Source: Paenibacillus sp.
Lineage (GTDB): Bacteria > Bacillota > Bacilli > Paenibacillales > YIM-B00363
DNA: 64,000 bases
NCBI RefSeq assembly: GCF_035645195.1
Contig: NZ_DASQNA010000014.1
Span: 1 to 64,000 of the forward strand
Reading direction: 5' to 3'
A program made the translations under genes and the position numbers. Shown here piece after piece: positions 1 through 64,000 of this stretch (positions are counted from its first letter, which is position 1; every line of letters begins with the position of its first letter). The notes beneath the pieces are model-generated. The model was not told the origin of the DNA. It made no database searches and saw nothing but the letters and a program-made list of their open reading frames with translations.

Positions 1-138
1 CATCTAAGCGTGAAGCCCCCCTCAAGATGAGATTTCCCTGCTTGAAGACCCCATGTAGACGACGTGGTTGATAGGTTCGAGGTGGAAGCGCAGCAATGCG
101 TGGAGCTGACGAATACTAATCGGTCGAGGACTTATCCA
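1..138 (+). rRNA. 23S ribosomal RNA, 3' end (partial)
   Basis: The sequence matches the conserved 3' terminus of bacterial 23S rRNA: the GATAGGTTCGAGGTGGAAG block, the GCAGCAATGCGTGGAGC block and the terminal CTGACGAATACTAATCGG segment ending in GGACTTATCC. The 5' part lies outside the window. The exact mature 3' end is set by eye to within a few bases. Confidence 0.95.
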
Positions 139-242
139 AAAAAAGTACCGAAGTTGCAATTTACCATTGCAAAGTAGGTCGGATGTGTAGTATACTCGTT
201 TTCGCACTCAGTTTTCAGGGAACAATCCCTGAATGAAAACAT
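139..242 (+). other. Spacer between 23S rRNA and tRNA cluster, no 5S gene
   Basis: This 104-base linker contains the AGTTTTCAGGGAAC type sequence often found behind Bacillales 23S genes. It is too short for a 5S rRNA of about 117 bases and lacks the conserved 5S CCGAAC segment. The tRNA cluster therefore follows 23S directly and the 5S of this operon must lie elsewhere or be missing. Confidence 0.7.
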
Positions 243-318
243 TCCCCGATAGCTCAGTCGGTAGAGCACTCGACTGTTAATCGAGTTGTCGCAGGTTCGA
301 GTCCTGCTCGGGGAGCCA
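243..318 (+). tRNA. tRNA-Asn (GTT)
   Basis: Full cloverleaf with acceptor TCCCCGA/TCGGGGA, anticodon loop CTGTTAA and encoded CCA. First tRNA of the rRNA-linked cluster. Confidence 0.97.
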
Positions 319-324
319 TATCTT

Positions 325-415
325 GGAGAGGTGTCCGAGTGGTCGAAGGAGCACGATTGGAAATCGTGTAGGCTCTAACCGGGTCTCGAGGGTTCGAATC
401 CCTCTCTCTCCGCCA
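325..415 (+). tRNA. tRNA-Ser (GGA)
   Basis: Class II tRNA with a long variable arm, acceptor GGAGAGG/CTCTCC, anticodon GGA in the stem CACGATT/AATCGTG, CCA encoded. Confidence 0.97.
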
Positions 416-425
416 TCATACGTAT

Positions 426-500
426 GGCCCGTTGGTCAAGGGGTTAAGACACCTCCCTTTCACGGAGGTAACAGGGGTTCGAATCCCCTACGGGTCACCA
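426..500 (+). tRNA. tRNA-Glu (TTC)
   Basis: Acceptor GGCCCGT/ACGGGTC (with G-T pair), anticodon TTC in CTCCCTTTCACGGAG, CCA encoded. Confidence 0.97.
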
Positions 501-506
501 ACACAT

Positions 507-582
507 GGGCGCTTAGCTCAGCTGGGAGAGCATCTGCCTTACAAGCAGAGGGTCGGCGGTTCGATCCCGTCAGCGCCCACCA
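507..582 (+). tRNA. tRNA-Val (TAC)
   Basis: Acceptor GGGCGCT/AGCGCCC, anticodon stem TCTGC/GCAGA with loop CTTACAA, CCA encoded. Confidence 0.97.
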
Positions 583-597
583 TGAATTTCATATCGT

Positions 598-674
<77 letters not shown>

Positions 675-686
675 ACTTTTCAATGC

Positions 687-763
687 GGAGCCGTGGTGTA
701 GAGGCCTAACATGCCTGCCTGTCACGCAGGAGACCGCGGGTTCGAATCCCGTCGGCTCCGCCA
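687..763 (+). tRNA. tRNA-Asp (GTC)
   Basis: Acceptor GGAGCCG/CGGCTCC, anticodon GTC in CCTGCCTGTCACGCAGG, CCA encoded. Confidence 0.97.
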
Positions 764-781
764 TTTATCTTCTCAACTCAA

Positions 782-857
782 GGCTTGGTAGCTCAGTCGG
801 TAGAGCAATGGACTGAAAATCCATGTGTCGGCGGTTCGATTCCGTCCCAAGCCACCA
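782..857 (+). tRNA. tRNA-Phe (GAA)
   Basis: Acceptor GGCTTGG/CCAAGCC, anticodon loop CTGAAAA in stem ATGGA/TCCAT, CCA encoded. Confidence 0.97.
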
Positions 858-873
858 TTAAACAATTGAATAC

Positions 874-949
<76 letters not shown>

Positions 950-958
950 TTGGTTCTT

Positions 959-1044
959 GGAGGATTAGCGAAGTGGCCAAACGCGGGAGACTGTAAATCT
1001 CTTCCCTTACGGGTTCGGTGGTTCGAATCCATCATCCTCCACCA
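959..1044 (+). tRNA. tRNA-Tyr (GTA)
   Basis: Class II bacterial tRNA-Tyr with long variable arm; acceptor GGAGGAT/ATCCTCC, anticodon GTA in GAGACTGTAAATCTC, CCA encoded. Confidence 0.97.
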
Positions 1045-1048
1045 TTAT

Positions 1049-1122
1049 AGGGGCATAGTTTAAAGGTAGAACAGCGGTCTCCAAAACCGTTAGTGTGGGT
1101 TCAATTCCTGCTGCCCCTGCCA
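1049..1122 (+). tRNA. tRNA-Trp (CCA)
   Basis: Acceptor AGGGGCA/TGCCCCT, anticodon CCA in CGGTCTCCAAAACCG, CCA tail encoded. Confidence 0.97.
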
Positions 1123-1139
1123 ATTTTCCTCTTGAATAT

Positions 1140-1216
1140 GGCGGTCGTGGCGAAGTGGCTAACGCATCGGATTGTGGCTCCGACATTCGGGGGTTCAATT
1201 CCCCTCGATCGCCCCA
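1140..1216 (+). tRNA. tRNA-His (GTG)
   Basis: Anticodon GTG in CGGATTGTGGCTCCG with the extra 5' G expected of tRNA-His; acceptor GCGGTCG/CGATCGC, CCA encoded. Confidence 0.96.
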
Positions 1217-1225
1217 TATTCCCAT

Positions 1226-1297
1226 TGGGGATTAGCCAAGCGGTAAGGCAACGGACTTTGACTCCGTCATTCCCAGGTTCGATCCCTGGATCCCCAG
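1226..1297 (+). tRNA. tRNA-Gln (TTG), no encoded CCA
   Basis: Acceptor TGGGGAT/ATCCCCA and anticodon TTG in CGGACTTTGACTCCG. After the discriminator G at 1297 the sequence reads CTT instead of CCA, so this is the only tRNA here whose CCA must be added by the nucleotidyltransferase. Confidence 0.95.
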
Positions 1298-1303
1298 CTT
1301 TAT

Positions 1304-1378
1304 GCGGACGTGGCTCAGTGGTAGAGCATCGCCTTGCCAAGGCGAGGGTCGTGGGTTCGAATCCCATCGTCCGCTCCA
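1304..1378 (+). tRNA. tRNA-Gly (GCC)
   Basis: Acceptor GCGGACG/CGTCCGC, anticodon GCC in TCGCCTTGCCAAGGCGA, CCA encoded. Confidence 0.97.
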
Positions 1379-1388
1379 TTCCGATTAT

Positions 1389-1462
1389 GGCGCCATAGCC
1401 AAGTGGTAAGGCAGAGCTCTGCAAAAGCTTTACCCCCAGTTCGAATCTGGGTGGCGCCTCCA
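1389..1462 (+). tRNA. tRNA-Cys (GCA)
   Basis: Acceptor GGCGCCA/TGGCGCC, anticodon GCA in AGCTCTGCAAAAGCT, CCA encoded. Confidence 0.96.
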
Positions 1463-1472
1463 ACTTCCTTTT

Positions 1473-1561
1473 GCCGGGGTGGCGGAATCGGCAGACGCAC
1501 AGGACTTAAAATCCTGCGGTAGGTGACTACCGTACGAGTTCAAGTCTCGTCCTCGGCACCA
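1473..1561 (+). tRNA. tRNA-Leu (TAA)
   Basis: Class II tRNA with variable-arm hairpin; acceptor GCCGGGG paired with CCTCGGC, anticodon TAA in AGGACTTAAAATCCT, CCA encoded. Confidence 0.96.
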
Positions 1562-1577
1562 AGTAAACTTGTAATAT

Positions 1578-1654
1578 GTGCCCTTAGCTCAGCCGGATAG
1601 AGCGTTTGACTACGAATCAAAAGGTCAGGAGTTCGAATCTCTTAGGGCACGCCA
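1578..1654 (+). tRNA. tRNA-Arg (ACG)
   Basis: Acceptor GTGCCCT/AGGGCAC, anticodon ACG in TTGACTACGAATCAA, CCA encoded. Confidence 0.97.
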
Positions 1655-1677
1655 TTTTTTTTATTCTTCTTTTATGT

Positions 1678-1759
1678 GCCGATGTGGCGGAATGGCAGAC
1701 GCGCTCGACTCAAAATCGAGTCCGAAAGGGTGGAGGTTCGAGTCCTCTCATCGGTACCA
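1678..1759 (+). tRNA. tRNA-Leu (CAA), copy 1
   Basis: Class II tRNA, acceptor GCCGATG/CATCGGT, anticodon loop CTCAAAA in stem CTCGA/TCGAG, CCA encoded. Nearly identical to the next tRNA. Confidence 0.96.
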
Positions 1760-1774
1760 TAAAAACGAATAAAT

Positions 1775-1856
1775 GCCGGCGTGGCGGAATGGCAGACGCG
1801 CTCGACTCAAAATCGAGTCCGAAAGGGTGGAGGTTCGAGTCCTCTCGCCGGTACCA
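1775..1856 (+). tRNA. tRNA-Leu (CAA), copy 2
   Basis: Same body as the preceding tRNA. The acceptor is GCCGGCG/CGCCGGT: two adjacent pairs changed on both sides, so pairing is kept. Last tRNA of the cluster. Confidence 0.96.
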
Positions 1857-1870
1857 CTTTACAATTCCTA

Positions 1871-1907
1871 AACTCTTAAGACGGTCACCCCCGCTTAAGA
1901 GTTTTTT
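1871..1907 (+). terminator. Terminator of the rRNA/tRNA operon
   Basis: Perfect 10-bp inverted repeat AACTCTTAAG / CTTAAGAGTT followed by a run of six T, 15 bases behind the last tRNA. Confidence 0.9.
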
Positions 1908-2040
1908 GTCGTTTCCGCCATTCACGCGATTGCAAGCCGATCGATCGGCGAGTACGATAGGATTATGTTTCACTGGCGAAGGTGCGAATATCGCGGTTAA
2001 TCATACATACAACATTGCAACGGACGGGGGGCGGAACAAG

Positions 2041-3249
2041 GTGATCGCGATCAAGGAGCGAATCGGGAACGCGAAAGCGAAGTTGATCTACAGTCTCGTG
2101 CGCAAGCATGGGACGGTATCGAAGCAGTTGCTGCTGGAGCAGAGCGGCATGAAAGGAAGCACGTTAACGCGCTTATTGGAGGATATGGCGGCCGAAGGCT
2201 GGATCGAGGAGGTCGGCTTCGGCGAATCGACCGGCGGGCGTCCGCCGATTTTGTACCGGCTGCGGGCCGATCGCGGCTACGTGTTCGGGCTCGACATTTC
2301 CCGAATCCACTCCCGTCTCGTCCTGTGCGATCTCAGCTTCCGCAAGCTCGATTCGCGAGTGTGGAAGATGACGGCGGGCTCGACGCCGGAGGTGCTCATC
2401 CAGCACATGACCGAGGCGATGGAGCATATGCTCGAGATTCACGACATTCCGAAGGGGAGGCTGTTCGGCGTCGGGGTCGGCGCGGTCGGACCGCTCGATC
2501 GGCTGAAGGGCGTTATCACGAATCCTCTCTATTTCCCTGCGACGGGGTGGACGGACGTGCCGGTATGCCAAATGATATCGGATCGGATGGGCGTACCGTG
2601 CCTGCTCGATAACGGCGCGAACGCGGCGCTGCTCGGGGAATATTGGACCGACGAGCCGCAGGAGCGCGGCGAGCACGTGCTCTACATCCACGGAGGCATC
2701 GGCCTCCGTTCCGCGATGCTGTCGAACGGGAAGGTCGTGTACGGGGCCGTCGACATGGAGGGCGCCGTCGGCCAAATGATCATCCAAAGCGACGGCGTGC
2801 CGCACCGGGAACCGGACGGCAACTACGGATGCTTGGAATCGTACGCGAGCATTTACGCCCTCGAGCAGCATGCCGTCTCGCGTCTTAAGCAAGGGCGGGA
2901 CAGCGCGCTGAGGGCGCTCGTGGAGCGGCCGGAGCAGGTGAAGTTCGATCACCTCGTCGAAGCGATCCAGGGACAGGATCCGCTGACGCTCGATATTTTC
3001 CAGCAATCGGCGACGTATTTCGGCATCGGTCTCGCCAACATGCTGAACCTCCTTCATCCGGAGAAGGTGATCCTCGGCGGACCTATGTTCAATACCCAAA
3101 ATTTATATTTCGAAACCGCTACGAAAGTGGCGATTCGGAACACATACTATTACCCAGCGTATCAAGTGACGTTCAGCAGAGGAAAGCTGGGAGAAGAGGC
3201 GCTGGCGGTCGGCGCGGCGGTGCTGGCGGCGACGCAGCTGACGGAATGA
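2041..3249 (+). CDS. ROK family protein with N-terminal winged helix (transcriptional regulator)
   Basis: The 402-residue product has an N-terminal helix-turn-helix (residues about 12-65, including KHGTVSKQLL and GMKGSTLTRLLEDM) followed by a ROK ASKHA fold: ATPase-like GLDISR near residue 87, LLDNGANAALLGEYW and a C-terminal HPEKVILGGP. This is the layout of NagC/XylR-type sugar-responsive repressors. The start is GTG 2041 behind a G-rich stretch; codons further upstream run into the tRNA genes. The usual ROK zinc motif (CxCGxxGCxE) is reduced to GNYGCLES, and the preceding GH pair is GQ, so sugar-kinase activity is unlikely. It converges on cydB with one base between the stop codons. The effector sugar is unknown. 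Confidence 0.85.
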   Translation: MIAIKERIGNAKAKLIYSLVRKHGTVSKQLLLEQSGMKGSTLTRLLEDMAAEGWIEEVGFGESTGGRPPILYRLRADRGYVFGLDISRIHSRLVLCDLSFRKLDSRVWKMTAGSTPEVLIQHMTEAMEHMLEIHDIPKGRLFGVGVGAVGPLDRLKGVITNPLYFPATGWTDVPVCQMISDRMGVPCLLDNGANAALLGEYWTDEPQERGEHVLYIHGGIGLRSAMLSNGKVVYGAVDMEGAVGQMIIQSDGVPHREPDGNYGCLESYASIYALEQHAVSRLKQGRDSALRALVERPEQVKFDHLVEAIQGQDPLTLDIFQQSATYFGIGLANMLNLLHPEKVILGGPMFNTQNLYFETATKVAIRNTYYYPAYQVTFSRGKLGEEALAVGAAVLAATQLTE

Positions 3250-3250
3250 A

Positions 3251-4288
3251 TCAGTGCTCGCCGTTTCCCGGCCTCAAGTATGCTTTATCCTTCAAAAACA
3301 GCTTCCAAAACCAGATAAAGACGGGCACGAGAATCCCGATGCCGACTGCGTAGCCGACGAGCAGCGCGTTGAACATCTGGGGCGACGTAAACCCTTCTTC
3401 GACGGTTAACATCGGGTAAAACAAGTACGGCATATGCGCACGGCCGTACCCGATGCTCGCGAATCCGTACTGCGCCACGACGGCGAGCACGGCGACGCGG
3501 GCGAACCCTTGGCGCCCTCTCGGGTCGCGCCACCAGAGCGCCGAATAGCCGATCGCGAAGGCGGCGACCGAGAGGACGAACCAGCCCCATTCATGAGCCA
3601 TGTTCGCCGCGATCCAGCGCGCTTCCGGCACGAACGTGAAGCTCGTCAGCATCGCCATGGCGAGCGTCGTCGGGCCGAGCGCGATCGCGGCGCTGCGATA
3701 CACGCGGTAGGTTCGCTCGTCGTCGCCCTCTCGCGCGTAGTCGGCGAGGAACAGCGCGGAGAGGAACAGCTCGGTCGTCAGGCCGAAGCCGAGGTGCGCA
3801 TACAGCGTCGGACTCGCGAGCAGCTTGCCGAACAGGAGGCGAGGCGCTTCTTCTCCGCCGGCCGTGAAGCCGCCAAGCGTCAGCGGCAGCACGGAAACGA
3901 GCAAGCCGGGAATCAGCAGGCCGGTAACGCCCGAGACGAACGGCAGCATGCCGCGGTATTGATGCGTCGAGTACGCATACACGAGGAACGCGCTCCGCAG
4001 GATGAGAAGCGCCAGCGCGAGCCCGGCAGGCAGCACGAGCAGACCGCCCAGCGTCGACGTCGCGAACGGGAAAAAGCCGACGAACGCCACGACGAACAGC
4101 ACGAGAAACACGTTCGTCACTTTCCAGGACGGTGACAGAAACCGGTTCGCGATATCCGCCGCGGCCGTATCGTTCCGCCGCCCGAAGACGAGCGACCAAA
4201 ACCCCGCCCCGAAATCGATCGACCCCGCGATCGAATACACGAACAAAAACACCCATAGAATCAAAATCCCGAGTCCCGCGTCGGACAT
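3251..4288 (-). CDS. cydB: Cytochrome bd-type quinol oxidase subunit II
   Basis: The 345-residue, strongly hydrophobic product matches the CydB family. It starts SDAGLGILILWVFLFVYSI, has FGAGFWSLVFGR in the first loop and about eight or nine membrane segments, and ends FWKLFLKDKAYLRPG. It forms the membrane oxidase with CydA, passing quinol electrons to oxygen. The ATG at 4288 abuts the cydA stop codon (TAAATG), so the two are translationally coupled. No cydCD assembly-transporter genes adjoin the pair. Its length and pairing resemble the B. subtilis YthAB type, but that subtype is a judgement by eye. Confidence 0.9.
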   Translation of the reverse strand: MSDAGLGILILWVFLFVYSIAGSIDFGAGFWSLVFGRRNDTAAADIANRFLSPSWKVTNVFLVLFVVAFVGFFPFATSTLGGLLVLPAGLALALLILRSAFLVYAYSTHQYRGMLPFVSGVTGLLIPGLLVSVLPLTLGGFTAGGEEAPRLLFGKLLASPTLYAHLGFGLTTELFLSALFLADYAREGDDERTYRVYRSAAIALGPTTLAMAMLTSFTFVPEARWIAANMAHEWGWFVLSVAAFAIGYSALWWRDPRGRQGFARVAVLAVVAQYGFASIGYGRAHMPYLFYPMLTVEEGFTSPQMFNALLVGYAVGIGILVPVFIWFWKLFLKDKAYLRPGNGEH

Positions 4289-5662
4289 TTACCGCACCCC
4301 GCCTTCCGCCGCCGCGCCGTCCGGATAATTCCCCGCATACGCTTCGAGCTCCCTTCCGACCGGCCGCCGCCGGAAAAACATCCGCATGACCAGAATCGTC
4401 GCGACGAGCAGCAGCACGTAAATCCCTAAAAAGAGGAACAGCAAGAAGCCTAAACTTTCGGATTGCAAAGCGGCTTCCTCCGTTCGCATCACCCCGTAAA
4501 TGACCCACGGCTGCCGTCCGCTGCAGCTGAACACCCAGCCGGTTTCGATACCGAGCATCGACAGCGGGAAGGCGGCCACGAGCACCGCGAGCAGCCACTT
4601 CGGGAACGGTTTCTTCAGCACGTACTTCCATGCCAGGGCGCCGAGCGACAGCGCGATCAACAGCGTGCCGATAAACACCATTAAATTAAACAAGGTATGG
4701 ATGTAAAGCGGCGGCCAGTTTTCGCGCGGGAAATCGTGCAGGCCGCGCACGACCGTGTCGAACGAATTGCCGGCCAAGAAGCTAAGCGTCCACGGAATCT
4801 CGAGACCGCCCACCACTTTCTCGGTCGCCGGATCGACATATCCGCCGATGGCGAGCGGAGCGCGGTCGGTCGTCTCGAACAGCCCTTCCGCGGCCGCGAG
4901 CTTCTCCGGCAAATATTCGTGCAAATATTGCGCGGTGCCGTGCCCGTTGAACGCCGTCGTCAGCGACATGACGCCGCCGAACAGCAAGCCCATCATCAGC
5001 GCTTTACGATGGTACGCCTGCTCGCGCTCGGTCGAGGCCCGTCCCCGGAGCAGCTTGTACGCCGCGACGGAGACGATCGCGAACGCGCCGGTCATATACG
5101 CGGAGGCGAGCACATGCTGCGCGGTAATGAAGATGGCGGGGTTGAAGATCGCCGCCCAAATGTCGACGTCGACGACGTTCCCGGCTTCGTCGATCCGAAA
5201 CCCGCGCGGCGTGTTCATCCAGGCGTGGGCGTCGGTGATCAGCACCGCCGAGGCGCCGGCGCCGAACGCGACGAGCGTGACGCTGACGATGCGCAGCAGC
5301 GGCGTGAGGCGATCGGCGGCATAGACGTAGATGGCCATAAATAACGATTCAAGGAAAAAGGCGAAAATCTCGACTTGGAACGGCAGGGCGATGACCTGCT
5401 GCACGATTTCCATGTAGCCGGGCCACAGCAGCGAAATCATGACGCCGACGATCGTGCCGGACGGAATCGCGACGCCGAGAATGATCGCGAACCCTTGGGT
5501 CCAGCGGCGCGCGAGCAGCGCGTAATCGCGGTCCTTTTTCCAATGATACAGCACCTCCGCGATCACGATCATCGCCGGGATGCCGACGCCGAGCGTCGCG
5601 AATATGATATGAAACGCCATGGACGAGCCGAACAGCGCGCGGGCCATCGTGACGGAATCCAT
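4289..5662 (-). CDS. cydA: Cytochrome bd-type quinol oxidase subunit I
   Basis: The product (457 residues from the chosen start) is a CydA-family haem protein of about nine membrane helices. The early FHIIFATLGVGIPAM segment carries the expected haem-ligand histidine, and GRQPW lies in the C-terminal third (SGRQPWVIYGVMRTEEA). It is shorter than E. coli CydA, consistent with the short quinol-loop form seen in Gram-positives. ATG 5662 (MDSVTMARALFG) was chosen because the family begins there. An in-frame ATG at 5704 with its own GGAAG would add 14 residues including three cysteines and cannot be excluded. It is the first gene of a cydAB operon on the minus strand. Confidence 0.9.
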   Translation of the reverse strand: MDSVTMARALFGSSMAFHIIFATLGVGIPAMIVIAEVLYHWKKDRDYALLARRWTQGFAIILGVAIPSGTIVGVMISLLWPGYMEIVQQVIALPFQVEIFAFFLESLFMAIYVYAADRLTPLLRIVSVTLVAFGAGASAVLITDAHAWMNTPRGFRIDEAGNVVDVDIWAAIFNPAIFITAQHVLASAYMTGAFAIVSVAAYKLLRGRASTEREQAYHRKALMMGLLFGGVMSLTTAFNGHGTAQYLHEYLPEKLAAAEGLFETTDRAPLAIGGYVDPATEKVVGGLEIPWTLSFLAGNSFDTVVRGLHDFPRENWPPLYIHTLFNLMVFIGTLLIALSLGALAWKYVLKKPFPKWLLAVLVAAFPLSMLGIETGWVFSCSGRQPWVIYGVMRTEEAALQSESLGFLLFLFLGIYVLLLVATILVMRMFFRRRPVGRELEAYAGNYPDGAAAEGGVR

Positions 5663-5741
5663 CTTGTGCAGGCACTCCCTCTCTTGGAAACAGGTACATT
5701 TCATGTTGCTTCCAAGGGGTGAAAATTATTCTTGCTCGCAC

Positions 5742-5778
5742 GCAAAGAAACCGCCGGAGCTCGAAAGCCCCGACGGTT
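5742..5778 (-). terminator. Hairpin between yjcZ-like genes and cydA
   Basis: On the minus strand an AAACCGTCGGGG / CTCCGGCGGTTT stem (5747-5758 with 5767-5778) follows the stop codon at 5796. Only a short CTTT comes after it, so termination is probably partial. Confidence 0.45.
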
Positions 5779-5795
5779 TGGCGAAGGTCCCGGAC

Positions 5796-5894
5796 TCAGA
5801 CGCCGAAGACGCCGGAGCGGGAGATGATAACGAGGAGGATGAAGAGCACGAGAATCGCGCCCGTGGACGTCCAACCGTAACCTACTGCCGTCAT
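5796..5894 (-). CDS. YjcZ-like sporulation mini-protein 1
   Basis: This 32-residue protein has a short polar start (MTAVGYGWTS) followed by one hydrophobic helix (TGAILVLFILLVIISRSGVF). It fits the YjcZ/YczM family of tiny single-span proteins expressed during Bacillales sporulation. A strong AGGAGGT lies about eight bases before ATG 5894. It is clearly paralogous to the gene at 5938-6027: both share MTAV, the TSTG turn and LVLFILLVII. The role is unknown; membrane location is inferred from the helix. Confidence 0.75.
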   Translation of the reverse strand: MTAVGYGWTSTGAILVLFILLVIISRSGVFGV

Positions 5895-5937
5895 TCCAAT
5901 CTACCTCCTTTGCCGCGAAAATGGATACCGACGCGAA

Positions 5938-6027
5938 TTACAGGACCCATACGCGGGCGATGATCACCAAGAGGATGAAGAGCACCAGGATGACGCCCGT
6001 CGACGTGAAACCAGTTACCGCTGTCAT
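5938..6027 (-). CDS. YjcZ-like sporulation mini-protein 2
   Basis: This 29-residue protein starts MTAVTGFTSTG and continues into a single hydrophobic helix with LVLFILLVIIARVWVL at its end. It is a YjcZ-family relative and paralogue of the next gene downstream (5796-5894). ATG 6027 follows AGGAGGGG with good spacing. Longer readings upstream in this frame lack a ribosome site. Two tandem copies are common for this family; function is not established. Confidence 0.75.
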   Translation of the reverse strand: MTAVTGFTSTGVILVLFILLVIIARVWVL

Positions 6028-6327
6028 GGAAACCCCTCCTTTGATCGAACCGCCGTGATTCGTGCGATCCGAGAAGTTAATACAACATATGTGGCTGCGC
6101 GGGAGTGCGTATGGACGATTGTCACGGGGGCGCCCCCCGCCCCTGCCCAAATGCCGCTGGAGCGGACAGGTCCGCCTGCAGTCCGAGAGGGGCGGAGCCG
6201 AAGTCGGACGTTTCCCCCGCCTTGGGTCCAGTTCGAAATACCGTCACCGGTCCGTTTTGGCAAGCCGCGGAATTCCCTAGAATAAAGACATGAAACAAAC
6301 CAAGTACATGAACGGAGCTGAACGGAT
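6028..6327. other. Divergent intergenic region, yjcZ-like and lia operons
   Basis: Three hundred GC-rich bases must hold promoters for both the minus-strand yjcZ-like genes and the plus-strand envelope-stress operon. I see no credible gene. Short ORFs here lack ribosome sites and family features. A weak promoter candidate for the lia operon is listed separately. Confidence 0.5.
6257..6283 (+). promoter_or_regulatory. Candidate promoter of the lia/psp operon
   Basis: TTGGCA (6257-6262) and TAGAAT (6278-6283) are separated by 15 bases, shorter than ideal, 44 bases before the first start codon. A LiaR-dependent promoter would not need good spacing. I could not identify a LiaR box with confidence. 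Confidence 0.3.
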
Positions 6328-6618
6328 ATGAAATGGAATCGAAATACGGGTCTCGCCATCGCGCTCATCGCGATCGGCGCCATGATCCTGCTGCACCGCC
6401 TCGGACTCGACGTTTTCGGCTGGGTCGTCCCGCTCGCGATGATCGGGCTCGGATATTACGGCATCCGAATCGGACGACAGACGATCGGCTGGATCGTGCT
6501 GTTGATCGGATCGCTGGCGCTGCTCGGCAATCTGTGGGGCCTGATCGCGTTCCTCGCCCCGATCGCGCTCATCGCGTTCGGCTGGACGATGCTGAAACGG
6601 CGCAAGGCGTATGAATAA
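6328..6618 (+). CDS. LiaI-like small membrane protein (LiaF transmembrane-type)
   Basis: The 96-residue protein is nearly all membrane helix: four segments (about 8-24, 28-46, 51-68, 70-88) with short basic turns (RIGRQ, KRRKAYE at the C-terminus). This matches LiaI / LiaF-TM domain proteins, which anchor PspA/LiaH proteins at the membrane in Bacillales. It opens the envelope-stress operon, with a PspA gene 28 bases behind it, the same order as liaI-liaH. The start at 6328 has GGAG about 10 bases upstream. LiaI-like is assigned from context and topology because sequence conservation in this family is low. Confidence 0.75.
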   Translation: MKWNRNTGLAIALIAIGAMILLHRLGLDVFGWVVPLAMIGLGYYGIRIGRQTIGWIVLLIGSLALLGNLWGLIAFLAPIALIAFGWTMLKRRKAYE

Positions 6619-6645
6619 CGAGTCGACCAAGGAGGACTACAAATT

Positions 6646-7311
6646 ATGAGTTTAATGAGAAGAGTTCGAGATTTGACGGTAGCTACGCTGAACGATCGAT
6701 TGGAAAACGCGCAGGACCCGATTCGAGTCATCGACGGCTTCCTTCGCGAAATGATGGAAGCCATACGAGAAACCGAAGCGTTGCATCGGCAGTGCGCGGC
6801 GCACACGGCGAGCGTCAGAGCGCAGTTCCTGCAGTCCGACGCGCTGGCGCGCAAGCGCGAAGAGCAGGCGCTGCTCGCGCTGAGGGCCGGCGAAGACAGC
6901 GTAGCGCGGGCGGCGCTCGCGGAGAAGGTGATCGAAGAGGAGAAGCGCGACGGCTACCGGACGCTGTACGAGCAAAGCCGCAGCACCGTAGACGAGCTGG
7001 AGAACCGCCTCGCCGAGCTGAGACGGGATTATCAAGAGGTATACCACAAGCGTCAATATTACTTAGCGCGTCTCGAGACGCTGCGGCTGCAGCGCCGGAT
7101 GCACGAGAAATCGCACCATTACGCGAGCCAGGGCGGCAATTGGTTCCACCGGCTCGAAGAACATATCACCGATTTGGAGCTGGAGGCGAGAAGCTTGATG
7201 GATGTTCGCGGCGGCTATTCCGCGCCGGCGGGCGACCGGATCTCGTTCGGCGAGGATAAGGTCGAGCAAGCGCTCGCGATGCTGAAGCGCAAGTTGGAAG
7301 GAGGCCACTGA
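6646..7311 (+). CDS. PspA/IM30 family protein 1 (LiaH-like)
   Basis: The 221-residue protein opens with the family signature RVRDLTVATLNDRLENAQDP and is otherwise one long charged coiled coil, as expected of PspA, IM30 and LiaH. Such proteins form ESCRT-III-like oligomers that bind and protect a damaged cytoplasmic membrane. The start has a strong AAGGAGGA. It lies between the LiaI-like gene and a PspC gene. A second, diverged PspA follows at 7774; the two differ through the middle coiled coil and at the C-terminus, so they may form mixed or distinct assemblies. Confidence 0.92.
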   Translation: MSLMRRVRDLTVATLNDRLENAQDPIRVIDGFLREMMEAIRETEALHRQCAAHTASVRAQFLQSDALARKREEQALLALRAGEDSVARAALAEKVIEEEKRDGYRTLYEQSRSTVDELENRLAELRRDYQEVYHKRQYYLARLETLRLQRRMHEKSHHYASQGGNWFHRLEEHITDLELEARSLMDVRGGYSAPAGDRISFGEDKVEQALAMLKRKLEGGH

Positions 7312-7316
7312 ACGAC

Positions 7317-7772
7317 ATGAAACGAATCTACCGATCCGCCCGCGACAAAAAGCTGTTCGGGGTATGCGGCGGCCTCGCCGAGGCGACCGGCATCGACGCG
7401 ACGATCATTCGGATCGTGCTGGTCATCGCGGCGGTGTTCTCCGGCGGCGCGCCGATCCCGATTTACATCATCGCGGCGATGATCATGCCGAAGGATCCGA
7501 CCTACACGCCGCATTACGGCGCGCCGGGCTGGGCTCCGCCGCCTCCGCCGCCGCAGTCTTGGGGCACGCCCCCGACGCCCCCGACGCCGCCGCAGCAGCC
7601 GCCGTACGGCCAACCGCCGTCGCAGGGATACTACCCGCCGAAGGACGCGGCGAAGTCGCCGAGCATTGACGACTTGATGGGAGATATCGAGAAAAAAGCG
7701 CTGCAGAAAGAATTGAACGAATTGAAAGCGAAGCTCGCCCAATACGAAAAAGGACAAAAAGGAGACGATTGA
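7317..7772 (+). CDS. PspC-domain membrane protein with coiled-coil tail
   Basis: The 151-residue protein begins with a PspC domain (residues 1-60): [24 protein letters not shown], followed by a membrane segment ([12 protein letters not shown] and [13 protein letters not shown]). Residues about 65-110 form a linker rich in proline, glycine and tyrosine. Residues 113-147 ([20 protein letters not shown] onward) form a predicted coiled coil. PspC proteins sense envelope stress and recruit PspA; here the coiled coil is a plausible PspA docking site (inference). It sits between two pspA genes, with stops and starts only a few bases apart. Confidence 0.88.
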
Positions 7773-7773
7773 A

Positions 7774-8445
7774 ATGGGAGTATTTAAGCGGATCAAAGAC
7801 ATGACGGTGGCGTCCATTCACGATGTACTGGACAAAGTAGAGGACCCGGTAGTAATGTTAAATCAATACTTGCGCGACATGGAAGAGGAAATCGCGACGG
7901 CCGAAGTGACGGTCGCGAAGCAAATCGCCGCCGAGCGGAAGCTGAAGCAGCGGCTCGACGAAGCGAAGCGCGCCGGGGAGACGCTCATGGCGAAGGCGGA
8001 GGAAGAGCTCCGCGCCGGCCGGGAAGAATCCGCCCGCGCAGCTTTGGAAGAGAACCTCAAGTACGCCGCGAAGGTCGAGGAGACCGAGGCGCTGTACGCG
8101 CAGACGAAGGCGCATGCCGAAGAACTGACGGCGCAGCTGCACGCGATGAAGGAAGAGTTCTATAAGATGCGCAACCGCCGCAACGAGCTCGCGCAGCGCG
8201 CTCAGCTCGCCAAGATCAAGAAGCAGACGGCGGCGGTCTCGTCCGCGAACGTCATCGAGAACGGCGGCGCGGCGCGCGGGTTCCATCGCATGGAGGAGAA
8301 AATCATGCAGATGGAAGCTGAGGCGGAAGTAGCGCGGATCCCGTACGGCGCGGCGCCGTCCGCGGAGCCGGTTCGGAACGAGCGCGTCGACGCCCAGCTG
8401 GAAGCGCTCAAGCAGAAGCTGGCCTCCGGTTCGGAACAGCAGTAA
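7774..8445 (+). CDS. PspA/IM30 family protein 2 (LiaH-like)
   Basis: The 223-residue coiled-coil protein starts [20 protein letters not shown], the PspA/IM30 N-terminal amphipathic helix, followed by [20 protein letters not shown]. It is the second PspA in this operon and is closer than the first to the consensus (the VEDP and NQYLRDM block). Its ATG follows the pspC stop by one base (TGAAATG), with AAGGAGA upstream, so the two are coupled. Expected role: peripheral membrane scaffold under envelope stress. A strong hairpin follows it before liaF. Confidence 0.92.
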
Positions 8446-8454
8446 CGCGTCGGC

Positions 8455-8496
8455 CCAAGGGGCGCCCGGAGAACGTTCGGGCGCCCGCTTGGCTTT
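8455..8496 (+). terminator. Hairpin between pspA2 and liaF
   Basis: A perfect GGGCGCCCG / CGGGCGCCC stem (8460-8468 with 8478-8486), extended by CCAAG/CTTGG, precedes CTTTT. It would act as a partial terminator separating a high-expression psp part from liaFSR. B. subtilis has a comparable arrangement behind liaH. Confidence 0.65.
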
Positions 8497-8542
8497 TCGT
8501 CGCGCAGCGGCCCACATCGCACTTAGGAAAGGAGGCGGCAGC

Positions 8543-9229
8543 ATGGCTAACGGCAAACGGAATACGGCGCTTCTTTTCATCGGGGCGGGGCTTTACTTGG
8601 CGATCGGCCACATGGCGGGCTTTGTGGCCGCCGGCGCGCTCGTGCTGGCGCTTCTCGGCTTCGCGATCGTACGCTCTTCCCTCGACAGCGAGCGCAAAGA
8701 TTTGGCGGGCTACGTGCTGCTCGTCGTCTCCGGTCTCGTGCTCCTCGCGAGCCATTGGGTGTTCGCGCTGCTCGTCGCGGCGGCCGCGTATTGGTTTTTC
8801 CGCAAGGCGAAGCGAAGCGGGGAGCCGCTCCCAGGGCCGGACATTCCGCTCGATCGGTCGTTCGTGAAGCAGCACATCGTCGCGAGCGTCCGCTGGGGCG
8901 GCAGCGAACCGTGGACGGTTCGCTCGGCGGAGCTCGCGGTCGCGATCGCGGAGGTGCGGATCGACATGACGAACGCGATCTTCGAGGAGCCGACCGTCGA
9001 CCTGCGGCTCACGGGGCTGATCGGCGATATCGACGTCATCGTGCCGGACGACGTGGGCCTTGCGGTGCATGCGGACGTCGCGATCGGCGAAATCAAGGTC
9101 GCGGGCGAACGCGGCGCGGGCATTATGAACCGGCTCGCGTGGCGGTCGCCGAATTTCGAGACGGCGGAGCACCGGGTGCAGCTGCACGTCTCGTACGCGG
9201 TCGCCGATGTCGACGTGAAAGTGCTGTGA
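8543..9229 (+). CDS. liaF: LiaF-like membrane inhibitor protein
   Basis: The 228-residue protein has three or four N-terminal membrane helices (about 8-28, 30-45, 54-85), a charged linker, and a soluble C-terminal domain from residue 115. The C-terminal half holds the regular beta-repeat of the LiaF family: GLIGDIDVIVPDDVGLAVHA and the IGEIKVAGERGAGIMNR block. LiaF keeps the LiaS kinase silent in the absence of envelope stress. ATG 8543 was chosen for its AAAGGAGG; longer readings upstream run into the hairpin. liaS starts 17 bases downstream. Confidence 0.88.
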   Translation: MANGKRNTALLFIGAGLYLAIGHMAGFVAAGALVLALLGFAIVRSSLDSERKDLAGYVLLVVSGLVLLASHWVFALLVAAAAYWFFRKAKRSGEPLPGPDIPLDRSFVKQHIVASVRWGGSEPWTVRSAELAVAIAEVRIDMTNAIFEEPTVDLRLTGLIGDIDVIVPDDVGLAVHADVAIGEIKVAGERGAGIMNRLAWRSPNFETAEHRVQLHVSYAVADVDVKVL

Positions 9230-9245
9230 GCGGGAGGAGCCGGCC

Positions 9246-10304
9246 ATGATACCGAAATTAACCAGCTTAATGTGGCGAACGATGGCCGAAGGCATGATGC
9301 TCGGCCTCGCTTTGTTCCTTGTCGTGACGTTGTCCGCGCAGAGCTTCTCGCTGCTGCGCCCGACCGATTGGCAAGGAGGACTGCGGTTTACCGGGCTTAC
9401 CATCGTCTTCGTCTCCGCCGTCGGCGCCGCCTACGGCTATTGGCAGAGCACCCGCTTGAAGAGCCGGCTCGCGGCGCTGGAAGAGGCGATGATGCTGCTC
9501 GAGAAAGGCCATTTGTCCCGGCCGATGCCGGACCTCGGCGAAGACGAAATCGGCCGTTTGGCCGAGCGGCTCGGCGCAATCAGCGGCAAATGGGAGGAGC
9601 AGGTGACGACGCTGCAGCGGCTGTCGACGAACAACGCGGAGCTCGCCGAGAAGGCGCGGCTGTCGGCCGTTGTCGAGGAGCGGCAGCGGCTCGCCCGCGA
9701 TCTGCACGATGCCGTGTCGCAGCAGCTGTTCGCCATCTCGATGACGGCGACGGCGCTCGGGCGGACGCTCGAGAAAGATCTCGAGAAGGCGAAACGCCAG
9801 GTCGCGCTGATCGAAGAGATGTCTTCGGTGGCGCAGTCCGAGATGCGGGCGCTGCTGCTTCATTTGCGCCCCGTCCATTTGGAGGGCAAGCCGTTCGCGA
9901 TCGCCTTGCGCGAGCTGCTGCAGGAGCTGTCCACGAAGATGCCGGTCGCCATTCAATGGGAGATGGACGAAAATATTCGGCTGGCGAAAGGCGTCGAGGA
10001 TCAGCTGTTCCGAATCGCGCAGGAAGCCATTTCGAATACGCTTCGGCACTCCCGCGCCGAGAAGCTGGAGATGAGGCTGCTCCGGCGAAGCGACGGCGTG
10101 CGGCTCAGCATTCGCGACAACGGCATCGGATTCGAGCTCGATAAGAAAAAGCAAGCGTCCTACGGCTTGATGTCGATGACCGAACGCGTCAACGAAATCG
10201 GCGGATTCATGAATATCGTGACGGCGCCCGGCAAAGGGACGAGGATCGACATTCGGGTGCCGGTGCCGGTAGAGGAGGAAGAGGGAGCGAACGATGACGA
10301 ATAG
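9246..10304 (+). CDS. liaS: Sensor histidine kinase LiaS
   Basis: The 352-residue kinase has two N-terminal membrane helices (about 15-33 and 48-66) with only a short extracellular loop, a HAMP region (about 67-125), a HisKA_3 domain with phosphorylated His154 in [15 protein letters not shown], and an HATPase domain with NTLRHS, DNGIGF and GLMSMTERV. The tiny sensor loop fits intramembrane-sensing kinases of the LiaS/VraS group, which are controlled by LiaF. Its 3' end overlaps liaR by 11 bases. Expected partner: the LuxR-type regulator directly downstream. Confidence 0.94.
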
Positions 10305-10938
10305 TGTGAAGGTGCTGCTGGTAGACGATCATGAAATGGTGCGTATCGGCCTAGCCGCCGTGCTCGGCACGGAGGACGGCATCGAAGTCGTCGGGGAGGC
10401 GTCGAGCGGCAAAGAGGGGCTCCGCCTCGCCGAGCAATATCGTCCCGACGTCGTCCTGATGGACCTCGTCATGGAAGAGATGGACGGCATCGAAACGACG
10501 CGTCGGTTGACCGAGAAAATGCCGGACTGCAAGGTGATCGTTCTGACGAGCTACCTCGACGACGAAAAGCTGTATCCCGTCATCGAGGCGGGCGCGTTCA
10601 GCTATTTGCTCAAAACGTCGCGAGCGACGGAAATCGCCGCGGCGATTCGCGCGGCGGCGAACGGCCAGCCGGTGCTGGAGTCGCAAGTCGCCTCAAAAAT
10701 GATGAACCGGTTCCGGAAGCCGAAGGAGGAGGCGCTGCCTCACCACGAGCTGACGGAGCGGGAGATGGAAGTGCTCAAGCTGATCGCGAAGGGCCGCTCG
10801 AATCAAGAAGTGGCGGACGAGCTGTTCATCGGCATCAAGACGGTGAAATTCCATGTTACGAACATTCTGGGCAAGCTGGGCGTCGAGGATCGAACGCAGG
10901 CGGCCATTTACGCTCATAAGAACGGCTTGGCGGATTAA
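10294..10938 (+). CDS. liaR: Response regulator LiaR (NarL/LuxR type)
   Basis: The 214-residue regulator has a receiver domain (residues 5-120) with acidic pair D11/D12, phospho-acceptor D57 in [13 protein letters not shown] and the conserved Lys in YLLKTS. A LuxR-type helix-turn-helix follows at 150-214 ([20 protein letters not shown] and the VKFHVTNIL recognition helix). It overlaps liaS by 11 bases. It should activate the operon start under envelope stress. Length and domain order match VraR/LiaR. Confidence 0.94.
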
Positions 10939-11033
10939 CCCGCAATCCGGGCGGATGCGCGGGATGGGGGTCCATGCGGGCGCGCTCCGGGCCGAATACC
11001 ATGAACTAACGAACGGTATTCGACGGAAGGGCG

Positions 11034-11489
11034 ATGCGCATGATTCGCGGCAGAAAACCGGCGGCGGACGACAGGCACATTTTGCGGTTGATCCGCCGGG
11101 AATTGATCCCACTGACACCCAAGCATCTGCGGCCGGCTTGGTCGGATTCGTCGTTGAAGCGCCGTCTGGACCGCACTGTCGTGTTCGTGTGGCTGCCGGA
11201 CGAGGCGCACGAGCCGCGCGTCTCCGGCTTTATCGCGGCGATCGCTCGCGGCGGCGAGCTGTTCGTCGACATGCTGGCGGTCGACCGCGGCTATCAAGGG
11301 CACGGCGTCGGCGGGATGCTGCTGCGCAAGGCGGAGGCGTACGGGGCGGAGCAGGGGTGCGCCGTCATGCGGCTGTACGTCAACGAGACGAATCGGCAGG
11401 GTATTCGATTTTATCAAAAGCACGGCATGAGGCCGGTATGGCACGATGCCAAACTCGAAAGCTATGTAATGGAGAAGCGGATCGGATAA
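11034..11489 (+). CDS. GNAT family N-acetyltransferase
   Basis: The 151-residue protein has the GNAT acetyl-CoA site: VDMLAVDRGYQGHGVGGMLL (motif A, R/Q-x-x-G-x-G) near residues 81-100, and NETNRQGIRFYQKHGMRPV (motif B) near 119-137. The substrate cannot be told. Start 11034 has GGAAGG about six bases upstream; ATG 11040 would remove two residues. It stands alone between liaR and a converging hypothetical gene. Confidence 0.85.
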   Translation: MRMIRGRKPAADDRHILRLIRRELIPLTPKHLRPAWSDSSLKRRLDRTVVFVWLPDEAHEPRVSGFIAAIARGGELFVDMLAVDRGYQGHGVGGMLLRKAEAYGAEQGCAVMRLYVNETNRQGIRFYQKHGMRPVWHDAKLESYVMEKRIG

Positions 11490-11505
11490 CCGGACCGCTT
11501 CTTCT
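11473..11505. terminator. Shared terminator of converging genes
   Basis: The AGAAGCGG / CCGCTTCT stem (11473-11480 with 11495-11502) spans the stop codon of the acetyltransferase gene. A loose T-rich tract follows on the plus strand. It could serve both this gene and the converging gene at 11511-11852. Confidence 0.4.
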
Positions 11506-11510
11506 TTGCG

Positions 11511-11852
11511 TTACGGGAGCAGCGCGAACAGCAGCGCGATCGTCGCGAGATCGAGAACGAGCCGCGGCCCGACCGGAGGGACGAACGGGCCGAACGGCGG
11601 CACGAACGGCGGAGGCGGCGGGGGCAGCAGCGCCTTCGTAGCCGTTTTGTTGCCCGATTTCGCCCGAACGCCCGCCTTCTTCCGCTTCCGCTTGCCAGCG
11701 GACGCCTCCGCTTGGCCGTTCAAGATGAGGCGGCCGTTCTCGCAGCCGGTGACGACGCCGTAATGGCGAGTGCCGTCCATCAGCACGACGCCGACGTATC
11801 GATTTTTAAAATGGTGCACATGCTCTTCACGAACAGGATATTCGCAATACAT
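11511..11852 (-). CDS. Hypothetical protein, basic and proline-rich
   Basis: I do not recognise this 113-residue protein. Visible parts are a small N-terminal beta-type domain (residues 1-45: HHFKNRYVGVVLMDGTRHYG, GCENGRLILNG), a lysine/arginine-rich stretch (about 50-70), a run of prolines (PPPPPPFVPPFGPFVPP) and a short hydrophobic C-terminus (LVLDLATIALLFALLP). The start at 11852 has GGGAGGTG 11 bases upstream; an ATG 33 bases earlier lacks one. Small proline-rich proteins with such tails occur among Paenibacillus spore or surface proteins, but this is only a resemblance. Confidence 0.6.
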   Translation of the reverse strand: MYCEYPVREEHVHHFKNRYVGVVLMDGTRHYGVVTGCENGRLILNGQAEASAGKRKRKKAGVRAKSGNKTATKALLPPPPPPFVPPFGPFVPPVGPRLVLDLATIALLFALLP

Positions 11853-12050
11853 TTCCGCTTCAACACCTCCCAGGGCATTTACCATACTCTATTCATCGCC
11901 GCGGCGCGGCGGCCCCGATTCGGCTCGAACGCCGCCGCCCATTTTTCGACGCGGCCGACGGCGCGTAGCATTTTCCGCTCGTGTTTGATAAACTGTCAGT
12001 ATTGCCGCACGACTGCGGACCTAAAATTCTCATAGAAAGAATGATGACGC

Positions 12051-13598
12051 TTGAACTATCAATCGGATGGCGCAGTGATCATCCTTTTCGGCGCGACCGG
12101 AGACCTGGCGCGGCGCAAGCTGTATCCGGCGTTCTACAGTTTATATAAGGAAGGCAAGCTGAACGATAAGTTTGCCGTTATCGGCGTCGCTCGCCGTCCG
12201 CGAACGGACGAGCAGTTCCAGGACGACGTGAAGGAGTCGATCCGCGAGTTCGCCCGCCATCAGCCGGACGACGACGCGGAGTGGGGGCGCTTCGCGTCCC
12301 GGTTCCGGTACATGCCGCTCGACATTCACGACATCGACGCGTTCCGCCGCCTTCGCACCCTCGCGGACGAGCTGGACGGCGCGATCGGCATCGGCGGCAA
12401 CCGGCTGTTCTATTTGGCGCTTGCGCCGGAGCTGTTCGGCAGCGTGTCTCACCATTTGAAGGACGGCGGACTGTTGGAATCGAGCGGCTGGCATCGCCTC
12501 GTCATCGAGAAGCCGTTCGGCTACGACCTGCCGTCGGCGGAGAAGCTCAACGCCGAAATTCGGCAAGTGTTCCCCGAAGAGTCGATCTACCGGATCGACC
12601 ATTATCTCGGCAAGGAAATGGTGCAGAACATCGAAGTCATTCGATTCACGAACGCGTTCTTCGAGCCGATCTGGAACAACCGTTACATCTCCAACATCCA
12701 AATTACGCTGAGCGAAACGGTCGGCGTCGAGGAGCGGGGCGGGTACTACGATACGGCGGGCGCGCTGCGGGACATGGGCCAAAACCATATGCTGCAGATG
12801 GTGACGATGATGGCGATGGAGCCGCCGGGCGTGCTGCATCCGGAAGCGGTGCGCGACGAGAAGGTGAAGGTGCTGAAAAGTCTGCGCCTGTACAAGGACG
12901 CCGAAGACGTGCGGCGGAACGTTGTGCGCGGTCAATACGTCGCCGGCGAGTCGAACGGGAAAGCGCTGCGCGGCTACCTGGAGGAAGAGAAGGTGCCCGC
13001 CGATTCGACGACGGAGACGTATTTCGCGGCGAAAATTTTCGTCGACAACTTCCGTTGGGCGGGCGTGCCGTTCTATGTGCGTACGGGCAAGCGACTGCCG
13101 GCGAAGGCGACGGAAGTCGTCGTCGAGTTCCGGAACGTTCCCGAGAACGTGTATTTGGCGAGCAAGCATACGCTGCAGCCGAACCTGCTCGTCTTCCGGG
13201 TCAACCCGATGGAAGGCGTTTATATTAAATTCAACGCGAAGGCGCCTGGCTCGGAGGAGCGCATCGTGCCGGTCGCGATGGATTTCTGCCAGTCGACGGG
13301 CGTCGGCATCAATACGCCGGAGGCGTACGAGCGCCTCATTCACGACGCCGTCCGCGGCGATTCGACGTACTTCACCCGATGGGACGAAGTGGCCGCCGCA
13401 TGGCGGTTCGTCGATGTCATCGCGAAAGCTTGGACGGAGTCGAAGGAAGACCTGCAGACGTATCCGGCAGGGACGTGGGGACCGATCGCCGCGGCCGAGC
13501 TGCTGGATCGGGAAGGGCATCGCTGGTGGCCGGTGAACGGCCAGCGCGACGACGACGAAGCGATCCGTCTGTGCAGCGACACCCCGAAACAGGGATAG
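12051..13598 (+). CDS. zwf: Glucose-6-phosphate 1-dehydrogenase
   Basis: The 515-residue protein oxidises glucose-6-phosphate to 6-phosphogluconolactone with NADP, the entry to the oxidative pentose-phosphate pathway. The N-terminal nucleotide site reads LFGATGDLARRKLYPAFY (about 11-28), the substrate motif is RIDHYLGKEMVQN (about 182-194), and EKPFGYD lies before it. Length matches the family. The only sensible start is TTG 12051; an ATG ten bases upstream is in another frame and the ribosome site is weak (GAAAGA), so translation may be modest. It stands upstream of prfC with a 30-base gap. Confidence 0.95.
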   Translation: MNYQSDGAVIILFGATGDLARRKLYPAFYSLYKEGKLNDKFAVIGVARRPRTDEQFQDDVKESIREFARHQPDDDAEWGRFASRFRYMPLDIHDIDAFRRLRTLADELDGAIGIGGNRLFYLALAPELFGSVSHHLKDGGLLESSGWHRLVIEKPFGYDLPSAEKLNAEIRQVFPEESIYRIDHYLGKEMVQNIEVIRFTNAFFEPIWNNRYISNIQITLSETVGVEERGGYYDTAGALRDMGQNHMLQMVTMMAMEPPGVLHPEAVRDEKVKVLKSLRLYKDAEDVRRNVVRGQYVAGESNGKALRGYLEEEKVPADSTTETYFAAKIFVDNFRWAGVPFYVRTGKRLPAKATEVVVEFRNVPENVYLASKHTLQPNLLVFRVNPMEGVYIKFNAKAPGSEERIVPVAMDFCQSTGVGINTPEAYERLIHDAVRGDSTYFTRWDEVAAAWRFVDVIAKAWTESKEDLQTYPAGTWGPIAAAELLDREGHRWWPVNGQRDDDEAIRLCSDTPKQG

Positions 13599-13628
13599 GC
13601 ATTCGAAGAGGAAGGACTACAACGATTC

Positions 13629-15212
13629 ATGAATAATACGGAGCAACAGCAATTTGAGCAAGAGGTGGAGAAACGGCGCACGTTCGCCATCATCTCCCAC
13701 CCGGACGCGGGCAAAACGACGTTGACGGAAAAGCTGCTCTTGTTCGGCGGCGCGATTCGGCTCGCCGGGACGGTCAAAGGCCGCAAGGCCGCCAAATTCG
13801 CGACGTCCGACTGGATGGAAATCGAAAAGCAGCGCGGCATCTCCGTGACGTCCAGCGTCATGCAGTTCGATTACGCCGGCAAACGGATTAACATCCTCGA
13901 TACGCCGGGTCACCAAGATTTCAGCGAAGACACGTACCGCACGCTGACGGCGGCGGACAGCGCGGTCATGCTGATCGACTCGGCGAAAGGCGTCGAAGCG
14001 CAGACGAAAAAGCTGTTCCAGGTATGCCGCATGCGCGGCATTCCGATTTTCACATTCATCAATAAGCTCGACCGAGAAGGCCGGGATCCGTTCGACCTCA
14101 TGGAAGAGCTCGAGGAAGTGCTCGGCATCCGCTCGTATCCGATGAACTGGCCGATCGGGCAGGGCCGCGGACTCAAAGGCGTCTATGACAGGCGTCAAAC
14201 GCGCATCGAGCTGTTCCAAGGGGACGATCATTCGACGATCGCCGTGCAGGACGTAGAAGGCTACGAGGCCCCGCTCGTCGAGCGGGTGGCGGGCGAGCAT
14301 TTGTTCAAGCAGCTGAAAGAAGAGCTCGAGCTGCTCGACGTCGCCGGCGACCCCTTCGATTTAGATAAAGTGTCCCGCGGCGAGCTGACGCCGGTCTTCT
14401 TCGGCAGCGCGATCAACAACTTCGGCGTGCAGACGTTCCTCGACAACTTCTTGAAGCTCGCGCCGGCGCCGACGCCTCGCAACAGCGAAGGCGGCGTCGT
14501 CGAGCCGGAGGAGCCGAAGTTTTCGGGGTACATTTTCAAAATTCAGGCCAATATGAACCCGGCGCACCGGGACCGCATCGCGTTCCTGCGCATCGTCTCC
14601 GGCAAATTCCAACGCGGCATGTCGGTGAAGCATGTGCGCGTCGGCAAAGAGATCAAACTGTCTCAGCCGCAGCAGTTTCTCGCGCAGGACCGTGACCTCG
14701 TCGAAGAGGCGTATCCGGGCGACATCGTCGGGCTGTTCGACCCGGGCATCTTCCGCATCGGCGATACGCTCGCGGAGTCGGGCAACATTCAGTTTAACGA
14801 GCTGCCGGTGTTTTCTCCGGAAATTTTCGCGAAGGTCGTCGTGAAGAACGCCCTCAAACATAAGCAGTATCAGAAAGGGATCGACCAGCTGACGGAGGAA
14901 GGAACGATTCAAGTGTTCCGGACGATCGGCTTCGAGGATACGGTATTGGGCGTCGTCGGTCAGCTGCAGTTCGAGGTGTTCGAGTATCGAATGAAGCACG
15001 AATACGGCGTCGACGTGCAGCTGCAGCGGCAGCCGTACCAATTCGCGAGATGGGTCGTCGGGGACAACATCGATCCGGGGAAATTCCGGGTGAATTCGAC
15101 GCTGTGTCGTGACAAAAATGACAACTTCGTAGCGCTGTTCGAAAGCGAGTATGCGATGCGCACCGCGATGGAACGGAACGAAAACTTGAAATTTTTGGAA
15201 ACCGCCCCGTAA
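13629..15212 (+). CDS. prfC: Peptide chain release factor 3 (GTPase)
   Basis: The 527-residue GTPase recycles RF1/RF2 from the ribosome after termination. The G-domain motifs are clear: ISHPDAGKTTLTEKLL (G1), RGISVTSSV (G2), DTPGHQDF (G3) and NKLDREGRDP (G4). The early FGGAIRLAGTVKGRKAAKFA segment and overall length are typical of PrfC rather than EF-G. GGAAGGA lies about 12 bases ahead of ATG 13629. It is probably co-transcribed with zwf. Confidence 0.95.
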   Translation: MNNTEQQQFEQEVEKRRTFAIISHPDAGKTTLTEKLLLFGGAIRLAGTVKGRKAAKFATSDWMEIEKQRGISVTSSVMQFDYAGKRINILDTPGHQDFSEDTYRTLTAADSAVMLIDSAKGVEAQTKKLFQVCRMRGIPIFTFINKLDREGRDPFDLMEELEEVLGIRSYPMNWPIGQGRGLKGVYDRRQTRIELFQGDDHSTIAVQDVEGYEAPLVERVAGEHLFKQLKEELELLDVAGDPFDLDKVSRGELTPVFFGSAINNFGVQTFLDNFLKLAPAPTPRNSEGGVVEPEEPKFSGYIFKIQANMNPAHRDRIAFLRIVSGKFQRGMSVKHVRVGKEIKLSQPQQFLAQDRDLVEEAYPGDIVGLFDPGIFRIGDTLAESGNIQFNELPVFSPEIFAKVVVKNALKHKQYQKGIDQLTEEGTIQVFRTIGFEDTVLGVVGQLQFEVFEYRMKHEYGVDVQLQRQPYQFARWVVGDNIDPGKFRVNSTLCRDKNDNFVALFESEYAMRTAMERNENLKFLETAP

Positions 15213-15318
15213 CGCGTCATCTCGCGCGTTGCGGGCGAGTCGTTCCGATAACGGCCCAAGGAAGCTTTTTTCGTCGAAAAAAGTTCAACTTTGAGGGGTA
15301 TTTCCTAAAAAGTACTAT

Positions 15319-15347
15319 TTCCATACTATGGAACTTTATGGTATACT
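15319..15347 (+). promoter_or_regulatory. Promoter of the LytTR gene with palindrome
   Basis: TATACT (15342-15347) lies 46 bases before the start, with a poor -35 (TTCCAT, 15319-15324) at 17-base spacing. The perfect palindrome CCATACTATGG (15321-15331) overlaps the -35 position, as would suit a repressor or self-regulating site. Confidence 0.5.
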
Positions 15348-15392
15348 CCAGTCATAGGACTTTTGACAAGCCTTCGATGAAGAGAGTGATGG

Positions 15393-15815
15393 ATGATGAT
15401 GATGACAGTGCTAAAGTTGCAGGCTGACGGCTCGACCGAACTTGCCTGCATCAGCTTGCACGATGTGGACTACATGGAGATCGAGGGACGGAAAATTGTA
15501 TACCATGTTGGTCAGGAGAAATTCCGCCACATCTCGACGTTGTCGGAGTTGGAAGAACACTTGGGCCTTGAAGGATTCGACATGTTGGACAAGACGAACC
15601 TCGTCAATTTGAACCGGGTCGCCTCGTTCGACGAAGCGCAAGGCAAGGTGTATTTTCAGGAGCCGGTTACGGGGAACAGCAAGTACGCGACCGTCGCACT
15701 GATCAAACAGAAACTCATCAAACGGGAAATGCTGCATTCGGCCGCGATGCACATTCGGGAAATTTTGCGCCGAATCAAGCTGAACGAGCTGAAGCAGCGC
15801 TTGATGCAATTTTGA
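15393..15815 (+). CDS. LytTR-domain DNA-binding protein
   Basis: The 140-residue protein consists of a LytTR-type DNA-binding domain (residues about 5-105: ISLHDVDYMEIEGRKIVYHV, FRHISTLSELEEHL, DKTNLVNLNRVASFDEAQGKVYF) followed by a charged helical tail (about 108-140). There is no receiver domain or kinase gene nearby, so it is not an ordinary two-component regulator. Four consecutive ATG codons begin the frame; 15393 follows AGAGAG. An inverted repeat at its promoter suggests autoregulation. Targets unknown. Confidence 0.8.
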   Translation: MMMMTVLKLQADGSTELACISLHDVDYMEIEGRKIVYHVGQEKFRHISTLSELEEHLGLEGFDMLDKTNLVNLNRVASFDEAQGKVYFQEPVTGNSKYATVALIKQKLIKREMLHSAAMHIREILRRIKLNELKQRLMQF

Positions 15816-15822
15816 CGTCATG

Positions 15823-15850
15823 GCACCGACTATTCGGTGCTATTTTTTTT
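15823..15850 (+). terminator. Terminator of the LytTR gene
   Basis: Perfect GCACCGA / TCGGTGC stem with a four-base loop, followed by TATTTTTTTT, eight bases behind the stop codon. Confidence 0.92.
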
Positions 15851-15945
15851 GGCCGGGGCGGGAACATGAATGATGCCGATCGCTCGAAACGCGCGCGTCC
15901 GAGCGACGGCCGAACGGGGACCGCCGCTTCTTAGCGCGGCGCGGA

Positions 15946-16152
15946 TCAGTGAGGAAGATGCGTCTTGATCGTGTCGACCATCCGATCGCGAAGCTCTCGA
16001 TCGCTGTTTTTCCAAAGCACCTCGAACAACACGCCTAAGCCGGGCAGCGTCCGCTCGTCGTTGTCGATCGCATCGTCGATCGTAGCGAACAAATCCTCGG
16101 CGGATTTCGGTTCCATCTTTTTATAAATCGCTTCACGTAAACTTAAGATCAT
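15946..16152 (-). CDS. sspI: Small acid-soluble spore protein SspI
   Basis: The 68-residue protein carries the SspI hallmark LPGLGVLFEVLWKNSD and an N-terminal ILSLREAIYKKM helix. Length matches the family. It is a minor forespore protein packaged in the dormant spore. The start at 16152 has GGAGG about eight bases upstream; longer readings do not. A sigma-G type promoter lies upstream. Divergence from a SpoU methylase gene repeats the B. subtilis sspI-ysgA arrangement, which supports both calls. Confidence 0.9.
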   Translation of the reverse strand: MILSLREAIYKKMEPKSAEDLFATIDDAIDNDERTLPGLGVLFEVLWKNSDRELRDRMVDTIKTHLPH

Positions 16153-16193
16153 CTCGATACCTCCGCTGTACGATTCCGATTCCGCATCGGGTG

Positions 16194-16224
16194 TAGTATG
16201 CGCGGTCCTGGACCGTTTCATCCC
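16194..16224 (-). promoter_or_regulatory. Sigma-G type promoter of sspI
   Basis: On the minus strand a CATACTA -10 box (16194-16200) is preceded by GGGATG at 18-base spacing (16219-16224). CATACTA is the textbook forespore sigma-G -10. The start codon lies about 42 bases downstream. Confidence 0.65.
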
Positions 16225-16294
16225 TGCCCGAGGTTTGGCGCGGACGGCAAAATTGTCGTAAAATATAGGGACTTACGAAAAGGAGCAGATCCGC

Positions 16295-17122
16295 ATGCAG
16301 TCGTCGGAACCGATTCGGTCGTTACAAAATCCGCAGGTGAAGGAATGGGCGTCATTAGCGACGAAAAAAGGGCGCGAACGCGCCGGCGCTTATTTGGTGG
16401 AAGGAGCGCATTTGGTCGGCGAAGCGCTGCGCAGCGGCGCGGACATCGACGCGGTCGTCTTCGTGCCTGGCTCGCCGGCCGCGGAGGAGGCGCGTGCGGC
16501 GGCGCCCGCGGCTACGGATCGCCGGTGGGTGGCTGTTTCCGAGCAGGTGATGGCTAAAATCGCGGATACGGAGACGCCGCAAGGCGTCGCTGCTGTCGTG
16601 CGGAAGCGGGAGCTGCGGGCGGACGAGCTGTTCCGCGGCGAGGGAGACGCGGCTGCAGGCGTTTACGTCGCCGTCGACGCGATCCAGGATCCCGGCAACC
16701 TCGGGACCGTCATCCGCAGCGCGGACGCGGCGGGCGCCGCCGCCGTGCTGCTCGGAGCCGGCACCGTCGACGTCTACAATCCGAAGACGATCCGCGCCAC
16801 GATGGGCTCCTTGTTCCATGTGCCGGTCGTGGCTTGCGACCTAGAGACGGTACTGCCGCTCGCGAAATCGCGCGGCGTCCGCGTCGTCGGCACGTCGCTC
16901 GCGGCGACGGACACGTGCTACGACGCGCCCCTCGGCGGCGCGGTCTGCTTCCTGCTCGGCAACGAAGGAGCGGGCGTCTCCCCGAGGCTCGCGGCGCTCG
17001 CCGACGACAACGTCATCATCCCGATGCGGGGCGGGGCGGAGTCGCTCAACGTGGCGATGGCCGCCACGGTGCTGCTGTTCGAGGCGCTGCGGCAGCGGGA
17101 GTTTTCGGAGTCGCTAAAATGA
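16295..17122 (+). CDS. SpoU/TrmH-family RNA 2'-O-methyltransferase (YsgA-like)
   Basis: The 275-residue SPOUT enzyme transfers a methyl group from SAM to a ribose in rRNA or tRNA. The N-terminal substrate-binding domain (about 5-100) reads SLQNPQVKEWASL and GAYLVEGAHLVGEAL. The knotted catalytic domain carries IQDPGNLGTVIRSADAAG (about 129-146), FLLGNEGAGVSP (about 222) and PMRGGAESLNVAMAATVLLFE (motif 3, about 244-264). The start has AAAGGAG upstream. The exact RNA target cannot be told. Divergent from sspI. Confidence 0.9.
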   Translation: MQSSEPIRSLQNPQVKEWASLATKKGRERAGAYLVEGAHLVGEALRSGADIDAVVFVPGSPAAEEARAAAPAATDRRWVAVSEQVMAKIADTETPQGVAAVVRKRELRADELFRGEGDAAAGVYVAVDAIQDPGNLGTVIRSADAAGAAAVLLGAGTVDVYNPKTIRATMGSLFHVPVVACDLETVLPLAKSRGVRVVGTSLAATDTCYDAPLGGAVCFLLGNEGAGVSPRLAALADDNVIIPMRGGAESLNVAMAATVLLFEALRQREFSESLK

Positions 17123-17280
17123 ATTCGGTTGGCCGAACGTTTAAGTGTATATGCTTTAATATTTATCCCAATAGGTACAATTACAATGGCTGTGTATCCG
17201 AATGTTCCCTAGATGGATAACGGTCCCCGGCAGGTCCGCTTGCTTTAGCGGAAGAAGTCTGAACGAAATTGTGAAAAAGA

Positions 17281-17310
17281 GGCGAGTTCCTGAGCGGAAC
17301 TCGCCTTTTT
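17281..17310 (+). terminator. Strong intrinsic terminator
   Basis: Perfect 10-bp stem GGCGAGTTCC / GGAACTCGCC with a TGAGC loop and five T. It lies 158 bases behind the methylase gene. Confidence 0.92.
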
Positions 17311-17569
17311 GTTGCGCGGACATGGGGAATCAATCGAACCGGCTTTTCGGCAGAGTGTCACACTCAATAATATTTAAAGAAGATACTGGAATTTGTTGGG
17401 TGCCCCAATCCGGTAGGAATAATTATACTGAAGGGGCAGTGAACCGGAACAATGCGAGGGGCTATAAGGTAGTAGCCTTGGGCAGTGAATGGGGTTGGTC
17501 AAATTGGTTGGCAGCTAATAGTTAACCGTCTTTAGCCAAAACGTTAAATTAGAGAAGGGAGTTGTATGT
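17311..17569 (+). other. Lower-GC region with an orphan ORF remnant
   Basis: This stretch is richer in A and T than its surroundings. An open frame from 17322 to 17525 would encode 67 residues (MGNQSNRLFGRVSHS at the start, EWGWSNWLAANS at the end). There is no convincing ribosome site and I recognise no family. It reads like the 3' remnant of a lost gene or an import boundary of the esterase gene that follows, rather than a functional gene. Confidence 0.35.
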
Positions 17570-19270
17570 ATGATGTTTAAGAAAAGGTTAGTAACGATTT
17601 TATTGGTTTGCCTAAGCCTGTTATTCAACTTATCTACTGTCTTCGCGGCAGATGAAACGACGAGTACAACGTTACCGTTTATTCTTAAAAATGAAAACTT
17701 TGCGTTTCACGAGCGTACGGATGCCGTCATTATCGACGCGGGCAAAGAGGTTGTTGCCTCCTCGCTTTCTGTTTCCGATTTCGAAGTGCACGTGGTCGCT
17801 ACAAGAAAAGTCGATCCGAATTTTGTAGCGTATGACGGTCCGCGCGAAGTCATTGATGTTTATACAAGCAACGTGAACGATTCGGGTTCTCCTTCCGATA
17901 CCGGCCGCTATATCATTATTGATTTTCCCGATGTCGGATGGGGGGATGGCGGTTCGACGAGCGATGGCGGATATACATTTGATTCGAAGTACACGATTAC
18001 TTATAAGGGTGCCCAAATTAATTTTGCGGACGGATCTTCCATCGTGCCCGAGGCATTCGTCCAGACCGGCGTCGTCAGTCCCGTCCTTGACCAATTTAAA
18101 TATGCAAACTATAACGGGCTGGACTACAGTTACTTCTATAACGAAGATGTCGATAAGCCGCTGCCTCTAGTCGTGTTCTTCCACGGGGGCGGACAGGGCA
18201 ACGATATCTATACTCCTATCAGATTTAGTAATGGCGGCACCGTATGGGCCAACCCCGAGAATCAGGCCAAGTATCCAAGCCATGTTCTGGCTCCTCGGAA
18301 TGCGACTACTCCCGAGCACATGCATAAGGTCAAGGCAGTCATCGACGAGATGATAGCTGCCGGCAAAGTCGATCCGAACCGCGTCTATATTACCGGGTTC
18401 TCCATGGGAGGAGGCTCCACCTGGACCTTCCTTCGGACCTACCCTGACTTCGCCGCAGCGGCTGCACCATTATGTCCCGCAGGTGGACCTGGAAGCGTGG
18501 CGAACGCGCAAGCGGTAGCCTATTTGCCTCTTTGGACCTTCGTAGATGTTAAAGATTTCTTATATGATTCCGTTGTTAATACTGACAGAATTTACGGACC
18601 CTATTGGAACGACTCCTTGTTAACCATCCTGCAGGAAAACAGGCTGAATAATCCTCCTTATAATGGTCATGTATTCGATGGGCATGCCGTATGGCTTCCG
18701 GTCTATAACGAATACGTTCACCCAGAGCGGGGGATGCTCATAGACTGGTTATTCTCGAAGAGTAAAATTAGAGGCATTTCGGAAGTAGAGGTAAATACCG
18801 TGTCCGGGGTTGCTCCCATTCTACCTGCAACAGTGGCTGTTGAAGTCAATCAAAACTCGACGGGGGTTGTTTCGGAAGAACGGCCGGTTGTATGGGATGC
18901 CATTGATCCGCAAAGCTATGGTAACGACGGGCCAGGAGTCTTCAAGGTAGAGGGTACGATCGAGGGTACCGTTGAGAAGGCAGTAGCTACGGTGACTGTT
19001 GAGTACAGAAATCGGATTGCCGACCTTAAAGAAATCGTTGCTGGCCTGGATATTGTACATGGCAATAAGAATGCCCTGACGGTAAAGCTGGATCAGGCGG
19101 AAAAACTGCTGTCCGACACGAAACATGACAAATCTGCAGAAGCGGTCGAAATATTGAACGCTTTTATCGACCAAGTCAATAACTTTGCGAGTTCTGGAAA
19201 ACTGTCTGAAGAACAGGCGATCGAGATGGTTGAAGCAGCGGAAGAGACCATCAGGAATATTACGAACTAA
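17570..19270 (+). CDS. Secreted esterase, EstA-like, with bacterial Ig domain
   Basis: The 566-residue protein has a signal peptide (KKRLVTILLVCLSLLFNLST, cleavage near VFA-ADE at 27), an N-terminal beta domain resembling the Ig-like domain of EstA esterases (about 30-165), and an alpha/beta hydrolase (about 175-400) with oxyanion HGGG at 205-208 and nucleophile Ser278 in ITGFSMGGGS. A Big_4-type Ig domain follows (ATVAVEVNQ ... PVVWDAIDPQSYG) and then a helical repeat. It probably removes acyl or feruloyl groups from plant polysaccharide outside the cell; the substrate is inference. AAGGGAG precedes ATG 17570. Base composition is lower in GC than the flanking housekeeping genes, suggesting acquisition. 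Confidence 0.8.
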   Translation: MMFKKRLVTILLVCLSLLFNLSTVFAADETTSTTLPFILKNENFAFHERTDAVIIDAGKEVVASSLSVSDFEVHVVATRKVDPNFVAYDGPREVIDVYTSNVNDSGSPSDTGRYIIIDFPDVGWGDGGSTSDGGYTFDSKYTITYKGAQINFADGSSIVPEAFVQTGVVSPVLDQFKYANYNGLDYSYFYNEDVDKPLPLVVFFHGGGQGNDIYTPIRFSNGGTVWANPENQAKYPSHVLAPRNATTPEHMHKVKAVIDEMIAAGKVDPNRVYITGFSMGGGSTWTFLRTYPDFAAAAAPLCPAGGPGSVANAQAVAYLPLWTFVDVKDFLYDSVVNTDRIYGPYWNDSLLTILQENRLNNPPYNGHVFDGHAVWLPVYNEYVHPERGMLIDWLFSKSKIRGISEVEVNTVSGVAPILPATVAVEVNQNSTGVVSEERPVVWDAIDPQSYGNDGPGVFKVEGTIEGTVEKAVATVTVEYRNRIADLKEIVAGLDIVHGNKNALTVKLDQAEKLLSDTKHDKSAEAVEILNAFIDQVNNFASSGKLSEEQAIEMVEAAEETIRNITN

Positions 19271-19285
19271 ATAAACGACTAAATA

Positions 19286-19326
19286 GGCCGCATAAAATCT
19301 TAGGATTTTTGCGGTCTTTTCTTTTG
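19286..19326 (+). terminator. Terminator behind the secreted esterase
   Basis: GGCCGCA...AAAAT / ATTTT...TGCGGTC stem with a short loop followed by CTTTTCTTTT, 16 bases after the stop codon. Confidence 0.85.
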
Positions 19327-19372
19327 CCTCCTCATAGATGCTTAAATACGCTGAACAAGCGACTCAGGAAAG

Positions 19373-19403
19373 GCGGGCCCTGCTATACGGGCTCGCTTTT
19401 TTT
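19373..19403 (+). terminator. Second tandem terminator
   Basis: GCGGGCCC / GGGCTCGC stem (one G-T pair) with an eight-base loop and seven T. With the previous one it isolates the esterase gene from the regulator downstream. Confidence 0.85.
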
Positions 19404-19555
19404 ACATAAAAACCAATAATTTGTAATGTATTGAACCGAAATCAGACATGTTGTTAGCTCCTCATGCAGCCCGTAAAGTTCATTTATAAGGCGACTGCCC
19501 AAATTGTCGCTGGCTTTTCGGGTTTCCCGCTATACCTTCCAGAAAGGGTGGATCT

Positions 19556-21142
19556 ATGTTTTCCGTTATCATTGTTGACGACGAATGGTTTGTCCGCAAA
19601 GGCCTGATGGGAATGGTGGATTGGGAAAGCGTCGGATCTCAAGTCATAGCCGAGAGGGAACATGGGGGGGATGCACAGAACATGATCCGGGCGAGGAAGC
19701 CGGATCAACTGATAACCGACATCCTAATGCCCGACGTGGACGGAATTCGGCTTATTCAGGTGTCAGCAGATGAAAAACAGGAAACGGATTTCATTTTCAT
19801 TAGCGGCCATACCGACTTCGCCTGTGCCCAGCAGGCGAGGGGATGCGGCGTGAATGACTATGTATTGAAACCGATCGGCGAGGATCAAATGGTGCAAGCG
19901 CTAGAGGGGATCCGCGACAAACTTGCGGCCAAAAAGCAGTTGGAGGCGAGACGTAGCGCATTGGAGGGCGAAAAGTTGGTCGAGGATTTGATCCGGGGCG
20001 GCATGACCGAAACGGATCTTCTTTCGTGGAGGCTGCCATGGGCGGACGCTGGTGCGGCGGAGTTCACTTACATGCTGCTCGAATGGAATAACGTTCTTCC
20101 GTGGAACAGCAACGAGCTGCCTGCGAAGGACGATATGGAGCAAGGCATCCGCGAAGCGGTCCGCATAGCTGCTTCCTCGCATAGAGACCCGCTGATTTAT
20201 GGACACCGGAGGGCGTATGGCGTTGTTGTTCCCGATGTGTATCTGGCTCCCTTTCAGGGAGATATAAGGGCATTTATGGATTCGGTGTTGGCAATGCTTC
20301 AAGAGCGGTTCTCGATTGAATTTCAGGCCTATGCCGGAATTTCCGTGCAGTCTCTTACGAAACTGCAGGCCTCTTACGTCACCGCCGTGGAAGCGATGCA
20401 GCACAAATTCCTGATGTACTCGAATCGAGTGATTTTATACTCGGACATCACCGGTCAGTTAGTTTATACCCTGCTTGATGACGCGGTGTTCTGCACGTTG
20501 GTTGAAGCGATTGAAGAGAACGACAGCGGGAAAATTGTACGGACTCAAGACCAAATGTTCGAGGAATTTCTGGAAAAACGTTTCTCTCCGGAGGCGATGA
20601 AGTCGGCCATCATTCAATTCGTGCATCACGTTGTGAGAACGATTCGAGGGATGGGAGGCGACGAGAAGGATCTCGCAAGCATCGCACCCGTCACAGGATG
20701 GCTGGACCATAATATTACGATCCGCGAGTTGAGGCGGATTGTTGAAGACTTTGCCTTTGAAGCGGCGGAAACAGTAAGCCGTTTGAATCAGGCAGGCAAA
20801 GGCGGAATGCTGAAAATCAAAAACTATATCGATCAAAACTTCCGCAGAAATATCAACCTAAAGGAGATCGCCAATCATTTCTATATGAATCCTGCCTACC
20901 TCGGACAATTGTTCAAAAAGAGCTTTGGAATCTATTTCAATGATTATGTCCTGCAGCTGCGCATCGCGGAGGCCAAGAAGCTGCTGAGACGGACGGACAT
21001 GCGCGTCTATGATATCGCCGAGCGGATTGGATTCAATAACGCCGACTATTTCGTGAGCCAATTCGTGAAGCTGGAACGTATGACCCCGACAGAATACCGC
21101 AACCACACCCGGCAACCGGCGGGAAAGAAGAGACTGCCATGA
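19556..21142 (+). CDS. YesN-type response regulator (receiver + AraC HTH), orphan
   Basis: The 528-residue regulator has a receiver (1-120) with VDDEWFVRKGL, acceptor Asp54 in ITDILMPDVDG and the conserved Lys in DYVLKP, a long central region (about 140-400), and a C-terminal AraC/XylS HTH pair (about 420-520: INLKEIANHFYMNPAYLGQL, then VYDIAERIGFNNADYFVSQF). Such proteins pair with YesM-type kinases and control sugar-utilisation genes. No kinase gene is adjacent, so it may be served by the kinase at 26118 or by one elsewhere. It lies between the secreted esterase and a truncated regulator. The start ATG has AAAGGGTGG upstream. Confidence 0.88.
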   Translation: MFSVIIVDDEWFVRKGLMGMVDWESVGSQVIAEREHGGDAQNMIRARKPDQLITDILMPDVDGIRLIQVSADEKQETDFIFISGHTDFACAQQARGCGVNDYVLKPIGEDQMVQALEGIRDKLAAKKQLEARRSALEGEKLVEDLIRGGMTETDLLSWRLPWADAGAAEFTYMLLEWNNVLPWNSNELPAKDDMEQGIREAVRIAASSHRDPLIYGHRRAYGVVVPDVYLAPFQGDIRAFMDSVLAMLQERFSIEFQAYAGISVQSLTKLQASYVTAVEAMQHKFLMYSNRVILYSDITGQLVYTLLDDAVFCTLVEAIEENDSGKIVRTQDQMFEEFLEKRFSPEAMKSAIIQFVHHVVRTIRGMGGDEKDLASIAPVTGWLDHNITIRELRRIVEDFAFEAAETVSRLNQAGKGGMLKIKNYIDQNFRRNINLKEIANHFYMNPAYLGQLFKKSFGIYFNDYVLQLRIAEAKKLLRRTDMRVYDIAERIGFNNADYFVSQFVKLERMTPTEYRNHTRQPAGKKRLP

Positions 21143-21252
21143 ACCTTACCATCTATGCTGACCATCCAACGAAGTCGGCAGCGCCAGCACTGCCGTTGAC
21201 GCCGGCGCCGCCGACGAGTCGCCGCTCGGGCGGAGCGTGCGACTGGCATTAA
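21139..21252 (+). pseudogene. Possible truncated gene start (37 codons)
   Basis: An ATG overlaps the regulator's stop (ATGA) and reads MNLTIYADHP before drifting into a proline/alanine-rich end. The opening looks like the first residues of a glycosidase, such as the GH51 gene at 31804 (ITVHAD near its start), and the overlap would suit coupling. It may be the stub of a deleted gene. The evidence is slight. Confidence 0.25.
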
Positions 21253-21271
21253 AGGAACCGTTGCGATTCAT

Positions 21272-21320
21272 AAAGGAACATACCCTCGCCTTTTGCACAG
21301 GCAGGTCTGTTCCTTTTTGA
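21272..21320 (+). terminator. Terminator behind the orphan regulator
   Basis: AAAGGAACA / TGTTCCTTT stem (9 bp) enclosing 27 bases, ending in a T run. Confidence 0.6.
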
Positions 21321-21351
21321 TTTTATTAAGCGGTTTCAAAAAGTAAAGAAA

Positions 21352-21406
21352 GGGTAACGAAATCAAAATATGCGGATTGAAAACGCCCATTTTCAATGAG
21401 GATAAT
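21352..21406 (+). promoter_or_regulatory. Shared promoter element, copy A
   Basis: GGGTAACGAA (21352-21361) is followed by an A-rich ATCAAAATATGC and, 43 bases after the CGAA, by GATAAT (21401-21406). The same arrangement recurs at 22266-22320. It could drive the degenerate response-regulator gene. Confidence 0.4.
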
Positions 21407-21503
21407 GAAAATGATCCGTTGATCGACCATAGCGGAATCATCGTGCACGAAAAATTGCAGTTATCGATTGCGGGCGATTTGTCTGAAAGCGAGGTACACG
21501 AAG

Positions 21504-22271
21504 GTGCATAAGGCATTGCTTATTGATCCCAACGTGCAATCGAGAAAAAAGACGGAGCACATGCTCAACTGGAGACAGTTGGGTTTTGTCCTAGAAGTCT
21601 ATGCTGGCCATTTCGCCGGCATCATGAAGCTTCTTGAGCGGGAACACTTTTCACTATTGCTGCTGGATATGAAGCATTCTCCTTATCAGAGTTTGCAAAT
21701 ATGCCGCCAGATCCGTGGGAAAAGCCAGGTTTCTATTATCCTCGTCGGCGGCGACCGCGATTTCGAGCTTGCGAAGCAGGCGATGAGCTATCAAGTCAAC
21801 GACTATCTTCCTGATCCGGTTCAGGCTTCCGAACTGACCGCTAGCTTGAAAGCGGTTAAACGGCAGCTCGATGTGCAGTCCGGTAAGGAACCCGTTACCG
21901 CCGTCGACGGCGGCCGCCGGCCCCGTCCGAAGGAGCCGATTATCGATGCAGTCAAAAAATATGTGGATAGGGAGCTGCACCGCAATATAACGTTGAAGAA
22001 AATATCGGAGGATTTACACTTTAATTGTGCCTATTTGGGGCAGAAGTTCAAACATCATGAAAATATGTCCTACAATGAATATGTATTGAAACAACGGATG
22101 GAAAAGGCGAAGCGGCTTCTGGAACAAACGGATCTGCTCATTTACGAGGTCGCAAACATGGTCGGGTATACGGATATCGACTGGTTCTATAAGAAGTTCA
22201 AAGCGTACACGGGAACGAGCGCTAAAGCGTACAGGGAAATAAAGCGCTTGCATGTAGTAAAGAGCGGGTAA
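21504..22271 (+). CDS. AraC-type regulator with degenerate receiver domain
   Basis: This 255-residue protein is about half the length of YesN proteins: a receiver-like domain (1-115) fused almost directly to an AraC HTH (about 150-250: ITLKKISEDLHFNCAYLGQK, then IYEVANMVGYTDIDWFYKKF). The receiver keeps an Asp (LLLLDMKHS) but has LIDPN where active receivers have DD, and LPDP where they have the conserved LKP Lys. Phosphorylation control is therefore doubtful. GTG 21504 was chosen (GAGG about 10 bases upstream); an in-frame ATG at 21468 lacks a ribosome site. It directly precedes the importer genes and is the likely local activator (inference). Confidence 0.8.
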   Translation: MHKALLIDPNVQSRKKTEHMLNWRQLGFVLEVYAGHFAGIMKLLEREHFSLLLLDMKHSPYQSLQICRQIRGKSQVSIILVGGDRDFELAKQAMSYQVNDYLPDPVQASELTASLKAVKRQLDVQSGKEPVTAVDGGRRPRPKEPIIDAVKKYVDRELHRNITLKKISEDLHFNCAYLGQKFKHHENMSYNEYVLKQRMEKAKRLLEQTDLLIYEVANMVGYTDIDWFYKKFKAYTGTSAKAYREIKRLHVVKSG

Positions 22272-22320
22272 CGAAGTAAAAACTTGCACATTGTGGCTGC
22301 TTGAGCGGGATTACTATAAT
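22266..22320 (+). promoter_or_regulatory. Promoter of the importer operon; shared element copy B
   Basis: TATAAT (22315-22320) has TTGTGG (22291-22296) at 18-base spacing. GGGTAACGAA (22266-22275), spanning the stop codon of the preceding gene, starts the same element as at 21352 with the same 43-base distance from CGAA to the -10 box. Confidence 0.6.
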
Positions 22321-22377
22321 GAAAGCGTAGACATCGCATGCGGCATCGTCTCAAAAAGTTAAGATGGGGGAATGAAA

Positions 22378-24132
22378 ATGGGTGGCAAGGCCGGAAAAAG
22401 ACGCTACGCCAAGTCCATCACGCTGCTCATGGCGGCGATCATGGTACTCTCGGCTTGCAGCGGCAATAACGGGGGCGGCAATGAGAACGCGCCGGCGAAT
22501 CAAGGCGAGACCGCAACGAACGAAGGAACGACGGAAGGAAACGGCGAGGCGTCAGGGAACGACACTTCGGCGGATCCGATGGGCAAATACGATCCTCCGA
22601 TCGAAGTGACGACCATCCGGAATTTGAGCGATGTCGTCGAGAATAACGTGCTAGGCGTCCTCCAAGGCGAAACGCTGGAAGACAACCGATGGTCGCGTCT
22701 GTACGAAGAACAGCTCGGCATTAAAATCAAATATGACTGGGTCGTTAAGGGCAACCCCGATTCGGACCAATATCTGCAGAAGCTGAACGTGACGCTGGCG
22801 TCCGGAGAACTGCCGGACTTCCTTCCGGTAAGCCCCATTCAGTTAAAGCAACTGGCGGAATCCGACCTCATCGAAGATATGACGGAACTGTACGAGAAAT
22901 ACGCGTCCCCGCTGACCAAGGACATCTTGTCTCAGGAAGGCAGCGGCCCGTTCGACGCGGCTACGCTCGACGGCAAGCTGATGGCGATTCCGCAAGTCGA
23001 GCCGTCGATCGAGCGATCCATGTTTATCTGGATTCGTACGGATTGGATGGAAAAGCTCGGCCTTCCGCAGCCGAAGACGATGGCGGACGTGCTTGCGATC
23101 TCGAAGGCATTCGCGGAGAACGATCCGGACGGCAACGGCAAGAAAGATACGTATGGTCTCGGCATGACGAAGGATGTCTGGGGCGGAGCGATGGGGCTGG
23201 AAGGTTTTATGGCCGGCTACAAAGCGTACCCGAACATCTGGGTGGAGGATGCGGAAGGAAAGCTTGTGTTCGGCAGCATCCAGCCTGAAGTGAAGAAAGC
23301 GCTTCAAGAGCTTCAGAACATGATGAAGAACGGCCAACTCGACAAGGAATTCGGCATCAAGGACGGCGGCAAAGTGGCGGAAGACATTACGGCCGGCAAA
23401 ATCGGCATGTTGTACGGCGAACAGTGGAACTCCATCTGGCCGCTGCAGCTCAATAAGAACAACGACCCGGATGCGCAATGGCGTGCATTCCCGATCGTAT
23501 CGGAGAACGGCGAGCTGCCGAAAGTGCCCCAGAAGTTTAGCACGACGAAGTTTTTCGCCGTCCGGAAGGGTGCCGAGCATCCGGAAGCGGTCATCAAGCT
23601 TTTCAATATGCACTTAGAGAAAAACTGGGGCGAAACGGCTGAGTTCGACAAGTATTACGCGCCGAAGGAAGCGGAAAGCGTGTGGCAGCTGTCACCGGTA
23701 CAACCGGCTCCGCCGAAGAAAAACGTTACGGCGTATCGCGAGATCGACGCGGCGCGCAAAGCGGGCGACATGTCGGTGCTGAAGGGCGAAGCCAAGACGA
23801 TTCAGGAGAAGATCGATTTGTTTAACAGCGGCTCCAAGGAAGGGTTCGCGGTATGGGGCTGGGAGCGCATTTACGGTCCGGAGGGCTCGATGGGCATTAC
23901 CGACCAATATGACAAGAACGGTCAATTCCTGATTGACAAGTTTGTTGGGGCGCCTACCCCGACGATGGTCGAGCGGAAGTCCACCCTCGAGAAGCTGCAA
24001 GACGAGACGTTCGTCAAAATCATTCTCGGACAGCCGATCGAAACGTTCGATAAATTCGTCGAAGACTGGAAGAAGCTCGGAGGCGAACAGATTACGCAAG
24101 AAGTCAACGAATGGTACGAAACAACGAAGTAA
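22378..24132 (+). CDS. Extracellular sugar-binding lipoprotein (LplA-like)
   Basis: The 584-residue lipoprotein has a basic N-terminus, hydrophobic stretch and lipobox VLSACSG, then a low-complexity Gly/Asn/Glu linker. The body is a family-1 type solute-binding fold with EDMTELYEKYASPLTKDI, a Ca-site-like DPDGNGKKDTYG and PNIWVEDAEGK segments typical of the long LplA-like proteins. It captures oligosaccharide and delivers it to the permeases encoded next. ATG 22378 is preferred over ATG 22372 because the GGGGG then has a seven-base gap. A hairpin behind the gene may stabilise its mRNA. Confidence 0.9.
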   Translation: MGGKAGKRRYAKSITLLMAAIMVLSACSGNNGGGNENAPANQGETATNEGTTEGNGEASGNDTSADPMGKYDPPIEVTTIRNLSDVVENNVLGVLQGETLEDNRWSRLYEEQLGIKIKYDWVVKGNPDSDQYLQKLNVTLASGELPDFLPVSPIQLKQLAESDLIEDMTELYEKYASPLTKDILSQEGSGPFDAATLDGKLMAIPQVEPSIERSMFIWIRTDWMEKLGLPQPKTMADVLAISKAFAENDPDGNGKKDTYGLGMTKDVWGGAMGLEGFMAGYKAYPNIWVEDAEGKLVFGSIQPEVKKALQELQNMMKNGQLDKEFGIKDGGKVAEDITAGKIGMLYGEQWNSIWPLQLNKNNDPDAQWRAFPIVSENGELPKVPQKFSTTKFFAVRKGAEHPEAVIKLFNMHLEKNWGETAEFDKYYAPKEAESVWQLSPVQPAPPKKNVTAYREIDAARKAGDMSVLKGEAKTIQEKIDLFNSGSKEGFAVWGWERIYGPEGSMGITDQYDKNGQFLIDKFVGAPTPTMVERKSTLEKLQDETFVKIILGQPIETFDKFVEDWKKLGGEQITQEVNEWYETTK

Positions 24133-24142
24133 TGGATCAGCA

Positions 24143-24169
24143 GAGGCAGGCGCCTACGGCCCCTGCCTC
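24143..24169 (+). other. Intra-operon hairpin behind the binding-protein gene
   Basis: An eight-base-pair GAGGCAGG / CCTGCCTC stem follows the lipoprotein stop codon by ten bases and has no T tract. It is more likely an mRNA stabiliser than a terminator; it would raise the amount of binding protein over the permeases. Confidence 0.5.
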
Positions 24170-24204
24170 CTTGCTTCTCTGCACTCGAGACGGAGGGGAT
24201 AGGT

Positions 24205-25107
24205 ATGCGGAACAAACGAGCGTGGAGGGAGCTTCCCCTTCACTTGATGATTTTACCGGGACTGTTGTTTATCGTCATCTTCTCCTACATCCCGATGGCC
24301 GGTATCATGATCGCGTTTCAGCGATTCGTACCCGCAAAAGGGCTGTTCGGCGACCAGAAATGGGTGGGATGGGATAATTTCAATTACGTCATGGAGCTCC
24401 CCAGCTTCATGCAAGTGCTCTGGAATACTTTGTACATCTCCAGCTTCAAGCTGGTGCTCGGACTGCTTGTGCCGATCGTATTTGCGATTCTGCTGAACGA
24501 GTTGAAGAACGAAGTAATTAAGCGGACCGTTCAGACGACGATCTATCTTCCCTATTTCCTATCATGGGTCGTCCTGGGCGGAATCCTGATTGACCTGCTG
24601 TCTCCATCCGGCGGAATCGTCAACGATATGCTGAAATCTTTTGGAATAGAACCGATATTTTTCCTGGGAGACAACAAGTGGTTTCCGACCACATTGATTG
24701 TTTCGGACATTTGGAAGAACTTCGGCTATGGCACCATCATCTATCTGGCTGCGATTACGGGGATCGATCCGGGGCTATATGAAGCGGCGACGATCGACGG
24801 CGCGAACAGGTGGAGAAAAGCGTGGCATATTACGCTGCCCGGCATGCGGATGGTGATCGTGCTGCTGTCGGTGCTGAGTCTAGGCCAGCTTCTGAATGCC
24901 GGCTTCGATCAGGTGTTCAACCTGTACAGTCCGCAGGTGTACGAGAGCGGCGATATTCTCGATACCTTCGTATACCGAATCGGACTGTTGGATGCCCAAT
25001 TCGGCGTGGCGACGGCGGTCGGCTTCTTCAAGTCAGTCGTATCGTTCGTGCTGATCGCGGGTTCATACTTCTTCGCATATCGGTTCGCAAAATATAGAAT
25101 CTTCTAG
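24205..25107 (+). CDS. ABC sugar transporter permease (LplB-like)
   Basis: The 300-residue membrane protein has six helices and the EAA loop YEAATIDGANRWRKAWHITL (about 192-211) that contacts the ATPase. The N-terminal LHLMILPGLLFIVIFSYIPM and HxxPxxG-type WHITLPGM segments are those of LplB-like permeases of the carbohydrate uptake 1 family. AGGGGATAGGT precedes the start. It pairs with the next gene. No ATPase gene is in the operon, so a shared MsmX-type ATPase is expected. Confidence 0.92.
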   Translation: MRNKRAWRELPLHLMILPGLLFIVIFSYIPMAGIMIAFQRFVPAKGLFGDQKWVGWDNFNYVMELPSFMQVLWNTLYISSFKLVLGLLVPIVFAILLNELKNEVIKRTVQTTIYLPYFLSWVVLGGILIDLLSPSGGIVNDMLKSFGIEPIFFLGDNKWFPTTLIVSDIWKNFGYGTIIYLAAITGIDPGLYEAATIDGANRWRKAWHITLPGMRMVIVLLSVLSLGQLLNAGFDQVFNLYSPQVYESGDILDTFVYRIGLLDAQFGVATAVGFFKSVVSFVLIAGSYFFAYRFAKYRIF

Positions 25108-25122
25108 GAGGAGGAAGCCTGA

Positions 25123-26049
25123 ATGTCCGGCCCAATGGTAAAGCCTTCATCTGCCGCGCGCCCCCAGTCCATGAAAACCGGCAAGCCGTTCGATTGGTTC
25201 GCGGCCGTCAATACGACGTTTCTCATTCTCGTTGCACTTTTGTGCGTACTTCCGCTCATCCATATCGTCGCGGTATCGTTCAGCTCCAGCACCGCAGCAG
25301 CAGCAGGCTACGTGAAGCTATGGCCGGTTGATTTCACGCTCGCGTCTTATGAGTTTACAGGCGGCCGGGAGGGATTCTGGCGCTCGATGCTCGTCTCCTT
25401 GCAACGGATTGGGATCGGAACGCCGCTCAACCTGCTGCTGATCATCATGGTCGCCTATCCGCTGTCCAAAGAGTCGAAGAACTTCCGTTTTCGTCTCGTC
25501 TATGCGTGGATTTTCTTCATGACGATGCTGTTCAACGGCGGACTGATTCCATGGTATGTCACCATTAAAGAGCTCGGGCTCCTCGATTCCATCTGGGCGC
25601 TCGTTCTGCCCGGCGCGGTTCCGGTATTTAGCATCGTGCTGTTGCTCAATTTCTTCCGCGAAGTGCCCAAAGAACTGGAGGAATCCGCAGTGATCGACGG
25701 CGCGAGCCAGTGGACGACGCTCTGGCGAATTTATGTGCCGATCTCCAAGCCCGCGATTGCGACGCTGGCGCTGTTCTCGATGGTTGAGCACTGGAACAGC
25801 TGGTTCGACGGCCTGATCCTGATGGGTAACCCGGCTAATTATCCGCTGCAAAGCTATATTCAAACGATCGTGATTCAGCAAAACTTCTCCGCGATGTCGC
25901 GGGAAGACATTTTGAACATGGCGATGATTTCGGACAGAACGCTGAGAGCGTCGCAAATTTTCCTCGGCTCTCTGCCGATTCTGGCGGCCTATCCGTTCCT
26001 TCAGAAATATTTCGTCAAGGGTATTGTATTAGGCAGCGTAAAAGGGTAA
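25123..26049 (+). CDS. ABC sugar transporter permease (LplC/YtcP-like)
   Basis: The 308-residue second permease has six membrane helices, the EAA loop ELEESAVIDGASQWTTLWRI (about 186-205), and the C-terminal FLQKYFVKGIVLGSVKG seen in LplC/YtcP permeases. AGGAGG lies 12 bases before ATG 25123 and the preceding gene ends 15 bases upstream, so the two are co-translated. Its stop codon falls within a further GGGTAACG motif (26044-26051), in front of the kinase gene. Confidence 0.92.
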   Translation: MSGPMVKPSSAARPQSMKTGKPFDWFAAVNTTFLILVALLCVLPLIHIVAVSFSSSTAAAAGYVKLWPVDFTLASYEFTGGREGFWRSMLVSLQRIGIGTPLNLLLIIMVAYPLSKESKNFRFRLVYAWIFFMTMLFNGGLIPWYVTIKELGLLDSIWALVLPGAVPVFSIVLLLNFFREVPKELEESAVIDGASQWTTLWRIYVPISKPAIATLALFSMVEHWNSWFDGLILMGNPANYPLQSYIQTIVIQQNFSAMSREDILNMAMISDRTLRASQIFLGSLPILAAYPFLQKYFVKGIVLGSVKG

Positions 26050-26117
26050 CGGAATTTGGATGAACCGGCGGCGCAGCTCTTGATTTATACTGTAGGAAAA
26101 GATCGGGGGAGACTGCG

Positions 26118-27881
26118 TTGTTCAAACGTCCCGAATTCTCTTTACGCAACACGATTTTTATTCGATTGGTGACGACGTTTGTACTGATCATGCTGCCCAT
26201 CATCCTGCTCGGCGTCTATACGTATCAATGGAGCATTCGAACCGCAAGCGAAGATATTTCGAAGACGGCCGTCTCCCAAATTTCCTTCTATCTCGGCGAC
26301 CTGGAGAATGAGATTGAAAGGATGAAACTGCTGCAGTATGGGCTGCTCGAGGACATCGATCTGAACAGGATCGCCATCACGTGGGAAACGATGGGAGATA
26401 TCGAGCGGATGGAGAAAATCACTTCGGTGCTGAATCGCATCTATTCCCTGCAGAACAGCAGCGATTACATTCACAACGTCAGCGTCCATATCCGGCCGAT
26501 CGCCAAAACGATCTCCTCGCTGAACGGCGCGGGAGATTTCGAAGGAGACCGGTATCGTGCGATTCGCGCCGATTTCGGCGGACAAGGATCGGAGCCCATT
26601 CAATGGGAGGGGAACCTATTCCTGAGCGCCGCCAAGCCGAGCGGCATGAAAGGGAGAGAACCGCTGTTTACGATCGAAATCGAGCTGGACAGCCGGAAGC
26701 TGAGGCAGGCGCTGCAGCAGTTTAACACGTACCCGGGCAGTAGTACCGTCTTGATATCGGGTCAACGGGGCTCCATGCTCGGAAGCGGCTTTGTCAGCGT
26801 GCTGGACAGCGAGACGCAGCAGCAGCTCGCCGGGATCGCCGACGGAGGGTCCGGAACGATTACGCTCGAGGACGAACGGTATTTCGTTTCCCATGCCTAT
26901 TCGGACCGGCTGAACATGTCCATTTACCGTTTTATTCCGGAGCAAATCGTTCGCAAGCCCTTGGACAAATTTTATACATTGGCTTGGTTTTTCGCGGCAG
27001 GAGCCTTGGTCATCATAGCCGTGTACGCCCTTTCGACATACAAGTTCATTCACAAGCCGCTGCTCAAGCTGGTCAAGGGATTCCGCCGTCTGGAAAGCGG
27101 GGATCTCGAGCAAGCCATCGCTCACGAAGCGAACGACGAATTCCGTTATATCTATGCACGCTTCAATCAGATGGTCGTCAATCTGCGCACGCTGATCGAT
27201 CAGGCGTATAAGCAGAAAATTATGGCGCAGCGAGCGGAGTTGAAGCAGCTTCAATCTCAAATCAATCCGCACTTTCTGTATAACAGCTTCTTTATCTTGA
27301 ATACGATGGCCAAGATGGGAGACACGGATCGCATCGAGCAATTCACGACGCAGCTCGGCGAGTACTTTCAGTTCGTAACCCGCAATGCGTCGGACGAAGT
27401 AACGCTTAAACAGGAAATTCATCACGCCAGAATGTATACCAAAATTCAGGAGCTTCGTTTCTCCAGAAGAATCAAGGTCCGTTTCGACGAGTTGCCGGCG
27501 GAGTTGGAACGGGTCATGGTGCCTCGTTTGATCGTACAGCCCATTATTGAGAACGCATTCGAGCATAGCCTGGAGAAGATGACCCGGGACGGCATCATCG
27601 AGGTGCGCTTCGAGCTCTCGGAAGAGTGGGCTTGCATCGTGATCGAGGATAACGGCGATCAGCTGACCGACGAGGAATTGAGACGGATCTCGTCGGCCAT
27701 CGCCCATGAAGACGATAGGTCGGAAACGACTGGCATCGTAAATATTCACCGCCGTATCGTGATCACATTCGGCGAAGGCAGCGGGCTGCAAGCCGCGCGC
27801 GGGAAACTGGGCGGGCTCAGGGTATCGATCCGAGTGCCGCTGAGGGAGGCGAGTACGTATGTACAGACTGCTGATCGTTGA
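26118..27881 (+). CDS. YesM-type sensor histidine kinase
   Basis: The 587-residue kinase has an N-terminal membrane helix (about 14-34), a large extracellular sensor (about 35-285), a second helix (about 290-310), HAMP (about 315-365), and a His_kinase domain with phosphorylated His in LQSQINPHFLYNSFFILNTM. The ATPase region has IENAFEHS and a single VIEDNGDQ. This is the sugar-sensing group that works with YesN. TTG 26118 is the start, with GGGGGA at seven-base spacing. A TATACT box at 26086-26091 could give it its own promoter. It overlaps the regulator gene by 23 bases. Confidence 0.9.
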   Translation: MFKRPEFSLRNTIFIRLVTTFVLIMLPIILLGVYTYQWSIRTASEDISKTAVSQISFYLGDLENEIERMKLLQYGLLEDIDLNRIAITWETMGDIERMEKITSVLNRIYSLQNSSDYIHNVSVHIRPIAKTISSLNGAGDFEGDRYRAIRADFGGQGSEPIQWEGNLFLSAAKPSGMKGREPLFTIEIELDSRKLRQALQQFNTYPGSSTVLISGQRGSMLGSGFVSVLDSETQQQLAGIADGGSGTITLEDERYFVSHAYSDRLNMSIYRFIPEQIVRKPLDKFYTLAWFFAAGALVIIAVYALSTYKFIHKPLLKLVKGFRRLESGDLEQAIAHEANDEFRYIYARFNQMVVNLRTLIDQAYKQKIMAQRAELKQLQSQINPHFLYNSFFILNTMAKMGDTDRIEQFTTQLGEYFQFVTRNASDEVTLKQEIHHARMYTKIQELRFSRRIKVRFDELPAELERVMVPRLIVQPIIENAFEHSLEKMTRDGIIEVRFELSEEWACIVIEDNGDQLTDEELRRISSAIAHEDDRSETTGIVNIHRRIVITFGEGSGLQAARGKLGGLRVSIRVPLREASTYVQTADR

Positions 27882-29499
27882 CGATGAAGCCATCATTACC
27901 GACGGTATGGCCGAAATTTTGGCCAAACTCGACATACCCGGTTTGGATATATGTAAGGCGTATTCAGGCGGAGAGGCGCTGGATTGGCTGAACAGTACGC
28001 GGATTGACGTCGTGCTGTCGGACGTCCGCATGCCTGGCATTGACGGACTTGAACTCATGGGGATCATCCGCAACAATTGGCCGAGGTGCCGAATCATTTT
28101 TCTAACCGGTTATAACGATTTCGATGCCGTATATCAGGCGATTCAAACCTGGGGCGTTCGCTATCTGCTGAAGACCGAAGGGTACGACAAGGTGATCGCA
28201 GCAGTGCAGGACGCGATCCGCGAGCTGGACGAGGGCCTTCGGACTGACCGTCACCTGGCGCAAGCCAGGGAGCAGCGCAATACTTTGGAAACGCTTGCGC
28301 ATGGCGAGTATTTCCGTCATCTGCTAGCCGGCTCCGGCACCTTGAACGAGGAAGTGCGCGCCGAAGATTTCCGGAAGTTGAATATTCCGCTCAATCCGTC
28401 AGAGCCTGTCCTGCTCGTATTCGGCAGCTTGATTCGAGCGGCTGAGAAGCCGTCCTATGCGGACCGGCAGGAAGCGGCCATGGCCGTGAAGCTTCTGGGA
28501 GACTCCTTTCTTCGCGATATGACTCGTTGTGTCGGCATTATTGACCGATTCGGCGACCTGCTATGGTTGATCCAGCCGATTGCAGAAAGGCATGAAAGAG
28601 AGGATGAGGCATACGCCGGTTCCGTTCGTTTCCTGGAAGGGACGTTGGAACTGATCCAGGAGGCATGCCTGGAATCCCTGAATGTCGAAGCCGCGTTTAT
28701 CATTGGAGGCGCCCCGCTTCCTTGGAAATCGCTCCCTCGAGCTTACGACCGTCTGCGCCAGCTGCAGCATGTCAGGGTGGGCGACGGAGCAAGCATGGTG
28801 ATGACGGTAGACGTCGGCCAGCAGGATACGGCCGAACCGATTCGGGAGCGCGTGCGGACCGAGAAGATCGAGCTTCTCTCCGGGCATCTTGAAGGCGGAC
28901 GAATGGATGCTTTCATGGATCTTCTGGAGGAGATGTCCGAGCCGGTGCGTAACGGACGGATGGTCCATGCGGCACAAGTAATGGAACTGTATTATTCCGT
29001 TGCGCTCGTGTTTCTGTCTTACATCAATCAAAGGCCGACCGACGACCACATTACGGCATCCGCCCTTCTGCGGTTCGACGCGCATGCCTCGTGGCACGAG
29101 GCGTTTGAATTTCTAACCCGTACGGCGGATACGCTTTTTGCGCTAAGACGTCAAGGGGAGAACAGCAGAGCCGCCGGCGCGATCGAAGGGATCCTCTCCT
29201 ACATCGAGCAGCATTTGGCCGAGGACTTGTCCCTTGTTCGGCTGGCCAAGCAATCGCATTTTAACCCGTCTTATTTATCCCGTCTGTTCAAACAGGAAAC
29301 GGGACAAAATTTGTCCGAATATATCGATCAGGCCAGGGTGAAGAAGGCGAAGGAGCTGCTTCTCAAAGAGTTGAAGATTCATGAAGTCGGCGCTCGCGTC
29401 GGCTATGAAGCGGCGCATTCGTTTACAAGATTTTTCAAGAAAATGACAGGTATGACGCCGCAAGAGTACCGGGAAGCGGCAAGAAGCGCGGAACTCTGA
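27859..29499 (+). CDS. YesN-type response regulator
   Basis: The 546-residue regulator has a receiver (1-120) with LIVDDEAIITDG, Asp54 in VVLSDVRMPGIDG and the conserved Lys at YLLKTEG, then a variable centre, and an AraC HTH at about 435-540 (LSLVRLAKQSHFNPSYLSRL, then HEVGARVGYEAAHSFTRFFK). It is encoded overlapping its partner kinase. By position it should control the flanking importer and the glycosidase genes 29528-35205. Confidence 0.92.
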   Translation: MYRLLIVDDEAIITDGMAEILAKLDIPGLDICKAYSGGEALDWLNSTRIDVVLSDVRMPGIDGLELMGIIRNNWPRCRIIFLTGYNDFDAVYQAIQTWGVRYLLKTEGYDKVIAAVQDAIRELDEGLRTDRHLAQAREQRNTLETLAHGEYFRHLLAGSGTLNEEVRAEDFRKLNIPLNPSEPVLLVFGSLIRAAEKPSYADRQEAAMAVKLLGDSFLRDMTRCVGIIDRFGDLLWLIQPIAERHEREDEAYAGSVRFLEGTLELIQEACLESLNVEAAFIIGGAPLPWKSLPRAYDRLRQLQHVRVGDGASMVMTVDVGQQDTAEPIRERVRTEKIELLSGHLEGGRMDAFMDLLEEMSEPVRNGRMVHAAQVMELYYSVALVFLSYINQRPTDDHITASALLRFDAHASWHEAFEFLTRTADTLFALRRQGENSRAAGAIEGILSYIEQHLAEDLSLVRLAKQSHFNPSYLSRLFKQETGQNLSEYIDQARVKKAKELLLKELKIHEVGARVGYEAAHSFTRFFKKMTGMTPQEYREAARSAEL

Positions 29500-29527
29500 T
29501 GCGTGGCGGAACATCAAAAAAGAGAGC

Positions 29528-31732
29528 GTGGCGATCTCCGTGAAAATGGCGCATGGCGAATATACCATCCTGTTTAAGGGTGGCGGTCTACAGGTTCAAA
29601 AGAACAATCGCTTGCTCTATTACAATGAACGTCCCCTGTTTGCAACAATAAAGACTTCATTTGCTCTTAGTGAATTTTATGACGCTCCTTACAACGAAGT
29701 CATCGAATCCGGCGGCAGCATCACGGCAACAGGCATTCTAGCCGTACCCTCCGGCTCTGCATTTTTGTTCACAGACGTGTATGAAACGACCGGCGCCGGT
29801 TTCAAGTTGAGCCGCAAAGTAAAAGTGCATAAAGCCGGGGACGATCTTGGGTTTTCCACCAAATTTTCTTTGGTCATGACGGAGTCGGACGATGTGCATG
29901 ACTATAACTGTTTCGCGCCGGGCGTCTGGTATAGACAGAACGAATTCGCTCCGGATCATTTCTTCGGCAAGGACCTCAATAACGAATATTTCTGGCAGAT
30001 GGAAACCCGCTGCGCCTTGCCTGTATTCGCCATGCAAAACATCGTGTCCGGAGAAACGGCGGCTTTCTCGCGCTGGGCATCCGACGTGACCATGAGATCC
30101 ACCGATATCGTGCTGTCCGAAAACAGTGTAGATCCCCAGTTTACGGTCGGGGCCATCGGCATGAGCAAGCCGGAAAGCCGGACTTTGAACTATTTGTATT
30201 ACGGATTTGCGGTGCGCAAGGAGTTCGAGGCGAAGATCGACGGTCTGTCCATCGATTATGTATATCCGGGATGCGATGGGCAGATGCCTGGAAGGAATCA
30301 GTTCGAGGGTCTTGACTATAAGGGAACATCCAAAACTTTTCGCCGCGTAAACCACCCTGTGGAAGTCGGCTTTGAGCAGACCTACGCTGTGGCGCTCCAA
30401 TTCGGACAGTATAGCGACTACCAGCCTATGATGAAGGATATTTGGCGGACAACCTACAGCAGGATGCGGGACAAGCTGTTCAATGTAGACAATGAGCGTC
30501 ATTTCCACAACTGTATGAAGATCCTTACTACATATACGCGGCAATACGGCGATGCCTATGGTCTGCCCTTTGCCTGCCAACTGCCCGATATGGATGTATC
30601 GACCGTGTCCTTCCAGTTCGGCTTCGTGGGACAGCAGCCAGGCATCGGCTACCAGTTGCTGCGTTATGGCGACAAAGAAAACGATCCCGATGCCTATGAA
30701 AAAGGGGTCCATACGATTGACTTCTGGGTAAGGACGGCGATGACCGATTCCGGCTTGCCTCACATGTGCTACCACCCCGGAATCAAGGAGTTCGAACCGT
30801 ACCCGCATTATATCCGGATGCTTGCCGACGGCATCGAGGCGATATTGGATGCTTATCTGTATGAGCGCAATAGGGGCGTAGAGAGGCCGGCCTGGCTGGA
30901 ATTTTGCCGCAAGACCGCCGATTGGCTGGTGCGTATTCAGAACGAAGACGGCAGCTTTTACCGCGCTTATCATACCGACAGCTCCATCCGTATGGACTCG
31001 AAGGCCAACACGCCCAGCGTGATCCGCTTCTTGGTGCAGTTCTATCTGGTTACGGGCGACGAGAGATACAGAACCGCCGCCGCCAAGGCCGGGGAGTGGT
31101 CTTTCGACAATGCTTACCGGAACATGGAATACCGCGGGGGCACATGCGATAACACGGATATCATGGATAAAGAGGCCGGCATATACGCCTTGTTCGGGTT
31201 CCTTGCCCTGTTCGATCTAACCGGCGAGGACAAATGGCTGGAGGGCGCGATCGGGGCCGCCGATTATACTGAAACCTGGACGTATGCGTGGACGTTCCCT
31301 GTCCGTTCCCCCATGCCAAAGCATCCTTTCAATAAGTATTCGATTAGCGGACAGAGCATCATTACGATCGGCGGGGGCGCCGATGTGTACATGGCCGCCT
31401 GTGCGTATACGTACTACAGGCTGTATGTGATTACAGGCGATGAACATTATCTCGACTTTGCGGAGTTCATTCACAAGAATACTCGGCAATCCAGCGATGT
31501 AGACGGCAGCATCGGATACGTCATGCCGGGCTTGGGACACGAAAGCGGCAATTTTACCAGCCAAACATTGGAAAGCCACTACCACTGGCTGCCTTGGTGC
31601 ACCTTTGTGGAGGTTGATCCTTCGTCCAGGCTGTATGATACCTTCGGCGGCTATGAAATTGCGGACGCGCAAAAACTCAGTCCGGAGGAACGGGCGGCAA
31701 GAAACCGGATTTATGACTCCTTCCTCTCATGA
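29528..31732 (+). CDS. Large (alpha/alpha)6-barrel-like protein, putative glycosidase
   Basis: I cannot place this 734-residue soluble protein in a named family. The N-terminal third (about 1-260) is beta-rich; the C-terminal two thirds show helical-hairpin repeats of the six-hairpin glycosidase type (WLEFCRKTADWLVRIQNEDG, SVIRFLVQFYLVTGDERYRT, GIYALFGFLALFDLTGEDKW, HYLDFAEFIHKNTRQ). Conserved-looking acidic/aromatic patches include RGGTCDNTDIMDKEAG. No signal peptide, so it is cytosolic. It lies between YesMN and GH51 arabinofuranosidase, suggesting action on imported oligosaccharide. GTG 29528 is uncertain; ATG 29546 is possible. GC content is lower than that of its neighbours. Confidence 0.7.
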   Translation: MAISVKMAHGEYTILFKGGGLQVQKNNRLLYYNERPLFATIKTSFALSEFYDAPYNEVIESGGSITATGILAVPSGSAFLFTDVYETTGAGFKLSRKVKVHKAGDDLGFSTKFSLVMTESDDVHDYNCFAPGVWYRQNEFAPDHFFGKDLNNEYFWQMETRCALPVFAMQNIVSGETAAFSRWASDVTMRSTDIVLSENSVDPQFTVGAIGMSKPESRTLNYLYYGFAVRKEFEAKIDGLSIDYVYPGCDGQMPGRNQFEGLDYKGTSKTFRRVNHPVEVGFEQTYAVALQFGQYSDYQPMMKDIWRTTYSRMRDKLFNVDNERHFHNCMKILTTYTRQYGDAYGLPFACQLPDMDVSTVSFQFGFVGQQPGIGYQLLRYGDKENDPDAYEKGVHTIDFWVRTAMTDSGLPHMCYHPGIKEFEPYPHYIRMLADGIEAILDAYLYERNRGVERPAWLEFCRKTADWLVRIQNEDGSFYRAYHTDSSIRMDSKANTPSVIRFLVQFYLVTGDERYRTAAAKAGEWSFDNAYRNMEYRGGTCDNTDIMDKEAGIYALFGFLALFDLTGEDKWLEGAIGAADYTETWTYAWTFPVRSPMPKHPFNKYSISGQSIITIGGGADVYMAACAYTYYRLYVITGDEHYLDFAEFIHKNTRQSSDVDGSIGYVMPGLGHESGNFTSQTLESHYHWLPWCTFVEVDPSSRLYDTFGGYEIADAQKLSPEERAARNRIYDSFLS

Positions 31733-31803
31733 TGAACATGAGAGGGAGGAAACCATGCAAGATGAATGAACAATGAAATAGACAATAAGGGAGAGTTTAT
31801 TCG

Positions 31804-33288
31804 ATGAAAGCAACGATTACCGTTCATGCCGATCAAGCGTCCGGTACGATCAGCCGCCATATCTACGGACATTTCGCCGAGCACCTAGGCCGCTGTATCT
31901 ACGAAGGCATCTGGGTGGGCGAGGATTCACCGATTCCGAATACGCGCGGCATCCGCAACGACGTGCTGGAGGCGCTGCGGAATCTTAGCATACCGGTGCT
32001 CCGCTGGCCGGGCGGCTGCTTTGCCGATGAGTACCACTGGAAGGACGGTGTCGGCCCGCGGGAGCAGCGAAAGCGCATGGTGAACACGCACTGGGGCGGC
32101 GTCGTAGAGAACAACCATTTCGGCACGCACGAATTTTTCGACCTGTGCGAGCTGCTTGGCACGGAGCCGTACATTTGCGGCAACGTCGGGAGCGGCTCGG
32201 TACAGGAAATGCAGGAATGGGTCGAGTATATGACTTTCGAGGGCGAATCCCCGATGGCCAACTGGCGGAAGGCCAACGGCCGCGAAAAGCCGTGGAAGCT
32301 GAAGTATTTTGGCGTCGGCAATGAGAACTGGGGCTGCGGCGGCAACATGCGGGCGGAATATTACGCCGATGAATACCGCCGTTACCAGACGTACGTGCGG
32401 AACTACGGCGAGAACCGGATTTACAAGATCGCCGGCGGGGCCAACGTCGACGACTACCATTGGACCGATGTGCTAATGCGCGAAGCGGGCGGTCATATGG
32501 ATGGGCTTAGTCTGCACAACTACACGGTGCCTGGCGGATTTGCGGTCAAACGTCCGGCGATCGGGTTCGACGAAGCGGAATGGTTCGAAACCATGAAACT
32601 GACTCAGCGTATGGACGAACTGATTACGCGTCATTCGACGATTATGGATCGGCACGATCCGGAGAAGCGGATCGGCCTGATCGTCGACGAGTGGGGCACT
32701 TGGTACCAGGTGGAGCCGGGCACGAACCCCGGTTTCCTGTACCAGCAAAACTCGCTTCGGGACGCGCTTGTAGCGGGGCTGCATTTCCACGTGTTCCACC
32801 GGCACTGCGACCGGGTGCACATGGCGAATATCGCCCAGACGGTGAACGTGCTGCAGGCGATGATCTTGACGGAAGGCGCGAAGATGATCCTGACGCCGAC
32901 CTACCATGTGTTCGAAATGTTCAAGGTGCATCAGGACGCCGAGGCGCTCGCGCTTCATCTTGAGACGGGGGAGTACCGCGTGGGCGAGGAAGCGATCCCG
33001 CAGGTAAGCGCGTCGGCGTCGAAGCGGGCCGACGGCACGATCGACATCAGCCTGTGCAACGTCGACCCGAATCGCGAGGCTTCCGTGTCGCTGCGGCTTC
33101 GCGGACTGGCGGGATCGCCGAGCGTCAGCGGCCGCGTGCTGACGCATGCCGACATGAACGCGCACAACACGTTCGAGCAGCCGGAGACGGTGAAGCCGCA
33201 GCAATTCGACGGCTTTTCGATGAGCGGCGGCGAGCTGTCGGCGACGCTGCCGCCGATGTCCGTCGCCGTGTTGACGCTTCGCGTCTAA
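31804..33288 (+). CDS. abfA: Alpha-N-arabinofuranosidase, GH51
   Basis: The 494-residue enzyme removes alpha-L-arabinofuranosyl groups from arabinoxylan or arabinan oligosaccharides. The (beta/alpha)8 domain has the N-terminal signature [39 protein letters not shown], acid/base Glu174 in [11 protein letters not shown] and nucleophile Glu296 in [10 protein letters not shown]; a beta-sandwich follows from about 385. No signal peptide, as expected of the intracellular GH51 enzymes. GGGAGAG precedes the ATG. It is the second glycosidase gene of the operon after the 734-residue protein. Confidence 0.95.
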
Positions 33289-33291
33289 GCC

Positions 33292-33585
33292 ATGCGGGAC
33301 GGCGACTGCAAAGGCTGCTCGGCTGACGTGCGGGTACCGCGCAGCCAAATCGACCGGCTGCTCGGGTCGATGGCCGGCAAGGGCTTCGGGCTCGTCGACG
33401 ACTACACGTATGCCGGCCGGCTTGCGGCGTGCCGAGCTTGCCCGGCGCTTGAATATGATACGACGTGCATGCACTGCGGATGCCTGGTCGAGATTCGAGC
33501 GAAGCTCGGGAATAAGGACTGTCCGCATCCGGGAGGGTCCAGGTGGAAGGTTAACAAACTCAATTTTCGTGTGGGGGCGAGGTAG
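33292..33585 (+). CDS. Small cysteine-rich protein, DUF6171-like
   Basis: The 97-residue protein has cysteines arranged as possible metal knuckles: CKGC near the start, CRACPALEYDTTCMHCGCLV in the middle and CPHPGGSRW near the end. The pattern is that of the DUF6171 family, common in Paenibacillus, with no known role. It begins three bases after the GH51 stop and ends directly at the GH43 start codon, so it is embedded in the glycosidase operon. A zinc-binding role is inferred from the cysteines. Confidence 0.75.
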   Translation: MRDGDCKGCSADVRVPRSQIDRLLGSMAGKGFGLVDDYTYAGRLAACRACPALEYDTTCMHCGCLVEIRAKLGNKDCPHPGGSRWKVNKLNFRVGAR

Positions 33586-35205
33586 ATGACTAGGATAGTC
33601 AATCCGATCCTTAGGGGTTTTAATCCGGACCCGTCAATTCTCCGCGTAGGTGACGACTATTATATCGCCACCTCGACGTTTGAATGGTTTCCAGGCGTTC
33701 AAATTCACCATTCTCGCGACCTATGTAATTGGCGTCTGTTGACGCATCCGCTCACACGCAAAAGCCAGCTGGATATGATCGGAAACCCCAGTTCAGGAGG
33801 GATATGGGCGCCTTGCCTAAGTTATAGCGACGGGATGTTTTACCTGGTGTACACCGATGTGAAAAGTCATTTAGGGCCTTTCAAAGACACCCATAATTAC
33901 TTGGTAACCGCCGCAGACATTTTGGGGCCTTGGTCGGAGCCGGTTTACCTGAACAGCAGCGGATTTGATCCGTCACTGTTCCATGACGATGACGGGCGTA
34001 AGTGGCTGCTTAATATGGTTTGGGATCACCGGAAAGGCCGAAATCGTTTCGGCGGTATACTGATACAGGAATACGATCCGGGAAAGCAAAAGCTAATTGG
34101 ACCGATCCATAATATTTTCCGCGGCACGTCACTTGGTTTGACGGAAGGTCCCCATCTTTACAAACGCGGAGGCTACTATTATTTGCTGACTGCGGAAGGG
34201 GGGACACGTTGGAATCATGCGGTGACGATGGCGCGGTCAAGGACGCTTCTGGGACCATATGAAGTCGATCCTATGAACCCTATTCTCACTTCCAAAGACA
34301 ACGCCGATCTGCCGTTACAGCGGGCAGGTCATGCAGACTTGGTAGAGACCCCCAATGGCGAGTGGTATATGGTGCATCTGTGCGGCCGTCCGCTGACCTC
34401 ATCGCGAATGTGCAACCTTGGACGCGAGACCGCCATTCAGAAGGTCGAGTGGACGCCGGAAGGCTGGCTGAGGCTGGCAGGCGGCGGGAACGAGCCGCGC
34501 ACCGAGGTCGACGGACCTACATTGCCGGAGCATCCGTTCGACGAACCCGTCCATGGAACCGGAGTCGATCACTTCGACGAACAGTCTCTCGGGATTCATT
34601 GGAATACACTGCGCGAGCCTGCCGATGAGACCTGGCTGTCGTTGCGGGAAAGACCTGGCTTCCTGCGGCTTCGCGGCAGGGAATCGTTCTCCTCCATGCA
34701 CGGCCAGAGCCTTGTCGCGCGCCGTCAGCAGTCGTTCGTCGCCGAGGCCGAAACCGTGGTCGAGTTCGAGCCCGAAACCTATCAGCAAATGGCCGGCCTC
34801 GTGTACTATTATAACGCGAAGAACTGGTATTATCTTCGAGTCAGCCGTGACGAGTCGCTCGGCAAAAGCTTAACACTGATGGTGAGCGATCAAGGCCAAT
34901 ACGATGAGCCGCTAGAGCGTGAGGTTTCCGTCGAAGGCTGGCAGCGCGTGTACCTGAAACTGACGCTTGAGCACGAACGGGCGCAATTTCTTTACTCCGC
35001 TGATGGTCATGCATGGACGGCTATCGGACCTATACTGGACGCCGGACGAATGTCCGATGAGAACGCTGAAGCGAAGCGCGGAGGCTTTCTGCTGGATCAA
35101 GGTTTCACCGGCGCCTTCGTCGGCGTTTGCGTACAGGATTTAAGCGGTGCCCGGATACCGGCAGACTTCGATTATTTTGCTTACCGCGAGGAGAAAATTA
35201 TCTGA
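33586..35205 (+). CDS. Beta-xylosidase, GH43 (subfamily 11 type)
   Basis: The 539-residue protein is an intracellular 1,4-beta-xylosidase type enzyme: a five-bladed propeller (1-310) with base Asp15 in GFNPDPSIL, Asp128 in GFDPSLFHDDDG and acid Glu187 in LTEGPHLYK, then a concanavalin-like C-terminal domain (about 330-539; AGLVYYYNAKNWYYLRVSRD). These residues sit where they do in characterised GH43 xylosidases. It lacks a signal peptide. With GH51 it points to arabinoxylo-oligosaccharide as the imported substrate. The start abuts the preceding stop codon; GGGGCGAGG lies upstream. Last gene before a terminator. Confidence 0.94.
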   Translation: MTRIVNPILRGFNPDPSILRVGDDYYIATSTFEWFPGVQIHHSRDLCNWRLLTHPLTRKSQLDMIGNPSSGGIWAPCLSYSDGMFYLVYTDVKSHLGPFKDTHNYLVTAADILGPWSEPVYLNSSGFDPSLFHDDDGRKWLLNMVWDHRKGRNRFGGILIQEYDPGKQKLIGPIHNIFRGTSLGLTEGPHLYKRGGYYYLLTAEGGTRWNHAVTMARSRTLLGPYEVDPMNPILTSKDNADLPLQRAGHADLVETPNGEWYMVHLCGRPLTSSRMCNLGRETAIQKVEWTPEGWLRLAGGGNEPRTEVDGPTLPEHPFDEPVHGTGVDHFDEQSLGIHWNTLREPADETWLSLRERPGFLRLRGRESFSSMHGQSLVARRQQSFVAEAETVVEFEPETYQQMAGLVYYYNAKNWYYLRVSRDESLGKSLTLMVSDQGQYDEPLEREVSVEGWQRVYLKLTLEHERAQFLYSADGHAWTAIGPILDAGRMSDENAEAKRGGFLLDQGFTGAFVGVCVQDLSGARIPADFDYFAYREEKII

Positions 35206-35217
35206 TTTGGAGAACTA

Positions 35218-35265
35218 CGACCCGGAGAGACGCTATGGAATAGCGGCCTCTCGCGGGTCGTTTTT
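35218..35265 (+). terminator. Terminator of the arabinoxylan operon
   Basis: A long stem CGACCC..GAGAG..CGCTAT / ATAGCG..CTCTC..GGGTCG followed by five T, 13 bases behind the GH43 stop codon. Confidence 0.92.
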
Positions 35266-35312
35266 CATGAAGAAGGTCAATGGTAGAAATCAGCACAGGA
35301 AGAAGTCGAAGA

Positions 35313-35341
35313 TTCGCTAGCGGAAATGAAAACCCTATCAT
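35313..35341 (+). promoter_or_regulatory. Candidate promoter of the second YesMN operon
   Basis: TTCGCT (35313-35318) and TATCAT (35336-35341) are 17 bases apart, about 57 bases before the kinase start codon. The match is moderate. Confidence 0.35.
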
Positions 35342-35397
35342 ATCATGAGTAGAATGAGAAACCTATGTTCTCTCGGTACTGATGAGGAGGATTTTAC

Positions 35398-37134
35398 ATG
35401 CGAAAGCTTTTCCACTCCCTGAACTCGATCCGATTCAAATTGGTGGCGAGCGGTTTGCTGGTCACCGTGCCGCTCATCGTTCTCCTATTCTATAACAATT
35501 ATTACGCGATTCACGTCGTCCGCGACCAAGTCGCGAATTCGAACAAAAACATGATGTCGCTATACATGCGGGAGATCGATAACGGGCTGGAGGACGTAGA
35601 CCGATACTTGATGTCCCTTGTTTCTTCGGATATTGATGTGCAAATCTTGGATATGCCTCAAAATTCGGATGAATACATCATGTCGAAATTAAGAATGTCG
35701 GAAAAATTAACAAACAACCTCTTGATCTACAAGACGGACGCGTTTTTCGTATACTCGATTCCCGACGACGATTTGATGGACATTGTGGACGGACGAATCG
35801 ACTTGACCGAGAAAGAAACCATTCGAAAATTTATTCGGGACGGAGCGCGTTCGAATCCGGAAGGGACCGGGGCTCGTAACCTGGGGTGGTTTACCGCGAA
35901 TATCGACGGCCAGTTTTATCTCATGCGTACGATGCGAGTAGGGGATACGCTTGTCGGGGCGTGGGTCAAAGCCGATACGTTGATGCTGCCGCTCTCGTTG
36001 ATTCATTTCGGCGAAAACGGCGGTTCCTTGCTGTTAAGCGAAACCGGCGAAGTGATGATCCAAACGAATCGAGTAAATACGGAAGGGATTTCGTTCCACA
36101 AAGACATGGACAACCATTATCTTGTGGGGGGGAGCGAGCGCTATCTCGTGGTCGGAGAACGATCCCGCGTCGGGAACTTCAGCCTCGTGGCGCTCATTCC
36201 GAATTCCGTCATTCTTCAAAATTTGCCTTACTTGAACAAAGTGGTGTTTATCATTTCCGCCTTGGGCTTTATTTTGCTGCCGGGGTATCTGATCTTCTTA
36301 AGGAGAACGCTGCTCATCCCTCTACGGAAAATCGAATCCGTCATGAAGCGAATCGGGGAGGGGAACGTGAAGTTCCGCGTCGAGCCGTACCCGACGTCGA
36401 ATGAATTCATGCTGGTGAACAAGACATTCAATCGGATGATGGCTCAAATCGAAGAGCTGAAAATCAGCGTTTACGAAGAGCAATTGAGCAAGCATAAAGC
36501 GGAGCTTCAGCATTTGCAATTGCAAATCAAACCCCACTTTTTCATGAATACGCTTTCGATCATCTACAACCTAGCTTTGGCGAAAAACTACGAGAACATC
36601 AAGGAAATGAGCCTGCTGCTCGTAAAATATTTCCGGTACATGTTCCGAAGCAACCTCACGTTCGTCCCGTTGATGGAAGAGTTGGACCATGTCCGCAACT
36701 ACGCTAGGATCCACGAGCTGCGCTTTCAACAGGACTTGCAATGCGAAATGCTTCTTCCCGAAGAATTGGACAAGATCCACGTTCCTCCGCTGTTGATTCA
36801 GACGTTTGTCGAAAATGCCATGAAGCACGCCGTTTCGCTGGATCATTCGCTCCGGATCGCCATCGAGATTCGAACGGAAAATTCGGGACAAGAATCTTAT
36901 ATCCAAATCGCGATTCGGGATAACGGCAAAGGCTTCAAAGAAGAGGTCCTGCGCGAGCTGCGCCACGGCAACCGGATCGTCGACGAGCAAGGGGAGCATA
37001 TCGGGATCTGGAACGTGTGGCATCGCATGCGCCTACTTTACGGAGATAAAGCTCGGCTTGCTTTTTCCAACGCGCTGCCGCAAGGGGCCGTCGTGGAAAT
37101 CAGCTTGCCTTTGCAATTAGAAACGGAAGCTTAA
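35398..37134 (+). CDS. YesM-type sensor histidine kinase (second locus)
   Basis: The 578-residue kinase has a membrane helix at about 13-33, an extracellular sensor (about 35-275), a second helix (about 280-302), HAMP (about 303-355), a His_kinase domain with LQLQIKPHFFMNTLSIIYNL, and an ATPase domain with VENAMKHAV, IRDNGKGF and GIWNVWHRMRL. It is the likely sensor for the substrate of the downstream importer. GAGGAGG precedes ATG 35398. The regulator follows after 12 bases. Proteins of this group often sense the sugar-loaded binding protein or the sugar itself. Confidence 0.92.
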   Translation: MRKLFHSLNSIRFKLVASGLLVTVPLIVLLFYNNYYAIHVVRDQVANSNKNMMSLYMREIDNGLEDVDRYLMSLVSSDIDVQILDMPQNSDEYIMSKLRMSEKLTNNLLIYKTDAFFVYSIPDDDLMDIVDGRIDLTEKETIRKFIRDGARSNPEGTGARNLGWFTANIDGQFYLMRTMRVGDTLVGAWVKADTLMLPLSLIHFGENGGSLLLSETGEVMIQTNRVNTEGISFHKDMDNHYLVGGSERYLVVGERSRVGNFSLVALIPNSVILQNLPYLNKVVFIISALGFILLPGYLIFLRRTLLIPLRKIESVMKRIGEGNVKFRVEPYPTSNEFMLVNKTFNRMMAQIEELKISVYEEQLSKHKAELQHLQLQIKPHFFMNTLSIIYNLALAKNYENIKEMSLLLVKYFRYMFRSNLTFVPLMEELDHVRNYARIHELRFQQDLQCEMLLPEELDKIHVPPLLIQTFVENAMKHAVSLDHSLRIAIEIRTENSGQESYIQIAIRDNGKGFKEEVLRELRHGNRIVDEQGEHIGIWNVWHRMRLLYGDKARLAFSNALPQGAVVEISLPLQLETEA

Positions 37135-37146
37135 GGGGGAACGGCA

Positions 37147-38745
37147 ATGACTCGATTGCTGATCGTGGACGATGAACCGTTCATCGTGAATGGCCTGAAG
37201 ACCGCGGTGGATTGGGGGAACATCGGGGTCTCCGCCGTGCTGACGGCGAATAACGCTAGACAGGCGAAAGAAGTGTTCAACGACCGTAAACCGGACATTA
37301 TGATTTGCGATATTGAAATGCCGGAAGAAAGCGGATTGGACCTGCTGGCCTGGGTGAAGGAGCATTTCCCTTCGACGGAGTCGATTTTCCTAACTTGTCA
37401 TGCCGATTTTTCCTTTGCTCGTAAAGCTATCGAATTGGGCAGCTCGGATTACATTCTGAAGCCCGTGCCGCCCGAAACATTGGAATCGGCCGTTCTGAAG
37501 GTGATGGAGAAAATTCGCAAGCAGAACCGGTTGGCGGAACAAAGCCAATCTTGGGTACAGCATCATCCGCTGTTCATCGAACGATTCTGGCTTGATTTGG
37601 TGCAGCTCGTCGTCCCTCCGACCGAGGCGGCGGCGCGCCAGGTTATCAAGGAACGGAAAATTCCTTTCGACGAGGACATGCGGGTTTGGCCGGTGCTCAT
37701 TCACGTTCAGAGATGGCATAAGAAGATCCTGCAGCGCGACGAGAAAATTTTGGAGTATGCGCTCAAGAACGTCGCCGAAGAGAAGCTCCGCGATCTGGGC
37801 GCGAAGGTGAACGTCATCACGCTGGAAAGCCGTAAAATGTTGGCCTTGATCGAAGTGAAGCCGGATTCTCCCATTCGCCGGGAACAGTTACGAGATTTGT
37901 TCGAGTCGTACATCCAATCTTGCCGACCTTACTTCTACTGCGATATCTCGTGCTACGTCGGCAACATCTCGCCTATTCACGAAATTGCGAAACAGACGAA
38001 ACAGCTCCTTACGTTGCAGGCCAATAATGTCGCTTACAACAATCATGTTTTCCTAGAAGATCATCCGTCCGAACAGCTCGGCACGATCCCCATGCCGGAC
38101 ATGAAAATCTGGTATGTCATGCTCGCCAAGGGTTCGAAGACGGGGCTCATTTCCGAAGCGGAGCAATACTTGAACGCGCTGAAAAACCGCTCGGGATGCG
38201 ATGCGCGGTCGCTCAGTCATTTTCATCAAAATTTCTTGCAAATCCTATACACGTTCTTGCAGCAAAAAAATATCGAAGCTCGGCAGTTGTTTCATGACGC
38301 CACGTCCGCCGAATTGTCCGATCGAGCCATGCATTCCATCTCGGATATGCTGCAATGGGTCAAACACGTAACGGATAAAGCCATCGGTCAGGTCCAAGAA
38401 ATCGAACAGTCGCACTCCGTCGTGGAGAAAGCGCGCCGTTACATCGAAAGCCGTCTGGACCAAGAGTTGAGCCGGGAAGCGTTGGCGTCCCAATTTTATT
38501 TGAACCCCGATTACATGGATCGCTTGTTCAAGAAAGAAACGGGAATGTCCATGAAAGAGTATATGCTGAACGAACGGCTTCGCATCTCGGCGGAATTGCT
38601 TCAGAAAACCGATTTGCCCGTCACGGAAATCGCCATGCAAGTCGGGTATACGAGTCTTTCCGCATTTACGCGACTATTCAAGAAACATACCGATCTCAAC
38701 CCGAGCGACTACCGTCAGAAGCACAAAGCGGGCAGGTCGAAGTAA
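37147..38745 (+). CDS. YesN-type response regulator (second locus)
   Basis: The 532-residue regulator has a receiver with LIVDDEPFIVNGL, acceptor Asp54 in IMICDIEMPEESG and Lys in DYILKPV; a central region of unknown fold; and an AraC HTH at about 430-525 (LSREALASQFYLNPDYMDRL, then VTEIAMQVGYTSLSAFTRLF). GGGGGAACG precedes the ATG. The AraC domain is the natural candidate for binding the promoter element at 38752 and 48852, just downstream and at the far end of the locus (inference). Confidence 0.93.
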   Translation: MTRLLIVDDEPFIVNGLKTAVDWGNIGVSAVLTANNARQAKEVFNDRKPDIMICDIEMPEESGLDLLAWVKEHFPSTESIFLTCHADFSFARKAIELGSSDYILKPVPPETLESAVLKVMEKIRKQNRLAEQSQSWVQHHPLFIERFWLDLVQLVVPPTEAAARQVIKERKIPFDEDMRVWPVLIHVQRWHKKILQRDEKILEYALKNVAEEKLRDLGAKVNVITLESRKMLALIEVKPDSPIRREQLRDLFESYIQSCRPYFYCDISCYVGNISPIHEIAKQTKQLLTLQANNVAYNNHVFLEDHPSEQLGTIPMPDMKIWYVMLAKGSKTGLISEAEQYLNALKNRSGCDARSLSHFHQNFLQILYTFLQQKNIEARQLFHDATSAELSDRAMHSISDMLQWVKHVTDKAIGQVQEIEQSHSVVEKARRYIESRLDQELSREALASQFYLNPDYMDRLFKKETGMSMKEYMLNERLRISAELLQKTDLPVTEIAMQVGYTSLSAFTRLFKKHTDLNPSDYRQKHKAGRSK

Positions 38746-38751
38746 GGCAAA

Positions 38752-38800
38752 CGAAAGGTCGAGTTCGGGTGAGCGGGACTCTCCCTTCGAATCTTATAAT
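38752..38800 (+). promoter_or_regulatory. YesN-type activator site and promoter, copy 1
   Basis: CGAAAGGTCGAGTT (38752-38765), then CGGGTGAG to 38773, precedes TATAAT (38795-38800) with no recognisable -35. The same block with two changes stands at 48852 with identical spacing. It drives the binding-protein gene. Confidence 0.75.
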
Positions 38801-38840
38801 CGAACTAGAAACACAACATACCTGATCAAGGGGGAGTACC

Positions 38841-40382
38841 GTGAAAGCGTTTAAAAAGAGATGGTTGTTTGGACTTATCGCTGGTCTAACCGCGCTGACC
38901 GCCTGCACTTCCGGCAATTCGTCGTCGTCCGACACGAGCGGTTCGAGTTCGCCAGCCGCTGGCATCGAGTCGGAGCAGCCGTCGGCGGCTCCGGAAGAAA
39001 CTTATGAGCTGAACATGGCCTTCCCGATCTTCGGCCCCGTACCCGCGAATATGCCGGACGTGGAGCAAGCGATCAGCGAGATCACGAAACAAAAAATCAA
39101 CGCGACCGTCAAGCTGACGCCGATCAGCATTGGCGCCTGGGCCCAGCAATCTAATCTGATGCTGACGAGCGGGGAAAAGGTGGACCTGATTCTCGTGCTC
39201 GGGCGCGATTTAACCTCGTTGGTTGCCAAGGGACAGCTGCATGAACTGGACGCCTTGCTGAACGATCACGGCAAAGAGCTCACGGCAGCGTTCGATCCGC
39301 AGTACTTGAAAGCGACCATGGTCGGCGGCAGCACGTACGCCGTGCCTTCGTTAAGAGAAATGGCGGTCGATTATGGATTGTCCATCCTGAAAAGTTATGT
39401 AGACAAATACAATATCGATCCGGCTTCTATTAAAACGCTGGACGATTTGGACGGCATGTTCCAAACAATCAAAGCAGGCGAGCCGAACCTGCCGGCCATT
39501 CTCGTGCCGCAGTCGGTCGGCATCTCCTTCCTGGACAGCTACAGATGGTTCGACCCGCTGGGAGACGGCATCGGCGTGCTGCCGAATTTCGACGGCGGCT
39601 TGACGGTCGCCAACCTCTACGAAACGCCGGAATACGCGGCATTCGTGAAGAAGATGCGCGAATGGTATCAGGCGGGATATATCATGAAGGATGCCGCGAC
39701 GACCAAGGATAACGGCAACGCATTGATCAATGCAGGCAAAGGGATCGCTCGCTTCTCGAACTTGAAGCCGGGATACGAAAGACAGGCAGCGATCGAGTAC
39801 GGAGAACCTGCGACCGTCATTCGGATGACGAAAGTGTACGCGACCACTTCGACGGTCGCCGGTATTAACTGGGGCATTCCGCACAGCGCGGAGAAGCCGG
39901 ACAAATCGATGCAGTTCCTGAACCTCCTGTACTCCGACAAAGAGATTATCAACCTGCTCGATTGGGGCATCGAAGGCAAAGATTACGTGAAAAAGTCCGA
40001 CAATATTATCGCTTATCCGGAAGGCGTCACCGCCGAGACCGTCGTCTACAACCTGAATCAGGGCTGGATGTTCGGCAATCAGCTGCTGTCCTACATCTTC
40101 GAAGGCGAAGACCCGGATCTGTGGAAGAAGATGGAGGAGCATAACGCAAGCGCCATCAAATCTCCGGCACTCGGTTTTACGTTCGACCCGAGTCCGGTGA
40201 AAACGGAATTCGCCGCGGTCACGAACGTCATTAACCAATACAAGCTTCCGCTCGAGACAGGAAGCGTGGATCCGGACAAAATGCTGCCGGAGTTTATCAA
40301 CAAGCTGAAAACTTCCGGCATCGACAAAGTCATCGCCGAGAAGCAGAAGCAGTTGGATGAGTGGAAGGCACAAAACCAATAA
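38841..40382 (+). CDS. Extracellular solute-binding lipoprotein (second locus)
   Basis: The 513-residue lipoprotein has an N-terminal basic-hydrophobic signal with lipobox ALTACTSG and a Ser-rich linker. The body is a family-1 type binding fold, with INATVKLTPI, GEKVDLILVLGRDLTSLVA and GINWGIPHSAEKPDKSMQFL. It is shorter than, and poorly similar to, the first locus lipoprotein, so the ligand probably differs. GTG 38841 follows AAGGGGGAG. A perfect hairpin behind the gene separates it from the permeases. It is expressed from the YesN-type promoter just upstream. Confidence 0.9.
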   Translation: MKAFKKRWLFGLIAGLTALTACTSGNSSSSDTSGSSSPAAGIESEQPSAAPEETYELNMAFPIFGPVPANMPDVEQAISEITKQKINATVKLTPISIGAWAQQSNLMLTSGEKVDLILVLGRDLTSLVAKGQLHELDALLNDHGKELTAAFDPQYLKATMVGGSTYAVPSLREMAVDYGLSILKSYVDKYNIDPASIKTLDDLDGMFQTIKAGEPNLPAILVPQSVGISFLDSYRWFDPLGDGIGVLPNFDGGLTVANLYETPEYAAFVKKMREWYQAGYIMKDAATTKDNGNALINAGKGIARFSNLKPGYERQAAIEYGEPATVIRMTKVYATTSTVAGINWGIPHSAEKPDKSMQFLNLLYSDKEIINLLDWGIEGKDYVKKSDNIIAYPEGVTAETVVYNLNQGWMFGNQLLSYIFEGEDPDLWKKMEEHNASAIKSPALGFTFDPSPVKTEFAAVTNVINQYKLPLETGSVDPDKMLPEFINKLKTSGIDKVIAEKQKQLDEWKAQNQ

Positions 40383-40392
40383 GCAAGCGTGA

Positions 40393-40422
40393 ACGGCCCG
40401 GTCGGTTCGCCGACCGGGCCGT
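40393..40422 (+). other. Perfect UUCG-capped hairpin behind binding-protein gene
   Basis: A 13-bp perfect stem, ACGGCCCGGTCGG with its complement, closed by a TTCG tetraloop and lacking a T tract. Such structures protect upstream mRNA from 3' exonucleases, which would give excess binding protein over permease. Confidence 0.75.
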
Positions 40423-40454
40423 AACTACAAAAGAGAAGCGAGGAGGGAGTCAGG

Positions 40455-41387
40455 GTGGGGAATGCTGCGGTTCGAAAGCGCTGGCTGATCCTGAAATCGT
40501 TCGCGCCGCTGTATTTGCTGACGATTCCGGGATTGCTGTATTTGCTCATTAACAATTACCTTCCCATGTTCGGTTTAGTGATCGCCTTCAAAGACGTCAA
40601 TTTCAGCAAAGGGATTTTCGCCAGCGACTGGATCGGGTTTCGAAATTTCGAATACTTGTTTCGGTCCAGCGACGCCTACATTATTACTCGCAACACGATT
40701 CTTTATAACGCTGTGTTTATATTGCTAAATCTCGTCGTAGCGGTAGGCGTCGCCATTCTTCTGAACGAAATCAAAAACAAGCTGATGGCTCGATTTTACC
40801 AAAGCGTCGTTCTCTTGCCGTATCTAATCTCGATGGTCATCGTGAGCTACCTCGGTTACGCATTTCTTAGCATGGACAACGGCTTTATGAATAAGACGGT
40901 GCTTCCTTTCTTTGGGATGGAAGGGGTTTCGTGGTATAACGAGGCTGCGTATTGGCCTTACATCCTAACCTTCGTTCACACTTGGAAAGGTGCAGGATTC
41001 CTATGCGTGGTTTATTTGGCGGCCATCATCGGCATCGATCAGGAATATTACGAGGCCGCGACGTTGGACGGGGCGTCCAAATGGCAGCAAATCCGCTTCA
41101 TCACGATTCCGTTAATTACGCCGGTCATCATCATGATGACGCTGCTCGCGATCGGACGAATTTTTTACTCGGACTTCGGTTTGTTTTACCAAGTTCCAAT
41201 GGATTCGGGTTCGCTGTTTAACGTAACGAACGTGATCGACACGTACGTTTATAGGGGATTGATTCAGCTGGGAGACATCGGCATGTCTTCGGCGGCAGGC
41301 ATGTACCAGTCGCTGGTCGGTTTCGTCCTCGTCTTGTTCTCCAATTATGTCGTACGCAAAATCAACCGGGAGAATGCGCTCTTCTAA
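40455..41387 (+). CDS. ABC transporter permease (LplB-like, second locus)
   Basis: The 310-residue permease has six helices, an N-terminal APLYLLTIPGLLYLLINNYL segment and the EAA loop YYEAATLDGASKWQQIRFI (about 198-216). It belongs to the LplB group of carbohydrate permeases. GTG 40455 is the start, with AGGAGGGAG upstream. It works with the next permease; the ATPase is not encoded here. Confidence 0.92.
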   Translation: MGNAAVRKRWLILKSFAPLYLLTIPGLLYLLINNYLPMFGLVIAFKDVNFSKGIFASDWIGFRNFEYLFRSSDAYIITRNTILYNAVFILLNLVVAVGVAILLNEIKNKLMARFYQSVVLLPYLISMVIVSYLGYAFLSMDNGFMNKTVLPFFGMEGVSWYNEAAYWPYILTFVHTWKGAGFLCVVYLAAIIGIDQEYYEAATLDGASKWQQIRFITIPLITPVIIMMTLLAIGRIFYSDFGLFYQVPMDSGSLFNVTNVIDTYVYRGLIQLGDIGMSSAAGMYQSLVGFVLVLFSNYVVRKINRENALF

Positions 41388-41400
41388 GGAGGTTCCGCAG

Positions 41401-42297
41401 ATGAATCATAACAGCGAGACAAGAGCATGGCAGTGGGCGGGGCATTCCGTTCTCCTCTTGTATTCGGCGGCATGTGTGCTTCCATTCCTGCTGCTGTTCA
41501 TGTCTTCCATATCGGACGAGAACACGATCATGCAGAACGGTTATTCCTTTCTGCCGGAGAAGTACAGCTTGGACGCGTACCGTTATTTATGGAATGAATC
41601 GACGGATATATTCCGAGCATACGGGATTACGATTCTCATTACGGTGGTAGGGACTGCGGTCAGTCTGGCCATCACGTCCATGCTCGCTTACCCGATCTCG
41701 AGAAGAGATCTGCCCTACCGTAACCCGCTTGCTTTCTACGTGTTCTTCACGATGTTGTTTAACGGCGGACTCGTTCCGACGTATTACATCTACACCCAGG
41801 TGTTCGACCTGAAAAATACGCTGGGGGCGCTGCTCATACCGGGGCTGCTGATGAACGGCTTTAATGTGCTGCTGATGAGGACGTTCTTCATGACGACGAT
41901 CCCTCCGGCCATTCTGGAATCGGCGAAAATCGACGGCGCCGGAGAAATCCGAATTTTTTACAAGATCGTGCTGCCGCTGTCGCTTCCGATCTTGGCGACG
42001 ATCGGGCTGTTCCAGGCCATCGCCTATTGGAACGACTGGTTTAACGGTTTGATTTACATTACGAATCCGAAGCTGTTCAGCCTGCAAAATATTTTGAACC
42101 GCATTATGACGGATATCCAGTTTTTGTCGACGGATCCGTCGCTCAGCGCGCGAGCCTCCGGTTCGATGATGAATTTGCCGTCGGCTACGTTCCGGATGGC
42201 GATCGTGGTGATCGGGGTCATCCCGATTTTGCTCGCGTATCCGTTCTTTCAGAAGTATTTCGTCAAGGGGATCACGATCGGAGCAGTGAAAGGCTGA
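41401..42297 (+). CDS. ABC transporter permease (LplC/YtcP-like, second locus)
   Basis: The 298-residue permease has six helices, the EAA loop LESAKIDGAGEIRIFYKIVL (about 176-195) and the family C-terminus FFQKYFVKGITIGAVKG. ATG 41401 follows AAGGAGG at eight bases; longer readings start inside the previous gene. It forms the membrane channel with the permease encoded 13 bases upstream. Confidence 0.92.
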   Translation: MNHNSETRAWQWAGHSVLLLYSAACVLPFLLLFMSSISDENTIMQNGYSFLPEKYSLDAYRYLWNESTDIFRAYGITILITVVGTAVSLAITSMLAYPISRRDLPYRNPLAFYVFFTMLFNGGLVPTYYIYTQVFDLKNTLGALLIPGLLMNGFNVLLMRTFFMTTIPPAILESAKIDGAGEIRIFYKIVLPLSLPILATIGLFQAIAYWNDWFNGLIYITNPKLFSLQNILNRIMTDIQFLSTDPSLSARASGSMMNLPSATFRMAIVVIGVIPILLAYPFFQKYFVKGITIGAVKG

Positions 42298-42351
42298 CGC
42301 TTGCATGCGAGAGTGCCGGAACAGAAATCTAATGTCGCGGGAGGAATGGCA

Positions 42352-43650
42352 ATGGGTAAACATTACTACACGATTACCGAAGTTACGGATTTGGGGCCGT
42401 TCGTGTCAAAACTCGTGCTGCCGATGCCGGCAATCGTGAAGGCCGAAGCGGTGAAGCCGGAATGCTTTAACGTCTACGCGGAGCGGAAGGATCGGAAGGG
42501 AAATATCTTGATGCTTCCGAAGAGCTGGTCGGAGCGGGATGTGCTGAAGCCGAACAAGGGCTATTGCGTGGTGAAAGACGCGTACCCATCCACGGAGGAT
42601 GGCGAACGAACGGAAGAAGGGGAATTCGTTACCTTGGAAGTAAAGATGCAGCCGTTCGGCATCACCTCCCGGATCGCCTCGTCGAAGGGGCTGTATGGAA
42701 TGAACGAGTTTGTCATCAACGATTTCCGGATTACCCAAACCGCTGAGATTCCGGCGGGAGGGGAGTCGTTGACTGGATTGGTGTTCGACCGATGCGCGGG
42801 GGACACGATGAAGCAAACGGAGAAGTTCTTGCACGGGATTTCCTCCTATAAGGAATTGCCGCTACGGTATGGCTACTTCGTGCCGCAGACGGGCGACGGC
42901 AAGCGGCCGCTCCTCATCTGGCTGCATGGAGGCGGAGAAGGCGGACAAGATCCGGCGATCGCTTATGCAGGCAATAAGGTGGTGAATCTGGCCGGCGACG
43001 AAATGCAAGCCAAGTTCGGCGGAGCTTACGTATTGGCGCCGCAGTCGCCGACCTTCTGGATGGACGACGGCAGCGGAACGTACGGCAGAAGCGGCAAGTC
43101 CAAGTATGGGAAAGCATTGAAAGCGCTGATCGACGAATTTATTGCGAACAACGACGCGGCGATCGACACGTCCCGAATCTATATCGGCGGCTGCTCCAAC
43201 GGCGGATTCATGACGATGCGGATGGTGCTGGATTATCCGAACTTTTTCGCCGCGGCTTATCCGGTCTGCGAAGCGTTGTACGATGAGACGATCAGCGACG
43301 CGGAACTCCAGGCGATCGCGCATATGCCGATTTGGTTCGTGCATGCCAAGGATGACGAGATCGTGAAACCGGAAGAAACCGCGGTGCCGACCTACGAGCG
43401 CCTCATTCAGGCGGGAGCGAAGAACGTGCATTTCACGTTGTACGACAACGTGAAGGATCTTCATGGCCTGTTTACGGAGGAGTCGGAAGAACCGTATACG
43501 TACAATGGACATTTCACTTGGATCTACGCCTTGAACGACGACTGCCGCCTGGATTACGACGGGAAGCCTGTCACGGTCGACGGGGAGGAAGTGTCGCTGA
43601 TGGCATGGCTGGCGAAGCAGAGGCTCGAAACGAGGGTTATTGCGGGGTAA
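42352..43650 (+). CDS. Cytosolic EstA-like alpha/beta-hydrolase esterase
   Basis: The 432-residue protein has an N-terminal beta domain (about 1-150) like that of EstA-type esterases, then an alpha/beta hydrolase with oxyanion WLHGGGEGG, nucleophile Ser in IGGCSNGGFMTM (about 283), Asp in WFVHAKDDEIV and His in NGHFTW. It lacks a signal peptide, so it acts on an imported ester. Its relatives here are the secreted proteins at 17570 and 48983. ATG 42352 is chosen because GGGAGG then lies seven bases upstream; ATG 42346 is too close. Substrate unknown; an acyl or aromatic ester of a sugar fits the neighbouring genes (inference). Confidence 0.8.
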   Translation: MGKHYYTITEVTDLGPFVSKLVLPMPAIVKAEAVKPECFNVYAERKDRKGNILMLPKSWSERDVLKPNKGYCVVKDAYPSTEDGERTEEGEFVTLEVKMQPFGITSRIASSKGLYGMNEFVINDFRITQTAEIPAGGESLTGLVFDRCAGDTMKQTEKFLHGISSYKELPLRYGYFVPQTGDGKRPLLIWLHGGGEGGQDPAIAYAGNKVVNLAGDEMQAKFGGAYVLAPQSPTFWMDDGSGTYGRSGKSKYGKALKALIDEFIANNDAAIDTSRIYIGGCSNGGFMTMRMVLDYPNFFAAAYPVCEALYDETISDAELQAIAHMPIWFVHAKDDEIVKPEETAVPTYERLIQAGAKNVHFTLYDNVKDLHGLFTEESEEPYTYNGHFTWIYALNDDCRLDYDGKPVTVDGEEVSLMAWLAKQRLETRVIAG

Positions 43651-43692
43651 TCGAACATGGTTTGCTAAAACGACGGATCGGAGCGGAAAACG

Positions 43693-44634
43693 ATGAAATT
43701 AATCAGTTATCGTTACGAAGGGCATACCCGAATCGGCATCATCCAGGAAGAACAAGTGATCGATCTCCATTACGCTTACCGCACGATGCTGGAAGCGGAA
43801 GGCGCGATTCGCGCCGCCCACATCGCGGAGGCGTTCGTGCCTGCGAATATGACCGAATTTTTGCAGGGCGGGGAGCAAAGCATGAAGCTTGCTCGGCAGG
43901 CCGTCGATTTTATCCGAACGTATAACGGGTCCGTGAAATATAAAACGGTTCATGCAGTATGTGAGGTGAAAATCGAAGCGCCGGTTCCGAACCCCGGGAA
44001 AATGATCTGCGTCGGTCACAACTACCGCGAGCACATTTTGGAAATGGGACGCGGTTTGCCGGAATTCCCGGTCGTCTTCGCCAAGTTCGCCAACACGATC
44101 GTCGGACCGCAAGACGATATTCCGTTCTACCCGATATCCGAGCAACTGGACTACGAAGCGGAATTCGCCTTCGTGATCGGCAGGCGCGCTCGGAACGTCG
44201 CTCAAGTGGACGCGCTGCAATATGTGGCCGGGTACACGATCGTCAACGATGTCACGTACCGGGATATTCAGCGCAGGACGCTGCAGTGGCTCCAGGGCAA
44301 AACCGTCGAAGGCAGCGCGCCGATGGGGCCGTGGCTGGTAACGTCCGACGAGCTTAAGGACCCTGCGGGGCTGGACGTCGTGCTAACCGTCAACGGCGAG
44401 GAGCGCCAACGCTCCAATACCGCCAACCTTGTGTTCAGCGTGCCGTACTTGGTTGAATTCCTCTCCGGCTTGATGACGCTCGAACCGGGCGACATCGTTC
44501 TGACCGGAACGCCGGGCGGCGTCGGCGTGGCGCGCGATCCGCAAGTATTTCTGAAAGACGGCGATGTCGTGCGGATCGAGATCGACGGAATCGGCGCGCT
44601 CGAGAACAAAGTAAGAAAGATGGAGGGAGTCTAA
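43693..44634 (+). CDS. Fumarylacetoacetate hydrolase family protein (likely fumarylpyruvate hydrolase)
   Basis: The 313-residue enzyme has an N-terminal FAH-type domain and the catalytic C-terminal fold from about 98 (KMICVGHNYREHILEMG). The metal site is seen in LDYEAEFAFVIG (two Glu) and TIVNDVTYRD (Asp). Members split C-C bonds in acylpyruvates. Because a gentisate dioxygenase-like gene lies two genes downstream, fumarylpyruvate to fumarate and pyruvate is the best guess. The other main option is a 2-keto-3-deoxy-sugar-acid hydrolase or dehydratase. The gene ends two bases before the DinB start codon. Confidence 0.85.
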   Translation: MKLISYRYEGHTRIGIIQEEQVIDLHYAYRTMLEAEGAIRAAHIAEAFVPANMTEFLQGGEQSMKLARQAVDFIRTYNGSVKYKTVHAVCEVKIEAPVPNPGKMICVGHNYREHILEMGRGLPEFPVVFAKFANTIVGPQDDIPFYPISEQLDYEAEFAFVIGRRARNVAQVDALQYVAGYTIVNDVTYRDIQRRTLQWLQGKTVEGSAPMGPWLVTSDELKDPAGLDVVLTVNGEERQRSNTANLVFSVPYLVEFLSGLMTLEPGDIVLTGTPGGVGVARDPQVFLKDGDVVRIEIDGIGALENKVRKMEGV

Positions 44635-44636
44635 TC

Positions 44637-45131
44637 ATGTCCGTGAAAGATTCGATCCTCTCCATTCAGCAAACGACGGATCAAATCGTTCGAACTTGCG
44701 AGCGATTGCCCCAGGAAGTGCTGCTATGGAAACCTTCAGAAGAAAAATGGTCGGTCATGGAAGTGTTGTGCCATGTGGAAGAGGTCGTTCCGTATTGGCT
44801 CGCAGAACTGCAGGAGACGATTGAGTCGCCGCAAAGATCGTGGGGCAGGGGGCTGCAGCACGAGGGAAGACTCGCGGCCGTGGCGGTCGCTCATGAACGG
44901 AACGCGTCGGAAGTGCTTCGAAATATAACGAATTCGAAACGGCAGGTGGAAGACGTCCTCGGCGCCATCAGCGAAGATGAGCTGGGGATCGAGGCGGAAA
45001 GCCGCAACCCGCGGTTCGGCACGAAGCCGCTGTCTTTCATCGTCGAGCATCTGCTTAAGGAGCATCTGGTTACGCATTACCAACAGATCATGCGCAATAT
45101 CGAAGCTGCCAAGGGAGCTACCCACGACTAA
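44637..45131 (+). CDS. DinB superfamily protein, candidate maleylpyruvate isomerase
   Basis: The 164-residue four-helix-bundle protein has the DinB metal triad: His46 (CHVEEV), His143 and His147 (KEHLVTHYQQ). DinB/YfiT proteins include the bacillithiol S-transferases of Firmicutes, and the fold is shared with the mycothiol-dependent maleylpyruvate isomerase of actinobacteria. Sitting between the FAH hydrolase and the gentisate dioxygenase, it fills the slot of the missing isomerase. That role, with bacillithiol as the cofactor, is inference. ATG 44637 is two bases past the previous stop, with GGAGGGAG upstream. Confidence 0.8.
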   Translation: MSVKDSILSIQQTTDQIVRTCERLPQEVLLWKPSEEKWSVMEVLCHVEEVVPYWLAELQETIESPQRSWGRGLQHEGRLAAVAVAHERNASEVLRNITNSKRQVEDVLGAISEDELGIEAESRNPRFGTKPLSFIVEHLLKEHLVTHYQQIMRNIEAAKGATHD

Positions 45132-45146
45132 AGGAGGTGCGGACGA

Positions 45147-46259
45147 TTGGCGGAGCACAACGATTTTTTCCAAAGCCAGACGGTGAAAGATTTTAACCGC
45201 GAAATCGCAAAGTACAACCTTGGTCCGCTATGGGACGCTATTCCGTTGTTAATGCATAAGCAGCCGACGCCGCAAGCCGAAGCGTACTTGTGGAAATGGG
45301 AGGCGGTAGCGGCGAAGCTGATGGAGGCGCGGGAGATTTTCACGCCCGAGCGCGGCGGGGAACGTCGTGCGATCTACTTCCAGAATCCCGGACTTGCGCA
45401 CCGTCAGCCGAGCGGCTGGGCTTCTACGACGCAAACGTTGTACGCCGCCGTGCAGCTGCTGCTTCCGGGCGAAACCGCGCCGTCGCATCGCCACACGCAG
45501 AGCGCGCTTCGGTTCATCATGCAAGGCGAAGGCGCGTATTCCATCGTGCAGGGCGAGCGTCACTTCATGGAAGAAGGAGACTTCCTGACGACGCCGAAGG
45601 GGCTCTGGCACGGCCATGCCCATCCGGGAGATCGACCGATGATCTGGTTGGATTGCCTCGATATCCCGACGATCTACGCGATTGGGGGAACGTTCTTCGA
45701 AGGGCATCCGGATCGCATCGAGCAGCCTGAAATCCCGGATCTCTACAGCCCATCGCGATACGAAGGCGGAATGGTCCGTCCGATCGGAGACCGCGAGCCG
45801 AAGATCGCTCCGGTAGGCTCCTACAAGTGGAAGCAAACGCTGGCCGCATTGCAAGGGATGAGCCGCTTCGAGCCGGACGCCTTCGACGGTTACGCCGTAG
45901 AATTCATCAATCCTTCGACAGGCAAAACGGCCAACCCGAATATCGCGGCTTGGATGCATATGCTTCCGGCGGGCTTTCGTTCCAAGGCTCATCGGCATAC
46001 GAGTTCGACGATTTATCAAGTATTCAAAGGATCAGGGTATTCCGTCGTCAACGGCATTCGATTCGACTGGTCGCAAGGCGACGTCTTCGTCGTGCCGAAC
46101 TGGGCGTGGCATGAGCATGCCGCATCCGAAGACGCTTATTTGTTCTCCGCCAGCGACTTGCCGATTATGGAGAAGTTCGAGCTGGAACGCCGGGAAGCTT
46201 ATGAGACGGACCAGGGTCATCAGCGCGTGACGGGCGAATTCATCCCCGTCTTGCCATAA
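45147..46259 (+). CDS. Gentisate 1,2-dioxygenase-like bicupin
   Basis: The 370-residue protein has two cupin domains. The first has the iron ligands His114 and His116 (APSHRHTQSALRF) and His155 in KGLWHGHAH; the second (about 255-350) has SKAHRHTSSTIYQV and WAWHEHAA. This fits gentisate 1,2-dioxygenase, which opens 2,5-dihydroxybenzoate to maleylpyruvate. A salicylate or 1-hydroxy-2-naphthoate dioxygenase is the main alternative. TTG 45147 is the start, with AAGGAGG at nine bases. It completes a three-gene ring-cleavage module with FAH and DinB genes. Confidence 0.88.
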   Translation: MAEHNDFFQSQTVKDFNREIAKYNLGPLWDAIPLLMHKQPTPQAEAYLWKWEAVAAKLMEAREIFTPERGGERRAIYFQNPGLAHRQPSGWASTTQTLYAAVQLLLPGETAPSHRHTQSALRFIMQGEGAYSIVQGERHFMEEGDFLTTPKGLWHGHAHPGDRPMIWLDCLDIPTIYAIGGTFFEGHPDRIEQPEIPDLYSPSRYEGGMVRPIGDREPKIAPVGSYKWKQTLAALQGMSRFEPDAFDGYAVEFINPSTGKTANPNIAAWMHMLPAGFRSKAHRHTSSTIYQVFKGSGYSVVNGIRFDWSQGDVFVVPNWAWHEHAASEDAYLFSASDLPIMEKFELERREAYETDQGHQRVTGEFIPVLP

Positions 46260-46270
46260 ACGGATTTCCA

Positions 46271-46302
46271 ACGAGCCGCGGCCGTAAGAAGCTGCGGCTT
46301 GT
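46271..46302 (+). terminator. Hairpin between dioxygenase and GH3 genes
   Basis: ACGAGCCGC / GCGGCTTGT stem followed by a T-rich but broken tract (ATTGTATT). Termination is at best partial, so GH3 may still be read through. Confidence 0.4.
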
Positions 46303-46337
46303 ATTGTATTGCGCGATGAAAAGGAGAGTGCGGGAAG

Positions 46338-48737
46338 GTGTCGAGAAACTACCCTTACCTAAATAAAGAGCTATCGGTCGAGGAACGTACAGCCGACTTG
46401 TTGTCCAGAATGACGCTAAAGGAGAAAATCGCTCAACTCGGGTGCGCGTTTTGGAATTCGCGCCTGCCCGAGGAACAACAGCAGCTTATGTTAAGCGACG
46501 GAATCGGTCAAATTTCCGCCCTTCTTTTCGGAGGCATGGGCAGCAGCGTGCAAGAGGCGGCTCAAGCGATCGCCGGGATCCAACAACGATTAATCGAACA
46601 AACCCGATTAGGCATTCCGGCGATCATCCATGGGGAAGCGTTATCCGGGGCGCTGCTTCCCGGCGCGGACAATTTCCCGTTGGCCATCGGGCTGGGCGCC
46701 GCCTGGAATCCGGATTCCATCGAGGCGATGGCCGAAGTGATCCGCAAGCAATTTCGCGCCGTCGGGATCGCGCAAGCCCTTTCGCCGGTGTTGGACGTAG
46801 GCCGCGATCCGAGATGGGGGCGCATCGGCGAAACGTACGGGGAAGATCCGACGTTAATTTCGAGCCTTGGGGTTGCCTTCGTACGCGGATTGCAAGGGGA
46901 CACCTTGAGTGAAGGCGTCGCTGCGACCGCCAAGCATTTCCTCGGGTACTCGATGACCGAAGGCGCGCTGAACATGACCGAGGAGCACATCCCGCCGAGA
47001 ACGCTTCGCGAGGTGTATGCGAGACCTTTCGAAGCGGTCATTCGGAAAGCCGATCTGGCGTCGGTCATGAATTCCTATAGCTCTTTAGATGGGGAGCCTA
47101 TTATTTCATCCAGGGCGATTCTGACGGACTTGCTTCGGGGCGAGCTCGGTTTCCGGGGACTTACCGTAACCGACTACAGGTCCATCGATAAACTGGTCGA
47201 TTCGTTCAAGACGGCCAAGGATATGAGGGAAGCGGGTGTACAGGCCATGAAAGCCGGCATGGACATGGAGCTTCCGAGTACGCTCGCATACGGCGCTCCG
47301 CTGCTCGAGGCGGTCGAAGCCGGCGATGTCGATCGGGAATGGATCGACCAAGCGGTTTCAAGAGTACTACAGATGAAATTTATGCTCGGTTTATTCGAAC
47401 GTCCTTATCCCGATCCGGATCGAATTGAAACCGCCTTTCATCAACCTGAAGATGCGAATCTGTCGCTCGCTGTCGCAAGGCAGTCTATCGTTCTGGTCAA
47501 GAACGAAGGAGATTTGCTGCCGTTGAATCCCAGGTACAAGAAGATTGCCGTGATCGGGCCGAATGCTCGCTCCTTGCGAAATCTATTCGGAGGGTATACG
47601 CATCCGGCAGCCAAGGAGTTATCGTTCGGTATGGCGAGAATGGCAGGGGTCGAAATTTCCGGCGTTCAAGATCGAACGTACGAGGATCAACTGCATGAGA
47701 TGGAGTCCGCCTACTTGCCTAAGCTTTATCCGAAGACTTCGACGGTATGGGGCGAGTTGAAGGAGCGGTTGCCGCAGGCGGAAATTACGTACGCCCAAGG
47801 CTGCGAACTGATGGGAGACGACCGGTCGGGCTTCGAGGAAGCGGTTCGGCTGGCGCGCGAAGCCGAGGCGGCCATTCTCGTCGTTGGCGGCAAGGATGGG
47901 TTCGGACCGCCTTGCACGACGGGCGAAGGGAACGATTCCTCCCACATCGGCCTGTCCGGCGTGCAAGAGGAGCTTGTTCAAGCGATCCATGCCGCCGGAA
48001 CGCCGATCGTCGTCGTCCACATGAGCGCCCGTCCGCTGGTCAGCCCTTGGATCGCCGCCCACGTTCCGGCCATTGTCGAAGCGTGGCATCCGGGAGAGTC
48101 GGGGGGACGCGCCATCGTAGATGTTCTGGTAGGCGACTATAATCCTGGAGGGAAGCTGCCCGTGACCGTGCCGAGAAGCGTCGGGCAGGTCCCGGTGTAT
48201 TACGCGCATCGCAACGGCAGCGGTTACGAGGGACGTCACATGAGAATGTTCGTCTCGGAGCAAGGGTATGTCAACGAATCGCTGCAGCCGTTGTATCCCT
48301 TCGGACACGGGCTGTCCTACACGAAGTTTACTTATTCCGACTTCGAGATTTCCGAGCGGCGGGTGACGACCGACCAGTCGGTTACGATATCATGCCGCGT
48401 AACCAACGACGGGCCGCGGGACGGCGACGAGGTCGTACAGGTGTACATCAGCGATCGATGGGCCTCCGTCGTCCGTCCGGTGAAAGAGCTGGCAGGTTTT
48501 AAACGGATCCATCTCAAGCGAGGGGAGCAGAAGAGAGTCTCTTTCACCGTCGCCATGAGTCAGCTCTGCTTTTTAAATAAGGACATGAAATGGGTCGTCG
48601 AGCCGGGAGAGATGTCGGTCATCATTGGCACTTCCGCAACGGATAGTAGGTTGGAAGGGACATTCGAAATTGTAGGGGACGCTGCTGTCGTTAAAGACGA
48701 AACGAAACAGTTTTTCGCCGAGGTGCAAGTAAGCTAG
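46338..48737 (+). CDS. Beta-glycosidase, GH3 (glucosidase or xylosidase)
   Basis: The 799-residue enzyme has the GH3 barrel with HGEALSG, GRDPRWGRIGETYGEDP, AKHFLGY, and nucleophile Asp279 in GLTVTDYRSID; then the alpha/beta sandwich (about 380-640) and a C-terminal fibronectin-III-like domain (about 680-760: GDEVVQVYISD, ELAGFKRIHL). There is no signal peptide, so it acts in the cytosol. The family removes beta-linked glucose or xylose from oligosaccharides or aryl glycosides. GTG 46338 is the start, with AAGGAGA upstream. Placement after gentisate dioxygenase allows an aryl-beta-glycoside substrate (inference). Confidence 0.92.
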   Translation: MSRNYPYLNKELSVEERTADLLSRMTLKEKIAQLGCAFWNSRLPEEQQQLMLSDGIGQISALLFGGMGSSVQEAAQAIAGIQQRLIEQTRLGIPAIIHGEALSGALLPGADNFPLAIGLGAAWNPDSIEAMAEVIRKQFRAVGIAQALSPVLDVGRDPRWGRIGETYGEDPTLISSLGVAFVRGLQGDTLSEGVAATAKHFLGYSMTEGALNMTEEHIPPRTLREVYARPFEAVIRKADLASVMNSYSSLDGEPIISSRAILTDLLRGELGFRGLTVTDYRSIDKLVDSFKTAKDMREAGVQAMKAGMDMELPSTLAYGAPLLEAVEAGDVDREWIDQAVSRVLQMKFMLGLFERPYPDPDRIETAFHQPEDANLSLAVARQSIVLVKNEGDLLPLNPRYKKIAVIGPNARSLRNLFGGYTHPAAKELSFGMARMAGVEISGVQDRTYEDQLHEMESAYLPKLYPKTSTVWGELKERLPQAEITYAQGCELMGDDRSGFEEAVRLAREAEAAILVVGGKDGFGPPCTTGEGNDSSHIGLSGVQEELVQAIHAAGTPIVVVHMSARPLVSPWIAAHVPAIVEAWHPGESGGRAIVDVLVGDYNPGGKLPVTVPRSVGQVPVYYAHRNGSGYEGRHMRMFVSEQGYVNESLQPLYPFGHGLSYTKFTYSDFEISERRVTTDQSVTISCRVTNDGPRDGDEVVQVYISDRWASVVRPVKELAGFKRIHLKRGEQKRVSFTVAMSQLCFLNKDMKWVVEPGEMSVIIGTSATDSRLEGTFEIVGDAAVVKDETKQFFAEVQVS

Positions 48738-48788
48738 GAAGCGGAGGCGGCGATTTCGGTATTTGGCTGCGGCGAGACGTCGGGACGA

Positions 48789-48814
48789 GTCCATATCGTT
48801 CAGGCGATGTGGAC
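48789..48814 (+). other. Hairpin behind GH3, no T tract
   Basis: GTCCATATCG / CGATGTGGAC stem with a six-base loop, lying upstream of the shared promoter element at 48852. It could mark the operon end, but is not a standard terminator. Confidence 0.35.
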
Positions 48815-48851
48815 GGGACCGATGCCTGTGGACAGGTCGAACGTGAGCAAG

Positions 48852-48900
48852 CGAAAGGTCGAGTTTGGGTTAGTCGATTTTTTCGCACAAATTTTATAAT
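48852..48900 (+). promoter_or_regulatory. YesN-type activator site and promoter, copy 2
   Basis: CGAAAGGTCGAGTT (48852-48865), then TGGGTTAG to 48873, precedes TATAAT (48895-48900). It matches 20 of 22 bases of the block at 38752 and has the same 43-base distance to the -10 box. It drives the secreted esterase gene. Confidence 0.75.
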
Positions 48901-48982
48901 TTGGATAGTTTCTCAGCATATGGGAAGGAGGTCTGGACAGTATTTCGAGCCGTACAAACTTTTATGAAGAGGTGATCTGACA

Positions 48983-51130
48983 ATGATTCGAAAGAACAGA
49001 GCCTTTGCAAAAGTATTACACGTGCTCCTCATGGTCTCCTTATTCATTCCAAGCGCGGTCCCCGCATTCGCTGCCGATGATTCGGCCGTGCAGAGCGCCG
49101 CAGAAGTCTCCGGTCGCATCGATACGGTGAAAGTGGGCCCTATCGGAGATGAAATCGAAGTTTATGTATATGTGCCTGACGCGATTCAACTTGTCGCCTG
49201 GACCAATCCGATTCTCTTGGTTTATGGCGACGAAGACTTTACTGCAGAAACCGCCAAACAGGCGGCTGAGGGAAGCGGGCTAGCGGCGCTTGCGGCCAGA
49301 GACAACGCCGTAATTACATTTGTAAATTCGAAAGGAGCCGCATGGAGCGCTGCCGATGTCGCTGTTTATAAAGATATCATCGTCGACAAGTATGCGGAAA
49401 GACCAGACAATACATGGGAGAACGGGAAGACGGCCGGCGGGAAATATGCCGGATACTTATACCGCATCTACGTTATTGCCGAGGGAAGCGGAGCCGACTT
49501 TGTCAGCCAATATCTCGTCGACGACGAGTTGAACCATGCGCTCAGACCCGGTTTTACTTTAAGTATCCCTCCTTCGTCCGTGATGCTGTTTAACACGACG
49601 CATGTGCCGACGGCGGCGCAACGGGAATATCCCGCAGTGGTCATCAACGGCAGCGAGGAAGTCAATGCGAAGTATGCGTCCCTTAACAAAGAACATCATG
49701 TTCTGTTCGGTACAAGCAGCATTACGGATGGCTTCGACCCAGGCATGATCGCGGCGCACTACAAGAAATTGACGAGCGTCAGAAGGCAGGATTTCGACTG
49801 GAAAGGAAACAGCGCAATATACGATATCCCGGACTACGAGGCGCTAGGGGTAGAGATTAATGCCGTTAGACACACTTTGGCGTCCAACAAATCCATTACG
49901 TATCTCGAGCATATCCCCCCATCCGTTGATCGAAGTAAAGAGGGCAGCGTTCCGCTTGTCATGCTGTACCATGGCGCAGGGGAAAAAGCCGAATATTTCG
50001 ATATGCTCTCCGAATGGCCTGCGCTAGGCGCTGAGGCAGGATTCGTAACGGTAACCGTAGATCAGCATCAAACGATTACGAACGATGAAAATATGGAATT
50101 GATAAACTCCATCTTAGAGAGACACCCCTTTATCGACCGAACCCGAGTATATGCTTCCGGTTTCTCTATGGGCTCCATGAAAACGTTTCAGCTCGGCACC
50201 CAGTTTCCGGAGTTCTTCGCCGGCATTGCTCCGATGAACATTGCCCCGGCCCCGCCCGGAGGACTGATCGATGTAGTTATTCCAACCATCTACATCACAG
50301 GAAGCGACGATCCATTCCCCGTGTTCCCGCATCAGAACGGTTCTCTGAACAATGTGGACAGGATGATGGAGCGCATTTTCCAGATGAACGACATCGGCAA
50401 TTACGTTTACGATGCGAGCGCCGGCAACCCGTGGGGGATCACATTTGATCATGTCGCAGCCGTGAAAGCAGAACAGGGAATAGGCACGATTACCATCAAC
50501 TCTGTAAAAAGCAACGATGGGAATGTATATACCAAATTTGTGAATACCTCCTACGTAGGACATGCGATTTTCGCCGAGCATGCATCTATTGCCTGGGATT
50601 TCCTGAGCCAGTTCAGCAGAAATGAAGACGGCACGGTCTCGCGGCGTCATCAAGTCATGTTCGTCACCGAACCCGCCGAATCGTTGGTTGTTGTGAGCGA
50701 TCAAAACGGCAATATCGTTGCTCCGGAATCGGACGGCGCCGGATTCGTTTATTTGTTGCCGGAGGGCGTCTACTCTTACACAGTGAAGAGCGACGGTTAC
50801 GAGGTAAAGACCGGCTCGATGTCAGTTACGCAGGCGGAAACCATCCATGTCAAGCTTGAGCCCGCCATCAAAATCACCTCTGTCGCGCAGAGCAACGGGC
50901 AATGGGACGTCCTGTTCGACATTCGTTCCGCGAACGGCAAGGGATATAGCGCCTATATCTCCGAAACCGGCGAGAAAGGCTCGTTCGTTTCGGCAAATGC
51001 GAGCTTCAATAGCAAGGGGGCGAATATCAAAAAGCTGGATAACAGCAAAACGTACTTTGTCTACATCGAGTACAGCAACGGCGATCTCTATGAAAGAAGC
51101 GCCATTGTGAAATTGATTTCCGCGGAATAG
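48983..51130 (+). CDS. Large secreted esterase with two hydrolase-like halves and PEGA-like domain
   Basis: The 715-residue protein has a signal peptide (VLHVLLMVSLFIPSAVPAFA, cleavage near residue 32). Residues about 40-280 look like an alpha/beta-hydrolase without a recognisable GxSxG Ser. Residues about 290-540 form a full hydrolase: MLYHGAGEKAEYF and nucleophile Ser near 395 in ASGFSMGSMKTF, with GSDDPFPVF and VGHAIF for Asp and His. A PEGA-like beta domain (about 555-635) and a C-terminal beta domain follow. It is probably an extracellular polysaccharide or phenolic-ester esterase. It is linked to the importer by an identical promoter element. GAGGTGA precedes ATG 48983. Confidence 0.8.
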   Translation: MIRKNRAFAKVLHVLLMVSLFIPSAVPAFAADDSAVQSAAEVSGRIDTVKVGPIGDEIEVYVYVPDAIQLVAWTNPILLVYGDEDFTAETAKQAAEGSGLAALAARDNAVITFVNSKGAAWSAADVAVYKDIIVDKYAERPDNTWENGKTAGGKYAGYLYRIYVIAEGSGADFVSQYLVDDELNHALRPGFTLSIPPSSVMLFNTTHVPTAAQREYPAVVINGSEEVNAKYASLNKEHHVLFGTSSITDGFDPGMIAAHYKKLTSVRRQDFDWKGNSAIYDIPDYEALGVEINAVRHTLASNKSITYLEHIPPSVDRSKEGSVPLVMLYHGAGEKAEYFDMLSEWPALGAEAGFVTVTVDQHQTITNDENMELINSILERHPFIDRTRVYASGFSMGSMKTFQLGTQFPEFFAGIAPMNIAPAPPGGLIDVVIPTIYITGSDDPFPVFPHQNGSLNNVDRMMERIFQMNDIGNYVYDASAGNPWGITFDHVAAVKAEQGIGTITINSVKSNDGNVYTKFVNTSYVGHAIFAEHASIAWDFLSQFSRNEDGTVSRRHQVMFVTEPAESLVVVSDQNGNIVAPESDGAGFVYLLPEGVYSYTVKSDGYEVKTGSMSVTQAETIHVKLEPAIKITSVAQSNGQWDVLFDIRSANGKGYSAYISETGEKGSFVSANASFNSKGANIKKLDNSKTYFVYIEYSNGDLYERSAIVKLISAE

Positions 51131-51138
51131 AAATAACA

Positions 51139-51172
51139 AAAGCAGGCTGCTGTGATGCGGCCTGCTTTTTTT
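51139..51172. terminator. Bidirectional terminator
   Basis: AGCAGGC / GCCTGCT stem with flanking A and T runs (AAAA upstream, seven T downstream). It serves the esterase gene and the converging methyltransferase gene. Confidence 0.9.
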
Positions 51173-51186
51173 CGGTGAGTTGTAAG

Positions 51187-51918
51187 TTACATCCGCGGCG
51201 TGAATGTTCTCCCTACGATCATGCCGTCTTGGTATCCGTCATCGCCGAAAAAGTCTTTGGCCAGCAGCGAATACAGTTTCGGGTGAACAACGGAGAGCGG
51301 TAAAGACGGCTGCCGCCGATATTCCGCTACGAGACGAGGATAACGCGACAATTCCGACTTTTTGACATACACGATCGTATTTTGCGCGTACCACCATTGC
51401 ACGTTCGGGTTGTCCCAGACGAGCTGGCGGATACAGTCCACGGCCGCGTAGCCGACGCTGCCGAACAGTTCCGCCCAGTAGCTCTGCCACTGTTCGTTCA
51501 CGTGATGCTTCCCGCCCTGGTACGGGATGGCTGCGGAGAAGAGGACGACCTGCCCGTGTTTCGTCAGGGAGTCCACGTACGTCCTCGCGGCTTGCTCGGG
51601 CAGATGCTCGCCGACCTCGAGCGAGATGACGAGGTCGAACGTCCGTCCGAGATCGAACGGTTGGGAGAGGTCCAAGCTCCGGAATTCGTCCGGCGCGATA
51701 TGCCGCATGCTTTCGTCGATGTATTCGCCGTCGATCCCGAGCACCTCGCGCACCCCTTGCTCTTTGCATACGGCGAGCCAGCCGCCGGTGCCGCAGCCCA
51801 CGTCCGCTGCGCTCCCCACATCGAGAAGACGGAGCACGATCGGTATAATCTCCTTGGCGGATCGAATGGAACCGTCTTGCTGTGCCGCGAAAAAATGGGC
51901 GTCATATTGAGACGACAT
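51187..51918 (-). CDS. Class I SAM-dependent methyltransferase
   Basis: The 243-residue enzyme has motif I DVGCGTGGWLAVCKEQG (about 39-55), the acidic loop LGIDGEYID (about 60), and DLVISLEVGEHLPE (motif post II, about 94). A C-terminal extension (about 170-243) has WWYAQNTIVYVKK. The substrate is unknown; the sequence resembles methyltransferases that act on sugars or small molecules. ATG 51918 was chosen for its GAGGAGG. It lies 16 bases behind the AraC regulator gene and both are probably co-transcribed. Confidence 0.82.
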   Translation of the reverse strand: MSSQYDAHFFAAQQDGSIRSAKEIIPIVLRLLDVGSAADVGCGTGGWLAVCKEQGVREVLGIDGEYIDESMRHIAPDEFRSLDLSQPFDLGRTFDLVISLEVGEHLPEQAARTYVDSLTKHGQVVLFSAAIPYQGGKHHVNEQWQSYWAELFGSVGYAAVDCIRQLVWDNPNVQWWYAQNTIVYVKKSELSRYPRLVAEYRRQPSLPLSVVHPKLYSLLAKDFFGDDGYQDGMIVGRTFTPRM

Positions 51919-51934
51919 GGCGAGCCTCCTCTGA

Positions 51935-52768
51935 TTACTCAAATTTGGATGGGGGGACGCGATAATATTTCTTGAACGCTTTGGAGAATGTGAACGGGTC
52001 GGGGTACCCAAGAAAGCTGGCGATTTGCTGAACGGTGTATTTCTTTTGGTATAAATAGTCTCTCGCTCGGTTCATTTTAATCTGATAGATGTACTGCCCG
52101 GGAGTGATGCCTACGATTTTCTTGAAATACGAGATGAAGTATTTTTCGGATACGCCTGCGATCGCCGCAAGCTCGCTCATTTTGATCGCCGTGTGAAGTC
52201 GCTCGTCGACGTACTGGAATACCCGCTGCAGAACGTCGAGACTTCCCCCGGTCTTACGGGACGATTTGCCATGGGCGAAAGTCCCGATATAGGCTCCTTG
52301 ACCATGGAGCTCGATGATTTTCGCAAGCACGGCCGTCAGGCACGCCTTCATGTATAACCGGTTGCCCTTCGATCGAACGTACGACGCGTCGAACAGGGCG
52401 GTTTCCTCCCGTACGAGCTCCCCCGGGACGACGCCCGACAGCTGGAAGTCGTCGAGGATCCGCTGCTGCTGTCCGATGCCGAAATCGAAATGAACGTAAA
52501 TGAACCGGCAGCCGGAGCCTATGGTCGATGCGATGTACGGAATGCCTGGGTAAAACAAAACGACGTCGCCTGGCCGGGCCGTATGTTCGGTGCCGTGAAT
52601 CGCGATTTTGACGATCCCGGATTGAATAAACCACAAATCGTAGTCGGCATGCGACTTGTGCTCGACCCAATCCCCGTCGTGCGCGGGATCCATGAACGAC
52701 TTCATCCGCAGCGCAATCATTTCCGAAAGCTCATTCAAAATGCCGATGTCCGTCGTATTCGTATTCAT
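51935..52768 (-). CDS. AraC-family transcriptional regulator with cupin domain
   Basis: The 277-residue regulator has an N-terminal cupin (about 40-115: GIVKIAIHGTEHTARPGDVV and FYPGIPY) for effector binding, and two C-terminal HTH motifs (about 180-275: IKMSELAAIAGVSEKYFISY, then VQQIASFLGYPDPFTFSKAF). It has no receiver domain. AGAGGTAAC precedes its ATG. It is divergent from the GH4 gene by 164 bases and is the natural regulator of that gene (inference). Confidence 0.9.
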   Translation of the reverse strand: MNTNTTDIGILNELSEMIALRMKSFMDPAHDGDWVEHKSHADYDLWFIQSGIVKIAIHGTEHTARPGDVVLFYPGIPYIASTIGSGCRFIYVHFDFGIGQQQRILDDFQLSGVVPGELVREETALFDASYVRSKGNRLYMKACLTAVLAKIIELHGQGAYIGTFAHGKSSRKTGGSLDVLQRVFQYVDERLHTAIKMSELAAIAGVSEKYFISYFKKIVGITPGQYIYQIKMNRARDYLYQKKYTVQQIASFLGYPDPFTFSKAFKKYYRVPPSKFE

Positions 52769-52846
52769 TTGTTACCTCTACCGGAAGACATTCTAGCTGA
52801 TATTAGTATATCATCGGCGTTCGATAATAGGGAAAATTCTTACTAT

Positions 52847-52901
52847 TTGACATGAATCCGAAACCATCTCTTATTCTGCTTTCGAATCGTTCGCCTATAA
52901 T
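52847..52901 (+). promoter_or_regulatory. Candidate promoters of the GH4 gene
   Basis: A perfect TTGACA (52847-52852) has TTATTC at 18-base spacing, and further down TATAAT (52896-52901) stands without a good -35. The latter would be suitable for activation by the divergent AraC protein. Start codon at 52933. Confidence 0.4.
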
Positions 52902-52932
52902 TAGGGCTATAACCGACGAGGAGGTCACAAAC

Positions 52933-54321
52933 GTGAACGGTTCGGAAATGCGGCAGCCGAAAGTCGTTGTCATCGGAGCGGGCAGCCTGTTTTTCGGGCG
53001 CCAGTCGATTTGGCAGATGGTGCACTCTCCCTATTTGAACAACGGAACGTTAGCGTTGGTGGATACGGACGAAGAGAAACTGTCCAAAATGGTGCGGCTG
53101 GCTAGGCTCGTCGCGCAGGAGAACGGGGTTCCGCTGAAGGTAGAAGGCTCGACGAACCGGAGAGAGGTGCTTCGAGACGCGGATTTCGTCGTGCTCAGTT
53201 TCGCCGAAGATTCCGTAAAATACCGCGGCATCGACTGCGAGGTTTCGTTAAAATACGGCATCCGCATGTGTTCCGGGGATACGATCGGTCCAGGGGGCAT
53301 CTTCAGAGCGATGCGCGAGCTGCCGGTCATTATGGAATGCGCGAAGGACATCGAGGAGCTGTGTCCCGACGCATGGGTAATCAACTATATCAACCCGTCG
53401 ACCGTGCACGGGATCGCTTTGCGCCGGTATGCGCCGAAGCTGAAATCGTTCGCGCTGTGCGACAGCCACCATATGCCGCACAAGAAAGCATACTACGCAA
53501 TCCGAGCGGGCATCATCGGGGACAAAAGCGAGTTTACGGAGGCCATCGACCGGAGATTCGATTTCCGCGTGGCCGGGGTGAATCATTTCACTTGGCTGCT
53601 AAAGGCGGAGTTCGATGGCAAAGACGTTATGGCGCCGATCGCCGAAGCGCTGCGCAAGTCGGCGGGGACGGAGAACGACGGCGGGGACGTAGGCGCGAAA
53701 GCTCTGCATAACGATGCGATCACGTATGAGTTGTATACCGTATTCGGGTATATTCCGACCTGCACCGCCCATACGAAGGAGTACGTCCGTTATTGGCAGG
53801 GGCTCGGCAAGACGAAGGACGCGATCCCGCCGCTGAAAATTTGGGAGACGGAGGACCGGTATAAGCGTCATGAAGAAATGTGGCGGCAGGTGGACGATTT
53901 TCTCTCCGGGAACATCCCGATCGGCGAGTACATGTCGACGTTCGGCCCCGACCATGCGACGGACATTATCGAAAATATGGTCGGCAATTTAGGAAGGCGC
54001 TTCTTCATCAACACGTGCAATAACGGCGCTGTGAGCAACATGAACGACGATGCGTTCCTCGAGCTGCTGTGCGAGGTCGGCATGGACGGGGTAAAGCCGC
54101 TTCCCGTCGGGGACATGCCGCGGGGCATCCGCGGCATGCAGGAGCTCGTGCTGGATACGCACGAGCTGACCGCGGAAGCCGTCGTGGAGCGGAGCTTCGC
54201 GAAATTGAGAAGGGCGATGCTGACCGATCCGCTCGTGAACTCCATCGGCGATGCCGATATGATTATCAAAGAGCTGCTGGAGCGGGAAAAAGACATGATT
54301 CCGAAATGTTGGTATGAATAG
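52933..54321 (+). CDS. GH4-family NAD-dependent glycosidase
   Basis: The 462-residue protein has the GH4 Rossmann start VVVIGAGSLFFGRQSIWQMV (about 13-32), SGDTIGPGGIFRAMRELP (about 116), WVINYINPSTVHG (about 150), Cys in ALCDSHHMP (about 179) and His in VAGVNHFTWLLKAEF (about 218). GH4 enzymes use NAD and a metal for an oxidation-elimination route on alpha- or beta-glycosides, including uronides. GxGP and NHFTW blocks resemble LplD-type alpha-galacturonidases. The Cys-containing motif CDSH is not one of the usual GH4 signatures, so the substrate is open. GTG 52933 has GAGGAGG eight bases upstream; a longer frame lacks one. Confidence 0.88.
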   Translation: MNGSEMRQPKVVVIGAGSLFFGRQSIWQMVHSPYLNNGTLALVDTDEEKLSKMVRLARLVAQENGVPLKVEGSTNRREVLRDADFVVLSFAEDSVKYRGIDCEVSLKYGIRMCSGDTIGPGGIFRAMRELPVIMECAKDIEELCPDAWVINYINPSTVHGIALRRYAPKLKSFALCDSHHMPHKKAYYAIRAGIIGDKSEFTEAIDRRFDFRVAGVNHFTWLLKAEFDGKDVMAPIAEALRKSAGTENDGGDVGAKALHNDAITYELYTVFGYIPTCTAHTKEYVRYWQGLGKTKDAIPPLKIWETEDRYKRHEEMWRQVDDFLSGNIPIGEYMSTFGPDHATDIIENMVGNLGRRFFINTCNNGAVSNMNDDAFLELLCEVGMDGVKPLPVGDMPRGIRGMQELVLDTHELTAEAVVERSFAKLRRAMLTDPLVNSIGDADMIIKELLEREKDMIPKCWYE

Positions 54322-54405
54322 CTCAAGCGAGAATTACGTCATCGCTGACGTGATTGCGGCGAACAGAGACGAGTAACCGTGGTCACTCTATGCAGGAAAA
54401 CGCGA

Positions 54406-54440
54406 ACAAGCCGGCGGGATTCGCCGGCTTGTCTTATTTA
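54406..54440. terminator. Bidirectional terminator between converging genes
   Basis: Perfect 11-bp stem ACAAGCCGGCG / CGCCGGCTTGT with a five-base loop, followed by CTTATTTATT on the plus strand and GTTTTCC on the minus strand. Confidence 0.8.
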
Positions 54441-55697
54441 TTGCGCCGCATCGGCCGCGGGAGGCTCCGGACGGGTGCGGGTTCCGCCCATGCCCGCCGG
54501 TCGTCCGCCGCCGCCGAAGCCGCCGCGGCCCATGCTTGCGGGCTCGGTGACGCCGGATTCGTTCAGCCATGTCACCGTGTCCGCGATCTCGAACGATACG
54601 ACCTCGTCGTCCCCGGCGAAGAGCGTGTACGCGGACCCCGCCTGCAGGTCCGGCGATCCGATGACGACGGCTTGGAACGTCTTGGCGGGCGCCAGCGTCG
54701 CGATCACGGTGCCTTCGGCGTCTTCGAGGCGGATCGCGGTGCCCTCCGCCTGCGTTCTCGGGAAGGTCATGACGATGGAACGCTGCGGGGATGCATCCGA
54801 CGGCGCTTGGAACATGCCGGCGCTTCCCGCCGCGAGCAGCAGGCCGCCGCTGAGCTCGAACGTGCCGTTGAAATCGAGCGTGCCGTTCATGCTCGCGGTC
54901 GGGCCGTTCACAAGCACGGCACCGCCGGTCATATAGATCGACCCGTTCGAGTCCAGGCCGTCCCCGGCCGCGTCGACGGTCAGGCTGCCGCCCGAGATCG
55001 TAAGCCTGTAGTCTGCGGAAGCGGCGAATTCGTCCGGACGCCCGCCTCCGGCGGAGCCGTCGCTGCCCCCCGCGACGTTGATGCCGTCGTCGTTCGCCGC
55101 AATCGTCACGTCGCCGCCCGCGATCTCGATCACGGCGCTCTCGACGCCTTCGTAGCTGTCCGCGACGGCGATCGTCCCGCCGGATATCGCAATCGAGGCA
55201 TCGGCATGGATGCCGTCGTCGCCCGCGGCGATCGCGAGCTCGCCGCCCGTCACCGCGACGGCGCCGTTGCTGTGCACCGCGTCGTCCGCGGCGTCGATCT
55301 CGAATGTGCCCGCCGCGACGACGATGCTTCCGGCCGCTTTCAAGCCTTTGGCGCTGTCGGCTTCGGCCAGCGCCGCCGCGTGCGCGCTGCCGCCGCCGGA
55401 AGATATCGAGAACGCGCCGCCGTCAATGCGAATCGACGTTTCCGCTTGCACCCCGTCGGCGCCTGCGTCGATCGCGAACGATCCGCCTTCGACCGCGATA
55501 TAGCCTTTGCCTTCCTCGGCGCTGTTCGTCGCCTTCATGCCGTCGCCGCCGGCGGCGATGGCGATCATTCCGTCTTTCACGGCGATCGAATCGCGCCCGA
55601 TCAGCCCGTCGTCGACCGCGTTGATGTCGAGCGTGCCGCCCGCGATAATCACGTCATCTCTGCCGGCGATGCCGTCTTTGTATACTTCGATCGCCAT
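54438..55697 (-). CDS. Beta-helix carbohydrate-binding-type protein (Cthe_2159-like), no signal peptide
   Basis: The 419-residue protein is a right-handed beta-helix built from repeats such as ISGGTIAVADSYEGVESAVI, GDDGIHADAS and NDDGINVAGGSDG. This is the pattern of the calcium-bound Cthe_2159/DUF4353 adhesins, usually exported lipoproteins with an extra N-terminal region. Here the frame starts at ATG 55697 (GTGGAG four bases upstream) and goes straight into the repeats; I find no signal sequence upstream. The C-terminal part (about 300-419) holds a beta domain and Gly/Pro-rich tail. It may be 5' truncated, or a cytosolic form. High GC. Confidence 0.7.
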   Translation of the reverse strand: MAIEVYKDGIAGRDDVIIAGGTLDINAVDDGLIGRDSIAVKDGMIAIAAGGDGMKATNSAEEGKGYIAVEGGSFAIDAGADGVQAETSIRIDGGAFSISSGGGSAHAAALAEADSAKGLKAAGSIVVAAGTFEIDAADDAVHSNGAVAVTGGELAIAAGDDGIHADASIAISGGTIAVADSYEGVESAVIEIAGGDVTIAANDDGINVAGGSDGSAGGGRPDEFAASADYRLTISGGSLTVDAAGDGLDSNGSIYMTGGAVLVNGPTASMNGTLDFNGTFELSGGLLLAAGSAGMFQAPSDASPQRSIVMTFPRTQAEGTAIRLEDAEGTVIATLAPAKTFQAVVIGSPDLQAGSAYTLFAGDDEVVSFEIADTVTWLNESGVTEPASMGRGGFGGGGRPAGMGGTRTRPEPPAADAAQ

Positions 55698-55938
55698 TCG
55701 TCTCCACTACCTCTCCCGCGTTTCATCCGCCTTAACGATTTGTTTACAAAACGAAGTATAGGCGGCGAAGCTGAAGCGGTCTTGAGCGTTAGCTGAAAAC
55801 AAGCTGAACGTCTTGCAGCATTTTTTTCGCCGGTTTCCCGATAGATGAGATGGAACAGTGTTCAAATCCGCGCGATTTTGCCATGATGAACGTACCGGAA
55901 CGTTACGGAAGATAGAAGGAATGGGGGGCGTCCGTCTT

Positions 55939-56706
55939 ATGGCTGCGTATTCGTGCAAAATTTTGGAGACCGAACGGCTGTCCGCGGAGCTGTACCTCGT
56001 CCATGCGCTGCTGTGGGAGGGGACGCTCCCGTCGGCGGCGGGGCTCGTGCGCGGATGGACGGTGCGCGGAGAGCGGATCGAAGCGCCCGTCGGATTCGCC
56101 GATCTCGGAGGCGCTTATCGGAACCGAATCAAGTTTTTCGTCGACGCGGGCCGCTGCGCCGATTCGGCGAAAGCCGCCCTGCGGGCCGCGTCATCGGGCG
56201 GCATCGAATTCGCGGGCGCGCCGCTTGCGATTCGGACGGAAGGGAGCAAGCTGTTCGCCGTCGCCGACGCGTCCGGAACGGCCGCGGCGCTGCCCGCGCT
56301 GCTCGCGGCGGCCCGCTTCGGCATCCCGGCGGAGCTGGCGTGGGTCGGAGCGATGAACAAGCCCGTCTTCCGCGCATGGAAGTCGTACGCCGACCGTCTG
56401 AACGTCCCGGTCCATGCGTTCCAAGACAACACGGCGCTGGCGAAGCTGCTCGCGGGGCGGCCGAGCGGCGCGCGCCTGCTCGCGGCATGCGAATGGCGGG
56501 AGCTCGAAGCCGTCCGCCGCCGCGCGCGGGAAGCCGGATTCGCGGAGGAGGAGATGCAGTGCGTCGTCTTCGGCCCGCCGAGCCCCGCGCGTCCGGCGCC
56601 GGAGAGCGATGCCGAGCGAAGGGGACGCTTGCCGATCGAAGCGGACCAACGAACGCGGCGAACGATAAGCGCCTGGCTCCCGCGCGCGAAGTCGGCGCAG
56701 AATTAA
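55939..56706 (+). CDS. Unrecognised protein, weakly like siderophore-interacting FAD proteins
   Basis: The 255-residue protein is unfamiliar. Its C-terminal half (about 110-225) follows the layout of the SIP domain: FAVADASGTAAALPALLAAA in place of the GDETALPA block, then RLLAACEWRELEAVRRRARE in place of the WVAGEA block. The N-terminal half could be a shortened FAD domain (VRGWTVRGERIEAPVGF), but a flavin-binding motif is not visible. ATG 55939 has GGGGGG eight bases upstream; GTG 55858 and ATG 55921 are alternatives. It is followed by a terminator before acoR. Very GC-rich and in keeping with the core genome. Confidence 0.55.
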   Translation: MAAYSCKILETERLSAELYLVHALLWEGTLPSAAGLVRGWTVRGERIEAPVGFADLGGAYRNRIKFFVDAGRCADSAKAALRAASSGGIEFAGAPLAIRTEGSKLFAVADASGTAAALPALLAAARFGIPAELAWVGAMNKPVFRAWKSYADRLNVPVHAFQDNTALAKLLAGRPSGARLLAACEWRELEAVRRRAREAGFAEEEMQCVVFGPPSPARPAPESDAERRGRLPIEADQRTRRTISAWLPRAKSAQN

Positions 56707-56720
56707 CGCGAGCCTTACGG

Positions 56721-56746
56721 AAAACCGCCCGAAACGGGTGGTTTTT
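56721..56746 (+). terminator. Terminator before acoR
   Basis: AAAACCGCCCG / CGGGTGGTTTT stem with a three-base loop, a single mismatch and a T-rich end, 14 bases behind the stop codon. Confidence 0.75.
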
Positions 56747-56847
56747 CCGCGTTCTTCCGCTATAATAAAAGTACATTGCCGAGGAACGTCATCTTTTGAA
56801 CATACATCGGTCATCCTTTAGGCGGTCATTTCTCAGGGGGTGGATGT

Positions 56848-58812
<1,965 letters not shown>

Positions 58813-58819
58813 AAGTACT

Positions 58820-58859
58820 CATCCCCTAGCGCCGATCGGCGGAGGGGATGTTTTTTTTT
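58820..58859 (+). terminator. Terminator of acoR
   Basis: CATCCCCT / AGGGGATG stem with a GC-rich inner hairpin followed by nine T. Confidence 0.95.
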
Positions 58860-58875
58860 CGCTCATCGAAGAAGA

Positions 58876-58937
58876 TGTCCCGTTTTGTTTCAAACGTCCC
58901 GCGTCCCGTTCGTCTTCAATGATACACAATGGGACAC
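58876..58937 (+). promoter_or_regulatory. Candidate AcoR upstream activating sequences
   Basis: TGTCCC (58876-58881) and its inverted partner GGGACA (58931-58936), with further TCCCG repeats and a CGTTT...AAACG palindrome between (58881-58896). They lie about 50-110 bases ahead of the sigma-54 promoter, a suitable position for an enhancer-binding protein. Confidence 0.5.
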
Positions 58938-58986
58938 CTTCCGCCGGAACGCGCGCCCGAAGCGCCCACGAAGAGCGCCGGCGCTA

Positions 58987-59003
58987 TTGGCACGCTTCTT
59001 GCT
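58987..59003 (+). promoter_or_regulatory. Sigma-54 promoter of acoABC
   Basis: TTGGCACGCTTCTTGCT matches the full -24/-12 consensus YTGGCACGNNNNTTGCW, with GG and GC exactly placed. It lies about 100 bases ahead of acoA and downstream of the activator gene. Confidence 0.93.
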
Positions 59004-59105
59004 TTTGCTATTTACGAAGAGGGCGCAGACGGTCGGCGCAGGCTGTCTTGGCGACGCTGTCGGGCTCGGTAACCATCCATATAAACTTTTAAAGGAGGAA
59101 ACGGT

Positions 59106-60095
59106 ATGACGGTTCCCGCGGAGAAGCTGATCTGGATGTACCAGACGATGTACAAGATTCGTTATTACGAGGAAACGATGGTAAGCGCTTACGGGGAAGG
59201 GAAGCATCCGGTGTTCAACATCGGCGCCGGACCGGTGCCGGGGGAGATGCATTTGGCGGCGGGCCAGGAGCCGGCGGCCGTAGGCATCTGCGCGCATCTG
59301 CACAAGGACGATACGGTCACCGCGCCGCATCGCCCGCACCATAACGCGATCGCCAAAGGCGTAGATCTGAACAAGATGACGGCGGAAATGTTCGGGAAAG
59401 CGACGGGGCTCGGCAAAGGGAAAGGCGGCCATATGCACCTGTTCGACCCTGCGGTGAAGTTTTCCTGCGGCGGCATCGTGGCGGCCGGGCTGCCCCATGC
59501 GGTCGGCGCGGCGCTGGCGGCGAAGATGAACAAGAAGGATTGGGTCGCGGTCGGCTTCATCGGCGAAGGGGCCGCGAACGCCGGGGCGTTCCACGAATCC
59601 GTCAATATGGCCGCGCTGTGGCGGCTGCCCGTCATTTTCGTCATCGAGGATAATTCGTACGGCATTTCGGTGCCGAAGCGCTCGTCCACCAGCGTCCGGT
59701 CGAACGACATGCGGGGCGTCGCTTACAACATTCCCGGCGTGCTCGTGAAAGACAACGATCCGCTCGAGATGTACCGCGTGTCGGAAGCGGCGGTGCGGCG
59801 GGCGCGGGCGGGCGAGGGGCCGACGATCATCGAAATCGAGACGTATCGGTATTTGGGACACTTCCAAGGCGACCCGGAAGCGTACCGCGACAAGGACGAG
59901 GTGCCGGAGCTGCGCGGGAGGGATCCGCTCGTGCGGCTGAAGGGCGTGCTGCTGCAGGACGGCGTCGCCACCGAGGAGCAGGTCGCGGCGCTGGAGGCGG
60001 TCGCGAAGCGGGACGTGGATGAAGCCTACGCGTTCGCGCGTTCCAGCGCATATCCGGAACCGGCGGCGGCGCTCGAAGATTTGTACGCGGAATAA
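59106..60095 (+). CDS. acoA: Acetoin dehydrogenase-type E1 alpha subunit (TPP-dependent)
   Basis: The 329-residue protein is an E1 alpha subunit of a 2-oxo acid/acetoin dehydrogenase complex. The thiamine-diphosphate site is GFIGEGAANAGAFHESVNMA (about 156-175) with FVIEDNSYGISVP behind it; the loop TAPHRPHHNAIAKG carries the expected His. It pairs with AcoB to cleave acetoin and load the acetyl unit onto AcoC. AAAGGAGG precedes the ATG. First gene behind the sigma-54 promoter. Acetoin rather than another 2-oxo acid is chosen because of AcoR. Confidence 0.93.
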   Translation: MTVPAEKLIWMYQTMYKIRYYEETMVSAYGEGKHPVFNIGAGPVPGEMHLAAGQEPAAVGICAHLHKDDTVTAPHRPHHNAIAKGVDLNKMTAEMFGKATGLGKGKGGHMHLFDPAVKFSCGGIVAAGLPHAVGAALAAKMNKKDWVAVGFIGEGAANAGAFHESVNMAALWRLPVIFVIEDNSYGISVPKRSSTSVRSNDMRGVAYNIPGVLVKDNDPLEMYRVSEAAVRRARAGEGPTIIEIETYRYLGHFQGDPEAYRDKDEVPELRGRDPLVRLKGVLLQDGVATEEQVAALEAVAKRDVDEAYAFARSSAYPEPAAALEDLYAE

Positions 60096-60127
60096 TCGGA
60101 AACAAGAATCGGGAGGAGCATGCGACA

Positions 60128-61147
60128 ATGACGACGCAAAAGAAACGGATGTTGACCGGGAACAAGGCGATGGCGGAGGCGATCGCGCAGGAAATGGAGC
60201 GGGATCCGCGGGTCTTCGTCATGGGCGAGGACGTGGGCGTCTACGGAGGCATTTTCGGTTCGACGGAAGGCTTGTTCAAAAAATTCGGGCCGGAACGCGT
60301 CATCGATACGCCGATATCCGAGACGGCTTTCATCGGCGCGGCGATCGGCGCCGCGGCGGAGGGCATGCGGCCGATCGCGGAGCTCATGTTCGTCGATTTC
60401 TTCGGGGTTTGCTTGGACCAAATTTACAACCACATGGCGAAAATCCCGTACATGTCCGGCGGCAGCGTCCGGCTTCCGATGGTGCTGATGACGGCGGTCG
60501 GCGGAGGCTACAACGACGCCGCGCAGCATTCGCAGACGCTGTACGCCTCGTTCGGGCATCTTCCGGGAATGAAGGTGGTCGCGCCGTCGACGCCATACGA
60601 CCTGAAGGGGATGATGACGTCCGCGATCCGCGACGACAATCCCGTCGTGTTCATGTTCCATAAATCGCTGCAAGGTCTCGGGTGGATGGATCAAATCGAC
60701 GCGTCGATCGGCCACGTGCCCGAGGAGCCGTACACCGTCCCGCTCGGGAAAGCGAACGTCGTCCGGGAAGGGGAAGATGTAACGATCGTAGCCATTCAAA
60801 TGATGACGCACCATGCGCTCGAAGCCGCGAAACGGTTGGAGGACGCAGGCATCAGCGCCGAGGTGATCGATCTCCGGTCGATCGTGCCGATCGACAAGGA
60901 GACGATTCTCCGATCCGTGCGCAAGACGCACCGGCTGGTCGTCGTCGACGAAGATTATTTGTCGTACGGCATGACGGCGGAAATCGCGGCGATCGCGGCG
61001 GAGGAGGCGTTGTACGATTTGGAGGCCCCGGTCGTGCGGCTCGCGGTGCCGGACGTGCCGATTCCGTACAGCCGCCCGCTGGAGCAGTTCGTGCTGCCGG
61101 GTCCGGCGAACATTTACGATGCCGTCGTCGACCTCATGAAGAAATAG
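60128..61147 (+). CDS. acoB: Acetoin dehydrogenase-type E1 beta subunit
   Basis: The 339-residue protein has the transketolase-like E1 beta layout: ALAEAIAQEMERDPRVFVMG-like start (here MAEAIAQEMERDPRVFVMG), GEDVGVYGG, DTPISETAFIGAAIGAAAEG and a C-terminal transketolase domain with EVIDLRSIVPIDKETI. It completes the thiamine-dependent E1 tetramer with AcoA. GGGAGGAG lies 10 bases upstream of ATG 60128 and the previous gene ends 32 bases before. Confidence 0.93.
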   Translation: MTTQKKRMLTGNKAMAEAIAQEMERDPRVFVMGEDVGVYGGIFGSTEGLFKKFGPERVIDTPISETAFIGAAIGAAAEGMRPIAELMFVDFFGVCLDQIYNHMAKIPYMSGGSVRLPMVLMTAVGGGYNDAAQHSQTLYASFGHLPGMKVVAPSTPYDLKGMMTSAIRDDNPVVFMFHKSLQGLGWMDQIDASIGHVPEEPYTVPLGKANVVREGEDVTIVAIQMMTHHALEAAKRLEDAGISAEVIDLRSIVPIDKETILRSVRKTHRLVVVDEDYLSYGMTAEIAAIAAEEALYDLEAPVVRLAVPDVPIPYSRPLEQFVLPGPANIYDAVVDLMKK

Positions 61148-61185
61148 AGAAATGAAGGAATGAAGGGTAGGGAGGAGAAGGACGG

Positions 61186-62337
61186 ATGAGCGGCAAATGC
61201 GAAGTGAGGCTGCCGGAAACATCGCCCGGCATCGAGGAGAGCTTGGTCGTGTTCTGGCACGCGAGCGTCGGGGACCGGGTGGAGCGGGGGCAGGCGCTCC
61301 TCGAGGTGCAGACGGAGAAAGCGGTGTTCGAAATCGAAGCCCCGGCGGCGGGAGTCGTCAGCGACATCGTCGTGCCTCGCGGAGGGGTGGCGAAGGTCGG
61401 CGACGTCGTGGCGGTTTTGGCGACGGAGACGACCGAAGGGCTCGCCGGCGCGGCGCTTGAGGAGGCGCAGGAGGCCGCGGGAGCTCCGCCGGCCGCGGAG
61501 GAACGCGCGGGAAGCGGGGGCGTCCAGGTCGCTCCGAGACTGCGGCGGCTCGCCAAGGAGCTGGGCGTCGACCTCGCCCGCGTCGAAGGGACGGGGGCAG
61601 GCGGGAAAATCACGGAGGACGACGTGCGGCGGGCGGCGGACCGCGCCGCCGTGCCGGCCGCAGACCCGCAGTCCGCCGGCAGCGTCGTGCCGCACACGCC
61701 GATCCGGCGGACGATCGCGCGGCGCATGATGCAAAGTCTGCAGCAGTCGGCGCAGCTGACGCTGACGGCTTGGGCGGACGTGACCGAGCTCTCGGAACAG
61801 CGGAAGCGGCTGGCGCCCGGGGTCACTTGGAACGCCTGGGCGCTGCGCGCGGCCGTCCTGGCGCTGCGGGAGCACCCCGAGATCAATGCAGCTTGGGAAG
61901 AAGACGGGATCCGCCGGTTCGAAGACGTCCATTTGGGCGTCGCGGTCGACACCGAGGACGGCTTGCTGGTGCCGGTCGTCCGGGAGGCGCATCGACTGCC
62001 GCTGACGGAGCTGAACGCGGTCGTCGGACAGCTCGCCAAGAAAGCGAGGGAAGGGAGGCTGTCCGGCGCGGAGCTGTCGGGCGGTACGTTCACAGTGACC
62101 AATTTGGGCTCGCTCGGCGTCGAGTTTTTCACGCCGGTGCTGAACCCGCCGGAGAGCGCGATTTTGGGCGTAGGGAAGCTGGACAAAAGGCTGACGCTGC
62201 AGGACGGCCAAGCCGCGGAGCAAAGCCGCCTCCCGCTGAGCCTCACGTTCGATCACCGGGTCGTCGACGGGGCGCCGGCGGCGAAATTTTTGCAGTCTGT
62301 CGCGCATTTTTTAGGGCAGCCGGAGCGTTTGCTGTAA
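61186..62337 (+). CDS. acoC: Dihydrolipoamide acetyltransferase-type E2 subunit
   Basis: The 383-residue protein has one lipoyl domain (1-80) with lipoylated Lys45 in EVQTEKAVFEIEAP, an E3-binding domain (about 115-150: PRLRRLAKELGVDLARVEGT), and the acyltransferase domain (from about 165) with its SLTFDHRVVDGAPAAKFL catalytic His and Asp. It transfers the acetyl group to CoA. No E3 gene follows; a terminator ends the operon, so the shared dihydrolipoamide dehydrogenase must come from elsewhere. GGGAGGAG precedes ATG 61186. Confidence 0.92.
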   Translation: MSGKCEVRLPETSPGIEESLVVFWHASVGDRVERGQALLEVQTEKAVFEIEAPAAGVVSDIVVPRGGVAKVGDVVAVLATETTEGLAGAALEEAQEAAGAPPAAEERAGSGGVQVAPRLRRLAKELGVDLARVEGTGAGGKITEDDVRRAADRAAVPAADPQSAGSVVPHTPIRRTIARRMMQSLQQSAQLTLTAWADVTELSEQRKRLAPGVTWNAWALRAAVLALREHPEINAAWEEDGIRRFEDVHLGVAVDTEDGLLVPVVREAHRLPLTELNAVVGQLAKKAREGRLSGAELSGGTFTVTNLGSLGVEFFTPVLNPPESAILGVGKLDKRLTLQDGQAAEQSRLPLSLTFDHRVVDGAPAAKFLQSVAHFLGQPERLL

Positions 62338-62363
62338 ATAGCGGGCGGCAGCGTACGCAAGCG

Positions 62364-62419
62364 AAAACCTCGGATTCAGGCAGAGAGAGCATCGCCTCTC
62401 CCCGGACCCGAGGTTTTTT
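62364..62419 (+). terminator. Terminator of the aco operon
   Basis: AAACCTCGG / CCGAGGTTT stem enclosing about 34 bases and followed by six T, about 27 bases behind acoC. Confidence 0.85.
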
Positions 62420-62743
62420 ATTGCTGACTCGGAACGAGTAAATTGTATAGAAAACTTCCGCTTCACCGCGGTCGCTCATCCTTGGATGTACTTCGTTAGA
62501 AGTTTTTCTTATATAGGACGGTCTATTTTTGTAATTTTACATAAAGTTGCGTCATAAATAATAATTAAAATGAACTATTGATTTAAATGTGACTCATTAT
62601 TATAATTATGACATACTAAATGTTCGATACTGATGTGCGTCGATGTAGTCGATAAGTCGGAGAGTCGGTAAGTCGGTTTGGCGCCCGCGGCGCCGGATTG
62701 GGACGGTCCGCGGGAACGATACGCATGGGAGGAGAACGGAACC
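62420..62743 (+). other. AT-rich intergenic region before the SR1P-like gene
   Basis: The stretch at about 62500-62640 is strikingly AT-rich for this window and contains TATAAT (62601-62606) and GACATACTAAATG. Near 62650-62675 the octamer family (TAAGTCGG, AGAGTCGG, TAAGTCGG) is repeated in tandem. It likely holds the promoter of the downstream mini-protein/ppdK genes. I see no gene. Confidence 0.5.
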
Positions 62744-62929
62744 ATGGGGATTCACGGGGAGACGACGACGGTTGCGGAGAAACGGGGACAGCTCGGTACG
62801 GTCATCTGCGCGCGGTGCGGCGAGGTGATCGACACGCTGCCGACGAACGGGGTCAAAACGATGTACGGATTTTGCGGTCAGCCGGAGTGCCGGGCACGGA
62901 AAGACGCCGACGAGGGGGACGCGCGGTGA
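62744..62929 (+). CDS. SR1P-like small cysteine protein (GapA-binding peptide family)
   Basis: The 61-residue protein has the short SR1P-type core: LGTVICARCGEVIDTLP, then KTMYGFCGQPEC, four cysteines in two pairs. In B. subtilis, SR1P is the 39-residue peptide of the SR1 RNA; it binds glyceraldehyde-3-phosphate dehydrogenase GapA. The N-terminal addition (MGIHGETTTVAEKRG) and C-terminal charged tail are extra. ATG 62744 has GGGAGGAG upstream. Its stop overlaps the ppdK start (GTGA), so the two are translated together. A role in GapA control is by family analogy. Confidence 0.7.
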   Translation: MGIHGETTTVAEKRGQLGTVICARCGEVIDTLPTNGVKTMYGFCGQPECRARKDADEGDAR

Positions 62930-64000
62930 CGGTGAAGTTGGTGTACGCCTTCGCGGAAGGCAGCGCGCAGATGAGCGCGCTGCTCGGCGGCAAAGGGGCG
63001 AATTTGGCGGAAATGGCTCGTGCGGGATTGCCGGTCCCGCCCGGATTTACGATTACGACGGACGCTTGCAAAGCGTTCTTCCGCGCGGGCAACCGGCTGT
63101 CTGACGATCTGCGGAAGCAGATCGTTGAGGCGCTGAAGCGGCTAGAGCAGGAGAGGGGGCAGCGGTTCGGCGATCCGGATGCGCCGCTGCTCGTCTCCGT
63201 CCGATCGGGCTCCGTTACGTCCATGCCGGGCATGATGGATACGATTTTGAATTTAGGCCTGAACGACGAGACGGTCCGGGGGCTGGCCGCTTCGACGAAC
63301 GACGAGCGATTCGCGTACGATTGTTACCGGCGGCTCATCCAGATGTTCGGCAACGTCGTGATCGGCATCGAGGCGCACCGATTCGAGCGGCTTCTGCTCG
63401 CGGTGAAGCGCAGCTTCGGCGTCGCGCAGGATCAGGACATGCCCGCCGAAGGCTGGAAGCGTCTCGCGGCCGAATACAAGGAATGCATTCGCGAGGCCGC
63501 CGGGACCGAGTTTCCGCAGCAGGTGTATGATCAGCTGTCCATGGCGGTGGAAGCCGTCTTTCGCTCGTGGAACAATCAACGGGCGAAGGTGTATCGGCAA
63601 ATTCACCGCATTCCGGACGATCAAGGGACCGCCGTGAACGTACAGTGCATGGTGTTCGGCAACAAGGGCGAAGACAGCGGCACCGGCGTCGTGTTTACCC
63701 GCAATCCGTCCACCGGGGACAACGTCCTCTACGGCGAATATTTGATCAACGCGCAGGGCGAGGACGTCGTAGCGGGCGTCCGCACGCCGATGAAAATCGA
63801 TGCGCTTCGCGCCGATCTGCCGGCGGCGTACGAGGAGCTCGTGCAGGCGTGCCGCCGCCTGGAGCGCCATTACAAGGACATGCAGGACATCGAATTCACG
63901 GTGGAAAACGGGAAGCTGTACTTGCTGCAGACGCGAAACGGAAAGCGCAACGCGCAGGCCGCGCTCAAAATCGCGGTCGACTTGGTGAACGAAGGCGTTC
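62926..64000 (+). CDS. ppdK: Pyruvate, phosphate dikinase, N-terminal part (cut by window end)
   Basis: The frame from GTG 62926 is open to the window end (358 codons). It begins VYAFAEGSAQM, then LLGGKGANLAEMARAGLPVP and PPGFTITTDACKAF, followed by SVRSGSVTSMPGMMDTILNL and GVVFTRNPSTGDN: the ATP-grasp nucleotide domain of PPDK. The enzyme interconverts pyruvate, ATP and phosphate with phosphoenolpyruvate, AMP and pyrophosphate. GAGGGGGA lies about seven bases upstream and the start overlaps the SR1P-like stop codon. The central His and PEP domain are outside the window. Confidence 0.95.
   Translation, partial: MTVKLVYAFAEGSAQMSALLGGKGANLAEMARAGLPVPPGFTITTDACKAFFRAGNRLSDDLRKQIVEALKRLEQERGQRFGDPDAPLLVSVRSGSVTSMPGMMDTILNLGLNDETVRGLAASTNDERFAYDCYRRLIQMFGNVVIGIEAHRFERLLLAVKRSFGVAQDQDMPAEGWKRLAAEYKECIREAAGTEFPQQVYDQLSMAVEAVFRSWNNQRAKVYRQIHRIPDDQGTAVNVQCMVFGNKGEDSGTGVVFTRNPSTGDNVLYGEYLINAQGEDVVAGVRTPMKIDALRADLPAAYEELVQACRRLERHYKDMQDIEFTVENGKLYLLQTRNGKRNAQAALKIAVDLVNEGV

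Follow-up and report, generated by a model that had tools for sequence, protein, structure and literature searches.

Importer loci of the YesMN/LplABC type are, as we take it, a known kind in Paenibacillus and its relatives. They have in common a regulator pair, a lipoprotein, two permeases and an adjoining glycosidase, with no local ATPase gene. Gentisate breakdown has reportedly been described as well: Paenibacillus sp. NyZ101 is said, in work by Liu and Zhou in 2012, to have a gentisate pathway with an L-cysteine-dependent maleylpyruvate isomerase. The locus considered here lies in a window of 64,000 nucleotides (the whole stretch of DNA analysed) from a Paenibacillus sp., and differs from the importer loci by containing a ring-cleavage cassette. 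One strand carries, with short gaps, YesMN, a lipoprotein, two permeases, an EstA-like esterase, an FAH hydrolase, a DinB protein, a cupin and a GH3 glycosidase. The original prediction had given this gene set, order and strand, and open reading frames together with NCBIfam and Pfam searches bear it out in full:

35398..37134, + strand, YesM-type sensor kinase (open reading frame; 41-54% relatives stand before importer copies)
37147..38745, + strand, YesN-type response regulator (open reading frame)
38841..40382, + strand, solute-binding lipoprotein, LplA type (PF01547, PF12010; Cys after a hydrophobic N-terminal stretch)
40393..40422, + strand, 13-bp perfect hairpin between the lipoprotein and first permease genes (read by eye)
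40455..41387, + strand, sugar-type ABC permease 1, LplB type (PF00528)
41401..42297, + strand, sugar-type ABC permease 2, LplC type (PF00528; mechanical ORF start 41347)
42346..43650, + strand, cytosolic EstA-like esterase (PF18435 and abhydrolase; mechanical ORF start 42301)
43693..44634, + strand, FAH-family hydrolase, assigned as fumarylpyruvate hydrolase (PF01557, 250 bits)
44637..45131, + strand, DinB-family protein, assigned as thiol-dependent maleylpyruvate isomerase (PF12867)
45147..46259, + strand, gentisate 1,2-dioxygenase-type bicupin (TIGR02272)
46271..46302, + strand, weak terminator-like hairpin 3' of the cassette (12-bp stem, weak T-tail)
46338..48737, + strand, GH3 beta-glycosidase, beta-xylosidase-like, without signal peptide (PF00933, PF01915, PF14310)
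48983..51130, + strand, secreted esterase-type protein (NF050058, 57 bits, below cut-off; signal peptide)

The gaps are 42 bp between esterase and FAH, 2 bp between FAH and DinB, 15 bp between DinB and cupin, and 78 bp between cupin and GH3. Each gene from lipoprotein to GH3 has a purine-rich ribosome-binding site in front of it, given starts at 41401 for permease 2 and 42346 for the esterase, which replace the mechanical first starts; these sites and the N-termini were judged by eye. Are the genes transcribed together? Co-transcription would be our reading, and the promoter scan neither supports nor splits such a unit, since all four promoter-like sites (6.2 in shuffles) lie on the minus strand. 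The hairpin at 46271-46302 may partly uncouple GH3 from the cassette; the region holds 12 terminator-like sites against a shuffled mean of 11.9, so that this hairpin by itself proves nothing. A T-tailed hairpin, read by eye, lies directly 3' of the 48983-51130 gene, which may belong to the same locus.

The cupin looks, from its sequence, like a gentisate 1,2-dioxygenase. With the solved enzymes 2d40 (E 9e-75) and 3bu7 (E 4e-73) it shares the bicupin form, alignment over most of its length and the metal-type His residues. Unlike what one would expect of a true equivalog, it scores under the curated cut-off, with 314 bits over nearly the full TIGR02272 model (cut-off 442) and 313 bits with NF049978 (cut-off 650). 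H114, H116, H155, R122 and H157 of the first cupin, presumably metal- and substrate-binding residues, are invariant in an alignment of nine sequences, the window protein included, and align with H119, H121, H160, R127 and H162 of 4fag. Its own genome holds a single match for this protein, adjoined by the FAH and DinB partners of the gentisate pathway.

Both its Pfam domain and structural matches of a predicted model (pLDDT 95) give the DinB protein a DinB fold. The best match, together with 2rd9, is the bacillithiol transferase BstA/YfiT of Bacillus subtilis (1rxq, Z 17.9), a transferase at 10% identity that shares three conserved His with the same H-x3-H end: H67, H160 and H164 form the metal triad of BstA, and H46, H143 and H147 of the window protein are invariant in all 20 aligned sequences. 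The mycothiol-dependent maleylpyruvate isomerase of Corynebacterium glutamicum (2nsf, Z 13.8) also has the fold, at 13% identity and 240 residues versus 164. Mycothiol is actinobacterial, so the cofactor of the window protein would differ. The lower pathway reported for NyZ101 is the same, its dioxygenase and hydrolase steps being linked by a thiol-dependent isomerase, which is presumably a DinB protein. The modelled fold thus fits a thiol-dependent maleylpyruvate isomerase, and FAH, DinB and cupin would then make up the whole ring-opening route. The FAH protein belongs to the FAH fold family and is 74% identical to an Aeribacillus cassette FAH. It scores above cut-off with no listed NCBIfam model, and three cassette relatives score alike. 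Its top match, below cut-off, is a sugar-acid hydrolase, and FAHs of cassettes without sugar genes around them give like scores with the same models, so that this match is non-specific.

For GH3, the domains and the names of the nearest solved relatives, 7zb3 and 8c7f (beta-xylosidase and xylosidase; 702 and 698 bits, the next 440), point to a beta-xylosidase; with the curated xylosidase/arabinosidase model NF052329 it reaches 643 bits, under the cut-off of 1050. It is probably a beta-xylosidase or beta-glucosidase. By eye, neither GH3 nor the EstA-like esterase (nearest solved structure 3doh, E 6e-22) has a signal peptide. The 48983-51130 product has one, and gave no match in the Pfam search.

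Is the cassette peculiar to this locus? FAH-DinB-cupin recurs across Bacillota as a gentisate cassette. Among 36 named loci, defined by a dioxygenase open reading frame of at least 60% and counted within 10.5 kb, FAH is present in all 36, a called DinB in 28, an IclR regulator in 29, an FAD hydroxylase in 16 and a TRAP carrier in 11; an EstA-like esterase is near none of the 36. Within the order the cassette is patchy: 15 of 392 genomes have it, the present one counted, and a search of five genomes from the same genus, among them one that is 81% complete, gave none.

Besides the window, four other Paenibacillaceae have the cassette with sugar-importer genes and GH3, sulfatase or both. In Paenibacillus sp. 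Soil766 one strand reads YesN, sulfatase, YesM, permease, permease, GH3, sulfatase, solute-binding protein, sulfatase, sulfatase, FAH, DinB, dioxygenase; between the first permease and the dioxygenase, neighbouring genes are spaced -23 to 153 bp apart. Ammoniphilus YIM 78166 has sulfatases, a 67% relative of the window GH3, a second GH3 and the cassette all in line; the 67% relative adjoins the cassette, and its gene is interrupted by stops. The P. ginsengihumi cassette has sulfatases alongside and no GH3. Unlike these four, the window cassette has no sulfatase within 10.5 kb. Of the 11 cassette loci in nine genomes, 4 have a GH3 gene within 10.5 kb where 0.11 would be expected (window excluded, 3 of 10 against 0.09, P 8e-5), and 4 have two or more sulfatases near, against 0.03; the calculation takes gene placement as random and was made after the pattern had been noticed. 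The five sugar-linked rows do not group as a single clade in the dioxygenase tree. Explaining their label takes three changes, a number as low in 6 of 500 shuffles; a single gain with two losses may account for it. An FAD hydroxylase was seen neither in the four other sugar-linked loci (chance 0.08; the Soil766 locus is seen on one side only) nor in the window, which is weakly in line with gentisate arriving ready-made. Importers also stand beside a P. thalictri cassette that keeps its hydroxylase and IclR regulator, and near three Bacillaceae cassettes (L121, L134, L141), so that importer neighbours by themselves say little.

From the importer side the picture is different. The original prediction had named, as grounds for its refutation, a lack of the cassette in otherwise conserved copies of this locus, and such a lack is indeed observed. 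The cassette is absent from all six inspected importer copies with a permease of at least 60%, in the stretch seen (L102, L104, L180, L188, L197, L198), and from DNA near all five esterase copies of at least 70% (L102-L106). The best-conserved copy, in P. ginsengihumi (G054), runs YesMN, solute-binding protein, permease, permease, esterase at 45-78% identity, followed by an apiosidase-like gene, and has its cassette on another contig. With the cassette absent there and from five further importer copies, the locus is not a conserved dedicated one, and its linkage to the importer is not fixed across relatives. In L102, L180, L188, L197 and L198 the importer copy likewise follows a YesM/YesN pair. 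Relatives of the importer, GH3 and esterase are also found with GH115, GH78, GH30 and apiosidase-like genes, which are ordinary hemicellulose or pectin contexts. The gene-order comparison proposed for Paenibacillaceae thus came out divided, with sugar-linked cassettes in four others and none in the conserved importer/esterase copies.

The window's own genome adds further context. Upstream of the locus, GH127-like, GH51 and GH43 genes look like a block for arabinoxylan use. Contig C8 carries a second island, with paralogous importers, sulfatases, a beta-glucuronidase and a meta-cleavage pathway. No Rieske hydroxylase match was found in this genome; the best match there to a 3-hydroxybenzoate 6-hydroxylase-type enzyme was 22%, a weak negative because the same search missed a PF01494 monooxygenase that the genome does have.

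What might such a locus do? We put at about one in two the chance that a mobile gentisate cassette was recruited into a carbohydrate-uptake locus that imports a plant phenolic glycoconjugate, frees the phenolic and opens its ring. YesMN would sense the conjugate, which the lipoprotein and two permeases, with an ATPase encoded elsewhere, would import as the source of gentisate. GH3, the EstA-like esterase or both would free gentisate in the cytosol. The cupin would convert it to maleylpyruvate, the DinB protein, using a low-molecular-weight thiol, would form fumarylpyruvate, and the FAH hydrolase would yield fumarate and pyruvate. The second island on C8 counts in favour of this reading, the arabinoxylan-type block upstream and the cassette-free importer copies against it. 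The prediction of sugar-conjugate uptake gains from the cassette, its sugar-linked recurrence and the xylosidase-like GH3; which ester, glycoside and substrate are involved is still inference. Plant gentisate glycosides of the kind it invoked do exist: poplar contains gentisic acid 2-O-glucoside, and tomato a gentisate xyloside. The imported compound might be gentisate 5-O-xyloside, gentisate glucoside or one of the poplar-type compounds such as trichocarpin.

One might think instead that the neighbours met by chance, a mobile cassette having landed in a hemicellulose importer locus whose transcription it rides, while free gentisate enters otherwise and the importer serves ordinary oligosaccharides. 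The absence from importer copies and from the same genus, the patchy spread in the order, the hemicellulose contexts of the relatives, and the sheer commonness of sugar-binding proteins (a match in 192 of 198 genomes) favour this account. Against it, GH3 and sulfatase neighbours exceed random placement in rows outside one clade, Ammoniphilus has the same GH3 type by its cassette, and Soil766 has its one-strand run; we consider it unlikely, though it deserves serious weight.

It is less probable still that the importer takes arabinoxylan-type oligosaccharides from which the esterase removes acyl or aryl groups, the cassette handling co-released phenolics and not the imported molecule. The adjacent GH43, GH51 and GH127-like genes, the beta-xylosidase affinity of GH3 and the secreted second esterase would suit such a division of labour. 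However, NCBIfam and Pfam recognised no ferulate genes in the locus, and the main cell-wall phenolics, ferulate and coumarate, do not enter the gentisate route. Could the substrate of the cassette be a different 5-substituted salicylate, or an acid derived from a sugar? The near-equal scores with TIGR02272 and the 5-aminosalicylate dioxygenase model NF049978, and the sugar-acid match of FAH, lean that way; the latter has been seen to be non-specific, and cassette relatives (65-79%) stand with IclR regulators, FAD hydroxylases and TRAP carriers, which suits aromatic acids. We think this substrate shift very improbable.

Returning to the recruited cassette and conjugate uptake, the similar pairing in relatives suggests that these bacteria eat sugar-bound plant phenolics. 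More tentatively, and at somewhat under even odds, Paenibacillus and its relatives may have a class of islands that join YesMN importers, glycosidases and/or S1-type sulfatases to complete ring-cleavage pathways, with conjugates imported whole. The window would be its xylosidase/esterase-gentisate type, Soil766, P. puerhi and Ammoniphilus its sulfatase/GH3-gentisate type, P. ginsengihumi its sulfatase-gentisate type, and contig C8 its sulfatase/beta-glucuronidase-meta-cleavage type. Plants turn salicylate-derived gentisate into xylosides and glucosides for storage, and among the phenolics of poplars are glycosylated and sulfated ones; to our knowledge, the import of such conjugates whole by soil bacteria, and the carriers involved, are largely undescribed. 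From the recurrent pairing come named strains and a set of genes open to testing; the DinB protein lets a bacillithiol- or cysteine-dependent maleylpyruvate isomerase be tested in Bacillota. If the island class is real, sulfated and glycosylated phenolics, whether plant storage forms or sulfate and glucuronide conjugates, would be imported whole and mineralised.

What might three genes set between a sugar importer and a glycosidase encode? Every gene listed in the original prediction was found, in the order claimed: YesM, YesN, an SBP lipoprotein, two permeases and an EstA-like esterase, then the cassette, then the GH3 gene (46338-48737).

43693-46259, plus strand: the cassette, comprising genes for an FAH hydrolase, a DinB protein and a gentisate-dioxygenase-type cupin

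Alignments of the cupin with solved gentisate 1,2-dioxygenases (2d40, E 9e-75; 3bu7, E 4e-73) span most of its length, and His114, His116, His155, Arg122 and His157, the counterparts of His119, His121, His160, Arg127 and His162 in 4fag, are invariant in nine aligned sequences, the window's included. Its score against the curated model TIGR02272 is 314 bits, below the cut-off of 442, and a search of its own genome (5.95 Mb, 55 contigs) gave no other match of its kind. The DinB protein, to which the original prediction had assigned no step, gave nothing usable against the PDB by sequence (best E 0.27), so that a fold search was needed; its model (pLDDT 95) has the YfiT/BstA fold (Z 17.9) and resembles the mycothiol-dependent maleylpyruvate isomerase 2nsf (Z 13.8). 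In C. glutamicum such a mycothiol-dependent isomerase is said to be tied to gentisate use, and Paenibacillus NyZ101 reportedly has an L-cysteine-dependent one. Because helical bundles may reach a Z of about 13 from their arrangement alone, we place the weight of the assignment on the shared Pfam family and on three histidines (46, 143 and 147) that are invariant in 20 of 20 aligned sequences. A His triad of this kind is described in a passage on BstA of B. subtilis (PMC5815605).

One might take the FAH protein for a sugar-acid hydrolase, its top NCBIfam match being 2,4-didehydro-3-deoxy-L-rhamnonate hydrolase. We dropped this reading because the FAH of an Aeribacillus cassette, 74% identical to the window's and away from sugar genes, scores alike with that model (221 bits, versus 209 for the window protein). 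Identity between the window FAH and an unrelated FAH on contig C8 of the same genome is 30%. The cupin would convert gentisate to maleylpyruvate, the DinB protein would turn this into fumarylpyruvate, and the FAH hydrolase would yield fumarate and pyruvate; together they would form a complete gentisate ring-opening route. The assignment of the cassette to gentisate is very probably correct.

Does the cassette belong to the importer? Scanning named genomes for the dioxygenase, we found 49 loci: 36 whose dioxygenase ORF is at least 60% identical, 11 below 60%, and two (L135 and L139) outside the 36, where tblastn matched a dioxygenase but the gene caller gave no dioxygenase ORF. Within 10.5 kb of the dioxygenase, all 36 loci have an FAH gene, 29 an IclR regulator, 28 a DinB gene, 16 an FAD hydroxylase and 11 a TRAP carrier; SBPs occur at five, GH3 at three, and a window-type esterase at none. 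Sulfatases occur at five by profile, or at four without the P. naphthalenovorans locus L112, whose sulfatase, a profile call absent among the five Pfam matches listed, is not counted. Neighbor labels come from small profiles built on ORFs of this analysis, part of them checked with Pfam. From these counts we therefore regard the cassette as a gentisate module of Bacillota that occurs in several contexts. It was not found in five same-genus genomes searched, and 15 of 392 genomes of the order, its own counted, have a match at E 1e-100 or better. P. naphthalenovorans (G034; loci L112, L125 and L145) and genome G022 each carry three or more gentisate-dioxygenase-type genes, in differing contexts.

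By its own account the original prediction would be refuted if conserved copies of the locus lacked the cassette, and such copies exist: the cassette is absent from the P. ginsengihumi copy and from five further importer copies. In P. ginsengihumi, YesM, YesN, SBP, the two permeases and the esterase are 46, 45, 51, 75, 72 and 78% identical to those of the window; the esterase is followed by an apiosidase-like gene, and the cassette is on a separate contig. Nor was the cassette seen in the importer copies L104, L180, L188, L197 and L198 (permease at least 60%; stretch seen), or near any of five esterase copies of at least 70% (L102-L106). The importer family is thus not dedicated to gentisate, and addition of the cassette to the window's copy is the simplest explanation. 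The closest importer paralog in the same genome (L197; contig C22, 51.7-61.2 kb; YesM 54, SBP 58, permeases 73 and 69%) includes a GH2 enzyme and lies near a sulfatase, and no ring-cleavage genes were recognized in the stretch seen.

GC content is about 56-59% in the cassette versus 49-55% in the importer genes, and since that of GH3 is as high as the cassette's, it gives no clear insertion border. The region is carbohydrate-rich, as another YesMN-importer module, containing GH127-like, GH51 and GH43 genes, lies upstream of the YesMN pair before the cassette's importer. The window also holds three esterase-type genes (17570-19270, 42301-43650 and 48983-51130), two with signal peptides and one cytosolic; after a GH4 gene, ORFs of 480 and 282 aa (54354-55796 and 55858-56706) without a Pfam match at E 0.001; and, at its start (243-1856), a run of 18 tRNA genes.

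Similar pairings recur elsewhere. The cassette of Paenibacillus sp. Soil766 comes last in a run of genes on one strand, after YESN, a sulfatase, YESM, permeases, GH3, a sulfatase, an SBP and two sulfatases. Sulfatases, importers and YesMN pairs also surround the cassettes of P. puerhi and P. ginsengihumi; of these two, only P. puerhi has GH3 there. In Ammoniphilus YIM 78166, seven sulfatase ORFs (own profile) and two GH3 genes, the first 67% identical to the window's, stand directly upstream of the cassette; Pfam finds eight sulfatases in that genome, at least five of them just upstream of the cassette among the matches listed. In this stretch (L174 and L175; 131-151 kb of contig C1 of G392, the Ammoniphilus genome) the window-like GH3 is broken by stop codons, and the second GH3 and the cassette are open. 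Since these genomes abound in SBPs and four loci (L116, L121, L134 and L141) also have importer genes near, an importer beside the cassette says little by itself. We therefore used GH3 and sulfatases, counted by Pfam in nine genomes, the sulfatases among the matches listed. Of the 11 cassette loci, 4 have GH3 within 10.5 kb, versus 0.11 expected, or, with the window left out, 3 of 10 versus 0.09, with a P of 8e-5 that assumes random gene placement and was computed after the pattern was known, as were the other P values; two or more sulfatases accompany 4 of 11 loci versus 0.03 expected. Observed values and spans were entered by hand from the Pfam and neighbor-label results.

We call a locus sugar-linked if it has GH3 or at least two sulfatases, a rule that leaves the P. 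thalictri locus (L116) outside the set. A dioxygenase tree of 40 rows groups the window with Soil766 and P. puerhi (support 95/96) and places P. ginsengihumi and Ammoniphilus outside that group. The label needs three changes on this tree, matched by 6 of 500 shuffles; since three changes could be one gain and two losses, separate origins of the linkage are likely but not proven. The original prediction, that the locus imports a sugar conjugate of gentisate, frees it and opens the ring, is thus borne out in kind by the recurring pairings, but not in detail, the cassette being no conserved part of the importer. On our reading, the cassette has been added to one locus among several related ones for glycoconjugate uptake.

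Where would the gentisate come from? No FAD hydroxylase was seen in the window or the four other sugar-linked loci, a weak sign given that 16 of the 36 loci overall have one, and limited in Soil766 by a contig end 360 bp past the cassette. P. thalictri, with importers present, keeps its FAD hydroxylase. The window's own genome gave no match to a Rieske hydroxylase and no close match to a 3-hydroxybenzoate 6-hydroxylase-type enzyme (best 22%), the latter in a search that also missed a PF01494 enzyme present there, of the 4-hydroxybenzoate hydroxylase type and hardly alike to the query. The missing hydroxylases fit gentisate delivered ready-made, tempered by that oversight. Chemically, trichocarpin is the glucoside of a gentisate ester, and salirepin that of gentisyl alcohol. 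Trichocarpin and gentisic acid 2-O-glucoside appear in a listing of poplar metabolites (PMC10402742), and a passage on poplar leaves gives measurements of salirepin-7-sulfate (PMC8195509). For tomato, one account reckons total gentisate as free acid plus xyloside (PMC5125658), and a passage on salicylate hydroxylation includes DHBA glucosides and xylosides among the end products (PMC11416591). In the open-access literature we found nothing on a gentisate glucoside and sulfatase in Paenibacillus, on a bacterial beta-xylosidase with gentisic acid xyloside, or linking gentisate dioxygenase to a sulfatase and a glycoside hydrolase.

Among solved structures, those closest to the GH3 enzyme carry the names beta-xylosidase and xylosidase (702 and 698 bits; the next scores 440), and no signal peptide was seen when its N-terminus was inspected by eye. 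On contig C49 of P. puerhi a 68% relative lies next to two sulfatases and a paralogous importer, after which come GH78, a BD-FAE-type esterase, further GH3 and GH30; in genome G105 a 56% relative precedes a GH115 gene. We put the probability that the substrate is a gentisate-releasing conjugate at about 0.5.

The same genome holds a second aromatic island.

Contig C8, about 124-166 kb (L198, L199 and L208), one strand: importer, sulfatases, beta-glucuronidase and a putative meta-cleavage set

Its YesMN-permease-permease-SBP set is paralogous to that of the window (permeases 68 and 62%). After it, on one strand, come sulfatases and a beta-glucuronidase (closest solved structure 4jkm, 910 bits), 23 bp past which a catechol 2,3-dioxygenase-like enzyme starts; close relatives of this dioxygenase (40-48%) occur in 4 other genomes of 198. 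Further downstream are hydrolases, a CoA transferase subunit, a thiolase, another sulfatase and an MFS carrier, and finally a LigB-type dioxygenase, an aldehyde dehydrogenase, two FAH proteins, an acylating acetaldehyde dehydrogenase, a DmpG-type aldolase, an amidohydrolase and a 4-hydroxybenzoate hydroxylase. This final set reads as a meta-cleavage pathway and resembles the Paenibacillus cluster for 2,3-cleavage of protocatechuate. On its own the beta-glucuronidase is a common enzyme (matches at E 1e-150 or better in 42 of 198 genomes, including this one), and a heparinase-like gene nearby makes glycosaminoglycan use a possible role for part of the island. Since this genome has two ring-cleavage modules, both next to importers from the same paralogous family, the most economical view, we infer, is that this organism has a conjugated-phenolic lifestyle.
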